A DNA stretch of 64,000 nt, taken from Xestospongia bergquistia (lineage: Eukaryota > Porifera > Demospongiae > Haplosclerida > Petrosiidae). Shown piece after piece: positions 1-64,000 of the stretch. The position numbers were made by a program, and so were the translations under genes. The notes beneath the pieces are model-generated. The model did no database searches and was not told where the DNA came from. It saw only the letters and a program-made list of their open reading frames with translations. The stretch is taken from the NCBI GenBank assembly GCA_963965975.1, contig OZ014411.1:12850501-12914500 (forward strand), in the 5' to 3' direction. Numbering within the stretch: the first letter of the stretch is position 1; every line of letters starts with the position of its first letter.

Positions 1-287
1 TGATAAATATAATATGTCAACTTTGTCTATTGATTTGTGTCTAACAAGTAGGAAAATTGATGAATGCACAAATTGTAAAATAATTACTTTTTTCTTATAG
101 TATGATCAGGGCTTTGTATGCTGCTCTCCTTCCAATATTCATCTTATTCAACATATCATTAAAGACAATAAGTCAATTGTAACAGTATCACAACAATTAC
201 AATACTATCATAATTAACAATTCTCTTTAAGAAAAATGAACTTACATTTTATTTTTAGCTACTTCTTGTATGTAAATAAATACTTAC

Positions 288-386
288 TTTGTTAAAAACT
301 TCTAGATTGGCTCCTTTCTCTGTTAAAATCAAAACAATATCCTTGTGTCCCTTCTTTGCTGCTAACATGACTGGAGTAGATCCCTC
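288..386 (-). CDS. Ankyrin exon, type B repeat, left gene (exon 4)
   Basis: This 99-bp phase-0 exon encodes one 33-residue ankyrin repeat reading EGSTPVMLAAKKGHKDIV, then an ILTEKGANLEVFNK end. The acceptor ATATTTAG precedes it and the donor GTAAGT follows. It differs from the right-arm type B exons at the first residue (E for V) and in Q-to-E and V-to-F changes near its end. The gene continues beyond the left edge, so this protein is partial. Confidence 0.85.
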
Positions 387-1772
387 CTAAATATATTATA
401 TTAAACCATTAATGTGAACCAAGACAACATATCAAAACAGTTGTATATTATATATGTTATCAATGTTATAATATATTACATCACTATGCTAGTAACTTTG
501 CAAACGGAGATAAAAAGCAACTCTCAACAATTCTTAGAAATAATGTTACTAATACAAATAACACTCTGCAATACAAACATAATCATTACGTCATGATAGA
601 CACTTTTATAGACAAACTATTATAAATAGAATTTTAACAATTAACAGTAATGTGTAGTAATAACAAATGTTACTAATAAATATTCGTAGTAGTGTAGTGG
701 ATGAGCTAGAATCCCTTACAAAGACATCAAACTCACATATTTATAAGACAAAGCTTCCAACAAAATTTAATATTTATTCATAATTCAAACAGACCAAATA
801 CAACAAATACTTTCTTTACCATAATGACAAAACATGTGTAGAAATGTTAGATCACACTTACAAACTATTATATTGTAAAGGACATATTCAGATCACAAGT
901 TATCACAGCATCATAACACCAGAAAGAAAGAAAAACAATAGAGTAAATAAAATGAAAACATTGGATTGAAATACACTTATCGCAAGTAATAGAGTAAATA
1001 AAAAAAGACATTGGATTTAAATACACTTAGAATTTATACTATATTTCATCACACTTACCTTCTATTATATTGTAAAGGACACGTTCAGATCACAAGTAAT
1101 AATAGCATGATAATTATGAAAAGAAAAGCAGTAGAGTAAATAAAAAGGAACACATTGGATTTAAATACACTTAGAATTTCTAGTATATTCATCACACTTA
1201 CCTTCTATTATATTGTAAAGGACACGTTCAGATCACAAGTAATAACAGTATCATAAATATGAAAAGAAAAGCAATAGAGTAAATAAAAAGGAACACATTG
1301 GATTTAAATACACTTAGAATTTATACTATATTTCATCACACTTACCTCCTATTATATTGTAAAGTACACATTTAGATCATAAGTTATAACAGCACCATAA
1401 TTATAGAATGGAGAAAACATATTACTTTAATATTTACAGTGTCTTTCTTTCTTATCCTACATATAATTGACGTTAATGTGTATAGAGATGCATTAATTTT
1501 TTTTATGGTAAACATGATGAAACACTAAGGAGAGATGTATTTCCAATAGCTATAAATTTCTCTTAAGCTAAACAACACAAATGCAGCTACCAAGTCTATG
1601 TGGCTACTATATACAAATATTTATATTGGCATTACTACTTTGAGCTTTTAAATTGTCTGTCTCTTTTATATCATAATGTCTACGCTATGTTTTCTTTAAT
1701 AGTTAATATCTATTCATTCACACAGCTTAAAACACTACAGTGAAAGACACTCATTATTGTGATCTGAATTAC
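387..1772 (-). other. Left-gene intron A to B with a short satellite
   Basis: This 1,386-bp intron is the counterpart of the 3,612-bp right-arm intron at 47,293-50,904. It holds about four units of the ~144-bp satellite. It also has the conserved flank with the antisense of TTTGTATTGCAG near 550. Confidence 0.75.
841..1400 (-). repeat. Intronic ~144-bp satellite, about 4 units
   Basis: Read on the minus strand, units end TTTACAATATAATAG, then three bases (TTT, AAG, AAG, GAG), then GTAAGTGTGAT. It is the same satellite as in the right-gene introns, but with about four junctions instead of twenty. Confidence 0.85.
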
Positions 1773-1871
1773 CTTAGTAACAATATTTATGTCAGCATTA
1801 TGGTTGACTAATACTTCAACAATGTTTGTATGTCCTTCATAACTTGCATAATGAAGAGCTGCCCATCCAAC
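1773..1871 (-). CDS. Ankyrin exon, type A repeat, left gene (exon 3)
   Basis: This 99-bp phase-0 exon encodes VGWAALHYASYEGHTNIVEV and then LVNHNADINIVTK, one complete 33-residue ankyrin repeat. The acceptor is TTACAATAG and the donor GTAATTC, as in every right-arm type A exon. It keeps the consensus alanine (NADIN) where right-arm copies have NVDIN. Confidence 0.88.
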
Positions 1872-4357
1872 CTATTGTAATAACAAACAAAATATTAACT
1901 CTCAAATTAGACCATTAACATTTTACACTAATAGTACAATAACACAGACTTCATAAAAGTAGCTAATCTTTAGTTCTACACTTTAATTGTTATGATTAAT
2001 ATAATATATCTATACATTGTCTATATCTATATCATGTTGTACATGCATGACATGACTACATCTATTACTACTTAGTAATTTTTTGAATTGGTGTTTGCAC
2101 ATTTATTACGACTAATTCAATGGAGATGAATAATATGAGATGGTTTGAACTACATACAGTGTAATCTAAGAGACTGGTAAACAAGCTGCAAAGTAAACAG
2201 TAGAGCACCAAACAAAAATATAACAAGTGTCTTTTAAGTTGTCATATCTGTACTTCAATATGACTCCCTCAGTTTGTTACTCACAAGTAAATAAGAGATG
2301 GTACTTTTTAAAAGACTATCCTTTAAATTATGGAAATAGCAATAAGTATGCCAAGTATAGAGCTGACCAATATACCAGTATTGTAATCATATCAACACTT
2401 AAATTATTCAATATTATGCAACATGTTGTAATTTTTAAATACTGCCTCATTTAAGTTTTAATACAAATGGCCTCTATAAATGACAGGAAGGATATTTAGT
2501 TATTGTATTGTTTGATAATAGTTCAGCTGGACTAGAAGATTTTTAGATTTGTATTAAATCAAACATGAAAACCATTAAACATTCTTAAAAGTATTACGAT
2601 TTATAAGAGGAGAGGCACTTTGTTACACTCTGATATTTCTTAAAATTAAAGATTTAATATCAAGACAGATAATTATAGTTATGACTCAGCTTTAATACCA
2701 ATGAAATAATATAAAGAAAAAAAGAAGTTTGAACAATATCTGCAGCTATCACAATAACAACACTTAAGAAAACTAACAACAGAAATGTACCACTCCAATG
2801 AAAGGGATGAAAGAATCAATTAATAATTACTATTAACAACTGACAATCCGCCACTATCTACAACATCATAAAGAAACCTAGAAGGAACCTGTTCCTATGA
2901 GGCACAGATCATTTCACTAAATTTAGAGGTTCTATAATTAGTTCAAATCACTCTGTACCATTGCTCCTTTATTATTGTACCAACAATATACAAAATTATG
3001 AAGTTATTTGACAGTGACAATGAATACCTCATTTTCTTTCATTTTTTTCTACACAGGTACATTATTTATGTTTCATTAGTTACTGCATGGAAAAACAATG
3101 AAGAATGAAATATGGTAGTCCATAAGTGAAATCTTTGAGACTTAACCTATACTTATATTATAGTCTTCTGATATAACTGTTGTTTCATTTTTATATAATC
3201 AATTCCAATTCAAATCAGTTGTTTTCATTACATTTTACATATTTGTACAATGTATATCAACTCATATTCAGCAAAACCACCTCTTAGGGTGGTTTAATAC
3301 ACAACGTTTGTAATGTATATTTGAAGATCATGTGAGATAATGTGAGACAGTTAAAATAGATGGATCATATTAATTTTGATGTATATTGAGTTTCCAGTAA
3401 ATGTAATGCATCTTACAATTCTATAACGTATATTATTTGCCTCATATCAATCAAGTATCAATATACTATGCTCTATGCAAAATGAAAAAAAATTATAAAT
3501 GTGCTTCAAATTTTGGGTGATTTATCAAATGAAATGCTCAATAGTTTTTTCTACTGTAGGTTTATGCAGTTAATTCAAAGAGCACAAAGAACATGAATGG
3601 CTAGCTTAAAAACTGTCTAGTTACACATCTTCCTTGTTTAGTAAAGTCTTGATAGCCAAACTACTTCAGTTACTTGGTTTTATACATTAAATACTGAAAA
3701 AAGTGACAATGATGCTTTAAAGTGACAGGATACTGAATTATAATATTATTGTAATATCAAAGTACATGCTAAGGCAAATTTTCAAACACAAAGAAGTATA
3801 CCAAAGTATAATGTTTATTAAGATTCAGTAGCTTTTAAAGACATTTAGGGTCTATTCTCTGAATGTATGTCAGTTAGCAAGACTCACTTTTGAATTCACC
3901 AAAAGTTTAATGTCAATTTTTTCAAATCACACAAGGATTTCCACGATGAAAATAGATTAAAATCAAGAAAACGTCAAACAAATTAATGGAAGCTTTTTAC
4001 AAATTTGTCTATACAAAAGAGTTACATTCTTATGAAGTTGGCTCACTAGCTCCTGAAATCACAAGGAAATACCATAACTACTATTTAAAGTGTTTCTTAG
4101 AGAAACGTTTCCACCAAATCCATTCAGAGAATGGACCATAAATGGCTTTAAAAGCTTTAGAACGAGAATTATTGAATAAAAGTGAATATTGTGTTTTTGT
4201 CCAAAAAGTATAGCTTTATCACTGCTAATTAATATTTATAATGATGGTATCTGTAACATTAAGAACAAAGTCTAGAATTAATTGTATTAAAAGGAAAAAT
4301 GTTTGGATGGATTGCTTCATTTTAAGGTTTAATGTTTTAACAATAAAACTAACTTAC
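1872..4357 (-). other. Left-gene intron 2, no gene seen
   Basis: This AT-rich intron matches right intron 2 after removal of the transposon there. The empty insertion site lies near 3,385-3,405 (TTTCCAGTAAATG flank). It contains a short hairpin near 3,279-3,296 (AACCACC with GGTGGTT). No coding sequence is recognisable; the open frame at 2,227-2,454 is not supported by splice sites or family similarity. Confidence 0.6.
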
Positions 4358-4450
4358 AGAATCAGTTGCATTTACATCATCTTCAATGGAGAGAGCAACT
4401 TCTAATCCACACAAATCACCATTTATAGCACATTTAATGAGAATGTCATT
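4358..4450 (-). CDS. Ankyrin N-cap exon, left gene (exon 2)
   Basis: This 93-bp phase-0 exon (31 codons) reads NDILIKCAINGDLCGLEVAL, then SIEDDVNATDS. It is the degenerate first ankyrin repeat. Its right-arm paralogue reads SRGADVNAADS in the last part, so the left copy has lost the usual G-A turn (RGAD to IEDD). Its frame is still open, with acceptor TATCATAG and donor GTAAGTT. This makes it the most diverged exon between the two paralogues. Confidence 0.82.
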
Positions 4451-4823
4451 CTATGATAAAAAAAAAACCCTAATTGTATTTGATAAAATTTGCATAAACT
4501 CAAATTGGTTAAATTAACTCCGACAATAACCATATTTTATTAGTTATGACATCAGTTGCCTATTAAAATACTTAAACAACTTTGTTGTGAGTGTAATAGG
4601 AACACATTTCTATATTTGATGAAGAGAATTAAGCACAGCAATGCAGTTCAAGGTAATTTATATTAAGTATCAAAAAAAGCTTACATATATAGTGTACACA
4701 TAGGTCAGGGGTATATATATTGCAATTTTTCATGCAAATTCTTATGGGCTTTATAGCCAGCTACATATAGTATTCAGGCTCAAAATTTTCATACAAAATT
4801 AAATTTCTAATCAGTAAACTTAC

Positions 4824-4868
4824 AATCAACTGTTTTTCCTCAGTCAGTCGACTCAGTCTTGTACCCAT
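4824..4868 (-). CDS. First coding exon of left ankyrin gene, myristoylation-like start
   Basis: The exon encodes MGTRLSRLTEEKQLI and ends in phase 0 at a GTAAGTT donor. I chose this ATG because the paralogue at 37,538 has the same start and the frame joins cleanly to the 31-codon cap exon. The sequence just upstream (TTTTTTAG then AAATTGAAC) looks like an acceptor, so an untranslated 5' exon probably exists further upstream and was not found. Gly2 with Ser6 fits the N-myristoylation pattern and Arg residues follow, so a membrane-tethered protein is likely (inference). Visible exons: 4,824-4,868, 4,358-4,450, 1,773-1,871 and 288-386, giving 112 residues before the left edge. Ankyrin repeats are protein-binding modules; no partner can be named. 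Confidence 0.8.
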
Positions 4869-4962
4869 GTTCAATTTCTAAAAAAAATTTAATGCATGAT
4901 AAAATAAGTTTATCTCACTGTAGTTTAAAATACTCAGAAATATCACTAGGAGACTGTTAGTA

Positions 4963-5493
4963 CAGTGTGTCCTCTATTATCTGAACACCTCTGGCCATTT
5001 TAATTGAGCAAGGTGTTCAGATAACTGAAATAATATTAATACTAACAAAAAAACTTCCCGAGTTTATTTATCATTACAAAATATGATGTCATTGTTGCCT
5101 GTTTCAGAGAAGAAAACATTTTCTTTGCAGCAATTTCCTTGAATGAGAGAAGAACACCTGTGTTGTATGGTGTTGTCTCTGACTGACAATGCAACCAAGT
5201 AATACACTTGTCTAACATCTCCCATGGCTGTTGTATGACTAATACAATTTACAGTCTCTTCTGGCTCATCTTCAACATCACTATCTATTTGATCCTCCAC
5301 CACATCATCGGATTGCCACGGTACATGTTCTATAATTCCAGTATCATCCACTTTCTTCCTCTTAATAGTGGCATTACAGCTGTATGCTAATATACGGACT
5401 TTAACGAGACCACACTTATAGGTCCGGTCTCGCTACTTGTCCGATTAATCTAGGGTTCGGGTAATCGCGATTCCGATAAACGAGGACACACTG
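4963..5493. mobile_element. Tigger/pogo-like deletion derivative, left copy
   Basis: The terminal inverted repeats CAGTGTGTCCTC and TATCxGAA are visible at both ends and are flanked by TA duplications at 4,961-4,962 and 5,494-5,495. The 531-bp element keeps only the 3' end of a transposase. It sits just upstream of the left gene's first coding exon and is shared with the right arm, so the insertion predates the inverted duplication. Confidence 0.8.
5064..5351 (-). pseudogene. C-terminal Tigger transposase remnant, left copy
   Basis: The frame opens with DDTGIIEHVPWQSDDVVEDQ, has an acidic stretch, and reaches NCISHTTAM. There one extra G shifts the frame relative to the right-arm copy, where it continues EILDKCITWLHCQL and FSSLKQ. 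That pattern (acidic linker, a helix with xCxTWL, then SLKQ near the end) is typical of jerky/Tigger-type transposase C-termini. No catalytic domain is present. Confidence 0.6.
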
Positions 5494-5495
5494 TA

Positions 5496-8400
5496 AATAT
5501 ATTATATATGCAGGAAATAATTTATCAAAATGGTAACATTAATACTAATTCATTATCATAGCACTATTGAAGAAAATTTGTTTAATTATGCATAAGATGT
5601 CTTGAAAGTATGTAGATATGATTTTATTTAAGAAAGAACGCAAAAACACATGATAATATGAGAATTATTCAAGCTAACATAACAAACACATATTTAAATA
5701 AAACAGTAGTAACTTTATCAGTTAGAAAATACATCATCAAGATAGACCTTCCATTTTGGTGATATGCATAAAGGTTACAATTATTTGCATTTTTGTTGAT
5801 CAATCGGATTCCACTACTCAAATTCTGGTTAGTATAGGTAGATGGAAGGTGCACAGTATTATATCCATTGTTTGCATGCTAGAATCTTACTTGTAGAAAG
5901 AAAACGAAGCTATTTCATGTTTGCTATCAAGGTGTGACTATTTACGACCTTATGAAAGTAAAAATGTGTTTATCTTCAAATGTAGCCAACAGAAAGGTAA
6001 AGATCATTAGTGTTCTATAGTTTACTTGTTTTTCTTATCATAATGAATTAAACTTTTCTGTGATCTTTTTCTAGACCCTTCTCATGAAGCAGTAAGGAAG
6101 AACCAACCTCATAGATTATATTCTGTTTAATTCAAAGTTTGACCATTGACTTTAATTTTTTTTAAAATTTAGCTACATGCGCGAGAGTTATATAGTTCGT
6201 TTACAATATGCAAATTTGCGTAATGCACGTCAAAGCAGATACAAGAACACCGTTCACTTTGTATTTCATTTTGTTATGACAGATTTCAACTTTTCATAGT
6301 CTAAAGAAAAGTTAAATAGGTTCTATATCCAAAGCGACGTAGACAAAAATTTTATCGGGAGAAAAAAGGCATAGCTCTGAGGGTTTTGTATATTCTGCAA
6401 CTTTAAAAAAAGTTAGTAAAAAAGGTTTGTCTGTAGTATGTAGTTTTAAGTTCGAAAGAAGTTAGAATCTAGAATGCCAAAGCATTCATTCAAAGCCGTT
6501 GTATATGTAGGAGACATGGCAAACTCGAGAGGCAAGTGTTATTTTCGTGCACTGACATATTATATATGCTTTAAATCACTTTGTAGCAGTTATATCAGGT
6601 TTTATTCGAATTCAATGAAAAACGCGACATTAATCTTCCTTAGTCTATCCAGTATAAAATAATCATTAGCATATGTAGCATAATTTTTGCATAAATAAAG
6701 CATCTTTCTTACTAATATATATCAATAGTTGTAGTTGCTACTACATTAAGTCATAGCACAAAGAAATTTCAAACATTTTCTTTTCAACACCAGAGATCAT
6801 ACACAATTGAAGTATTTCCTAACAGAGCTACAAATATTATAACAGCCTAAATTATTGAACTTACGTAATACGTATCCAACCTTTATCATCTAGTTGCTCA
6901 AAACTTTAGTTGTGTATCAGTACGTCAACTTTTTTCGGTGTAATAGATGGACACGCCCCATAGGGAATGCTAGATCGCCAATCAGATTTTTTCATTACGG
7001 CGGGATTGTCTTAAACTGCTCTAAATCTGAAACAACAGTGTCTAAAGTTGCAAAACGCTTAGTTTTAACATCATCTACCACCTCCAATCAATTACATAAA
7101 GTATAGAAGTCTTCATACAATACTGTTCCCTATTTTATTCTAAGTGTTTAGTAAGTTGTTCTCAGATAATACTAGTGACAGTATGGTTAACTAACTTCAG
7201 TACAGAAAGTGCAGCATGGGTTCTTTAGTTTTTTTCATTCACTGTTAATAAATTATTGTGGCTTTGACAAACACTATTTGCTGTCAGCTATCAACAGAAA
7301 ATATGTGCTAACAACTTTTGTCATAATTATCACATTCATTTGTCACAACAAATTAAATTTTTTTCAAAGTCAGCTATCAAAATTTATTGTAAAAATAGCA
7401 AAGTATAATTGTCAAATTGTACTAAACTTTTATTTAAAGTTTTTAAACTATCAATTGTGTTTACAAATAGCTGGAGCTTCAAGGTCAAATATCTATCACG
7501 TCATCCTTCATCAATGACTTGTATTATAGATTCATCCTAGACACATATGTACCAGCTACTATACATGTCTCATTTGAAACTGACTTGTGGAAATAACTTT
7601 GCAACCTTTTGATGGAAAATGCTAGGACATAATTTGTTTTAGAATGATATATCATATTAAATATAATATTATAATGAGGACCTAACAGGAAGAAAATGGC
7701 TGAAATTGCAATACTGCATTGCATTAATAGACTTGCTTAACTGCTATAAGTATTGGTTTAATATGTGGTTGTTTAATGGCTCAGTCTAATGGGAAAAGTT
7801 CCAATGCTGTCTTAATGAAAATAATGGGATATACAAGGAAAGGAATAGGAATGACAAAATTTACTCACAATATAAAAAGTTACCATATCAATGTATTAAG
7901 ATGCTTCCTTAAAGTAAAGAAATTCTTTTAATATAATGACACTATCGATAATAGGTGAAGGCGTTACCTAGGGTAACTGGAATAAGGTGACCAATTCGCA
8001 TGAGAATAGATAACAGACAGATAAGAGACTTCAGTAAGATAGATAACGGATAGATAAGAGACTTCAGTAAGATGGATGAGAATGGATAACAGCACATGTT
8101 TTGAAGATTGACATTAGATAACATTCATGAAGGTATAATGATGACAATTTTGGCTGACACATTTCGATTAAATACTATTAAAAAAGCTATGAAAACCTGA
8201 CAGTTACACACCTGCACAAACTTTAAACCACTAGTCTGGCATTGACACTTCTTCCCTTAGAGAGGAAGGGGTAGACAACAGAAACGGAACATCCCCATCA
8301 TACACCTTACATTATGTGACAATCAACAAGAATCCTAACCGTCTTAGTGATGGTAAAGCAGACTCATCTATGTATGTAGATAGAAAAACAGAAAAGTCAT

Positions 8401-9850
8401 GATAGTCATGTACACCTCAATAGTGTTTACCTGTATAAACATCATCACAATAGCCTGAAGTCACCTGTTTTAAAGCAGTATTCTTGACTTAAGCATTTTA
8501 TGAAATATAACTGCACAAATTCATTTCTCCAAAGTAATCTCTGGCATTCCCTTACTGCACTATTAGTGCAAACTCCTGATCAACCTAGATATATATGTAA
8601 TTAAAAGTAATGCATAAAGAAGTGAAACTTACATAATTATGAACCTTTTTAAAGAGGATTCTTTTCCAAGATGGTGCTAGAGATAGATATTCATTTCTTA
8701 TGCATTCAGTGAGCTTTTCAAAGGTTTATATCATTAGATCTTTTAAAAATTACATATTTACATAGGGCTTCATTGCTTCAGGCTTCAAGTTTATATTAAA
8801 GAATTCATGATCACATGAAACAGGAATGCAGGATATGCATATTTCATATTAATAATTTTCTTTCTAAAGAGCTAAGGTGGTCCTTTGTATTATTATCTTA
8901 GAAATAGGTCCAGATCAGTTTGCATTCTGTGTTTTTAAATTATATATAAAATGCTTCTATAAGTTATGACATTTTATATATATATGACATAACAATCAAT
9001 ACCTTTATAGTCCCATCATTGTCTTTAAAAAATTCATCGCTTACATGACCTTATCACAATTAAACAAGTGTTAAGTGATTAACATTGGTCATATGTCATA
9101 GCAAGAGTATGATAAATGCATGATTGGTCTGTGTCAAGTTGATTTAATTTATAAGATGGTGTTATTCTTTGAGATATCACATGAAAATAAAAGCCTAAGT
9201 GTCTATGTGTATAGAGTTGACTTTCTTTTTTGTAAGAACAACTTTATTAGGTACAGTAGTGCAGTACTTTACCTATATCTATATGATTAAACTTTACAGT
9301 TAGAATGTATTTCTTACTGTACTGATTTCTCTTTTGAAGCGGCAGCCATTTTATTGACAACAAAATTCACGAGATCACATTCCCTGTGGTCAATGCTTAT
9401 GGAAAGTACAACAAACTTTGTTCTTGTGGGTCATATATCATATCAAAAATGATGTCAAAAGATGATAGCTACCTGAACCTTTAAATTAAAAAGACATGTT
9501 TAGATAGTACTCTAATAAAGCTATGAATATGATAACATCTATTTCATTATGATCATGTTTAAGGTCAATAGCATTCCTGCCATCTTCACAAGATCATTAC
9601 TGATGGTTACAGGTATATGGAAACATGTATAAATATTGTAAGAGTTATTCACCTGATTGACTTGAGCCCTGACTATACATCATCCACAGACATAACCTGC
9701 AATATGACACAGTTTATATTAGTATGGATAATACATAAAGAAAATATACTACATGACAGTATACTAAATTCACGGCTTAATAACTTGCACTAATTTGAGG
9801 TCAGAAAACTTTCTCTAGTAATAAAAACAAAGACCATACCAAGAATGCAA
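5496..9850. other. Gene-poor region
   Basis: The part up to about 6,965 belongs to the inverted arm; 5,496-6,550 has no right-arm partner. From 6,965 to 9,850 I find no convincing exon. There is a short imperfect tandem repeat at about 7,985-8,095 (unit with GATAAGAGACTTCAGTAAGAT). Open frames here are short and AT-driven. Confidence 0.5.
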
Positions 9851-9857
9851 ATTTTAC

Positions 9858-10026
9858 TTGTCCATATATTGTAAGAGTTGTGATATTATTTGTTGTATTA
9901 AGTGATGTCACAGTATTGTGTATTTCATTGGACACAGTTACAATATAATGATCTATACATTGACGACCAGTAACTGGTGATGTCCATGTAACAACTACTG
10001 TATGAGGAACAGTAACTACAACAATG
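9858..10026 (-). pseudogene. Fibronectin type III-like exon fragment
   Basis: The minus strand reads VPHTVVVTWTSPVTGRQCID, then HYIVTVSN and a TTLTIYG end before a GTAAAA donor-like site. The VxVTWTxP and YIVTVSN strands are characteristic of FN3 domains, which are abundant in sponge surface proteins. Only the front half of a domain (about 50 residues) is visible, and no start codon or partner exon could be joined to it. It may be a remnant or one exon of a larger gene. Confidence 0.5.
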
Positions 10027-10101
10027 ATGTTTAATAAAGCTACATGCTTACCTATATACATAAAATATAAAGTAATAGTATATTTTGTTATTGTATCTTA
10101 C

Positions 10102-10434
10102 CAATAATCACAATAGACACAGGTGTCTGTACGAGTGATACTTGATACAAGTAAATAATATAGCTGAGATCTAAGAGAAGGCATTGAAACTCATCTAAAA
10201 TTGGTTCATTTATTTCTACACCAGATGTTAGTTTATTAAAAGGTGCAACAACTACCCATGATGTAATCGTAGATTTAACACAGGTAAGTTCAGCAAATGT
10301 AACCTGCAATGAGTGTATAACTCTCATATGTGAGGAAGTAGACTGCCACTAGTATTGACTGCACTAAATTCAGCCACTACTTCATCTTTAATCTCTTCAC
10401 ATAAAAATTGACTTTCTGGTATGAGCATCAACTC
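10102..10434 (-). pseudogene. Decayed exon of minus-strand gene (fifth visible)
   Basis: The acceptor CTGTAAAG opens phase 0 with ELMLIPESQFLCEEIKDEVV. The frame then hits TGA at 10,324-10,326. A two-base shift restores a frame that continues VIHSLQVTFAELTCVKSTIT to a GTAAGA donor at 10,101. The phase matches the preceding exon (10,541-10,659), so both belong to one gene. I do not recognise the family. Confidence 0.45.
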
Positions 10435-10540
10435 CTTTACAGTAAGATAACAAAAGCCTCTTAGAAAATATTGGGTAAGCCATACAAAGTTTGTTTTTTC
10501 TATATGAAAATTGAAATTAAGTCACAAAACACTAGCTTAC

Positions 10541-10659
10541 CTTACTGAGTGTTAGTGGATGATAAATGGCTTTATCAGAATAGATTTTTAGATGAGGCAT
10601 GACTGAAATAATGCTGCAACTCTGGATCACCATATACATTTACTAAACCATCTCCAACT
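10541..10659 (-). pseudogene. Decayed exon of minus-strand gene (fourth visible)
   Basis: The acceptor TTTGTAG joins in phase with the split AG|A arginine codon of the exon at 11,480-11,655, giving VGDGLVNVYGDPELQHYFSH. The reading frame must then shift by one base to read MPHLKIYSDKAIYHPLTLSK and end in phase 0 at GTAAGC. The 119-bp length is out of frame for the phases on either side, which confirms a frameshift. Confidence 0.45.
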
Positions 10660-11479
10660 CTACAAAGTAACAAATATATAATAACATTAAGACTAGTGAG
10701 AATAATTAACTGTCTGTCTTCATGTGCTAGTTTAGCTCCTGAACAAATGTGTGTAAACTGTTCACGTATAAGAGCTTAAGTAGCAATGTCTCTTTTGATG
10801 CATTGTTTATTACTAAACAGATTCGGTATCTTTATATAAGGTTTTATATCTAACATTAATTACATAAAAAAACTAATCAATTCAAATCTAACTCTCAGTA
10901 CAAAATGATGTTGGACCAAACAAAGTCTATCATATTGTCCACTAAATGAAGAAACAAATGAATTTTTAGTTTGTGTAGGAGGTGTGTTTTGCAATGCTGG
11001 ATAGTTTGGGAAAATTGAAATGTTATACCCTTCCATTTCAAGTATCTTTAGGGACTAAATTTTTCTACATAAGAAATTCTAAATACCTACAATGACCAGT
11101 AGAACTTACATATATATGATGTATTTTGTTAAGAATTACCTGAGACAAATAAAACCAGACTTCTTAGTCAGTACTGCTTAAATAAGGACCAATGATGATG
11201 AAAAGTGCCATTTGTGCCCATGTCTTGTAGTCTTGACCAAAAAATGACTGGTGATGATAGCAGACATTGACTGCTAGTTTATTACCAAACCCAAAATTGT
11301 TAAAGGTAGAAATATGAACCAGTATCTCACTCTTCTATTGTCTTCCAAGCTGTTTCATGACATCTTTCATAAGATATTTATAGAGTTCAAGCAAATGCTA
11401 TATGTAATACTTTTACTGGAGTACTCCTATATAAAGTGACATGAATTGAGTATCACGGTTAGTAACAGATATTTCTTAC

Positions 11480-11655
11480 CTATACAAATCCACTGACAAA
11501 TTTAACAATGGATTAGGTGCTTCTTTCAAACCATATGCTATTCTTTTTTCAGCTCTGTCTACTTCCCTACTTTTAGATCTGATATCATTCATAAACATCA
11601 TAGATTGGTCAGAAGTTCTCAATGTTTCAAGACCAACTAGGTTTTCTTTATCAAC
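11480..11655 (-). pseudogene. Charged exon of minus-strand gene (third visible)
   Basis: This exon has an intact frame (58 codons plus two bases) between acceptor TTTCTTTAG and donor GTAAGA. It begins VDKENLVGLETLRTSDQSMM and ends PNPLLNLSVDLYR. It is rich in K, E and R and probably helical. On its own it would pass as coding; it is called a pseudogene only because its neighbours carry stops and frameshifts. Family unknown. Confidence 0.5.
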
Positions 11656-11900
11656 CTAAAGAAACATAATGAACATTGAGTCATGGCTAGGCTTCATACT
11701 CACTAAGTACATTAAACAAAACTTTCAAACTAGATTAAAAGAGTCATACATAGACTATAATGAATGTTAATTGAAAATAGTGATGTCTATGATGATAGAG
11801 CTACTACTAGATATCTCTCTAAGCACCTGTGGGTTTGTCATACATCATAATAATATGACTTGACTAATAGAATTGAGGTTATGCCATTGTCATTATAAAC

Positions 11901-12062
11901 CTGTTATGTGGACAATGGTATTCCAATTATCTCAAGTGATTTGAATACTTTGGAAGGAGGTAAAAATTCAGGTAGTCTGAATGTCTTGACAGTCCATAAT
12001 CCAGGAACATCTATGCCACAGCTTTTCAGTATAAACCAAATAAACTTAGCATTAGACTCTCC
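11901..12062 (-). pseudogene. Exon of minus-strand gene (second visible)
   Basis: Exactly 54 codons lie between acceptor CATAG and a CAG|GTTTAT donor, phase 0 at both ends. It starts GESNAKFIWFILKSCGIDVP and runs on to FLPPSKVFKSLEIIGIPLST. The second-last codon is TAA, so either translation ends here or this is a nonsense mutation. Because the next exon starts in phase 0, I prefer a mutation. Confidence 0.5.
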
Positions 12063-12108
12063 CTATGTTAAAGACAATTAAATAACAATGAATTATAATT
12101 ATACTAAC

Positions 12109-12210
12109 AATTGGCTGAGGACTATGGAGAAGTCAGAACAATAGAGCAAACATCTTTGATTGAAATGGATAGAAGTCATCTTCACCATATTGACTCAAAC
12201 TATCAACAAT
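12109..12210 (-). pseudogene. Exon of minus-strand gene (first visible)
   Basis: The frame reads LSQYGEDDFYPFQSKMFALL, F, then an in-frame TGA, then LLHSPQPI to a GTTAGT donor. The splice to GESNAKF in the next exon is phase-consistent. The stop lies inside otherwise protein-like sequence, so the copy is probably inactive. Confidence 0.45.
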
Positions 12211-12447
12211 ACTAATACCTACATATTTTTAAAATATTCACTAAATAAAGTATGCATTCCTCTGATATCCTACTTTCACTCTCATCTCCATCATTAGTAT
12301 CATCATTAAGGCAGTGCGTTTTGAACAGTACAAGGTAAACTAACTTGATAAGACAACATCTTCTCATCAATACAATGTATTTCAAGTGGTTCAGTCACGG
12401 TCCATTTTAGGTTTAAGTGTTTTTTTTATAATCACTAACAACTTCAA

Positions 12448-12533
12448 CGATGACTTTCACTCATTAAGTGCCTTTCTAGATGAGATTTGAAGGGAAATCG
12501 GAGATCGCAAACATCACAACTATAACTCGCCAT
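12448..12533 (-). CDS. Zinc-finger-like start exon
   Basis: From ATG at 12,533 the minus strand reads MASYSCDVCDLRFPFKSHLE, then RHLMSESHR and a TGA. CxxC, 12 residues, H, 5 residues, H is the spacing of U1/matrin/JAZ-type C2H2 fingers, which often bind RNA or double-stranded RNA. No good donor precedes the stop, so this may be a truncated gene of about 28 residues or a first exon whose boundary I missed. It starts 111 bp from the divergent ATG at 12,645, so the two could share a promoter. The exons at 9.8-12.2 kb are on the same strand downstream, but I could not join them to it. Confidence 0.4.
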
Positions 12534-12644
12534 ATTGTGTGAGTTTTGGATATCAATTAAACTTTGTATTATTAATAAAATTTAATAATAATTAACAAAT
12601 AGTAATATTGGAATTAGCGCCATTTGGAGGGAAAATCTGTAGTA

Positions 12645-12884
12645 ATGTTTTCTAGTCTTTTAGGAGGTCAAAGTCAAGGTCAAGTGAGGACAATAAGATC
12701 ATCTCCTTATAAACGATCTACACCTAACATTCAGTTAGCCCAAGTACAAAGAATTTCAAGTAGCAACAGGAATACATCCGTCACTTTGAGTAGCCCAAGC
12801 AGACCTCGTCCATTTTTTCAAAAACTGACGAATGAGGTCAAAACTATTCACCAGAGAATATCTCTTATTTATGACCAACAATAA
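12645..12884 (+). pseudogene. Coiled-coil ORF1, block A copy, truncated
   Basis: This copy of the ORF at 19,345 starts at the same ATG (MFSSLLGGQSQGQVRTI). GAA is replaced by TAA after YDQQ, ending it at codon 80 of 120. The sequence downstream of the stop still matches but lacks ten bases near 12,964, so the end is also out of frame. It is the most decayed of the three copies. Confidence 0.6.
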
Positions 12885-13469
12885 CGTGCTGATGAGATGA
12901 TAAAAAGACTACAAAGAACTATTAAAGAACAAGAGAAAGGTCATTTAAAATTACAGACTACCTTAAGGAATATAACATTCATTATCATCTATTTATAAGT
13001 GAATTAGATAGGGTTCTTGGCAGATGATGGTCAACCATTTTGCTCAAATTTATCTTGAGAGTTAACTAACCAACAGATAAAGGTAATAATGAGAAAGGTT
13101 ACTGATTTTAGTCACTTTAGTTCACTATGTCAAAATAGGAAATATTGACTGCTACTGATATCACAGAAAGGTACATATCTAACAGTACAAAGGTATACAT
13201 TAAGCAAAAATTCACTGATTGGAAAAGTGATGAAAAATGAAGGGTAGTAGTTTCTTTAACATATTACATCAATGTAGGTATTTGGACAAAAAAACTAATA
13301 CAACTAATTCTCAATATACAACCAAAGAATTTGTTACAAGGTTCTTAGCAATATTGAAAGTAGACTTTAGAAGGATATTGCAAAAGTCTTGCTATTCTTG
13401 TGAGTGTATTATTTGATTAATATGTAATCATATACTTTAATGTAGAGAAAGTTTTGTCATACAGAGAAC

Positions 13470-13706
13470 ATGGCAAATAAAGAGACTTATATCAAATTCA
13501 GAGAGTGGTTGAAAACTAATTACACAGACAGCATTCCCTCTGATTATGAATAGCAGACAATCTTAGATGAAGACAACAGATTTGACTATCACTCACAATT
13601 TGAGTGGATTGCCAGTGAAATTCAAGAGGAAATTGTTTACAATTCTCCATACCAGAAAGATGTAGAGAAGTCTTCACTGAATTTGATGGGGAACCACACT
13701 AGTTAG
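13470..13706 (+). pseudogene. ORF2, block A copy, nonsense-containing
   Basis: It has the same 237-bp frame as the copy at 20,179, but the TGG in DYEWQ is TAG here. The same TAG is found in block C. The remainder is in frame to the shared stop. Confidence 0.6.
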
Positions 13707-14000
13707 CCTGCTTAATTACTATCATTGCTCATTTAACCCAACCTATTTAACCACTGCTATTAATATTCATAATATTAATCTTATCATTTATCATATTAGA
13801 TACAAAATATCCAATATTGAAACTTGTTTGCATTTGATATTGTAATCACTTATTTGGTATTTGTTAATCACTGTCAGGAAATAATATTTTCTATACAGAA
13901 TAATCACTGTCTTCTTTTTTTGATGATAGTTGCTCAGTACCAGTGCTTGAATACCACTACTTTCAATGAAAAACAATTTAACTAAGTCAAGGTATCATAC

Positions 14001-14059
14001 CTTTTGCAAACAGAACAAGGATGTCTCTTTTCTTTCTTTTTTGTAAATTTCTGTGACAT
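14001..14059 (-). CDS. Possible start exon with CxxC, block A
   Basis: ATG at 14,059 opens MSQKFTKKKEKRHPCSVCK and meets a GTATGA donor after 59 bp. The basic start followed by CxxC suggests the front of a zinc finger that would be completed by a further exon, which I could not find. In blocks B and C the ATG is ATA (near 20,766 and 23,052), so only block A could start here. Confidence 0.3.
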
Positions 14060-15409
14060 TTTAAAATTAATTCATTAAATTAATCTTACTAGTAACACTA
14101 TGGATGGTCTGAAATACACTCTATAACAGTAATTAAAGTAGTAATTATAATCACAAATAGATTATCTATTTATCTTCAATACTATTATTGGCTGCCATAT
14201 TTTCTAATAAAAGTGATATTTAAATTTCCATCATGTATCAATAGTGGAATGACTCCATGGATCATCATTGCAGGTCACATCTGCTACAACATCAAAATGC
14301 AATACTGTTAAAGTTATTGATTTTCATCTAAGATGATACAACACTGTAGCACATTGTTGAATTAATATTATATTTAATTCAGGATTGACTCAGCTTGTAA
14401 ATTTTTGGCTGTGTAATTTAAATAAGTATACCTAAAAACCAAATGACACAACATAGTGTCTAATTGCAGAAATGTACAAGTTAATAGTTTTATTAACATT
14501 AGTAAGCTCATCTTTCAGTAATTTTATCTTCTCTTCTCTTTGGACTATCTTTTGTCTTTAGCTTTGTCTAATCTTTCTTGTAGCTGTAGAATAATGACTT
14601 CAGTACAAGCTTGACACAAGCACAGTGACACTTCAAATTGGAATGGTTGCAGAGCCAAACTCACCTAGTTAGCCTTGAGTTGTTTTCATTGAGACGGTCT
14701 AGTTACTAGTCTGACACCTCTGTCAGATGCATCAGTCTAAAGAGTAAATTATCTTGAGAAATCAGTCTAAAGAGTAAATTGTCTTGAGAGGTCCATTGTG
14801 GTCATGTGATAACATGGTTTCTCCTAACTCCTTATCAAGAACATCTAAAGATCTCTGCTCCATCTATAATAAATAGATACACAAAGTAAAATGGATACAT
14901 AAAAAAAGGAAAATAGACACACAATAATATAATGGATGGACACTTTTGTCTTAGTTCCATAAACAGGTGTAAGGATATATTAATACAAATGATAATTAGA
15001 TCTAAAATATGATAATTATTATATTACAGATATAATCTATTTTATAATAACATACCTCTTGTTTTACTAAAGAATCATTGACATATCTAACAAAATAATG
15101 ACATAATATTTATCTGGACTCCTCCTTTACTCAAATATATATCTATATAAGACCACACCCAATAAATTAGAGAAAAACGATCAATAGTTTTCTTACAAAT
15201 TTCAACTTGAGTGTATCAACATCACTTACTGTCTGAGCAAATATCATGCACATGAAGCACATGAGGTCACATGACGGTTACTATAGCAACAAACTAATGA
15301 TTTACAGAGAATCCAAAATAAATTCAACAAATGCATGTTTTGTTATTCAGTTGAAGGATGTTTCTTGTAATGTATACCTAAAAATATAATACATACATAA
15401 TAGTGTACT

Positions 15410-15930
15410 ATAACTAATACTTAAATATTTTTAGTAGAGAGTAAAAATTTTAGTTAACTATAACTAAAACTATAACTAATATTTTTTTTCAAATGTTACT
15501 ATAACTATAACTAAACTAATATTAAAACTTTCCTTTGAAGTATAACTAATACTAAATTAAATAGCCTCAATTATATTAGTTATTAACCACATAAAATGTG
15601 TAAAGCATTTAGCATAATTATCATGTTAAGTAGTACACGTCTGAGTTGTTTGTACATTTAACCTTCCATGCATGACTGATTTTGTAGTTATTATAGCTTA
15701 TCTAGAAAGCATGGCTACAGCTAGTATAGCAGCTGGTCCTGGTTGGCCAAAATAAATCACCATTAAATAACTAAGTACAAACGTCTTTCAACTTAAAACT
15801 ACTGTTAAACATAACTATAACTAATACTAAAACTAAATTAAGTTTTACATTAATACTATAACTAATACTAAAACTAAAAATAAATTTTACCTTTTACAAT
15901 TACTAAACTAAAACTAAAACACCTTATGTC
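15410..15930. repeat. Degenerate CTAAAACTAATA-type tandem repeat
   Basis: Two patches of short degenerate units such as ACTATAACTAATA are separated by unique sequence. The inverted partner lies at about 21,780-21,930 and is shorter. Confidence 0.7.
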
Positions 15931-16240
15931 TACTAAAACAACACTGATACATAATATGATTTTAATAATTAACTTTGTTTTATAAAATTAAATCTACAGA
16001 GTCTCTTAGCAAATTCCACTACTAAGAAACCTCCACATATACAAAGTGTACATGTTTTATAAACGAGTCATTCCCAAAATGTCTAATCCCATAATGTCTA
16101 ACAGGTGATAACTGAGGTTTTAATATAACAAGACTTTCTGCAATTAGACACTGTGTTGTTTCATTCAGATTTTAGATATACTTTTTCAGATTAGATAGCT
16201 AATTACAATCAATTCATTATCACTCAGTTATCATCTGTTA

Positions 16241-16612
16241 GACACTATGGGATTAGACATTATGGGATTACACATTATGGAATTAGACATTTAAGAGATT
16301 AGATATTATGGAATTAGACATTATGGAAGTAGACATTATGGGAGTAGACATTATGGGATTAGACATTATGGAAGTAGACATTATGGGAGTAGACATTATG
16401 GGATTAGACATTATGGGATTACACATTATGGGATTAGACATTATGAGATTAGACATTATGGGATTAGACATTATGGAATTAGACATTATGGGAGTAGACA
16501 TTATGGGATTAGACATTATGGAAGTAGACGTTATGGGATTAGACATTTATGAGATTAGATATTACTGGATTAGACATTATGGGAGTAAACATTTATTAGA
16601 TTAGACATTAGA
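16241..16612. repeat. 15-bp minisatellite, about 24 units
   Basis: The unit is ATTAGACATTATGGG with variation at GGA/GAA/GAG. The period of 15 leaves both strands open (MGLDI-type and MSNPI-type pentapeptides). The inverted partner at about 21,385-21,480 has only about six recognisable units, so the array has expanded or contracted since duplication. Confidence 0.85.
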
Positions 16613-17431
16613 TATTTCAGGACGTTTCCTTATAAACTATATCATGTCCTTACCATACATATCAACATCAAGGTTTAACAAAAGATTCAAGTTTAAAACA
16701 AAAGTCATATTGACTGGAACTAAAACAGATGTTGTCTAGCAGTGGAGAGGTGACTAAACCTTCTAATGACTCGAAGTATAAGCTAATAAAATATATTAAT
16801 AACAGGAGTCATCTCATAAATTTACTAACTTTAATTAACAAAGTGATTATTTCCTCCAAAGTATATTTGAGTTTACAATAAACATTAAGAGGAGGTATAT
16901 CAATATCAGTCTACACAACAATATATCATATACTAGGAACCTATAGACTTACAAAGAAGGCTTCTTTGTGAGAATATAGGCTCCTTCACATAAACATACC
17001 ACTTTTATTAATACATATTGTAATAGCTAACATCTCTTGTATAACATGTTTTAATAGTCTCTCTGTATTCATCATAACCTGATAATATATTATTAGAATA
17101 TATTAATAGAAGTGACTGACTCCTTATGATGCATCTATTATTATTATCACACAATACAGAGATGATAACCTGCTTCACCTCATCAGAAAAGTTTACATGA
17201 CCTATAAATGACAAGTCATGTGACTATTACATTAACAACATGTTCATCAGGTGACTATGACATGCAAATACAAATTAATACAGTGATAATTAATCTGTTG
17301 ATATTAATATTAGCATTAATAGCAGATCATCACATAGTTAGAGAGCATTATATTGACCATGACATGATTATATAAATAACCACTCCTACTGACCTGGAGT
17401 GTCATATACATTGATGAGACATGACTTGTCT

Positions 17432-17531
17432 TTAGAATCAAGTGGAACTAATGAGGGGCATACACTTTATACTAACTCCATGCTAGAAATTATATGTTAA
17501 TTATTGAGTGGGTGGTATCTGAAATACTAAC
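17432..17531. repeat. ~100-bp direct repeat bracketing the palindrome, left copy
   Basis: It begins TTAGAATCAAGTGGAACTAA and ends ATCTGAAATACTAAC. It is in the same orientation as 26,426-26,527, although the sequence between the two copies is an inverted repeat. Confidence 0.75.
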
Positions 17532-17887
17532 TATCATTAAAACGGCTGCTGGATCTACGCGATACAACAATACTCGCTCGTCCAATTTAACTTACTAGCT
17601 ATCTTGTATGCTTGCAAACAAGAGGCTTATAAAGAGCGTAGGAGCATGTTCCGAGCATGCGCATTAGAAATTCACTTTATGTTAAAAAGTAGTAGTGGGG
17701 ACGTAAAGGGTTAACATAATGATAATATTGTCACGAAACGTTTTATCCTAGGACAAAACAATTCAACCGTTCTTTTGAAATTTTTGGTTCTTTGTTGTAA
17801 ATTTTTGTCCTACCAGACCAAAATGGCTAATTCCAATTGTACTAACCTTAGAAGAATGCAGTAGAGTCACAAACAATGTTTGTATAA

Positions 17888-18052
17888 TATCCAGGAAAGT
17901 GTCATAGAAAGCTGTTGACTGCAGTAACGTGTTACTTTGAAAGAAGAGCTAAGAAGAAGGGCAGAGGCAGAGAGAGAGATGACTTTGATCTGTTATATAA
18001 AGTTTACCTGTATATTGTGGAAAAAACATTTAGAAGAATACACTGGTACTAG
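17888..18052 (+). CDS. Short exon-like frame, basic then hydrophobic
   Basis: The frame includes LLTAVTCYFERRAKKKGRGR and then DDFDLLYKVYLYIVEKTFRR before TAG at 18,050. It looks more protein-like than the surroundings (KKKGRGRERDDFD). No ATG lies in the frame, so it would have to be a spliced 3' exon. In arm C an extra T after TTACTTT introduces a stop. Upstream at 17,640-17,665 there is a GAGCATGCGCATT promoter-like motif. Family unknown. Confidence 0.25.
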   Translation, partial: YPGKCHRKLLTAVTCYFERRAKKKGRGRERDDFDLLYKVYLYIVEKTFRRIHWY

Positions 18053-18624
18053 AAATAGACAAATAATGACAAAGACAAGGTTATCCTAGCTGCATGGAGC
18101 ATTACCACTCACTTCAAACTATTAAACACTTTTTATATCCATCAACCTATTTTTATAGTTCTTTTTATTAGTGGTGAATTATAGCAGAGCCTATAGAAAA
18201 TCTACTTGACTATAGTATTGTTCAAAAGGATGCTCAGTCTCATCAGCTATAGCAATGGTGATTATGTATAGTTATAGTAATAGTGCCAGCAGCTATATAC
18301 CAAGCAAGGAGGTACTCAAATGATTACCATTTTAACCATAACTAAGATTTGTAATATCATGTCTTAATTTTTTAAACATATTGTCAATACGAAAATTTGA
18401 ATACATCTAATAAACCAATCAAACTTGTTAAACCAGTTAAATAATTATTATCTGATAAATTGATGCTATGCTTTGTAATACCAATTGCATGTTTCATGTA
18501 TGCCATACAACTTAAAGGAAGTTCGTGGAATGTTCTCTATAAAACACTGATCAGTTATACCAACATTCCTTCCCAGTGGTTATTTAGATTTCATTAAAAA
18601 AGTTAAGATTTACAAAAAAAACAT

Positions 18625-18970
18625 GTTGTGTTGCCCAAACGATTCCTACTCGCTCACCCACTCAGGCTTCCACTTAGGCTCCAGGATTCTCTGCTATTGC
18701 TAGCTGGGACCGCCACCTGGCTTGGTAACCCTCGTCTTCGCGAGGTAATCCTGGCTGGAGCATCGCCCTAACTTAAAACCAGCCGTACGGGATTCCAGCT
18801 CTTAGGGAATGTCACATTCAGGAACCGGGAACCACAAATACACCAGCCTCTTCTCGTTTAAAGGGAGACTACCAGCCCTATCCTAGTCGGCCTTTCGGAT
18901 ACTCCGTAGAGTATGCTGGTAACCATCTCAGAGGTCTGATGCATTGCAGAACGCTGGCCCACAACACAAC
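18625..18970 (-). ncRNA. Candidate structured RNA, arm B copy
   Basis: This is the inverted copy of 25,026-25,371: exactly the same length (346 nt), with about four substitutions and no indels that I can find. On the minus strand a TATAAAAGG box lies at 18,993-19,001 and a T8 run at 18,614-18,621. One substitution turns a G-C pair of the CCTCGC/GCGAGG hairpin into an A-C mismatch, so this copy may be the weaker one. Confidence 0.45.
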
Positions 18971-19344
18971 CTATCCAAGGTTGTTTTCGTTTCCTTTTAT
19001 ATGTACTGCAGATTTTGTCTTCATGCTCTTGTGGGGCGCAACTACATAATGGTTATTGAATCGTCATACTGAAAATTTGTTTTGTTTTAAGAGTTTTGCA
19101 TAATTTGGAGGGACACACCTACAATATCCAATATTCACTATCAACAATGGGACACAGCTTAATGTAATACAAGTTTCATCTTGCATACAAAATCAAAAGT
19201 CAACAGAAAACTGCTGATAGTTAGTAAAATATAAAACGTTTTATATTTAATATCAATTAAACTTTGTACTATTAATAAAATTTAATAATAATTAACAGAT
19301 AGTAATATTGGAATTAGCGCCATTTGGAGGGAAAATCTGTAGTA

Positions 19345-19704
19345 ATGTTTTCTAGTCTTTTAGGAGGTCAAAGTCAAGGTCAAGTGAGGACAATAAGATC
19401 ATCTCCTTATAAACGATCTACACCTAACATTCAGTTAGCCCAAGTACAAAGAATTTCAAGTAGCAACAGGAATACATCCGTCACTTTGAGTAGCACCAGC
19501 AGATCTCATCCATTTTTTCAAAAACTGACGGATGAGGTCAAAACTATTCACCAGAGAATATATCTTATTTATGACCAACAAGAACGTGCTGATGAGATGA
19601 TAAAAAGACTACAAAGAACTATTAAAGAACAAGAGAAAGGTCATTTAAAATTACAGACTACCCACATCAGGTTAAGGAATATAATATCATCTATTTATAA
19701 GTGA
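19345..19704 (+). CDS. Coiled-coil ORF1, block B copy, intact
   Basis: A 119-residue single-exon ORF. An in-frame TTG lies seven codons upstream, but the ATG at 19,345 is the first standard start. The N-terminal half is rich in S, Q, R and T (MFSSLLGGQSQGQVRTIRSS). The C-terminal half from about residue 60 (FFQKLTDEV) is predicted helical and coiled-coil by eye, with QQERADEMIKRLQRTIKEQE, ending ISSIYK. Its copies are at 24,118-24,477 (intact) and 12,645 (truncated). Two of three copies have stayed open through duplication, which supports a real protein. I do not recognise the family. It is followed 475 bp downstream by ORF2 on the same strand. Confidence 0.55.
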   Translation: MFSSLLGGQSQGQVRTIRSSPYKRSTPNIQLAQVQRISSSNRNTSVTLSSTSRSHPFFQKLTDEVKTIHQRIYLIYDQQERADEMIKRLQRTIKEQEKGHLKLQTTHIRLRNIISSIYK

Positions 19705-20178
19705 ATTAGATAGGGTTCTTGGCAGATGATGGTCAACCATTTTGCTCAAATTTATCTTGAGAGTTAACTAACCAACATATAAAGGTAATAATGAGAAAGG
19801 TTACTGATTTTAGTCACTTTAGTTCACTATATCAAAATAGGAAATATTGACTGCTACTGATATCACAGAAAGATACATATCTAACAGTACAAAGGTATAC
19901 ATAAAGCAAAAATTCACTGATTGGAAAAGTGATGAAAAATGAAGGGTAGCATATATAGTAGTTTCTTTAACATATTACATCAATGTAGGTATTTGGACAA
20001 AAACCTAATACAACTAATTCTCAATATACAACCAAAGAATTTGTCACATGGTTCTAGCAATATTGAAAGTAGACTTTAGAAGGATATTGCAAAAGTCTTG
20101 CTATTCTTGTGAGTGTATTGTCTGATTAATATGTAATCATATACCTTAATGTAGAGAAAGTTTTGTCATACAGAGAAC

Positions 20179-20415
20179 ATGGCAAATAAAGACACTTATA
20201 TCAAATTCAGAGAGTGGTTGAAAACTATTTACACAGACAGCATTCCCTCTGATTATGAATGGCAGACAATTATAGATGAAGACAACAGATTTGACCATCA
20301 CTCACAATTTGAGTGGATTGCCAGTGAAATTCAAGAGGAAATTGTTTACAATTCTCCATACCAGAAAGATGTAGAGAAGTCTTCATTGAATTTGTTGGGG
20401 AACCACACTAGTTAG
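20179..20415 (+). CDS. ORF2, block B copy, intact 78 residues
   Basis: It starts MANKDTYIKFREWLKTIYTD and continues SIPSDYEWQTI, then an acidic helical stretch (WIASEIQEEI), ending LLGNHTS. The WLKxIYxDxIPxxYE pattern slightly resembles the N-terminus of the augmin subunit HAUS1, but the similarity is short and I give it little weight. Blocks A and C have TAG in place of the TGG of DYEWQ, so only this copy is open. It could be a first exon, but no donor was identified before the stop. Confidence 0.5.
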   Translation: MANKDTYIKFREWLKTIYTDSIPSDYEWQTIIDEDNRFDHHSQFEWIASEIQEEIVYNSPYQKDVEKSSLNLLGNHTS

Positions 20416-20812
20416 CCTGCCTAATTACTATCATTGCTCATTTAACCCAACCTATTTAACCACTGCTATTAATATTCATAATATTAATCTTATCATTTAT
20501 CATATTAGATGCAAAATATGCAATATTGAAACTTGTTTGCATTTGATATTGTAATCACTTATTTGGTATTTGTTAATCACTGTCAGGAAATAATATTTTC
20601 TATACAGAATAATCACTGTCTTCTTTTTTTGAATGATAGTTGCTCAGTACCAGTGCTTGAATACCACTACTTTCAATGAAAAACAATTTAACTAAGTCAA
20701 GGTATCATACCTTTTGCAAACAGAACAAGGATGTCTCTTTTCTTTCTTTTTTGTAAATTTCTGTGATATTTTAAAATTAATTCATTAAATTAATCTTACT
20801 AGTAACACTATG

Positions 20813-21020
20813 GATGCCACTGTTGTTTCTGGTCGCTAACTAGATACTTTGATAGGGTCAATGAACTACTACCATTATAAATAAAAAAAGCTGTTTTCTT
20901 CAACTCTGTATGGTAACAGTTATCAATATAATTAAATGAACTATAGTATATACCTGAATATCCATCCATCTTTGATTTCATAATGAAACTGACTATGTTT
21001 TTGTGGGGGTGGTAAGTCTG
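20813..21020 (-). CDS. Two small exons of an unknown minus-strand gene, block B
   Basis: An upstream piece (about 20,955-21,020) reads LPPPQKHSQFHYEIKDGWIF and reaches a GTATAT donor. The downstream piece reads TELKKTAFFIYNGSSSLTLS, then KYLVSDQKQQWHP, and stops at 20,813. The inverted partner at about 22,805-23,015 has small changes (V for A, S for T) and keeps the frame. It looks like the 3' end of a gene whose front lies in the palindrome centre or has been lost. Family unknown. Confidence 0.35.
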
Positions 21021-21163
21021 ATTGCTGTGTACTTCAAGGAATAAATAATATATAACCAAACACTTCATGTAATTTACTTAAGAATGGTCTGGGCATTAGT
21101 AGAGAGCTAAGATAGTGGTTATTGACTACTAGTGCTGCTGCAATTAATATACAATTAATCATG

Positions 21164-22669
21164 AGATGACCCCTGTTATTAATATATTTCATTAGCTTAT
21201 ACTCAGAGTCATTAGAAGCTTTAGTCACCTCTCCACTGCTAGACAACATCTGTTTTAGTTCCAGTCAATATGACTTTTGTTTTAAACTTGAATCTTTTGT
21301 TAAACCTTTATGTTGATATGTATTGTAAGGACATGATATAGTTTATAAGGAAACGTCCTGAAATGTCTAATGTCTAATCTAATAAATATCTACTTTCATA
21401 TTGTCTAATCCAGTAATATCTAATCTCATAAATGTCTACTCCCATAATGTCTACTCTCATAATGTTTAATCCCAAAATGTCTAACAGATGATAACTGAGT
21501 GATAATGAATTGATTGTAATTAGCTATCTAATCTGAAAAAGTATATCTAGAATCTGAATGAAACAAGACAGTGTCTAATTGCAGAAACTCTTGTTATATT
21601 AAAACCTCAGTTATCACCTGTTAGACATTATGGGATTAGATATTTTGGGAATGACTCGTTTATAAGACATGTACACTTTGTATATGTGGAGGTTTCTTAG
21701 TAGTGGAATTTGCTAAGAGACTCTGTAGATTTAATTTTATAAAACAAAGTTATTTATTAAAATCATATTATGTATCAGTGTTGTTTTAGTAGACATAAGG
21801 TGTTTTAGTTTTAGTTTAGTTATTGTAAAAGGTAAAATTTATTTTTAGTTTTAGTATTAGTTATAGTATTAATGTAAAACTTAATTTAGTTTTAGTATTA
21901 TAGTTATGTTTAACAGTAGTTTTTAGTTGAAAGATGTTTGTACTTAGTTATTCAATGGTTATTTATTTTGGCCAACCAGGACCAGCTGCTATAGTCATTA
22001 TTCTACAGCTACAGGAAAGATTAGACAAAGCTAAAGACAAAAGATAGTCCAAAGAGAAGAGAAGATAAAATTACTGAAAGATGAGCTTACTAATGGTAAT
22101 AAAACTATTAACTTGTACATTTCTGCAATTAGACACTATGTTGTGTCATTTGGTTTTTAGGTATACTTATTGAAATTACACAGCCAAAAATTTACAAGCT
22201 GAGTCAATCCTGTATTAAATATAATATTAATTCAACAATGTGCTACAGTATTGTATCATCTTGGATGGAAATCAATAACTTTAACAGTAATGCATTTTGA
22301 TGTTGTAGCAGATGTGACCTGCAAAGATGATCCATTGAGTCTTTCCACTATTGATACATGATGGAAAAGAAATTTAAATATCACTTTTATTAGAAAATAT
22401 GGCAGCCAATAATAGTATTGAAGATAAATAGATAATCTATTTGTGATTATAATTACTACTTTAATTACTGTTATAGAGTGTATTTCAGACTTAAGTAAGC
22501 TTTAAAAAATTACAAAGGACATTCTTGAAAAAGTAGACTTGTAAGAATCATTTTTCTCTGTAAATATATTTTAAAGAGATGACATTGTTTGTAACTCTTT
22601 TAGGTTAGAATCAAGACTTGTATCATGTAAAAATAGGTATATTTAATAAGCTATATAAACTTACCTAAT
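21164..22669. repeat. Palindrome spacer, inverted copy of block A's second half
   Basis: 21,164-22,492 is an inverted, shortened version of 14,113-16,822 (minisatellites contracted). 22,493-22,669 is unmatched. No intact gene. The open frame at 21,034-21,249 lies across the junction and is not supported. Confidence 0.75.
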
Positions 22670-22804
22670 GATTAATTGTATATTAATTGCAGCAGTACTA
22701 GTATTCAATAACCACTATCTGAGCTCTCTACTAATGCCCAGACCATTCTTAAGTAAATTACATGAAGTGTTTGGTTATATATTATTTATTCCTTGAAGTA
22801 CACA

Positions 22805-23015
22805 GCAATCAGACCTACCACCCCCACAAAAACATAGTTTCATTATGAAATCAAAGATGGATGGATATTCAGGTATATACTATAGTTCATTTAATTATAT
22901 TGATAGCTGTTACCATACAGAGTTGAAGAAAACAGTTTTTTTTTATAATGGTAGTAGTTCATTGACCCTATCAAAGTATCTAGTCAGTGACCAGAAACAA
23001 CAGTGGCATCCATAG
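22805..23015 (+). CDS. Two small exons of an unknown gene, arm C copy
   Basis: Inverted partner of 20,813-21,020. The terminal piece reads ELKKTVFFYNGSSSLTLSKY-like sequence and ends QQWHP followed by TAG at 23,013. A run of T's near 22,938 differs in length from arm B, so the frame near the start of the last piece should be checked. Confidence 0.3.
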
Positions 23016-23406
23016 TGTTACTAGTAAGATTAATTTAATGAATTAATTTTAAAATATCACAGAAATTTACAAAAAAGAAAGAAAAGAGACATCCTTGTTC
23101 TGTTTGCAAAAGGTATGATACCTTGACTTAGTTAAATTGTTTTTCATTGAAAGTAGTGGTATTCAAGCACTGGTACTGAGCAACTATCATCAAAAAAAGA
23201 AGACAGTGATTATTCTGTATAGAAAATATTATTTCCTGACAGTGATTAACAAATACCAAATAAGTGATTACAATATCAAATGCAAACAAGTTTCAATATT
23301 GGATATTTTGTATCTAATATGATAAATGATAAGATTAATATTATGAATATTAATAGCAGTGGTTAAATAGGTTGGGTTAAATGAGCAATGATAGTAATTA
23401 GGCAGG

Positions 23407-23643
23407 CTAACTAGTGTGGTTCCCCATCAAATTCAGTGAAGACTTCTCTACATCTTTCTGATATGGAGAATTGTAAACAATTTCCTCTTGAATTTCCATG
23501 TCATTCCACTCAAATTGTGAGTGATGGTCAAATCTGTTGTCTTCTTCTAAGATTGTCTGCTATTCATAATCAGAGGGAATGCTGTCTTTGTAATTAGTTT
23601 TCAACTACTCTCTGAATTTGATATAAGTCTCTTTATTTGCCAT
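23407..23643 (-). pseudogene. ORF2, arm C copy, nonsense-containing
   Basis: Same length and start as the intact copy at 20,179. It carries the TAG that block A also has, plus a substitution giving NYKD instead of IYTD. The stop near codon 28 makes it non-functional as a single-exon protein. Confidence 0.6.
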
Positions 23644-24117
23644 GTTCTCTGTATGACAAAACTTTCTCTACATTAAAGTATATGATTACATATTAATCAA
23701 ACAATACACTCACAAGAATAGCAAGACTTTAGCAAATTCCTTCTAAAGTCTACTTTCAATATTGCTAGAACCATGTGACAAATTCTTTGGTTGTATATTG
23801 AGAATTAGTTGTATTAGGTTTTTGTCCAAATACCTACATTGATGTAATATGTTAAAGAAACTACTATATATGCTACCCTTCATTTTTCATCACTTTTCCA
23901 ATCAGTGAATTTTTGCTTTATGTATACCTTTGTACTGTTAGATATGTATCTTTCTGTGATATCAGTAGCAGTCAATATTTCCTATTTTGATATAGTGAAC
24001 TAAAGTGACTAAAATCAGTAACCTTTCTCATTATTACCTTTATATGTTGGTTAGTTAACTCTCAAGATAAATTTGAGCAAAATGGTTGACCATCATCTGC
24101 CAAGAACCCTATCTAAT

Positions 24118-24477
24118 TCACTTATAAATAGATGATATTATATTCCTTAACCTGATGTGGGTAGTCTGTAATTTTAAATGACCTTTCTCTTGTTCTTTAA
24201 TAGTTCTTTGTAGTCTTTTTATCATCTCATCAGCATGTTCTTGTTGGTCATAAATAAGAGATATTCTCTGGTGAATAGTTTTGACCTCATCCGTCAGTTT
24301 TTGAAAAAATGGATGAGATCTGCTGGTGCTACTCAAAGTGACGGATGTATTCCTGTTATTACTTGAAATTCTTTGTACTTGGGCTAACTGAATGTTAGGT
24401 GTAGATCGTTTATAAGGAGATGATCTTATTGTCCTCACTTGACCTTGACTTTGACCTCCTAAAAGACTAGAAAACAT
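24118..24477 (-). CDS. Coiled-coil ORF1, arm C copy, intact
   Basis: A 119-residue copy of the ORF at 19,345, differing by a few substitutions (SSNR to SNNR, RIYLI to RISLI, QERAD to QEHAD). All changes keep the frame and are mostly conservative, and the helical C-terminal half is preserved. Upstream it shares the same AT-rich leader and GGCGCTAATTCC-type sequence (plus strand 24,501 onward) as the other copies. Confidence 0.5.
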   Translation of the reverse strand: MFSSLLGGQSQGQVRTIRSSPYKRSTPNIQLAQVQRISSNNRNTSVTLSSTSRSHPFFQKLTDEVKTIHQRISLIYDQQEHADEMIKRLQRTIKEQEKGHLKLQTTHIRLRNIISSIYK

Positions 24478-24994
24478 TACTACAAATTTTCCTTCCAAAT
24501 GGCGCTAATTCCAATATTACTTTTTGTTAATTATTATTAAATTTATTAATAGTACAAAGTTTAATTGATATTAAATATAAAACGTTTTATATTTTACTAA
24601 CTATCAGCAGTTTTCTGTTGACTTTTTGATTTTGTACGCAAGATGAAACTTGTATTACATTAAGCTGTGTCCCATTGTTGATAGTGAATATTGGATATTG
24701 TAGGTGTGTCCCTCCAAATTATGCAAAACTCTTAAAACAAAACAAATTTTCAGTATGACGATTCGATAACCATTATGTAGTTGCTTGTGAAGCTATAGGT
24801 TTCTAGTTGCTTATGAGTGACTTAAAGTATTTAACTTTAACTAAAAGTAGTTAGTTTTAGTTATTTTAACAATCTTTTTACTTCGTCAGTGCTATCGCAG
24901 ACTGCCATTAAACATATTCATAGTTACCGTTAATGAGATTCATAACCGACAGGGTTGCGCCCCACAAGAGCATGAAGACAAAATCTGCAGTACA

Positions 24995-25003
24995 TATAAA
25001 AGG
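24995..25003 (+). promoter_or_regulatory. TATA-like box before the structured element
   Basis: TATAAAAGG sits about 25-31 bp before the inferred 5' end of the 346-nt element, in an AT-rich leader. This spacing matches type-3 RNA polymerase III promoters and also ordinary TATA promoters. I could not identify a proximal sequence element. Confidence 0.4.
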
Positions 25004-25025
25004 AAACGAAAACAACCTTGGATAG

Positions 25026-25371
25026 GTTGTGTTGTGGGCCAGCGTTCTGCAATGCATCAGACCTCTGAGATGGTTACCAGCATACTCTACGGAGTATCCG
25101 AAAGGCCGACTAGGATAGGGCTGGTAGTCTCCCTTTAAACGAGATGAGGCTGGTGTATTTGTGGTTCCCGGTTCCTGAATGCGACATTCCCTAAGAGCTG
25201 GAATCCCGTACGGCTGGTTTTAAGTTAGGGCGATGCTCCAGCCAGGATTACCTCGCGAAGGCGAGGGTTACCAAGCCAGGTGGCGGTCCCAGCTAGCAAT
25301 AGCAGGGAATCCTGGAGCCTAAGTGGAAGCCTGAGTGGGTGAGCGAGTAGGAATCGTTTGGGCAACACAAC
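25026..25371 (+). ncRNA. Candidate 346-nt structured RNA, arm C copy
   Basis: A GC-rich island in AT-rich DNA. Its 5' GTTGTGTTG pairs with 3' CAACACAAC, closing the whole element. Internal hairpins include CCTCGC-GAAG-GCGAGG and a GGAGTAT-CCGAAAGG region. A TATAAAAGG box precedes it and a T8 run (25,375-25,382) follows four bases after the closing stem, as expected for a polymerase III transcript. I compared it by eye with SRP, 7SK, RNase P and MRP signatures and found no convincing match. It may be a diverged member of one of these, a SINE-like element, or something new. No open frame of note crosses it. Confidence 0.5.
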
Positions 25372-25374
25372 ATG

Positions 25375-25382
25375 TTTTTTTT
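25375..25382 (+). terminator. T8 run after the structured element
   Basis: Eight T residues follow CAACACAACATG. A T run of this length is sufficient for RNA polymerase III termination. Its mirror is at 18,614-18,621. Confidence 0.4.
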
Positions 25383-26425
25383 GTAAATCTTAACTTTTTT
25401 AATGAAATCTAAATAACCACTGGGAAGGAATGTTGGTATAACTGATCAGTGTTTTATAGAGAACATTCCACGAACTTCCTTTAAGTTGTATGCCATACAT
25501 GAAACATGCAATTGGTATTACAAAGCATAGCATCAATTTATCAGATAATAATTATTTAACTGGTTTAACAAGTTTGATTGGTTTATTAGATGTATTCAAA
25601 TTTTCGTATTGACAATATGTTTAAAAAATTAAGACATGATATTACAAATCTTAGTTATGGTTAAAATGGTAATCATTTGAGTACCTCCTTGCTTGGTATA
25701 TAGCTGCTGGCACTATTACTATAACTATACATAATCACCATTGCTATAGCTGATGAGACTGAGCATCCTTTTGAACAATACTATAGTCAAGTAGATTTTC
25801 TATAGGCTCTGCTATAATTCACCACTAATAAAAAGAACTATAAAAATAGGTTGATGGATATAAAAAGTGTTTAATAGTTTGAAGTGAGTGGTAATGCTCC
25901 ATGCAGCTAGGATAACCTTGTCTTTGTCATTATTTGTCTATTTCTAGTACCAGTGTATTCTTCTAAATGTTTTTTCCACAATATACAGGTAAACTTTATC
26001 TAATAGATCAAAGTCATCTCTCTCTCTGCCTCTGCCCTTCTTCTTAGCTCTTCTTTCAAAAGTAACACGTTACTGCAGTCAACAGCTTTCTATGACACTT
26101 TCCTGGATATTATACAAACATTGTTTGTGACTCTACTGCATTCTTCTAAGGTTAGTACAATTGGAATTAGCCATTTTGGTCTGGTAGGACAAAAATTTAC
26201 AACAAAGAACCAAAAATTTCAAAAGAACGGTTGAATTGTTTTGTCCTAGGATAAAACGTTTCGTGACAATATTATCATTATGTTAACCCTTTACGTCCCC
26301 ACTACTACTTTTTAACATAAAGTGAATTTCTAATGCGCATGCTCGGAACATGCTCCTACGCTCTTTATAAGCCTCTTGTTTGCAAGCATACAAGATAGCT
26401 AGTAAGTTAAATTGGAAGAGCATCA

Positions 26426-26527
26426 TTAGAATCAAGTGGAACTAATGAGAGGGGCACACACTTTATACTAATTCCATGCTAGAATTAAGATGTCAATTAT
26501 TGATGGGGTGGTATCTGAAATACTAAC
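26426..26527. repeat. ~100-bp direct repeat bracketing the palindrome, right copy
   Basis: Same orientation as 17,432-17,531, with a few indels. It starts eight bases outside the end of arm C. Confidence 0.75.
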
Positions 26528-27976
26528 CTCTTGTACTGTGAACAGTGTATCCATATATCTCAACTAATCACAATGAGATGAACTCCTTTAATTATTAATA
26601 TAACTATACAACTCATATTTTTACTTCCTCCTACGAACACATTAGGATGAGTCTGTTCAATTAAATACAAACTTATCAACAAACAAAACATATAAACATG
26701 TACATATTGACATGTAACACTTACCTTGTAAATGATGATGATGTCCTATAATAGACACATTTTGGATTAACTCTGGACTATCAATTAAAACCTGTCTGAC
26801 AAGTTAAAGATTATTTGCAAACCTGTTTAACTCAATTTATTTTGTATGTTGTTTACTACATGTTAACTCCTCCTCTTGGTGAAAAAAATTCACTTTTTAA
26901 CAGGAGCAATGACTGGTTCTAAAGGAGGTGCGGTCAGGTTACTATAGTAACAAACATAAACTAACCAGTAAGTGGCTTCTTGTATTATCATCTAAAATAT
27001 GCCCAAATAAGGTAATAGTCTAATTAATGCTTACCTCAAGATCAGGTCCATACTGTACTTTAATTACTATTATAGTTGTTAGATAATAACTTTATCTTCA
27101 AACAATACAATAGCTTGTGCTTGTAAATTAAGAGCATCTTCTCAATTTCCATAACTTGATGTACGTTTTCTGTCAAAATTTTCTATTGTCAAAATTTTAA
27201 AAAGTCAACAGACAAGCTTCACAAGAGATGTGTTCAATTTACTTATTTGGTAGGTTTTAAACTTTTAATATTTCACCTCTGACAAATGTATAGTTACAAT
27301 CTGTAACTTCTATTGTATTTAAAATACATAATACTATTAATTAGAGAATACAATAGATTACTTACTCATTGGTATCATCTTTATGTTAGTAAAGTACCTA
27401 GTTTTATATGGACCTATATAATTATAATAATATTTATTATTATATGGAATTACACTGTAGTAGTAAAGAATTCATATTTAATATCATCAGTCATGTCCTC
27501 TAGTAAATATTGAAATGTGGAATAAACTACAGTTCATGACACACATGTTATGGACAAGGACAGGGGAACTAGTAATTTAGTAAAAATGACACATGGTTTA
27601 CCTGAAATATCAATATCTACTAATACAGCAAATTATTCAATTATAATTTGTATGTAGATTTAAGAAGACTATCATTGTGAAGTAATAACATTATACTGTA
27701 CCACTCAATAATACAAAATTTGTTGGAATTTCATAATTTTACTTGCTTCAAAATCAAACATCATCTCTTTTTTAACTTGTTCAGTAAAATCATCATAATG
27801 TGATAGTGAGGGAACAACTACATCATCCTCACTATAATAGTAATTAAAATAATGTAAATATGTAAATTAGATTTATAATGTGGAATCAAGGGGTCTGACA
27901 TGAAGCTGAAATCTAATACACTCTTACTTATGTCCATATATATACACTAGATTTAGGAATTTTCATATTTTCAAAT
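26528..27976. other. No gene recognised
   Basis: AT-rich sequence with short open frames. The one at 27,313-27,513 is hydrophobic and isoleucine-rich from poly-AT codons; I see no support for it as a gene. Confidence 0.5.
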
Positions 27977-28469
27977 AGGTGGGTACTGGGCCACTGGCCT
28001 ACTGGGTAGGCAGTTTAATTAATCACATGAGCTAACACGCATTCGTCGTGTAGACTAACAGAAATGGATGACAATGGCTACTGGATGGATTCAGATTCCA
28101 TTTTAATATCTGCTTCTCTTTACTAAATAACACTTTCTGCAATGTACAAGATGCTTCTCTCTGTGATTATGTGGAAGCCTCCTTAATGTCACAGTTTAAC
28201 AGATAATTTTGTATGTTTCTACCTCTTTTTAAAAAGTTCTTCAACATAATAGAAAATGTGAACACACCATAATTATTGAGAATAATTGGTAATACTAGCT
28301 ATGTATAAGGGAATAATAGGATAGTTTACTAGGAATAAGGGAATAGAATAATGGGTTAAAATTTGGGAATAATCTGCCCAGGCCTAACATGCTACCAAGT
28401 TAATATATAGTTAATAAATAGTTAATACATATAGTTAATAAATACTTAATATAATTTATATGTACATTC

Positions 28470-28550
28470 TACAATTAGCCATTTACCAGGTAAGTCATCA
28501 CTTGAAATGTCCTGTCTAAATTGATAAGCTAATTCTTTAGAGTTTTTTTA
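28470..28550 (-). pseudogene. Exon-like fragment KELAYQFRQD, copy 1
   Basis: The minus strand reads KELAYQFRQDISSDDLPGKW, then LIVECTY. The partner at 35,402-35,485 reads the same with DV for DI. The DDLPGKWL ending loosely recalls death-fold-type domains, but it is too short to assign. No splice sites were fixed. Confidence 0.3.
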
Positions 28551-28559
28551 AAAATTTAG

Positions 28560-28800
28560 AAAATGTCATAACGTATATGCAGAAGGTTTTTAGTGAATTC
28601 TCGAGGTCTTCACTGAAAGCTGTGCTTTTTTTCAAAGGTTTTTCAGACTTTTAAGCTTTTTGTTCGTTTGACACTTCTTTTGGCAGAATTCTTAAGAAGT
28701 ACAGAAATTTAGCTACTGTCCACAATAGTTTGGTGGCTACCAGTGTTGTGTTTGCCAAGTTAAAGCAGTTCAATATAACTCTTTCTACTCTTTGTAGCTA
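28560..28800 (+). repeat. Dispersed ~220-bp repeat with coding-like frame, copy 1
   Basis: The plus strand reads FGRILKKYRNLATVHNSLVA, then TSVVFAKLKQFNITLSTLCS, in one open frame, with SLKAVLFFKGFSDF upstream of a stop. Copies are at 35,485-35,735 and 38,715-38,940 with frame-breaking indels. It may be a fragment of an unidentified mobile element or gene. Confidence 0.45.
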
Positions 28801-29029
28801 TAGAAAAGACTTAGTCTGAAAAATCTATAATAGTTAGAGAACACAGTCTGAAGTATGTATATACAAATGTGGGTAGTCACAATCTACATTGACCCAGTTA
28901 CATGTAAAATACATTCAATAACTAGTAATCTAATTTGATTGTGTTTGACCACATCTGTACATGAATAGCTTAAAATTTAACTCTAAACAAAGACATCATT
29001 ATCACATACATAATGGAATACAGTAACAT

Positions 29030-29095
29030 TACCTTTGTTCTCTAATTTAAGTCTCTCAATTTCACAGTGTAGTTGTTTGAGAGTATCACTATGTT
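29030..29095 (-). pseudogene. Coiled-coil exon fragment, copy 1
   Basis: It reads QHSDTLKQLHCEIERLKLEN then K|GTAATG, a typical heptad pattern. The copy at 35,967-36,035 has a TAA where this has CAA. It probably belongs to the same decayed coiled-coil gene as 33,552-34,020. Confidence 0.4.
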
Positions 29096-29174
29096 GAGTT
29101 CAATGATCATGAAACAAGAACAGAGTAAAAATCAATGTTATATTTACAATGACATATAACTATGGCAGTGTCTA

Positions 29175-29305
29175 GAGTGCTGGTAATAGAACGTCATACT
29201 TTAATGTGAAATTAATATTATATACTCCAGACCCTAAACCTTAAACATTGGAACCTAAATGTACTAATTTCACATTAAAGTATGGCATTCAATTACTGGC
29301 ACTTT
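29175..29305. mobile_element. 131-bp MITE, copy 1
   Basis: Inverted ends of about 40 bp (AGTGCTGGTAATAGAA against AGTGCCAGTAATTGAA, then CATACTTTAATGTGAAATTA) are flanked by TA at 29,173-29,174 and 29,306-29,307. It is non-coding and consistent with a Tc1/mariner-type non-autonomous element. Confidence 0.75.
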
Positions 29306-29659
29306 TATACACAGCATGTTATAATTACTACTGTATAGCCAGTAATAATTATTATATAGAAACAATTCACTCATTAATGGCTATAGTTGGTTACATGTAA
29401 TGATATACATGTACATGTACATACAGTGTATTACTCTTCTATTAGCAGCTTCATTCTCTGTTACTGGAGTAGATATCGTAGATGTAAAGGACAATGCTAC
29501 AGCTCCTATTGAATAATGAGCCTAGAGATAGGGTTACTACAGCAACAGTTGCTATAGTAACAAGGTGGTTAATTAATAATAACTTACAACATTCTGTAGA
29601 AGTGAAGTATTTGAATGAAAGAGAGGGAAATGGAATTTAAAATAGGAGCATAATCAAGC

Positions 29660-29860
29660 CACTTTCAGACCTGTTCATCTTTCTATTAAACTTGTAAATT
29701 GTCTTTTAACGCTGCTTCTTACATATGGACAATTAAAAAAGGAGTTAAAAAGTAAAGACCCGCCTACTTTAATGAAGGTATTATGTCAATGGTCCAGCTC
29801 ACTGCAATGCCAGAGGACCAACATTAGGCAAATGGTTGATCTTCAAACATATCTCCTGTA
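29660..29860 (+). CDS. Exon-like frame KKELKSKDPPT, low confidence
   Basis: After a TTTCAG acceptor-like site, the frame runs LLTYGQLKKELKSKDPPTLM, then KVLCQWSSSLQCQRTNIRQM, to TGA near 29,858. Composition is protein-like, but no start codon, donor or family is evident. A degenerate version of its leader recurs near 32,830-32,900. Confidence 0.25.
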
Positions 29861-29899
29861 TTGATCAGTTCTGTGAGACAATAAGTCAGACTTTGGTAT

Positions 29900-31230
29900 C
29901 TGGTGAATTTGGAGCTACTGCCGCTAAAGTGTCGACAAAGAAAGTCAACCCAAAATCATTAAAGTGATATTTGTGTATACTACAGCAGAATAAGTTAATT
30001 CCTTATGTAATATGATGTAAAACTTATGCAGATATTCATGCTTGGAGGTATGCTTGTCATGGTGATTGTAGACTAGCTTTGAGGACACTGGAATGGAATA
30101 AATGTAATCCAAAATTTAAAGAGTAATTATTGGATTATTCTTTTAAGACCAAAGCTTTGTGTATTTTTAATATTTCATATAGACTGGTCCCATTGATTTT
30201 GTTTGAAAAGAAATTACTAATGCAGAGATGACTATTGTATGAAAGTAGTAGTGACAGTATAACTTGACTTGACTTGTACAACAAATGCCTAACACTGTCT
30301 GTACTTTAAAATGTATCATTTAATACGATTCCAAATAAAACTGTTTTATTACCAAACTTTGCATTTTTATATTTACCATAAATAAATTGTATATTTGTTA
30401 TTTAGATATGTTACTGCATTACATGTTAATCTATTGCTACTAGTATATATCATCAAGTAGTAACACTTAATATACAGAGAGGAAGATCTTTGAGTTGGAA
30501 GGTGACAGTGATTATGCAGTCTCTCTGATCTCTATTGATCTCATCCAGTTTGTTGATATCTTGTGAGAGTACTGAACTTTGTCAAATACAACAAACAAGT
30601 TAAATGACAAATAAACATTTATTTTAATGATTAAAAACAAGAATAACAAATAATTACCTGAAAAAAACTTAATTAAAAATAACACTGAAACAGAAATTAA
30701 AATTTCAATTGGTGAAGAGTTCAATCAAAGAGGGTTTGCAGAGAATCTATTACTAGATTATCAGCACACGACTAGCGAGGAACAGCAAACGCGTGACCTA
30801 TCATTATGGCGGGAAAATATGTCATTATGGCGGGAAAACATAACAGCAGCACACGCGTTCAGCAAAAAGCTTACAAGAACAGCAAAACACTTTTAATAGG
30901 TTTTTAATTTAATTATTAAAAAAATTAATTAAATAATTTAGCTTTTGGTTAAAAAATAGTAATGATAATATGATCTAAAGAATTAGTAATATGACGATAC
31001 AATGTTTGTAAAATAATTCATTCAATAATATGATTGTAGTTGTTTAGTAACTAAAGATAAAAATTGAATTCTAAACTGATTCAGTTTTCAAAGTTATATT
31101 AAATCTAGAGTTGAAATTTTATAAGTTGGTGATTAGAGAATCAAGTTAAAATATAACTGAGATTAAGATAATTGACTTTTGACTAACTTTAGTAAAAAAA
31201 TTAATATTTTTTTGGAGAAACTCTATATAA
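29900..31230. other. No gene recognised; GC-box-like motifs
   Basis: Mostly AT-rich. At 30,808-30,816 and 30,829-30,837 GGCGGGAAA occurs twice 21 bp apart with TCATTAT before each copy, and again inside TTTGGCGGGAAA at 32,330-32,341. These match E2F-type sites. ACGCGT motifs lie next to each group. Confidence 0.4.
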
Positions 31231-31354
31231 TAAATTAAAAACAACATACTAACAAATTATAAACATGAAAAAATACAATAAAAAGAAAAAAAACTTAAAA
31301 TAAGACAGTTTTAATAGTTGAAAGTCCCCAAGAGTCCAGTAACTCCACAAGTAG

Positions 31355-31440
31355 AGAACATAGAGAAAGAAAAAAAGAGTTGTAACAACTGGTTTGCTAA
31401 AGAGTGAATGAGATGAATGGATGGAGAAATAGCTCACCTT
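31355..31440. repeat. Duplicated ~85-bp segment with donor-like end, copy 1
   Basis: It matches 32,150-32,235 (GTAGAGAACATAGAG through GATGGATGGAGA to AGCTCACCTT). Both copies end in GGTGAG on the minus strand, which could be a splice donor. No frame is convincing. Confidence 0.5.
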
Positions 31441-31595
31441 CTTCAACAGTGCTGCTCCTGCAAGGAAAGAAAAAGTAGTTATTAACTGAACTGGTGAAGA
31501 CAATGGATAGAGAGTGAAGAGAGACAGAGGAAGTGAAAAGGGACCACCAACACATACACACACAGCACACACACACGCGCCCTAAAAGATCAGAG

Positions 31596-31666
31596 CTCCT
31601 CCCCGCCACTCGGCGGCCCGAGATATTAAAAAAAAAATTTTTAGGCCGCCGAGCGGCAGGGAGGAG
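31596..31666. repeat. GC-rich hairpin with 23-bp arms
   Basis: Arms at 31,596-31,618 and 31,644-31,666 are complementary apart from two positions, around an A/T-only 25-base loop region. The core is CTCGGCGGCC with GGCCGCCGAG. It is striking in DNA that is otherwise about 70% A+T. Confidence 0.8.
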
Positions 31667-31820
31667 ATAATTAATAGGGTTTGTATGAGTGTGTGTATGA
31701 TGTATGGGCTGAATAGCCCAAAATAAAATTAAAAAATAAAAATATAAAAAAAGAAGAGAAAAGAAGGCTTGAAGGAAGACAGAAGAGACCAAGCAGGAGA
31801 GCGACTCATCTTTTACATCC

Positions 31821-31950
31821 AGAGAACGTCAGAGAAGAACAGTCAAGAACATCAGAGAACGCCAGAGAAGAACAGTCAAGAACATCAGAAGACATCAAAG
31901 AAGAACAGCCAACAACATCAGAGAACGTCAGAGAAGAACAGTTGAGTTCT
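31821..31950. repeat. 33-bp tandem repeat, four units
   Basis: Units begin at 31,821, 31,854, 31,887 and 31,920, each AGAGAACGTCAGAGAAGAAC followed by AGTCAAGAACATC with changes. The period is a multiple of three, but no frame continues outside the array. Confidence 0.8.
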
Positions 31951-32599
31951 GTAGAAACGAAGTAAAAGGAAAACTTTATTTAAAAATTCAAAAAATCAAT
32001 TGACAAAAATTATAAAATAAAACTAAAACGTTTGAGAACAAAAAAAGAAAAGAAAAAGATAAAGATGACATAACTAAAATGAAAAAGATGATCCAGCGAC
32101 GAGAGGTTATCCAACGAAGTACGAGATGATCCAACGATGAGGCGAATCGTAGAGAACATAGAGGAAGAAAGAGAGAGTTATTTGTAACAACTGCTGAATA
32201 GATGTGAGATGGATGGATGGAGAGATAACTCACCTTATAATAAAGTAAGCAAAATGAAGTACTTTTATATTATCAAGAAATCTCGTCATGCTTCAAATTG
32301 ACAACCTGTCAACACAAGCTTGTGACAAATTTGGCGGGAAACAACTACACGCGTGATCAACATTAATTGATTTTTAATTGATTTGATTAACAACTAATTG
32401 AATCTTCAAAATATACAAGTAGTTTTAACATTCTACAAGTTGTTAGTAGAAAGAAATATAGTTTTAAAGCAATGTGTATATACAATAAAAGGTATAATAT
32501 ATTCTATCAGAAACTTCCAAACTAAACAGTTTAGCAGTTTCAGCTTTTTCTATAACAATATGTTTGTATATATTATGAATTAGTGAAAGTAGTATAGAT

Positions 32600-33550
32600 A
32601 TGAAGGAGACAGCTATTGATGTTCAAATGGCTGAAGAGATAAACTAGACACAATCTTATCACACCAGTTGTATTATATGTACTTACCTATAACAATTAAA
32701 TGGAAGCCGTTTGAATTCTGATTTTTCCACCCTTAGCAGAAGCTGCTGCCTTCATTCTGCCATATATTGTGAACCATTCTGTACAAGTGAGGTTATCAGA
32801 ATGAAAGAGAGGGAAATGGAATTTAAAACTGGAACATAATTAGCTACTTTTCAACCTGCACATCTTTGTATTAGACTTAAAATTTGTCATTCTTTCTTTA
32901 TAAGCAAATTACATGTACACGTTGTATATATGGTAATATTGATATGCAAGCTACCCTCAGTAGGTACATGTATATGTAATATGGTATGCAAGCTACCCTT
33001 GATAGCTATTGAGGGCAGCTTCTATCCATTATTACTATATTAAATGTATATGTGCACCTACTGAGGCTAGTTTCCATACTGTATTACATATACATGTACA
33101 CGTACACCTATTGAGGATAGCTTGTATACTATCATTACCAGATTACATATATATATATATCTATTGAGGATAGCTTGTATACTATAATTATCAGATTACA
33201 TATATAGGTATATCTATTGAGGATAGTCCATACCATTACTAACATATTATGTGTACAAGTACATGTACTTATTGAGGGTAGCTTCCATACCTTTATTATC
33301 ATATTATATGTATATGTATATATACCTATTGAGGTTTGTTTCAAATGTAGACAGTTTCTCTTGAAATTCTTTATTATTTCTTAGAAAACTCTACAGAATT
33401 TTGATATAATTTTAGTATAGTGATGTGTTTGTGATGTATGTGAGATTGAAAAATAACTTGAATGATAGTTCTGAACCATGAGAATCAAATAATGAAATTT
33501 ATAGAACCAGAATGAAACATGGGAATGAATCATTACTAGCAACACACTTA
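32600..33550. repeat. AT-rich minisatellite with GAGGATAG units
   Basis: From about 32,930 to 33,345, degenerate units of 53-65 bp carry CTATTGAGGATAGCTTGTAT and an ATTACATATA stretch. The open frame on the minus strand (33,135-33,344) is a product of the repeat. The rest holds nothing recognisable. Confidence 0.65.
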
Positions 33551-33551
33551 C

Positions 33552-33733
33552 CTTACATTATGTTGGTCATTCTTCATGGTAGCATACTTCACTAACTGGT
33601 TCTCTAGTGCTATGATATGATCTTTACGTTCTACAAGTTCTTATTCCTTGGTTCCCAGGACTGAATCTTTAACCTCTAGAATAGAATATAATTTTTCTAT
33701 TGTCTCTTTTAGTTTGTTAGTCTTGTCATAAGC
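33552..33733 (-). pseudogene. Coiled-coil exon with one stop
   Basis: After a CCCAG acceptor the frame reads AYDKTNKLKETIEKLYSILE, then VKDSVLGTKE, an in-frame TAA, and ELVERKDHIIALENQLVKYA to a GTAAGG-type donor. Length is 60 codons plus two bases. The heptad-like pattern indicates a long coiled coil. The stop sits where a charged or polar residue would be expected, so the gene is probably dead or the base is miscalled. Confidence 0.5.
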
Positions 33734-33897
33734 CTGGGTCAGATGATAGCTAAATGGACAAATGTAATGTTGAATGGATGTATAGTATATTAATGGATGT
33801 ATGGTATGCTGAATGGATGTATGATATGTTAAATGGATTCACAGTAGAACATAACAAATGATGAAATGGATTAAGATCTTAACCACACCTACCAAAT

Positions 33898-34020
33898 GTA
33901 CAACTTCTAACAGTTCTTTTTCACTTTCATATTCTTTTAATATTCCTTCTAATCATTTGACATGCCCCTCCCATTGTGCAGAGACTCATTCTAAATTAGT
34001 TTGAAAACATTTGTTCTCTT
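33898..34020 (-). pseudogene. Upstream coiled-coil exon with two stops
   Basis: It reads ENKCFQTNLE, TGA, VSAQWEGHVK, TGA, then LEGILKEYESEKELLEVVHL to a GTAGG donor. Same strand and style as 33,552-33,733, and probably the preceding exon of the same gene. Confidence 0.4.
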
Positions 34021-34029
34021 ACAAAGCAA

Positions 34030-35033
34030 TAACATCAACTTCAGATGATTCCTACAGAAATGGACGCAGCCAGATCATGTGACCAGATCTTGACAAACTA
34101 TAACTACCCACTCACATAATGAGAGAAGTACAAGGAATATATATTAACTACATGTATTGAGACATCTATGTACATGTATAGTTGATAAGAATATTAAAAT
34201 ACCAACAAAGACACCATTATAACTATACCTGTATATTAGCTTAAACCAGCATTACCAGTAGTTGCTACAGATGTATTCTGCTTTGCAGAGCTAGTCTATT
34301 GAGGTCATCCCCTTGAGAGACTAATATAGAACTACATGTAAATAGCAATAATTTCCCACCATTCATGGTTACTTTACCATTTTATTTTGAATAGACAAGA
34401 TCTCTTATATAGGTCAGTGAATAAATTAGATAAACTTGAACATATTGAATAAAATTTTTTCTTATATTTATTAGAACAAGCCACATCAATAATTAGCTCC
34501 ACCCACCAGACATTACTAATTAATTATTCATAATACTGTTAACAGACAATAACTCATTACTTTATCACATTGTTTACATCTCCTATATCATTCTGTTTGA
34601 AAAGTGCATTTATACATATTGAATAAGGTTTTTTCCTCTTTATTAGATATAACTGCTCATATAATGGGTAATGGAGCACAGAAGGTTGAACTTCTTATTG
34701 TTAACAGTAGCCCACATCATTATTACAAGTTTTATGATATTCAAATGGTTGGGTATAGATAGATTAAGAAAACTGCCTATATAAGTTCAACTATAATTAT
34801 GATAACATATTTTTTATGCATATCTTTTGTTTAAGGTCATACCATTCTTATTTTTGGCTTGTTTGAAATGTTTTATTGTCATTACATTTAATGAGTTTTT
34901 TAGAAATTTCTATTGACATATATGACTATGACTGTTGCTCCATTTGGGGTAATCTATGCCAGGCACAGATATAGAGTTAATAATAACTTATAAATTTTAG
35001 AAAATATAAGATATTAGAAATGCTTAGTGGTTC

Positions 35034-35099
<66 letters not shown>

Positions 35100-35318
35100 G
35101 TATGTATTAGAACATACATAGGTACATTTGTAAATGACTAAAACAAAAATGATGATAAATCAAATATATAATTAAATTCCAATGACAATTTCATTTGTTA
35201 CTAACTTCATCTAAAAATTATAAGAGAGTAAAATGTCAATACTTGTACATGCTATAGGCCTGGGTGGATTATTCCGGAATAATTTTGAGAATAATAGGGA
35301 ATGTGGAATAATAGCAAT
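34030..35318. other. No gene recognised; TA microsatellite
   Basis: AT-rich sequence with a long perfect TA dinucleotide run at 35,037-35,094. I see no exon or element. Confidence 0.6.
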
Positions 35319-36527
35319 AATAGGTGGGTACTGGGCCACTGGCCTACTGGGTAGGCAGTTTAATTAATAACATGAGCTAACACGTGTTCGTTATATGTAC
35401 ATTCTACAATTAGCCATTTACCAGGTAAGTCATCACTTGAAACATCCTGTCTAAATTGATAAGCTAATTCTTTAAAGTTTTTTAAAAGTTGGAATATGTC
35501 ATAACCTATATGCAGGAGGTTTTTAGTGAATTCTCGAGTATTCACTGAAAGCTCTGCTTTTTTTCATAGGTTTTTCAGACTTTTAAAGCTTTTTTGTTCA
35601 TTTGACACTCCTTTTGGCAGTATTCTTAAGAAGTAAAGAAATTTTTCTACCATCCACTATAGTTTGGTGGCTATCAGTGCTGTGTTTGCCGAGTTAAAGC
35701 AGTTCAATATAACTCTGTCTACTCTTTGTAGCTATAGAAAAGACTTAGTCTGAAAAGTCTATAATAGTTAGAGAACACAGTCTGAAGTATATATATATGA
35801 AAATATGGGTAGTCACAATCTACATTGACCCAGTTACATGTAAAATACATTCAATAACTAGTAATCTAATTTGATTGTGTTTGACCACATCTGCACATGA
35901 CTAGTTTAAAATTTAACTCTAACCAAAGACATCATTATCACATACATAATGGAATACAGTAACATTACCTTTGTTCTCTAATTTAAGTCTCTCAATCTCA
36001 CAGTGTAGTTATTTGAGAGTATCACTATGTTGAGTTCAATGATCATGAAACAAGAACAGAGTAAAAATCAATGTTATATTTACAATGACATATAATTATG
36101 GCAGTGTCTAGAGTGCTGGTAATAGAATGTCATACTTTAATGTGAAATTAATATTATATACTCCAGACCCTAAACCTTAAACATTGGAACCTAAATGTAC
36201 TAATTTCACATTAAATTATGGCATTCCATTACTGGCACTTTTATACACAGCATGTAACTATTACAACTGTATAGCCAGTAATAATTATTATATATAAATA
36301 ATTCACTCATTAATGGCTATAGTTGGTTACATGTAATGATATACATGTACATGTACATACAGTGTATTACTCTTCTCTTAACAGCTTCATTCTCTATTAC
36401 TGGAGTAGATATCGTAGATGTAAAGGACTATGCTACAGCTCCTATTGAAAATGAGCCTAGAGATAGGGTTACTACAGCAACAGTTGTCATAGTAACAAGG
36501 TGGTTAATTAATAATAACTTACAACAG
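35319..36527. repeat. Direct duplication, copy 2
   Basis: Shorter copy of 27,977-29,592. Includes the KELAYQFRQDV fragment (35,402-35,485), the ~220-bp dispersed repeat and a coiled-coil exon with TAA near 36,010. It ends at the exact start of the right inverted arm (ACTTACAACA then GACTATGGGG). Confidence 0.85.
36111..36241. mobile_element. 131-bp MITE, copy 2
   Basis: Same length and ends as 29,175-29,305, with TA on both sides. It was carried by the direct duplication rather than being a separate insertion. Confidence 0.75.
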
Positions 36528-36942
36528 ACTATGGGGCGTGTCCATCTATTACAGGTTGACGTACTGATACACAACTAAGTTTTGAGCAACTAGATGATAA
36601 ACGTTGGAATACGTATTACGTAAGTTCAATAACTTAGGCTGTTATAATATTTGTAGATATGGTAGGAAATACTTCAATTGTGTATGATCTCTGGCGTTGA
36701 AAGTTTATTACTTAAAAGAAAATGTTTGAAATTTCTTTGCACTATCAGTTAATGTAGTAGCAACTACAATTATTGATATATATTAGTAAGAAAGATGCTT
36801 TATTTATGCAAAAATTATGCTACATATGCTAATGATTATTTTATACTGGATAGACTAAAGAAAGATTAATGTTTTTCATTGAATTCGAATCTAGCCTTAT
36901 ATAACTGCTACAAAGTGATTTAAAACATATATAATATGTCAG

Positions 36943-37444
36943 TGCCTAGAACCCTAGATTATTTGGACAAGTAACGAGACTGCACCCATAGGTGTGGTCT
37001 CGTTAAAGTCCGTATATTAGCATACAGCTGTAATGGCACTATTAAGAGGAAGAAAGTGAATAATACTGGAATTATAGAACATGTACTGTGGCAATCTGAT
37101 GATGTGGTAGAGGATCAAGTAGATAGTGATGTTGAAGATGAGCCAGAAGAGGCTGTAAATTGTATTAGTCATAAAACAGCCATGGAGATATTAGACAAGT
37201 GTATTACTTGGTTGCATTGTCAGTTAGAGACAACACCATATAACACAGGTGTTCTTCTCTCATTCAAGGAAATTGCTGCAAATAAAATGTTTTCTTCTCT
37301 GAAACAGGCAACAACGAGATCATATTTTTGTAATTATAAATAAACTTGGGAAGTTTTTTTGTTATTATTAATATTATTTCAGTTATCTGAACACCTTGCT
37401 CAATTAAAATGGACAGAGGTGTTCAGATAATAGAGGATACACTG
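36943..37444. mobile_element. Tigger/pogo-like deletion derivative, right copy
   Basis: It keeps the GATAATAGAGGATACACTG end followed by TA at 37,445-37,446. The opposite terminal repeat is missing: the sequence enters at GAACCCTAGATTATTTGGAC. This is the copy of 4,963-5,493, truncated by the deletion in this arm. Confidence 0.7.
37056..37343 (+). pseudogene. C-terminal Tigger transposase remnant, right copy
   Basis: The frame has no true ATG at its start (GTG). It reads NNTGIIEHVLWQSDDVVEDQ, an acidic stretch, AMEILDKCITWLHCQLETTP, and KMFSSLKQATTRSYF near the end, stopping at 37,341. The full C-terminal pattern of jerky/Tigger transposases is preserved in one frame, unlike the left copy. 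The DNA-binding and catalytic parts are absent. Confidence 0.6.
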
Positions 37445-37537
37445 TACTAACAGTCTCCTAGCGATATTTCTGAGTATTTTTAACTACAGTAAGATAAACT
37501 TATTTTATTATGCATTAAATTTTTTTAGAAATTGAAC

Positions 37538-37582
37538 ATGGGTACAGGACTGAGTCGACTGACTGAGGAAAAACAGTTGATT
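37538..37582 (+). CDS. First coding exon of right ankyrin gene, myristoylation-like start
   Basis: It encodes MGTGLSRLTEEKQLI and ends in phase 0 at GTAAGTT. Gly2/Ser6 fit the N-myristoylation pattern. A TTTTTTAG acceptor-like site ends at 37,528, so an upstream untranslated exon is likely. Exons of this gene are at 37,538, 42,017, 47,194, 50,905, 51,412, 55,715, 56,222, 57,514, 58,021, 59,327, 59,814 and 63,477, possibly ending at 63,879-63,947. In-frame joining gives 376 residues, or 398 with the candidate last exon: myristoylation signal, ankyrin cap, ten ankyrin repeats. The expected role is a membrane-tethered protein-binding scaffold (inference). It lies head to head with its paralogue at 4,868. 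Confidence 0.82.
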
Positions 37583-38714
37583 GTAAGTTTACTGATTGGA
37601 AATTTAATTTTGTATGAAAATTGTGAGCCTGAATACTATATGCAGCTGGCTATAAAGCCCACAAGAATTTGCATGAAAAATTGCAATATAATTTATATAC
37701 CCCTGACCTATGTGTACACTATATATGTAAGTTATGTGTACACTATATATGTAAGCTTTTTTTGATACTTAGTATAAATTACCTTGAACTGCATTGCTTT
37801 GCTTAATTCTCTTCATCAAATATAGAAATGTGTTCCTATTACACTAACAACAAAGTTTTTTAACTATTTTAATAGGCAACTGATGTCATATTGTAGGATT
37901 AAGCAATTTGGTTTTACCTATTCTTCCTCTAAATGAAATAACTGTTTAGATGTTTTGGTATATGACAAAGTCATCCAAAATACTGATCCAGTGGGATAGG
38001 AATGAAGTTTAAGTTGGGGGGGGGGGGGGGGTGACTTTATATTTAGTTGCATTATATTATTTTATATTATTAAACATCAAAAATGACCCAAAAAATTAAT
38101 TCATCTGTTGTTAAAGGAAACAAACTTTTTAGCTGTTTCTAATAAGTTTATGTTATCAGTACAGTCCTTATGTGTATGTAACAGCAAGACATGGTTTAGT
38201 CGTTCTTTGGTCATAGTACTTTGTTGGTAATTTTTTAGTCAGTGTAAGGTTGAAAATGTGCGTTATGCTGTAACAGAAGTCATTGGTACGGTTAGATACA
38301 GCCTAATGTGTTTACAATAATAAACAATATTTTTGAAGATTTATGTTCTTGTTGGTTTAATTGTTTTTGGAGTACAGTTCAAAATGAAATGCAAAGTGTC
38401 GCTATGGTCTTATCCAGAGACTTCCTCAAGTGACGTAATCTTATGTGATGCACAACATGATTACTGATGACTCAGCATTTCTCTTCAATCAATGGGATAA
38501 AAGCTTGGCCTTTTAGTGCCTCTACTGGGTACTTTCAACTCTAATTGACAAAAGGTCCAATACTTCCAACTTCTTAGTAAAAGTTAGTGATTCTCCAATG
38601 ACAGCTATGGTGCTAGTATTTTTAGTTCGCACTCAATGTATCGACAAAGATAACTGCCAAAAGTTAGTAAAACTGTCATAACTTTCCAAAGAAGTATTTT
38701 GGCAAAAATTCTCA

Positions 38715-38940
38715 CTTTAAAAAGTTGGAAAATGTCATAAGCTCTATGCAGGAGGTTTTTATTGAATTCTCGAGTCTACACTGAAAGCTGTGCTTTTTTT
38801 CAAAGGTTTTTCAGACTTTTAAAGCTTTATGTTACTTTGACGCTCCTTTTGGCAGTATTTTTAAGAAGTACAAAAGTTTTGTTACCATCCACTATAGTTT
38901 GGTGGCTACCAGTGCTGTATTTGCCGAATTAAAGCAGTTC
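38715..38940 (+). repeat. Dispersed ~220-bp repeat, copy 3
   Basis: It matches 28,560-28,770 and 35,485-35,705 (GAATTCTCGAG, AAAGCTGTGCTTTTTTTCAA, TATAGTTTGGTGGCTACCAG). Indels break the frame. It ends directly at the CA repeat of the tandem duplication. Confidence 0.75.
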
Positions 38941-40216
38941 ACACACACACACACACACTGTAACCCTCACTATGCGCTCACACAAAGCGAGGTTAATTAT
39001 ACTTTTTATGAGAGATTCCTCTTAACTGTTATTCTAGAATCATATGTGACTTAATGTAGGAAAACAGCACATACTGTACTAAAAAAGTTGGAACAAATGG
39101 TTACATATATATATGCAGTTGTTATGAGGCCAATTTGTACAAGATGTTTACCAAATTTGGTATCCAAATACTTTAATGATAGGTCTCATGGAAGCCAAGT
39201 TCAGTATACATCATGTACAAAATGGCTCCGTATCAATCACATATACTCATAATATTTGGTAAAAATTTCTTATCTCAACATATATGATTTTCCCAAATTA
39301 AGTCATATAGGTTGATCACTTTAACTTGTCACTATCTAATATAATAGAGGTTAAGTACAATATATTATTAAAGCATTGTCTTTAAAACTGGTATTACATA
39401 ATATTAGTTGTGTCATTGGGAATTAAATTTATTAAGGAATGTAAAAGAAACAATAATAACAAATTAATAATATACAATAAATACCTAATTTTATTTACCA
39501 ATCAGTTTGCAATTACACTTGTTGTCATGACTAACAATGAAAAATTATAATTATAGAAAACAATTGACTACTACCATAACCACAAATACACAGGCACCAG
39601 TAAGTATTTAAGGAGGATAGACAGATCCTCTAGTTCACTATATAAAACTATGATGATATTTTTAATTAAATCTTAATATCATGCATGAAGTTGTTAAAAG
39701 CATCATAGTTTAGAGCCAATCCCTGCAAAATTCCTTCAATAATTGGATACCTAACGAACAATCTTTAGACAATGACATTGTTAATTTCACCAAATCATTC
39801 ACCATATTGCTTTAAAATAAAATCATTTTAATTTGTTTACTCTTTTCTGTTCATTAACATTTGAAACTTATACTTGGACATTCTTATTAGATTCCCTATG
39901 AGCAAACCCTCACATTGTTAAACCCACCTGGAAGTAGTTCCTGTTAGAACTACAGGACACAAAAAGGAAGCTATATATCCTCATGTACTAACAAAACAGT
40001 TGTAGCATCGTATCAAACTTACTGTGTGGTCAGTAACTGTCTATGTTTCGTCATGTCAACTGTGCATTACACAGCTTAGAAGTCTCTTTGTTTGTAATGA
40101 TGAATTTGAAAGGACAAATTCTCAACTAAAGTCAAAAAAGTCGACTAATTGTTTGAACAAGCAAATAGCTTTTCGTAAATCCTTTATTATTGTAGTGAGC
40201 TGATTAATAAAACTGC
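38940..40216. repeat. 1.3-kb tandem duplication, unit 1
   Basis: It starts with a CA run and TGTAACCCTCACTATGCGCT and ends GCTGATTAATAAAACTGCA. Unit 2 begins 1,329 bp later. Near-identical apart from small indels. No gene. Confidence 0.9.
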
Positions 40217-40269
40217 AGACATCTCAATATATATACTTATTATTATTATTATTAATATATATACTTATC

Positions 40270-41570
40270 ACACACACACACACACACTGTAACCCTCACT
40301 ATGCGCTCACACAAAGCGAGGTTAATTATACTTTTTATGAGAGATTCCTCTTAACTGTTATTCTAGAATCATATGTGACTTAATGTAGGAAAACAGCACA
40401 TACTGCATTAAAAAAGTTGGAACAAAATGGTTGCACGTATATTCAGTTGCTATGAGGCCAATTTGTACAAGATGTTTACCAAATTTGGTATCCAAATACT
40501 TTAATGATATGTTTCCTGGAAGCCAAGTTCAGTATACATCATGTACAAAATGGCTCTGTATCAATCACATATACTCATAATGTTGGTTTAAAATTTCTTA
40601 TCTCAACATATATGATTTTCCCAAATTAAGTCATATAGGGTGATCACTTTCATCATCAAACTTGTCACTATCTAATATAATAGAGGTTAAGTACAATATA
40701 TTATTAAAACATTGTCTGGTATTACATGATATTAGTTGTGTCATTGAGAATTAAATTTGTTAAGCTATGTAAACAAAACAATAATAATAACAAATTAATA
40801 ATACGAACCAATAAATACCTAATTTTATTACCAATCAGTTTGCAATTACACTTGTTGTCATGACTAACAATGAAAAAATTATAATTATAGAAAATGATTG
40901 ACTACTACCGTAACCACAAATACACAGGCACCAGTAAGTATTTAAAGTGGATAGACAGATCCTCTAGTTCACTATATAAAACTAGTATGAGACTGTTGAT
41001 CAAATCTTAATATACATAAAGGTGTTAATAACATCATAGTTTAGAGACAATCCCTGCAAAATTCCTTCAATAAAAGGATATCTAACGAACAAAACTTTAG
41101 ACAATGACATTGTTAATTTCACCAAGTCATTCACTATATTGCTTTAAAATAAAATCATTTTAATTTGTTTACTCTTTTCTGTTTATTAACATTTGAAACT
41201 TATACTTGGACATTCTTATTACATTCCTCTATGAGCAAACCCTCACATTGTTAAACACACCTGGAAGTAGTTCCTGTTAGAACTACAGGACACAAAGAGG
41301 AAGCTATATATTCTCATCTACTGACAAAACAATTGTAGTGTGGTAACAAACTTAATTGTGTGATCATTAATTGTCTGTGTTTCATCATATCTATTGTGCA
41401 TTACACACTCTCATGGTAGCACAGCTTAGAAGTATCTTGTTTGTAATGGTGAATTTGAAAGGACAAATTATCAAGAAACAAAAATGGAAAAAGTCGACTA
41501 ATTGTTTGAACAAGCAAATAGCTTTTGATAAATCCTTTAGTAATGTAGTGAGCTGATTAATAAAACTGCA
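40270..41570. repeat. 1.3-kb tandem duplication, unit 2
   Basis: Direct repeat of 38,940-40,216, with about 55 bp between the units. Short open frames on both strands at 41,371-41,618 are overlapping shadows and have no counterpart in unit 1. Confidence 0.9.
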
Positions 41571-42016
41571 AAAATTCCTATCTATAGTTAAAAGGTGGTT
41601 GATAGTTCTACTTACCAAATTTGTTATATATATTACACATGGTACTAGTAATTGTGTAGGTTCTACATGTATTTTAATTGATCTTATGTAATCTTACATA
41701 CTATGTCACTTGGTGACATGACTGTAAATCAGTTTACCACTTGTAAACATGAATAATAACTACATAGAGCTATGTAAGATGACTATTATCATAGTCTGTT
41801 TCAACTTTGACATTAGTAGCTGACATATGGATGCATTTTAAATAGCCAATAAGTGTGATTTATTGTAGTATAATAGCTAACTATTAACTAATAAAATATG
41901 GTTATTATCAGAGTTACCTTAACCCTTTTTTTCCTTCCATACCTAGTAATTTTTATTTCAAACATTTTGAGTTTATGCAAATTTTATCATATACATTTAG
42001 TGTTTTTTTACCATAG

Positions 42017-42109
42017 AATGACAGTCTAATTGAATGTGGTATGAAGGGTGACTTGCCAGGAATAAAAGTTGCTCTCTCCAGAGGAGCTGATGTAAATGCA
42101 GCTGATTCT
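42017..42109 (+). CDS. Ankyrin N-cap exon, right gene (exon 2)
   Basis: 31 codons, phase 0 on both sides (acceptor TTTACCATAG, donor GTAAGTT). It reads NDSLIECGMKGDLPGIKVAL then SRGADVNAADS. The ECGxxGDLxGIxxALSRGADVNAAD pattern is a canonical first ankyrin repeat. Confidence 0.88.
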
Positions 42110-43395
42110 GTAAGTTAGTTTTATTGTTAAAACATTAAACCTTAAAATGAAGCAATCCATCTAAACATTTTTCCTTTTAATACAATTAATTCTAGACTTT
42201 GTTCTTAATGTTACAGATACCATCATTATGAATCTTAATTAGCAGTGATAAAGTTATACTTTTTGGACAAAAACACAATTCAATTCTTTCAGTAGTGTAA
42301 ACCTGAATTCCCTATTTAATATTTAAAATATTAACAAATTGACTGTTGTGATTTTTATTAAACTCAAGATATTTGATTAAGCTTTCCAAGATCTCAAAAA
42401 TATTCACTTTTATTTAATTCTTGTTCTAAAGCTTTTAAAGCTATTTATGGTCCATTCTCTGAATGGATTGGTGGAAACATTTCTCTAAGAAACACTTTAA
42501 ATAGTAGTTATGGTATTTCCTTGTGATTTCAGGAGCTAGTGAGCCAACTTCATAAGAATGTAACTCTTTTGTATAGACAAATTTGTAAAAAGCTTCCATT
42601 AATTTCTTTGACGTTTTCTTGATTTTAATTTATTTTCATCATGGAAATCCTTGTGTGATTTGAAAAAATTGATGTTAAACTTTTGGTGAATTCAAAAGTG
42701 AGTCTTGCTAACTGACATACATTCAGAGAATAGACCCTAAATGGCTTTAAAAGCTACTGAATCTTAATAAACATTATACTTTGGTATACTTCTTTATGTT
42801 TGAAAATTTGCCTTAGCATGTACTTTGATATTACAATAGTAACATAATTCAGTATCCTGTTACCTTAAAGCATTATTGTCACTTTTTTCAGTATTTAATG
42901 TATAAAACCAAGTAACTGAGGTAGTTTGGCTATCAAGACTTTACTAAACAAGAAAGATGTGTAACTAGACAGTTTTTAAGATACCGATTCATGTTTTTGT
43001 ACTCTTTGAATTAACTGCATAAACCTACAGTAGAAAAAACTATTGAGCATTTAATTTGATAAATACAATAGTAAATTTGAAGCACATTTGTGATTTTTAT
43101 TCATTTTGCATAGAGCATAGTATATTCATACTTGATTGACATGAGGCAAATAATATACGTTATGGAATTGTAAGATGCATTACATTTACTGGAAACTCTT
43201 AAGGACAGGTTTAATTACGAGTACTTAATTTTGCGATTTGGCTACCCCTCACATTTTGCTGGTACTAATAATTGCGGAATTGCAAAAAAAATCAACTACA
43301 CCCACTAATTATACCAAAAGTTAATGTTCTTCAACAATAGTATTATTGTATAACCAACAATAATTATTATTACAATCAGTTAATAAGATAATATC

Positions 43396-44919
43396 TTATT
43401 GTGTCATTATTTCATGAAATGGGTCTTCAGGTGGTAGGATTGTGCTTCCATCAGGAAGTCCTACAATCTCAGACTTCTTCCACCCCCTAGCAATTACTTC
43501 CTTGCCCCTGGTAGAGGTAAAAAAATTGAACAATTCAACAAGCCATTTCGCATGTAGTGGTTTAAGCACTGATAGACGAAAATCGACTTCGATATCTTCA
43601 AGTTGCTTTCCTGAGTCAAGCTGTTGCTTAACAGCACTCGAATAATATGTAACAAATTCTTTCCTCATTCTTTGCTTCGCACATCCATTCACTGTTAAGT
43701 CCAAAGGTTGAAAAAAGTGCGTCATGTTAGCTGGTACATACACACATTCAATGTTTAGTTCATCGAGCCGCTCCTTGACTTTGTCAGTCATCTGCCCTCT
43801 GAAAACATCCCAAACGAGTAAAGCCTTTTGATCCATAGGAAGCTTTAGCTCCTCTCGCTTTTTGGTGACATAAGGTGATATGATCTCATCTATCAGCTTT
43901 AAGCTTTCAATTTCATTTGACCAATGCTTTGGATTTTGTGTAACACAGAATCCAGAAGGAAATTTGAAATCACGAGGTTGACTAGCTTTAGTTTTGCCGC
44001 TGTATATTACATGCATCGGTAGAAAATCATTGGCCAAAGTGACAACAAAATTTAAAGTAATTGCACGTTTATCTGTGACACCTTTGATCGGAATGGTTGT
44101 TGATCCCTTTCGAGCCATGGTTGATTTGCCAACAGATACATATGATGATGGGGTTTGATCTGAGTTTAATACTAGCTCAGGTGGAATCCCATACTTCTTG
44201 ATTTTGCTGTCAATATCCTGCAAGTAATCTCTTCTGCATTCACTGTACAGTCCTTGAGGAACTGGTGGTCGTGAAGTAGTGCTTGCTCTTCTAGTGTACC
44301 CCATGCGTCGGTACAGTGACTGTACCCAGGAACGTGGCTTGCTGAAATTCTGAAGGTGCATGGAAGAGGATGGGTTACTAGCAATGAGTGCATCTGTTGC
44401 TGCTCGGACAACATGAATATTCACCACACCACCTTTTGCTCTTATTGCTTTCAGAAACTTTATCAGCTTTTTATCAAGATTAAGAAGAATTGGAGGACGA
44501 CCTTTTGGTTTGGCAGTGATTTCTACCACAGGCTGTGGATCACATTTCTTTCTCTTCTTTTCTAGCTCCTCACGATAAGCCTTCTTGAAGTATCTTATAG
44601 TGCTCTCTGGTAAGTTAGGAAATTCAGACAAGAAATGCTTTCTGGCTCTTTCATTACCATTTTCAAGTGCGTACTTTCCAATCATTGCACGCTGTGTAGG
44701 TGTGTAAGTTGTGTAAGTTCCACTACCACGTTTCCTTTTCGCTGAGGGTGCAGCAAGTTCTTTGTTGACAGCTGTTGGAACTTGCTGATATTCAACTACT
44801 CCTAGTCCTGACTCACTGAGTGTGGGAAGAGTGGAACAAAAGTCAGCCTCACTGATTTCAGATGTAGCTGGGAGTTGTGGGAGTTAGAGGCCTAAACATC
44901 CAAATCGGAAAAGAGACAT
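43396..44919 (-). pseudogene. pogo/Tigger-type DDE transposase, one early stop
   Basis: From ATG at 44,919 the frame is 507 codons with a single TAA at codon 12 (44,884-44,886). The next ATG (44,685) gives 429 residues but would lose the N-terminus. Layout in full numbering: KRKR nuclear-localisation-like cluster at 61-64; helix-turn-helix from about 75 (QRAMIGKYALENGNERARKH); a KGRPP basic hook near 139; DDE_1 catalytic core with Asp254 (LVLNSDQTPSS), Asp371 (LVWDVFRGQMT) and Asp407 (HFFQPLDLTVN), the last two 36 apart. All three acidic residues are present, so only the early stop argues against activity. The family moves by cut and paste at TA sites. The element's other ORF starts divergently 96 bp away. 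Confidence 0.85.
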
Positions 44920-45015
44920 CTTCAACTTTGACTTCAGACAGCTGCAACAAGATAGCCTGCCTAGTATGACCACGTGGTCACGCATGCGTATTAGACCCTT
45001 GAACTACAAACCAGT
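44920..45015. promoter_or_regulatory. Candidate bidirectional promoter inside the transposon
   Basis: The 96 bp between the divergent ATGs contain a perfect 12-base palindrome GACCACGTGGTC (44,968-44,979) with an E-box CACGTG. It is followed directly by a second palindrome, ACGCATGCGT (44,980-44,989), close to NRF1-type sites. The gap is GC-richer than its surroundings. Confidence 0.5.
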
Positions 45016-45540
45016 ATGTCAGATAGCTTGAAGATTCGATTCGTTTTTCTTTGTGGTTTGAGGGGATACCACGAGTATTGCAGTATCTGGACTTCAAGCT
45101 TACATGAAGTGCTAGAAGCAAAACAAGAATCTGGCAAAGCTTATGATCGCTTTGCAATCGCCTGCACTAAAAAGCTACGATCACGTCTGACTGAGTCTGT
45201 CGTTGGACATCTCCCCAAAGAAGTGTCAAGGTACACTTACTACATTATTTTACACGGTGCAAAAGTCACCGCAATGGTTATGGATATTCACCATTGAAGG
45301 TCGCCTCTAGTGCAGGTTGGCTTAGAAATCCCAATCCAAGTCACTGTAGAAATGGACTTAACTGAAAAAAATCGACAGTGCCTTGACAAGTACGAGACTC
45401 TAGTTGGCGAGAAGTACAAAGAGCCAGTGGATGGCAAATTTGAAGATGCAACAGACTCTATACTACAAAGATTGAAGGAGCCAGAGGACTGTGGAGAAGA
45501 TACGGACTCGAACTCTGACCTTGACATAGACCATGCATAG
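45016..45540 (+). pseudogene. HIRAN-like second ORF of the transposon, one internal stop
   Basis: 175 codons in one frame, interrupted only by TGA at 45,295-45,297. Family spacing suggests a CGA arginine mutated there, because the sequence resumes RSPLVQVGLEIPIQV without a shift. Conserved-looking blocks: RGYHEYCSIW (residues 16-25), YDRFAIA (43-49), VGHLPKEVSRY (63-73), LHGAKVTA, GLEIPIQVTV. The xYDxxAIA and VGxLP blocks fit the HIRAN domain, known from HLTF/Rad5 to bind 3' ends of single-stranded DNA. Related uncharacterised proteins seem common in sponges and cnidarians (recollection). The tail is acidic (EDTDSNSDLDIDHA). Its role in the transposon is unknown. Confidence 0.6.
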
Positions 45541-47193
45541 TTGTTTCTAATTAATCGAAAATTCGAAATTACGTTTATGAAATATTATATATTCGCGGGT
45601 ATTAAGTATTGCGATTTTGACCTAAATCGCAAAATTCGAAATTAATAGTACCCGTTATTAAACCTATCCCTAAGGTACATTCAAATTAATATGATCCATC
45701 TATTTTAATTGTCTCACATTATCTCACATGATCTTCAAATATACATTACAAACGTTGTGTATTAAACCACCCTAAGAGGTGGTTTTGCTGAATGTGAGTT
45801 GATATACATTGTACAAATATGTAAAATGTAATGAAAGGAACTGATTTGAGTTGGAATTGATTATATAAAAATGAAACAACAGTTATATCAGAAGACTATA
45901 ATATAAGTACAGGTTAAGTCTCAGGGATTTCACTTATGGACTACCATATTTCATTCTTCATTGTTTTTCCATGCAGTAGCTAATGAAACATAAGTAATGT
46001 ACCTCTGTAGAATAAAATGAAAGAAAATGAGATATTCATTTTCACTGTCAAATAACTTCATAATTTTGTATATTGTTTGTATAATAATAAAAGAGCAATG
46101 GTACAGAGTGACTTGAACTGATTATAGAACCTCTAAATTTAGTGAAATGATCTGTGTCTCATAGGAACAGGTTCCTTCTAGGTTTCTTTATGATGCATGT
46201 TGTAGATAGTGGCAGGTTGTCAGTTGTTAATAGTAATTATTAATTGATTCTTTCATCCCTTTCATTGAAGTGGTACATTTCTGTTGTGTTAGTTTTCTTA
46301 AGTGTTGTTATTGTGATAGCTGCAGATATTGTTCAAACTTCTTTTTTTGTTTATGTTATTTCATTGGTATTAAAGCTGAGTCATAACTATAATTATCTGT
46401 CTTGGTATTAAATCTTTAATTTCAAGAAATATTGAAGTATAACAAAGTGCCTTTCCTCTTATAAATTGTAATATTTTTAAGAATGTATAATGGTTTTCAT
46501 GTTTGATTTAATACAAATCTAAAATTCTTCTAGTCCAGCTGAACTATTATCAAACAATACAATAACTAAATATCCTTCCTGTCATTTATAGAGGCCATTT
46601 GTATTAAAACTTAAATGAGGCAGTATTTAAAAATTACAATATGTTGCATGATATTGAATTTAAGTGTTGATATGATTACAGTACTGGTATATTGGTCAGC
46701 TCTATACTTGGCATACTTATTGCTATTTCCATAATTTAAAGGATAGTCTTTTAAAAAGTACCGTCTCTTATTTACTTGTGAGTAACAAACTAAGTGAGTC
46801 ATATTGAAGCACAGATATGACAATAACATAAAAGACACTTGTTATATTTTTGTTTGGTACTCTACTGTTTATTTTGCAGCTTGTTTACCAGTCTCTTAGA
46901 TTACACTGTATGTAGTTCAAACCATCTCATATTGTTCATCTCCATTGAATTAGTTGTAATAAATGTACAAACACCAATTCAAAAAATTACTAAGTAGTAA
47001 TAGATGTAGTTATGTCATACATGTACAACATGATATAGATATAGACAATGTATAGATATATTATAATAATCATAATAATTAAAATGTAGAACTAAAGATT
47101 AGCTACTTTTATGAAGTCTGTGTTATTATACTATTAGTGTAACATGTTAATGGTCTAATTTGACAGTTAATATTTTGTTTGTTATTACAATAG

Positions 47194-47292
47194 TTTGGAT
47201 GGGCAGCTCTTCATTATGCAAGTTATGAAGGACATACTAGCATTGTTGAAATATTAGTCAACCATAATGTTGACATAAATATTGTTACTAAG
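47194..47292 (+). CDS. Ankyrin exon A1, right gene
   Basis: 33 codons: FGWAALHYASYEGHTSIVEI, then LVNHNVDINIVTK. It differs from later A exons by F1 and by S for N. Acceptor TTACAATAG, donor GTAATTC. Confidence 0.9.
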
Positions 47293-47699
47293 GTAATTCA
47301 GATCACAAGAACGAGTGTGTTTCACTTTAGTGTTTTAAGCTGTGTGAATAAATAAATATTAACTATTAAAAAAACATAGTGTAGACATTATAATATAAAA
47401 AAGACAGACAATTTAAAAGCTCAAAGTAGTAATGCCAGTATGAATATTTGTATATATAGTAGCCACATAGACTCAGTAGCTGCATTTGTGTTGTTTAGCT
47501 TAAGAAAAAGTTATAGCTATTGGAAATAAATCTCTCATTAGTGTTTCATTATGTTTACCATAAAAAAATTAATGCATCTCTATACACATTAATGTCAATT
47601 ATATGTAGCATAAGAAAGATAGATACTGTAAATATTATAGTAACATGTTTTCTCCTTTCTATAATTATGATGCTGTTACAACTTATGATCTGAATGTGT

Positions 47700-50445
47700 C
47701 CTTTAAAATATAATAGTTGGTAAGTATGATGAAATATAGTATAAATTCGAAGTATATTTATATCCAATATGTTCCTTTTTATTTACTCTATTGCTTTTCT
47801 TTTAATATATATGATGCTGTTGTTTCTTGTGATCTGCATGTGTCCTTTACAATATAATAGTCGGTAAGTATGATGAAATATAGTATAAATTCTAAGTGTA
47901 TTTAAATCTAATGTGTTCCTTTTTATTTACTCTATTCCTTTTCTTTTAATATATATAATGCTGTTGTCACTTGTGATCTGCATGTGACCTTTACAATATA
48001 TAGTCGGTAAGTGTGATGAAATATAGTATAAATTCTAAGTATATTTATATCCAATGTGTTCCTTTTTATTTACTCTATTGCTTTTCTTTTAATATATATG
48101 ACACTGTTGTTTCTTGTGATCTGCATGTGTCCTTTACAATATAATAGTCGGTAAGTATGATGAAATATAGTATAAATTCTAAGTGTATTTAAATCCAATG
48201 TATTCTTTTTTTGCTCTATTGCTTTTCTTTTAACATATATGATACTGTTATTACTTGTGATATGAACGTGTCCTTTACAATATAATAGTTTGTAAGTATG
48301 ATGAAATAAAGTATAAATTCTAAGTATATTTAAATCCAATATGTTCCTTTTATTTACTCTATTGCTTTTCTTTTCATATTTATGATGCTGTTATTACTTG
48401 TGATCTGAACATGTCCTTTACAATATAATAGGATGTAAGTGTGATGAAATATAGTATAAATTCTAAGTGTATTTAAATCCAATGAGTTCCTTTTTATTTA
48501 CTCTATTGCTTTTCTTTTCATATTTATGATGCTGTTATTGCTTGTGATCTGAACGTGTCCTTTACAATATAATAGGAGGTAAGTGTGATGAAATATAGTA
48601 AAAATTCTAAGTGTATTTAAATACAATGTGTTCCTTTTATTTCTCTATTGCTTTTCTTTTCATAATTATGGTGCTTTTATTATTTGTGATCTGAACATGT
48701 CCTTTACAATATAATAGAAGGTAAGTGTGAAGAAATATAGTATAAATTCGAAGTATATTTAAATCAAATGTGTTCCTTTTATTTACTCTATTGCTTTTCT
48801 TTTCATATATATGATACTGTTATTAATTGTGATCTGAACATCTCCTTTACAATATAATAGTTTGTAAGTATGATGAAATATAGTATAAAGTCTAAGTGTA
48901 TTTAAATCCAATGGGTACCTTTTATTTACTCTATTGCTTTTCTTTTCATATTTATGATGCTGTTATTGCTTGTGATCTGAACGTGTCCTTTACAATATAA
49001 TAGGAGGTAAGTGTGATGAAATATAGTAAAAATTCTAAGTGTATTTAAATACAATGTGTTCCTTTTATTTCTCTATTGCTTTTCTTTTCATAATTATGGT
49101 GCTTTTATTATTTGTGATCTGAACATGTCCTTTACAATATAATAGAAGGTAAGTGTGAAGAAATATAGTATAAATTCGAAGTATATTTAAATCAAATGTG
49201 TTCCTTTTATTTACTCTATTGCTTTTCTTTTCATATATATGATACTGTTATTAATTGTGATCTGAACATCTCCTTTACAATATAATAGTTTGTAAGTATG
49301 ATGAAATATAGTATAAAGTCTAAGTGTATTTAAATCCAATGGGTACCTTTTATTTACTCTATTGCTTTTCTTTTCATATTTATGATGCTGTTATTGCTTG
49401 TGATCTGAACGTGTCCTTTACAATATAATAGGAGGTAAGTGTGATGAAATATAGTATAAATTCTAAGTGTATTTAAATACAATGTGTTCCTTTTATTTCT
49501 CTATTGCTTTTCTTTTCATAATTATGGTGCTTTTATTATTTGTGATCTGAACATGTCCTTTACAATATAATAGAAGGTAAGTGTGAAGAAATATAGTATA
49601 AATTCGAAGTATATTTAAATCAAATGTGTTCCTTTTATTTACTCTATGGCTTTTCTTTTAATGTTTATGATGCCGTTATTTCTTGTATCTGAACGTGTCC
49701 TTTACAATATAATAGTCAGTAAGTATGATGAAATATAGCATAAATTCTAAGTGTATTTAAATCCAACGTGTTCCTTTTTATTGACTCTATTGCTTTTCTT
49801 TTCATATATATGATACTGTTATTACTTGTGATCTGAACGTGTCCTTTACACTATAATAGTTTGTAAGTATGATGAAATATAGTATAAATTTTAAGTGTAT
49901 TTAAATCCAATGTGTTCCTTTTTATTTACTCTATTGCTTTTCTTTTCATATTTATGATGTTGTTATTACTTGTGATCTGAACGTGTCCTTTACAATATAA
50001 TAGAAGGTAAGTGTGATGAATGTAGTATAAATTTTAAGTGTATTTAAATCCAATGTGTTCCTTTTTATTTACTCTATTGCTTTTCTTTTTATATATATAA
50101 TACTGTTGTTACTTGTGATCTGAATGTGTCCTTTAAAATATTTTATAGAAGGTAAGTGTGATGAATATAGTATAAATTCTAAGTATATTTAAATCCATTG
50201 TATTCCTTTACTTTTTTTATCTTTTAATGTATTATGATGCCATGATTATTTGTGATCTGAATGTGTTTTTTGCAATACAATAGATGGTAAGTTTGATGAA
50301 ATATAGTATAAATTCTAAGTGTATTTCAATACAATGTTTTCATTTTATTTACTCTATTGTTTTTTTTTCTGGTGTTATGATGCTGTGATAACTTGCGATC
50401 TGAATATGTCCTTTACAATATAATAGTTGGTAAGTGTGATCTAAC
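47700..50445 (+). repeat. Intronic satellite array 1, 20 junctions
   Basis: Donor-like GTAAG(T) motifs lie at 47,720, 47,864, 48,007, 48,151, 48,292, 48,435, 48,579, 48,721, 48,864, 49,007, 49,149, 49,292, 49,435, 49,577, 49,719, 49,863, 50,007, 50,152, 50,287 and 50,430, a spacing of 135-145 bp. Each is preceded by an AATAG-type acceptor and exactly three bases. A CTGAAC-type motif lies about 25 bases before the AG. The last units diverge (CTGGTGTTATGATGC). The array lies in the intron between exons A1 and B1. Confidence 0.95.
48436..49640 (+). repeat. 428-bp higher-order repeat in array 1
   Basis: The triplet of units with GAG, AAG and TTT spacers recurs at 48,579, 49,007 and 49,435, exactly 428 bp apart. 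Private variants are shared, such as GTGTGAAGAAATATAG and AATGGGTACC. Confidence 0.9.
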
Positions 50446-50904
50446 ATTTCTACACATGTTTTGTCATTATGGTAAATAAAGTATTTGTTGTATTTGGTCT
50501 GTTTTAATTATGAATAAATATTAAATTTTGTTGGAAGCTTTGCCTTATAAATATGTGAGTTTGATGTCTTTGTAAGGTATTCTAACTCATTTTCTACACT
50601 ACTAAGAATATTTATTAGTAACTTTTGTTATTATTGCACATTACTGTTAATTGTTAAAATTCTATTTATAATAGTTTGTCTATAAAAGTGTCTATTATGA
50701 CGTAATGATTATGTTTGTATTGCAGAGTGTTATTTGTATTAGTAACATTATTTCTAAGAATTGTTGAGAGTTGCTTTTTATCTCAGTTTGCAAGGTTACT
50801 AGCATAGTGATGTAATACATTATAACATTGATAACATATATAATATACAACTATTTTAATATGTTGTCTTGGTTGACATTAATGGTTTATTATAATATAT
50901 TTAG

Positions 50905-51003
50905 GTGGGATCTACTCCAGTCATGTTAGCGGCAAAGAAGGGGCACAAGGATATTGTTTTGATTTTAACACAGAAAGGAGCCAATCTAGAAGTTGTTAAC
51001 AAA
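50905..51003 (+). CDS. Ankyrin exon B1, right gene
   Basis: 33 codons: VGSTPVMLAAKKGHKDIVLI, then LTQKGANLEVVNK. Acceptor TATATTTAG, donor GTAAGTA. The same protein sequence is encoded at 57,514, 59,327 and 63,477. Confidence 0.9.
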
Positions 51004-51411
51004 GTAAGTATTTACTTACATACAAGAAGTAGCTAAAAATAAAATGTAAGTTCATTTTTCTTAAAGAGAGTTGTTAATTATGATAGTATTGTAATTGTTG
51101 TGATACTGTTACAATTGACTTATTGTCTTTAATGATATGTTAAATAAGATGAATATTGGAAGGAGAGCAGCATACAAAGCCCTGATCATACTATAAGAAA
51201 AAAGTAATTATTTTACAATTTGTGCAGTGAACAATTTTCCTACTTATTAGACACAAATCAATAGACAAAGTTGACATGTTATATTTATCATGACATTTAA
51301 GGAGGATAGCTTAAGATTAGCTACTTTTATGAAGTCTGTGTTATTGTACTATTAGTGTAACATGTTAATGGTCTAATTTGAGAGTTAATATTTTGTTTGT
51401 TATTACAATAG

Positions 51412-51510
51412 ATTGGATGGGCAGCTCTTCATTATGCAAGTTATGAAGGACATATAAATATTGTTAAAATGTTAGTCAACCATAATGTTGACATAAATAT
51501 TGTTACTAAG
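51412..51510 (+). CDS. Ankyrin exon A2, right gene
   Basis: 33 codons starting IGWAALHYASYEGHINIVKM. It differs from A3-A5 at I for T, K for E and M for I, which makes it the most diverged A exon. A 408-bp B-to-A intron precedes it. Confidence 0.9.
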
Positions 51511-51889
51511 GTAATTCAGATCACAAGAACTAGTATGTTTCTCTGTAGTGTTTTAAGCTGTGTGAATGAATAGATATTAACTATTAAAAATCATAGTGTA
51601 GACATTATGATATAAAAAAGACAGACAAATTAAAAAGCTCAAAATAGTATGAATATTTGTATATAGTAGCCACATAGCCTCAGTACCTCCATTTGTGTTG
51701 TTTAGCTTAAGAGAAATTTATAGCTATTGGAAATACATCTCTCCTTAGTTTTTCATCATGTTTTACAATTAAAAAATTAATGCATCTCTTTACACATTAA
51801 CATCAATTATATGTAGGATAAGAAAAAGAGGCACTGTAAATATTAAAGTAACAATACTTGAAAACATGTTTTCTTATTTCTATAATTAT

Positions 51890-54800
51890 GATGCTGTTTT
51901 AACTTATGATTTCAATGTGTCGTTTACAATGTAATAGGAGGTAAGTGTGATGAAATATAGTATAAATTCTAAGTGTATTTAAATCCAATGTATTCCTTTT
52001 ATTTACTCTATTGCTTTTTTTTCATATTTATGATGTTGTTATTACTTGTGATCTGAACGTGTCCTTTACAATATAATAGGAGGTAAATGTCATGAATATA
52101 GTATAAATTCTAAGTGTATTTAAATCCAATGTGTTCCTTTTTATTTACTCTATTGCTTTTCTTTTCATATATATGATACTGTTATTACTTGTGATCTGAA
52201 CGTGTCCTTAATAGTTTGTAAGTATGCTAAAATATAGTATAAATTCTAAGTATATATTTAAATCCAATGTGTTCCTTTATATTTACTCTATTACTTTTCT
52301 TTTCATATTTATGATGCTGTTATTACTTGTGATCTGAACGTGTCCTTTATAATATAATAGTTGGTAAGTATGATGAAATATAATAAAAATTCTAATTCGA
52401 ATTTAAATCCAATTTGTTTTAATCTATTGATTTTCTTTTCATATATATGATACTGTTATTACTTGTGATCTGAACGTGTCCTTTACAATATAATAGTTTG
52501 TAAGTATGATGAAATATAGTATAAATTCTAAGTGTATTTAAATCCAATATGTCCCTTTTTATTTACTTTATTGCTTTTCTTTTCAAATATATGATACTGT
52601 TATTACTTGTGATCTGAACGTGTCCTTTACAATATAATAGTTTGTAAGTATGATGAAATATAGTATAAATTCTAAGTGTATTTAAATCCAATTTGTTTTA
52701 CTCTATTCCTTTTCTATTCATATTTATGATGCTATTATTATTTGTGATCTGAACGTGTCCTTTACAATATAATAGTCAGTAAGTGTGATGAAATATAGTA
52801 TAAATTCTAAGTGTATTTAAATCCAATGTATTCCTTTTTATTTACTCTATTGCTTTTTTTTCATATTTATGATACTGTTATTACTTGTGATCTGAATGTT
52901 TCATTTACAATATAATAGTCTGTAAGTATGATGAAATATAGTATAAATTCTAAGTGTATTTAAATCCAATGTTTTACTTTTTATTTACTCTATTGCTTTT
53001 CTTTTTATATATATGATACTGTTATTACTTGTGATCTGAACGTATCCTTTACAATATAATAGTTTGTAAGTGCGATGAAATATAGTATAAATTCTAAGTG
53101 TATTTAAATCCAATGAGTTCCTTTTTATTTACTCTATTGCTTTTCTTTCCATATTTATGATGCTGTTATTACTTGTGATCTGAACGTGTTCTTTACGATA
53201 TAATAGTCGGTAAGTGTAATGAAATGTAGTATAAATTTTAAGTGTATTTAAATCCAATGTATTCCTTTTTATGTACACTATTGCTTTTTGTTTCATATTT
53301 ATGATTGCTGTTATTACTTGGCATCCGAATGTCTCCTTTACAATATAATAGTTGGTTAGTGTGATGAAATAAAAATAGTATAAAATATAAGTCTATTTAA
53401 ATCCAATGTGTTCCTTTTTATTTAATCTATTGCTTTTCTTTTCATATTTATGATGCTGTTATTACTTGTGATCTGAACATGTCCTTTACAATATAATAGT
53501 TTGTAAGTGTAATGAAATATAGTATAAATTTTAAGTGTACTTAAATCCATTGTGTTCCTTTTTATTTACTCTATTGCTTTCTTTACATATATATAATACT
53601 GTTATTACTTGTGATCTGAACGTGTCCTTTACAATATAATAGTTTGTAAGTATGATGAAATATAGTATAAATTCTAAGTGTATTTAAATCCAATGAGTTC
53701 CTTTTTATTTACTCTATTGCTTTTCTTTCCATATTTATGATGCTGTTATTACTTGTGATCTGAACGTGTTCTTTATAATATAATAGTCAGTAAGTATGAT
53801 CAAATATAGTATGAATTCTAAGTGTATTTAAATCCAATTTGTTTTCCTCTATTGGTTTTCTATTCATATTTATGATGCTATTATTATTTGTGATCTGAAC
53901 GTGTCCTTTACAACATAATAGATTGTAAGTGTGATGAAATATAGTTTAAATTCTAAGTGTTTATAAATCCAATGTGTTCCTTTTTATTTACTCAATTGCT
54001 TTTCTTTTTATATATATGATACTGTTATTACTTGTGATCTGAACGTGTCCTTTACAATATAATAGTCGGTAAGTGCGATGAAATAAAAATAGCATAAATT
54101 CTAATTGTATTTAAAACCAATGTGTTCCTTTTTATTTTCTCTATTGCTTTTTTATATGTTTATGATGCTGTTATTATTTGTGATCTGAACGTTTCCTTTA
54201 CAATATAATAGGAGGTAAGTGTGATGAAATATAGTATAAATTCTAAGTGTATTTAAATCCAATGTGTTCGTTTTTATTTACTCAATTGCTTTTCTTTTCA
54301 TGTATATAATACTGTTATTACTTGTGATCTGAACGTGTCCTTTACAATATAATAGTTTGTAAGTATGATGAAATATAGTATATATTCTAAATAATTTAAA
54401 TCCAATGTGTTCCTTTTTATTTACTCTATTACATTCCTTTTAATATATATGATACTGTTATTACTTGTGATCTGAACATATCCTTTACAATATATTAGGA
54501 GGTAAATGTGATGAAATATAGTATAAATTCTAAGTGTATTTTAAATCCAATGTGTTCCTTTTTTATTTACTCTATTGCTTTTCTTTTAATATATATGATG
54601 ATGTTATTACTTGTGTTTTGAATGTGTCCTTTACAATATAATAGTTTGTAAGTGTGATGAACTATAGTATAAATTCTAAGTGTATTTAAATCCAATGTGT
54701 TCCTTTTTATTTACTCTATTGCTTTTCTTTTCATATATATGATACTGTTATTACTTGTGATCTGAACGTGTCCTTTACAATATAATAGTTTGTAAGTATG

Positions 54801-55250
54801 ATGAAATATAGTATAAATTCTAAGTGTATTTAAATCCAATGTGTTCCTTTTTATTTACTTTATTGCTTTTCTTTTTATATGTATGATACTGTTATTACTT
54901 GTGATCTGAATGTGTCCTTTACAATATGATAGTCGGTAAGTGTGATGAAATATAGTAAAAATTCTAAGTGTATTTAAATCCAATGTGTTTCTTTTTTTAT
55001 TTACTCTATTGCTTTTCTTTTCATATTTATGATACTGTTATTACTTGTGATCTGAACGTGTCCTTTACAATATAATAGTCGGTAAGTGTGATGAAATGAA
55101 TATAGTATAAAATCTAAGTGTATTTCATTCCAATGTTTTCATTTTATTTACTCTATTGTTTTTCTTTCTTTCTTGTGTTATGATGCTGTAATAACTTGCG
55201 ATCTGAATATGTCCTTTACAATAATTTAAAATAGTTGGTAAGGCGTGATC
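51890..55250 (+). repeat. Intronic satellite array 2, about 24 junctions
   Basis: Junctions run from 51,942 to 55,239 with spacers TTT, TCG, GAG, TCA, TCT, TTG and ATT. The longest array in the window. Some units have deletions (near 52,210) or a changed donor (GTTAGT near 53,355). Confidence 0.95.
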
Positions 55251-55714
55251 TTACATTTCTACACATGTTTTGTCATTATGGTAAAGAAAGTATTTTTTTG
55301 TATTTGGTCTGTTTGAATTATGAATAAATATTAAATTTTGTTGGAAGCTTTGTCTTATAAATATGTGAGTTTGATGTCTTTGTAAGGGATTATAGCTCAT
55401 TCTCTACACTACTAAGAATATTTATTAGTAACTTTTGTTATTACTACACATTACTGTTAATTGTTAAAATTCTATTTATAATAGTTTGTCTATAAAAGTG
55501 TCTATTATGACATAATGATTATGTTTGTATTGCAGAGTGTTATTTGTATTAGTAACACTATTTCTAAGAATTGTTGAGAGTTGCTTTTCATCTTAGTTTG
55601 CAAAGTTACTAGCATAGTGATGTAATACATTATAACATTGACAACATATATAATATACAACTGTTTTGATATGTTGTCTTGGTTGACATTAATGGTTTAT
55701 TATAATATATTTAG

Positions 55715-55813
55715 GTTGAGTTTACTCCAGTTATGTTAGCGGCAAAGAAGGGGCACAAGGATATTGTTTTGATTTTAACACAGAAAGGAGCCAATCTAGA
55801 AGTTGTTAACAAA
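55715..55813 (+). CDS. Ankyrin exon B2, right gene
   Basis: Reads VEFTPVMLAAKKGHKDIVLI then the common end. VEF replaces VGS in the first turn, so the usual glycine of the repeat is lost. The frame and splice sites are intact. Confidence 0.88.
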
Positions 55814-56221
55814 GTAAGTATATATTTACATACAAGAAGTAGCTAAAAATAAAATGTAAGTTCATTTTTCTTAAAGAGAGTTGTTAATTATGATAGTATT
55901 GTAATTGTTGTGATACTGTTACAATTGACTTATTGTCTTTAATGATATGTTAAATAAGATGAATATTGGAAGGAGAGCAGCATACAAAGCCCTGATCATA
56001 CTATAAGAAAAAAGTAATTATTTTACAATTTGTGCAGTGAACAATTTTCCTACTTATTAGACACAAATCAATAGACAAAGTTGACATGTTATATTTATCA
56101 TGACATTTAAGGAGGATAGCTAAAGACTAGCTACTTTTATGAAGTCTGTGTTATTGTACTATTAGTGTAACATGTTAATGGTCTAATTTGAGAGTTAATA
56201 TTTTGTTTGTTATTACAATAG

Positions 56222-56320
56222 ATTGGATGGGCAGCTCTTCATTATGCAAGTTATGAAGGACATACAAACATTGTTGAAATATTAGTCAACCATAATGTTG
56301 ACATAAATATTGTTACTAAG
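56222..56320 (+). CDS. Ankyrin exon A3, right gene
   Basis: IGWAALHYASYEGHTNIVEI, then LVNHNVDINIVTK; identical in protein to A4 and A5. Confidence 0.9.
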
Positions 56321-56689
56321 GTAATTCAGATCACAAGAACAAGTGTGTTTCACTTTAGTGTTTTAAGCTGTGTGAATGAATAGATATTAACTATTAAAAA
56401 GCATAGTGTAGACATTATGATATAAAAATAACAGACAAATGAAAAAGCTCAAAATAGTATGAATATTTGTATATAGTAGCCACATAGACTCAGTAGCTGC
56501 ATTTGCGTTGTTTAGCTTAAGAGAAATTTATAGCAATAGGAAATACATTTGTCCTTAGTTTTTCATCATGTTTTACAATTAAAAAATTAATGCATCTCTA
56601 TACACATTAACATCAATTATATGTAGGATAATAAAAAGAGGCACTGTAAATATTAAAGTAACAATACTTGAAAACATGTTTTCTTCTTT

Positions 56690-57050
56690 CTATAATGATG
56701 ATGCTGTTACTACTTGTGATCTAAACGTGTCCTTTACAATATAATAGTCGGTAAGTGTGATGAAATATAATATAAATTCTAAATATATTAAAATCCATTG
56801 TGTTCCTTTTTATTTACTCTATTGCTTTTCTTTTCATGTTTATGATACTGTTATTACTTGTGATCTGAATGTGTCCTTTACAATATAATAGTCGGTAAGT
56901 GTGATGAAAGTATAAAATCTAAGTGTATTTCAATACAATGTTTTCATTTTATTTACTCTATTTTTTTGTCTTTATTAATGATGTTATGATGCTGTGATAA
57001 CTTACGATCTAAATATGTCCTTTACAATATAATAGTTGGTAAGTGTGATC
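56690..57050 (+). repeat. Intronic satellite array 3, 3 junctions
   Basis: Junctions near 56,750, 56,896 and 57,038 with TCG, TCG and TTG spacers. The minimal form of the array, in a 1.19-kb A-to-B intron. Confidence 0.9.
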
Positions 57051-57513
57051 TAACATTTCTACACATGTTTTGTCATTATGGTTAAGAAAGTATTTGTTGT
57101 ATTTTATCTGTTTGAATTATGAATAAATATTAAATTTTGTTGGAAGCTTTGCCTTATAAATATGTGAGTTTGATGTCTTTGTAAGGTATTCTAACTCATT
57201 TTCTACACTACTAAGAATATTTATTAGTAACTTTTGTTATTATTGCACATTACTGTTAATTGTTAAAATTCTATTTATAATAGTTTGTCTATAAAAGTGT
57301 CTATTATGACGTAATGATTATGTTTGTATTGCAGAGTGTTATTTGTATTAGTAACATTATTTCTAAGAATTGTTGAGAGTTGCTTTTTATCTTAGTTTGC
57401 AAAGTTACTAGCATATTGATGTAATACATTATAACATTGATAACATATATAATATACAACTATTTTAATATGTTGTCTTGGTTGACATTAATGGTTTATT
57501 ATAATATATTTAG

Positions 57514-57612
57514 GTGGGATCTACTCCAGTCATGTTAGCGGCAAAGAAGGGGCACAAGGATATTGTTTTGATTTTAACACAGAAAGGAGCCAATCTAGAA
57601 GTTGTTAACAAA
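57514..57612 (+). CDS. Ankyrin exon B3, right gene
   Basis: Same protein as B1. The 407-bp intron that follows is almost identical to those after B1 and B2, showing recent duplication of B-intron-A blocks. Confidence 0.9.
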
Positions 57613-58020
57613 GTAAGTATTTACTTACATACAAGAAGTAGCTAAAAATAAAATGTAAGTTCATTTTTCTTAAAGAGAGTTGTTAATTATGATAGTATTG
57701 TAATTGTTGTGATACTGTTACAATTGACTTATTGTCTTTAATGATATGTTAAATAAGATGAATATTGGAAGGAGAGCAGCATACAAAGCCCTGATCATAC
57801 TATAAGAAAAAAGTAATTATTTTACAATTTGTGCAGTGAACAATTATCCTTCTTATTAGACACAAATCAATAGACAAAGTTGACATGTTACATTTATCAT
57901 GACAATTAAAGAGAATAGCTAAAGATTAGCTACTTTTATGAAGTCTGTGTTATTATACTATTAGTGTAACATGTTATTGGTCTAATTTGACAGTTAATAT
58001 TTTGTTTGTTATTACAATAG

Positions 58021-58119
58021 ATTGGATGGGCAGCTCTTCATTATGCAAGTTATGAAGGACATACAAACATTGTTGAAATATTAGTCAACCATAATGTTGA
58101 CATAAATATTGTTACTAAG
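58021..58119 (+). CDS. Ankyrin exon A4, right gene
   Basis: Same protein as A3. Acceptor TTACAATAG, donor GTAATTC. Confidence 0.9.
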
Positions 58120-58489
58120 GTAATTCAGATCACAAGAATGAGTGTGTTTCACTTTAGTGTTTTAAGCTGTGTGAATGAATAGATATTAACTATTAAAAAA
58201 TCATAGTGTAGACATTATGATATAAAAAAGACAGATAAATTAAAAGCTCAAAATAGTATGAATATTTGTAAATAGTAGCCACATAGACTCAGTAGCTCCA
58301 TTTGTGTTGTTTAGCTTCAGAGAACTTTATAGCTATTGGAAATATATCTGTCCTTAGTTTTTCATCATGTTTTACCATTAAAATATTAATGGATCTCTAT
58401 ACACATTAACATCAATTATATGTAAGATAAGAAAAACAGGCACTGTAAATATTAAAGTAACAATACTTGAAAACATGTTTTCTCCTTTC

Positions 58490-58865
58490 TATAATTATGA
58501 TACTGTTACTATTTGTGATCTGAACCTGTCCTTTACAATATGATAGTCGGTAAGTGTGATGAAATATAGTATAAATTCTAAGCGTATTTAAATCCAATGT
58601 GTTCCTTTTTTTATTTACTCTGTTGCTTTTCTTTTCATATTTATGATACTGTTATTACTTGTGATCTCAACGTGTCCTTTACAATATAACAGTCGGTAAG
58701 TGTGATCAAATAATTATAGTATAAAATCTAAGTGTATTTCAATCCAATGTTTTCATTTTATTTAATCTATTGTTTTTCTTTCTTTCTGGTGTTATGATGC
58801 TGCGATAACTTGCAATCTGAATATGTACTTTACAATAATTTATAATAGTTGGTAAGTGTGAGATA
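58490..58865 (+). repeat. Intronic satellite array 4, 3 junctions
   Basis: Junctions near 58,549, 58,695 and 58,852 (TCG, TCG, TTG), the same short form as array 3. Confidence 0.9.
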
Positions 58866-59326
58866 ACATTTCTACACATGTTTTGTCATTATGGTAAAGA
58901 AAGTATTTGTTGTATTTGGTCTGTTTGAATTATGAATAAACATTAAATTTTGTTGGAAGCTTTGCCTTATAAATATGTGAGTTTGATGTCTTTGTAAGGG
59001 ATTCTAGCTCATTCTCTACACTACTAAGAATATTTATTAGTAACTTTTGTTATTACTACACATTACTGTTAATTGTTAAAATTCTATTTATAATAGTTTG
59101 TCTATAAAAGTGTCTATTATGACGTAATGATTATGTTTGTATTGCAGAGTGTTATTTGTATTAGTAACACTATTTCTAAGAATTGTTGAGAGTTGCTTTT
59201 TATCTTAGTTTGCAAAGTTACTAGCATAGTGATGTAATACATTATAACATTGATAACATATATAATATACAACTGTTTTGATATGTTGTCTTGGTTGACA
59301 TTAATGGTTTATTATAATATATTTAG

Positions 59327-59425
59327 GTGGGATCTACTCCAGTCATGTTAGCGGCAAAGAAGGGGCACAAGGATATTGTTTTGATTTTAACGCAGAAAGG
59401 AGCCAATCTAGAAGTTGTTAACAAA
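59327..59425 (+). CDS. Ankyrin exon B4, right gene
   Basis: Same protein as B1, with one silent change (ACG for ACA). The following intron is 388 bp, about 20 bp shorter than its paralogues. Confidence 0.9.
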
Positions 59426-59813
59426 GTAAGTATTTATTTACATACAAGAAGTAGCTAAAAATAAAATGTAAGTTCATTTTTCTTAAAGAGAGTTGTTAAT
59501 TATGATAGTATTGTAATTGTTGTGATACTGTTACAATTGACTTATTGTCTTTAATGATATGTTAAATAAGATGAATATTTGAAGATAACTCGATATAAGA
59601 AAAAAATAATTATTTTACAATTTGTGCAGTGATCAATTTTCCTACTTATTAGAAACAAATCAATAGACAAAGTTGACATGTTATATTTATCATGACAATT
59701 AAAGAGGATAGCTAAAGATTAGCTACTTTTATGAAGTCTGTGTTATTGTACTATTATTGTAACATGTTAATGGTCTAATTTGAGAGTTAATATTTTGTTT
59801 GTTATTACAATAG

Positions 59814-59912
59814 ATTGGATGGGCAGCTCTTCATTATGCAAGTTATGAAGGACATACAAACATTGTTGAAATATTAGTCAACCATAATGTTGACATAAAT
59901 ATTGTTACTAAG
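59814..59912 (+). CDS. Ankyrin exon A5, right gene
   Basis: Same protein as A3 and A4; the last A-type exon in the window. Confidence 0.9.
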
Positions 59913-60229
59913 GTAATTCAGATCACAAGAATGAGTGTGTTTCACTGTAGTGTTATAAGCTGTATGAATGAATAGATATTAACTATTAAAAAAACATAGT
60001 GTAGACATTATGATATAAAAAAGACAGACAAATTAAAAAGCTCAAAATAGTATGAATATTTGTATATAGTAGATACATCATAGAGTTTCATCATGTTTTA
60101 CCATTAAAAATTAATGCATCTCTATACACATTAACATAAATTATATGTAGGATAAGAAAAACAGGCACTGTAAATATTAAAGTAACAATACTTGAAAAAA
60201 TTTTTTCTCCTTACTATAATTATGATGCT

Positions 60230-63010
60230 GTTATAACTTATGATTTGAATGTGTCGTTTACAATATAATAGGAGGTAAGTGTGATAAAATAAAGTATAAA
60301 TTTTAAATGTATTTAAATCCAATGTGTTTTTTTTATTCTATTTCCTTTCTTTTCATATATATGATACTGTTATTACATGTGATCTGAACGCGTCCTTTAC
60401 AATATAATAGTTTGTAAGTGTGATGAAATATAGTATAAATTCTAAGTATTAAAATCCAATGTCTTCCTTTATATTTATTCTATTGCTTTTCTTTTCATAT
60501 ATATGATACTGTTATTACTTGTGATCTGAACGTGTCCTTTACAATAGTTTGTAAGTGTGATGAAATATAGTATAAATTCTAAGTGTATTTAAATCCAATG
60601 TGTTCCTTTTTATTTACACTATTGCTTTTCTTTTCACATATATCATGCTGTTATTACTCGTGATCTGAATATGTGTTTACAATATAATAGTTTGTAAGTG
60701 TGATGAAATATAGTATAAATTCTAAGTGAATTTAAATCCAATGTGTTCCTTTTTATTTACTCTGTTGCCTTTCTTTTGATATATGTGATACTATTATTAC
60801 TTGTGATCTGAACGTATTCTTTACAATATAATAGTCGGTAAGTATGATGAAATATAGTATAAATTCTAAGTGTATTTAAATCCAATTTGTTCCTTTTTAT
60901 TTACTTAATTGCTTTTCTTTTCATATATATGATACTGTTATTACTTGTGATCTGAACATGTCCTTTACAATATAATAGGAGGTAAGTGTGTTGAAATATA
61001 GTATAAATTCTGAGTGTATTTAAATCCAATGTGTTACTTTTTATTTACTCTATTGATTTTCTTTATATATATATGATACTGTTATTACTTGTGATCTGAA
61101 CGTGTCCTTTACAATATAATAGTTTGTAAGTGCGATGAAACATAGTATAAATTCTAAGTGTATTTAAATCCAATGTGTTCCTTTTTTATTTACTCTATTG
61201 CTTTTCGTTTAATATATATGATGCTGTTATTACTTGTGATCTGAACGTGTCCTTTACAATCTAATAGTCGGTGAGTGTGATGAAATATAGTATAAATTCT
61301 AAGTGTATTTAAATCCAATGTGTTCCTTTTTATTTACTCTATTGCTTTTCTTATCATATATATGATACTGTTATTACTTGTGATCTGAATATGTCCTTTG
61401 CAATATAATAGTCGGTAAATGTGATGAAATATAGTATAAATTCTAAGTGTATTTAAATCCAATGAGTTCCTTTTTATTTACTCTATTGCTTTTCTTTTCA
61501 TATACATGATACTGTTATTACTTGTGATCTGATGTTGTCCTTTACAATATAATAGTCGGTAAGTATGATGAAATATAGTATAAATTCTAAGTGTTTTTAA
61601 ATCAAATTTGTTTCTTTTTATTTACACTATTGCTTTTCTTTTTATAAATATGATACTGTTATTACTTGTGATCTGAACCTGTCCTTTACAATATAATAGT
61701 TTGTAAGTGTGGTTAAATATAGTATAAATTCTAAGTGTATTAAAATCCAATGTGTTCCTTTTTATTTACTCTATTGCTTTTCTTTTAATAAATATGATCC
61801 TGTTATTACTTTTGATCTGAACGTGTCCTTTACAATATAATAGGAGGTAAGTGTGATGAAATATAGTATAAATTCTAAGTGTATTTAAATCCAATGTGTT
61901 CCTTTTTATTTACTCTATTGCTTTTTTTTTCATATATATGATACTGTTATTACTTTTTATCTGAATGTGTCCTTTACAATATAATAGTTGGTAAGTGTTA
62001 CGAAATATAGTATAAATTCTAAGTGTATTTAAATCCAATGAGTTCCTTTTTATTTACTCTATTGCTTTTCTTTTCATATATATGATGGTGTTATTACTTG
62101 TAATTTGAACGTTTCCTTTACAATATAATAGTTGGTAAGTGTGATAAAATATAGTATAAATTCTAAGTGTATTTAAATCCAATATGTTCCTTTTTATTTA
62201 CTCTATTGCTTTTATTTTCATATATATGATACTGTTGTTACTTGTGATCTGAACGTGTCTTTTACAATATAATAGTGTGTAAGTATGATGAAATATAGTA
62301 TAAATTCTAAGTGTATTTAAATCCAATATGTTTCTTTTTATTTACTCTATTGGTTTTTTTTTTCATATATATGATACTGTTATTACTTGTGATCTGAACG
62401 TGTCCTTTACAATATAATAGTTTGTAAGTGTGATGAAATATAGTATAAATTCTAAGTATATTTAAATCCAATGTCTTCCTTTTTTTGCTCTATTGCTTTT
62501 TTAAATATATATGATATTGTTATTACTTGTGATCTGAACATGTCCTTTACAATATATATTAGTCGGTAATTGTGATGAAATATAGTATAAGTTCTAAGTG
62601 TATTTAAATCCAATGTGTTCCTCTTTATTTACTCTATTGCTTTTCTTTTCATATATATGATACTGTTTTTACTTGCGATCTCAATGTCTCCTTTACAATA
62701 TAATAGTCGGTAATTGTTATGAAATATAGTATAAATTATAAATGTATTTAAATCCAATGTATTCCTTTTTATTTACTCTTTTTTTCTTTTAATGTATTAT
62801 GATGCGATGATTATTTGTGATCTGAATGTGTTTTTGCAATACAATAGATGGTAAGTTTGATGAAATATAGTATAAATTCTAAGTGTATTTCAATCCAATG
62901 TTTTCATTTTATTTACTCTATTGTTTTTTTTCTTTCTGGTGTTATGATGCTGTGATAACTTGCGATCTGAATATGTCCTTTACAATAATTTATAATAGTT
63001 GGTAAGTGTG
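60230..63010 (+). repeat. Intronic satellite array 5, about 20 junctions
   Basis: Junctions run from 60,273 to 63,002 with TTT, TCG, GAG, TTG and TGT spacers. One unit (near 60,545) lost the acceptor tail so that ACAATAG directly precedes TTTGTAAG. Its last two units match the divergent last two units of array 1. Confidence 0.95.
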
Positions 63011-63476
63011 GTCTTACATTTCTACACATGTTTTGTCATTATGGTAAAGAAAGTATTTGTTGTATTTGGTCTGTTTGAATTATGAATAAATATTAAATTT
63101 TGTTGGAAGCTTTGTTTTATAAATATGTGAGTTTGATTTCTTTGTAAGGTATTCTAGTTCATTCTCTACACTACTAAGAATATTTATTAGTAACTTTTGT
63201 TATTACTACACATTACTGTTAATTGTTAAAATTCTATTTATAATAGTTTGTCTATAAAAGTGTCTATTATGACGTAATGATTATGTTTGTATTGCAGAGT
63301 GTTATTTATATTAGTAACACTATTTCTAAGAATTGTTGAGAGTTGCTTTTTATCTTAGTTTGCAAAGTTACTAGCATAGTGATGTAATACATTATAACAT
63401 TGATAACATATATAATATACAACTGTTTTGATATGTTGTCTTGGTTGACATTAATGGTTTATTATAATATTTATAG

Positions 63477-63575
63477 GTGGGATCTACTCCAGTCATGTTA
63501 GCAGCAAAGAAGGGGCACAAGGATATTGTTTTGATTTTAACACAGAAAGGAGCCAATCTAGAAGTTGTTAACAAA
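63477..63575 (+). CDS. Ankyrin exon B5, right gene
   Basis: Same protein as B1. The acceptor is TATTTATAG rather than TATATTTAG. Homology to the other B-to-A introns fades by about 63,850, so this is the last pair of the expanded array. Confidence 0.9.
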
Positions 63576-63878
63576 GTAAGTATATATTTACATATAACAA
63601 GCAGTTAATAATAAAATGCAACTTCTTTTTCCTTAAAGACAGTTGTTAATTATGATAGTATTGTAATTGTTGTGATACTGTTCCAGTTGTATTATTTTCT
63701 TTAATGACATGATAAATTAGATGAATATTTGAAGAAGAACTCGATACAAAGGTCTGATCATAATATTAGGAAAATGTGTAATTGTTTTACTATGTGTGCA
63801 GTGATCAATTTTCCTACTTATTAGACACAAATTGATAATTATTGATTTACATTATTTTTTTAAAAGTAGTCTTTTCAG

Positions 63879-63947
63879 GTGCATACTAATACATCAGTGA
63901 AGATTGTGATGCAAAGTATGAAATGTTTGGCTTTGAAATGTCTTTAA
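63879..63947 (+). CDS. Candidate terminal exon of right ankyrin gene
   Basis: A good acceptor (AGTCTTTTCAG) at the point where repeat homology ends opens a phase-0 frame. It reads VHTNTSVKIVMQSMKCLALK, then CL and TAA at 63,945. If used, it would end the protein at 398 residues. No similarity supports it, and the gene could instead continue beyond the window. Confidence 0.35.
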   Translation: MHTNTSVKIVMQSMKCLALKCL

Positions 63948-64000
63948 AATTATCAATGAAATATTAGTGTAGCATACTTTTATATGCCTACTATTGGCTA

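Follow-up and report, generated by a model that had tools for sequence, protein, structure and literature searches.

Six introns of an ankyrin gene and of its divergent second copy carry arrays of tandem 144-bp units, in which an invariant AG and an invariant GT enclose a variable triplet. Tentatively, and at close to an even chance, we read these triplets as tandem single-codon alternative exons that would be picked by competing RNA pairing and would alter one residue at an ankyrin turn. The broader proposal, that RNA-pairing choice among as many as 24 single-codon exons per array fixes the residue of each ankyrin turn independently of the others, is possible but more doubtful. All analyses refer to one 64-kb window, that is, the whole stretch of DNA that was analysed.

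Host Gene and Intronic Arrays

The joined exon translations of the host gene matched the ankyrin family. The gene is built of 99-nt exons and all exons found are in phase 0, in agreement with the initial annotation of this DNA. An array was present between exon B and the following exon A in 6/6 cases (blocks 1 to 5 on the plus strand and block R on the minus strand, the latter in the second gene copy). For exon A, dN was 0.023 and dS 0.105; the values for exon B (dN 0.034, dS 0.036) give no clear sign of constraint. The exons have the following coordinates.

37538..37582, plus strand: plus-strand gene, predicted coding exon 1 (MGTGLSRLTEEKQLI), ending in phase 0
42017..42109, plus strand: plus-strand gene, predicted coding exon 2, phase 0
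47194..47292, plus strand: exon B, block 1 (FGWAALHYASYEGHTSIVEILVNHNVDINIVTK), 99 nt, phase 0
50905..51003, plus strand: exon A, block 1 (VGSTPVMLAAKKGHKDIVLILTQKGANLEVVNK)
51412..51510, plus strand: exon B, block 2
55715..55813, plus strand: exon A, block 2, starting VEF instead of VGS
56222..56320, plus strand: exon B, block 3
57514..57612, plus strand: exon A, block 3
58021..58119, plus strand: exon B, block 4
59327..59425, plus strand: exon A, block 4
59814..59912, plus strand: exon B, block 5
63477..63575, plus strand: exon A, block 5
4824..4868, minus strand: minus-strand gene copy, predicted coding exon 1
4358..4450, minus strand: minus-strand gene copy, predicted coding exon 2
1773..1871, minus strand: exon B, block R (second, divergent gene copy)
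288..386, minus strand: exon A, block R

The initial annotation had counted about 70 junctions of the form AATAG, three bases, GTAAGT in five arrays. This agrees with the 70 plus-strand junctions that we aligned (20, 24, 3, 3, and 20); a sixth array with 4 junctions, on the minus strand at approximately 840-1440, had been missed and brings the alignment to 74. A scan that tolerated as many as 14 mismatches across 41 flanking bases yielded 66 of the plus-strand and the 4 minus-strand junctions, and array periodicity added four more on the plus strand (50149, 52215, 55235, and 62999). With at most one mismatch, AATAG-NNN-GTAAGT occurred 82 times in the 64-kb window, against 3.3 expected from shuffles.

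47660..50445, plus strand: array 1, 20 units (TTG TCG TCG TCG TTT GAT GAG AAG TTT GAG AAG TTT GAG AAG TCA TTT AAG AAG ATG TTG)
51880..55255, plus strand: array 2, 24 units
56695..57050, plus strand: array 3, 3 units (TCG TCG TTG)
58490..58865, plus strand: array 4, 3 units (TCG TCG TTG)
60215..63015, plus strand: array 5, 20 units
840..1440, minus strand: array R, 4 junctions (GAG AAG AAG TTT) and an apparent unit without a junction (deletion)

Spacing within arrays, including the four junctions added by periodicity, was 135-156 with one exception of 197 in the minus-strand array, a gap that reads as a deletion that would have removed a whole junction. As in satellite DNA, the units are 144-bp monomers arranged head to tail with higher-order repeats. 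Their copy number differs by block, from 3 to 24, and neighbouring units are related. Units at the array ends differ from interior ones.

Splice-Like Signals Around a Variable Triplet

The form AG-NNN-GT was found at every junction (AG 74/74, GT 74/74), with phase-0 neighbours, and 66 of the 74 units carry an exact GTAAGT. A CTGAAC motif ends approximately 22 bases before the triplet, its final base being C or T in 73/74. As had been noted before, the triplet varies and is always a sense codon: eleven kinds were observed, TTT (20), TCG (17), GAG (11), TTG (10), AAG (7), TCA (3), ATG (2), and one each of GAT, TCT, ATT, and TGT, with no stop among the 74. Independent shuffling of the three columns predicts 9.1 stops; counted over the 11 kinds of triplet, the lack of stops does not reach significance (P = 0.30), and we keep stop avoidance as weak evidence.

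We ran the column-by-column comparison that had been proposed with the first reading of this DNA, and variation at AG/GTAAGT was indeed lower than elsewhere. Mean non-consensus was 1.35% at the eight AG/GTAAGT columns vs 9.1% across the unit, this template being the least variable of 144 placements and its triplet the most variable; random sets of eight columns were equally conserved with P = 0.00013. On a tree built without the triplet, its columns changed 13, 25, and 17 times, compared with a mean of 3.1 and a maximum of 11 elsewhere, and approximately 11% of the non-triplet columns did not change at all. Variation is also fairly high in a second patch, approximately 52-58 bases upstream of the triplet.

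Taken whole, the triplet requires 31 steps on the tree, a count inflated by recombination between units. A CpG-decay mutation hot spot was rejected, since it covers only TCG, TTG, and TCA and merging CpG-type changes still leaves 27 of the 31 steps. Shuffling triplets over the tips gave 46.5 steps (minimum 42), so that the triplet is still partly tied to the remainder of its unit and inheritance accounts for part of the pattern. Because the units are related copies, the 74 do not amount to 74 independent tests.

Modest compensation was observed between the last base of the triplet and the donor. Deviant intronic hexamers occurred in 8/47 units whose triplet ends in G and in none of the other 27 (Fisher P = 0.024; tree simulation P = 0.03-0.09), and +7A was found in 14/27 units whose triplet does not end in G and in 6/47 of the remainder (Fisher P = 0.0008; tree simulation P = 0.001-0.013). 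The junction shows weak indel depletion, with one of 73 events located at the 5' splice site edge. Outside the arrays, AG and GTRAGT also lie close together (four cases at spacing 3 and nine at spacing 0), hence a single such motif means little. With 3-nt length, canonical sites, and frame kept in 74/74, the single-codon micro-exons suggested in the initial annotation are upheld, at the level of sequence, as candidate exons.

Complementarity Between the Units and the Start of the Host Intron

The branch-point-like CTGAAC, to which attention had already been drawn, is kept in the units, but that reading was incomplete: the stretch also complements the start of the host intron. In five of the six blocks, the conserved unit sequence CTTGTGATCTGAA is complementary over 13 nt to positions +5 to +17 after exon B; in the sixth, the match covers 12 nt. 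We refer to the two partners as putative selector (in the unit) and putative docking site (after exon B).

47297..47309, plus strand: putative docking site, block 1, 13-nt perfect complement of CTTGTGATCTGAA
51515..51527, plus strand: putative docking site, block 2
56325..56337, plus strand: putative docking site, block 3
58124..58136, plus strand: putative docking site, block 4
59917..59929, plus strand: putative docking site, block 5
1756..1768, minus strand: putative docking site, block R, 12/13 bases pair, last base changed

The docking match was chosen for its position from the tail of a blastn list and tested afterwards; window-wide, a 13-nt match of this kind is unremarkable (BLAST E = 6.9) and its weight lies in its position. 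Against the unit consensus, the 25 nt after exon B gave -20.2 to -22.3 kcal/mol in 6/6 blocks, compared with -6.3 to -10.6 kcal/mol for the other splice-site flanks tested (n = 22), and for each block between 0 and 3 of 1000 shuffled units equalled the docking-site pairing. For block 3, position +5 was the sole 13/13 Watson-Crick match within 350 nt of intron, with P = 0.007 against shuffled docking sites and P = 0.017 (1/60) over the whole upstream intron; when G-U pairs were allowed, this intron had a second 13/13 place at +241 and 17 places at 12/13. In block 3, pairing in the downstream intron did not exceed that in shuffles (P = 0.68 of 60). All six blocks share the same 16 nt directly after exon B, leaving no docking/selector changes to compare.

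Counting G-U pairs, 66/74 units pair at 12 or more of the 13 positions and 44/74 at all 13. Four of the eight units below 12/13 are among the 12 end units, and mean pairing was -13.4 in first units and -15.5 in last units, compared with -20.1 in interior ones. A purine-rich piece of exon A pairs almost equally well with the unit (-20.7, and -21.2 in block R, vs -20.2 for the docking site of that block), with shuffles equalling it in 8 to 16 of 1000 trials. We gave this piece a lower rank than the docking site: it was selected as the best window of the exon, has no perfect run longer than 7, and sets purine-rich against pyrimidine-rich sequence; it remains an unexplained rival pairing partner.

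On this complementarity, we consider docking/selector pairing, a mechanism absent from the initial annotation, to be likely. Each unit would consist of a 3-nt exon with its own upstream intron, the selector lying over the branch region ahead of the acceptor, and the codon preceding a strong donor; tandem duplication would have multiplied such units. In the pre-mRNA, the docking site would pair with a single selector at any one time, bringing the weak 5' splice site of exon B (GTAATT) beside the acceptor of the chosen unit. Exon B would then be spliced to the chosen codon, the docking site leaving with the first intron, and the GTAAGT of the codon would be spliced to exon A. The predicted product is exon B, one variable codon, and exon A, with one residue per block and the blocks independent of one another; the residue might in turn affect binding. 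As each partner overlaps a splicing signal, the docking site the 5' splice site and the selector the branch region, pairing could either block or bridge. No safeguard against two units splicing together was found in this analysis.

Alternative Explanations

The same conservation, phase, and stop evidence would also fit real one-codon exons joined serially by recursive splicing, which would place a variable peptide, as long as 24 residues, between two ankyrin repeats, and a strong GTAAGT after every codon with introns of approximately 141 nt would suit such stepwise joining. We nevertheless find this unlikely, since the docking site would be lost at the first step, making selector pairing purposeless, and since array length ranges from 3 to 24 across blocks, yet the exons are constant at 99 nt. 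Splicing stations or decoys that aid or delay removal of a long intron, the codon being absent from the mRNA, seem to us improbable. The 18/74 units with GAG or AAG could be read both in the zero-length ratchet form, with AG directly before GTAAGT, and as NAGNAG acceptors. Acceptors and donors that touch or nearly touch inside an intron typify ratchet points in Drosophila, according to an excerpt of PMC8605326, but three bases intervene here, and zero-length recursive splicing was set aside given the 56/74 units that lack AG directly before GT. Recursive stations had been one suggestion of the initial annotation. Neither do the triplets provide an exon beginning with a donor: 0/74 start with GT, so that a regenerated donor could not drop the codon, which would be kept. 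Moreover, the three-unit introns, of approximately 1.2 kb, would hardly need stations, and variation limited to exactly three bases would be left unexplained.

A non-functional intronic satellite with chance splice-like bases, its triplet being a mutation or conversion hot spot, would account for the head-to-tail 144-bp monomers, higher-order repeats, variable copy number between blocks, and related neighbours, and the unchanged columns outside the triplet and the second variable patch are in its favour. It is still a rather unlikely account: variation is concentrated in three bases flanked by invariant splice dinucleotides, and this invariance beside the most variable triplet (both rank 1 of 144), the donor compensation, and the docking match would all have to be chance. 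The earlier idea of a satellite spreading as an intron is merely unsupported, with no clear copy outside the B-to-A introns within the 64-kb window. When the doubled consensus was compared by blastn with the window, arrays masked, no convincing ancestor of the unit was found; the best matches, obtained with the low-complexity filter off and located in AT-rich sequence, were weak (69% over 70 columns at 32425-32493, E = 0.001; 64% at 41841-41932, E = 0.007). Most improbable of all would be an introner-like mobile unit, with the 3 bp arising as target-site duplications during repeated insertion. Duplications of 3-9 bp are described for some introner families in the portion of PMC9860276 consulted, but the units here are tandem only, with no clear copy elsewhere within the window, and repeated insertion at one point would not yield triplets that differ between junctions.

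Comparison With Known Systems and Implications

The organization that we favour, one-codon alternative exons chosen by RNA pairing, resembles exon 6 of insect Dscam1, where excerpts of PMC8042237 and PMC6071210 describe one docking sequence, located in the intron after the constitutive exon (PMC8042237), and complementary selectors before each of the tandem variable exons. The corresponding elements are present here as complementarity, with a docking site in 6/6 blocks and selector pairing of at least 12/13 in 66/74 units. In contrast to Dscam1, the variable exon would be 3 nt long, the units are arrayed like a satellite, the docking site abuts the 5' splice site, one gene holds several arrays, and mutual exclusivity is a prediction. 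One-codon exons between splice sites are known from mouse Ncam and Drosophila Troponin T, which appear as single exons in the excerpt of PMC8042270, whereas up to 24 stand in a row here and their codons differ. Arrays of one-codon exons were not described among the matches listed from open-licence PubMed Central, as far as their excerpts extend. The core pattern of the unit had no match in prokaryotic or viral contigs, which carries little weight as these are non-eukaryotic, and Rfam gave none at the gathering threshold.

If correct, the proposed reading would extend Dscam-like splicing choice to the smallest exon able to encode a residue, with a tandem satellite serving at once as intron and as coding repertoire, and would hint at how RNA pairing could select exons below the size that permits exon definition. 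According to the excerpt of PMC8042270, very short exons are difficult to map from sequencing reads, and similar arrays could therefore go unnoticed in other genomes. The five plus-strand arrays would allow 20 x 24 x 3 x 3 x 20 = 86,400 splice choices, corresponding, if one residue is taken per array, to 7 x 5 x 2 x 2 x 6 = 840 proteins (from the distinct amino acids encoded by the triplets).

Organization of the host gene and the intronic arrays

Judged from its exon-intron structure, the window derives from a eukaryote, and it carries an ankyrin-repeat gene in two divergent copies, one per strand.

Minus strand, running towards base 1: ankyrin-repeat gene copy
~37.5 kb to the end of the window, plus strand: ankyrin-repeat gene copy

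Both copies appear to open with a short exon (MGTRLSRLTEEKQLI / MGTGLSRLTEEKQLI), followed by a second one; from there on, two exons of 99 nt apiece, B and A, alternate with one ankyrin repeat per exon. Exon borders were inferred from sequence, and every border found in either copy was in phase 0. The window shows six blocks (B, the B-to-A intron, A), of which blocks 1 to 5 are on the plus strand and block R is on the minus strand.

The tandem unit of ~144 bp was found in all six B-to-A introns, with 20, 24, 3, 3 and 20 copies in the plus-strand arrays and 4 in block R. Its junctions (AG-NNN-GTAAGT, NNN being a variable triplet and candidate one-codon exon) numbered 74, 70 retrieved by a tolerant flank score and four more from array periodicity; a gap of 197 in block R reads as a unit with a deleted junction. 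The first and last units resembled their counterparts in other blocks, unlike interior units, as expected if unequal exchange expands and contracts the interior. In array 1, the three units GAG-AAG-TTT recur nearly unchanged in two and two-thirds copies (48576-49574), a recent local amplification. From the last unit to exon A (50442-50904 and counterparts, ~460 nt), blocks differed by only 3.2%, compared with 3.3 and 3.9% for the exons and 8.1% for the intron before the array. Weak unit-like sequences outside the arrays, at 32425-32493 (69% over 70 columns, E 0.001) and 41841-41932 (64%, E 0.007), are perhaps chance matches in AT-rich sequence.

Conserved junctions and variable triplets

The AG, the GT and the +4 A showed zero variation across the 74 aligned junctions. 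As a caution, the units derive from each other by copying, and the junctions were picked up by their similarity to a consensus, although an invariant AG or GT was not required. The initial annotation had described splice-like bases as nearly fixed around a varying triplet, and column-wise comparison bore this out. When a template of two columns, three skipped and six columns was rotated through 144 placements on the unit alignment, no placement had less variable flanks (0.0135) or a more variable middle (0.405) than AG-NNN-GTAAGT; the best non-overlapping placements reached 0.019 and 0.297, respectively. Random sets of eight columns were rarely as conserved as the splice template (P 0.00013).

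Mapped on a tree made from the rest of the unit, the triplet's columns underwent 13, 25 and 17 changes. They led all 144 columns, the others having a mean of 3.1 and a maximum of 11. Treated as a single character, the triplet required 31 changes, against a mean of 46.5 (minimum 42) when triplets were shuffled over the tips; it changes often yet is still partly inherited with its unit. Recombination shuffling old alleles contributes to these counts, but it leaves unaccounted for the two or three common alleles kept by each of the three adjacent columns.

All 74 triplets were sense codons, encoding F (20), S (21), E (11), L (10), K (7), M (2), D, I and C (1 each). Shuffling the three columns gave a mean of 9.1 stops, none being observed in the 74; over the 11 triplet kinds alone, their absence has P 0.30. 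The candidate codon site lies between ...NIVTK and VGSTPV..., and alignment to a designed ankyrin protein put it between the two residues preceding G-x-T-P. The predicted site is the turn linking ankyrin repeats, whose positions are presumably among those randomised in DARPin libraries. PMC8683736 describes randomised surface positions of the repeats as forming the binding face, with a beta-turn opening the internal repeat, and PMC8229355 assigns binding to the concave surface. Near the candidate site, the first codon of exon B varies (F, I or V), as does the start of exon A (VGS, VEF or EGS). In exon A of block 2, changes are clustered at the start (55715-55723, VEF for VGS), adjoining the would-be insertion site.

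Were these bases to function as a donor, a G at the last exon position should be needed wherever the intronic bases are weak. GTAAGT was altered in 8 of 47 units whose triplet ends in G and in 0 of 27 others (Fisher P 0.024). An A at +7, which would lengthen pairing to U1, was commoner with triplets not ending in G (14/27 vs 6/47, P 0.0008). Simulating the triplets along the tree under three rates gave P 0.03-0.09 for altered GTAAGT and 0.001-0.013 for +7A. Such donor-triplet compensation is suggestive of splicing, not proof.

Predicted pairing between the upstream intron and the units

A search for the origin of the unit yielded, among many weak matches, an opposite-strand one: TTCAGATCACAAG, which occupies +5 to +17 of the intron directly after exon B (the putative docking site) and complements CTTGTGATCTGAA of the unit (the selector). 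Within 350 nt of the upstream intron of block 3, it was the only Watson-Crick match at 13/13; with G-U pairs allowed, a second place (+241) reached 13/13 and 17 places reached 12/13. In all six blocks, predicted pairing of the 25 nt after exon B with the consensus unit came to -20.2 to -22.3 kcal/mol, compared with only -6.3 to -10.6 for 22 other splice-site flanks (six each after A, before B and before A, and four after exons 1 and 2; for the two of these four on the minus strand, the tested segment began one base early). Of 1000 unit shuffles per block, 0 to 3 paired as strongly as observed. In block 3, 2/300 shuffles of the docking site were as good, as was 1/60 shuffles when the whole upstream intron was considered, and pairing of the downstream intron with the unit was no better than shuffles (P 0.68). 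The docking core pairs at 12/13 positions or more with 66 of the 74 units, and interior units paired better on average (-20.1) than first (-13.4) or last ones (-15.5).

Strong pairing with the unit was likewise obtained for a piece of exon A (-20.7; -21.2 in block R), making the docking site less unique; the longest perfect run of this piece is 7, and 8 to 16 of 1000 shuffles were as good.

Bases 30-54 of each exon A copy (e.g. 50934-50958): purine-rich stretch pairing with the pyrimidine-rich part of the unit, at nearly the strength of the docking site

Of all these findings, the firmest are the invariance, the variability of three bases and the location of the 13-nt complement.

Proposed mechanism

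On the proposed reading, the units would be spliced, mutually exclusively and with a function, as tandem single-codon alternative exons. Dscam exon 6 shares the layout of docking site and selectors, pairing here being complementarity only; PMC6071210 proposes that competing selectors arise by duplication of one arm of an intronic stem-loop. Pairing with one selector would bring the weak donor of exon B (GTAATT) beside the acceptor of that unit. The first step would remove the docking site, and the codon, now ending in GTAAGT, could join exon A. Stepwise splicing would be natural, since simultaneous binding of both ends of a 3-nt exon is hardly possible, and it is proposed for a one-nucleotide exon in PMC4674806. 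Unpaired units would need a repressor, none being seen here; in Dscam this is hrp36, according to PMC8042237.

Other features of the window

Between the two gene copies lie segmental duplications, direct and inverted, at 96 to 99.4% identity.

12550-14106, 19250-20816 and 23007-24571: segmental duplication set
17576-19042 and 24954-26421: segmental duplication set
43198-45676, plus strand: insertion of 2.5 kb by comparison with the minus-strand gene copy, with imperfect inverted ends
43396-44883, minus strand, within the 2.5-kb insertion: DDE_1 transposase frame, 495 aa
16238-16610 and 21368-21484: 15-bp minisatellite, unit TTAGACATTATGGGA, and its inverted relative
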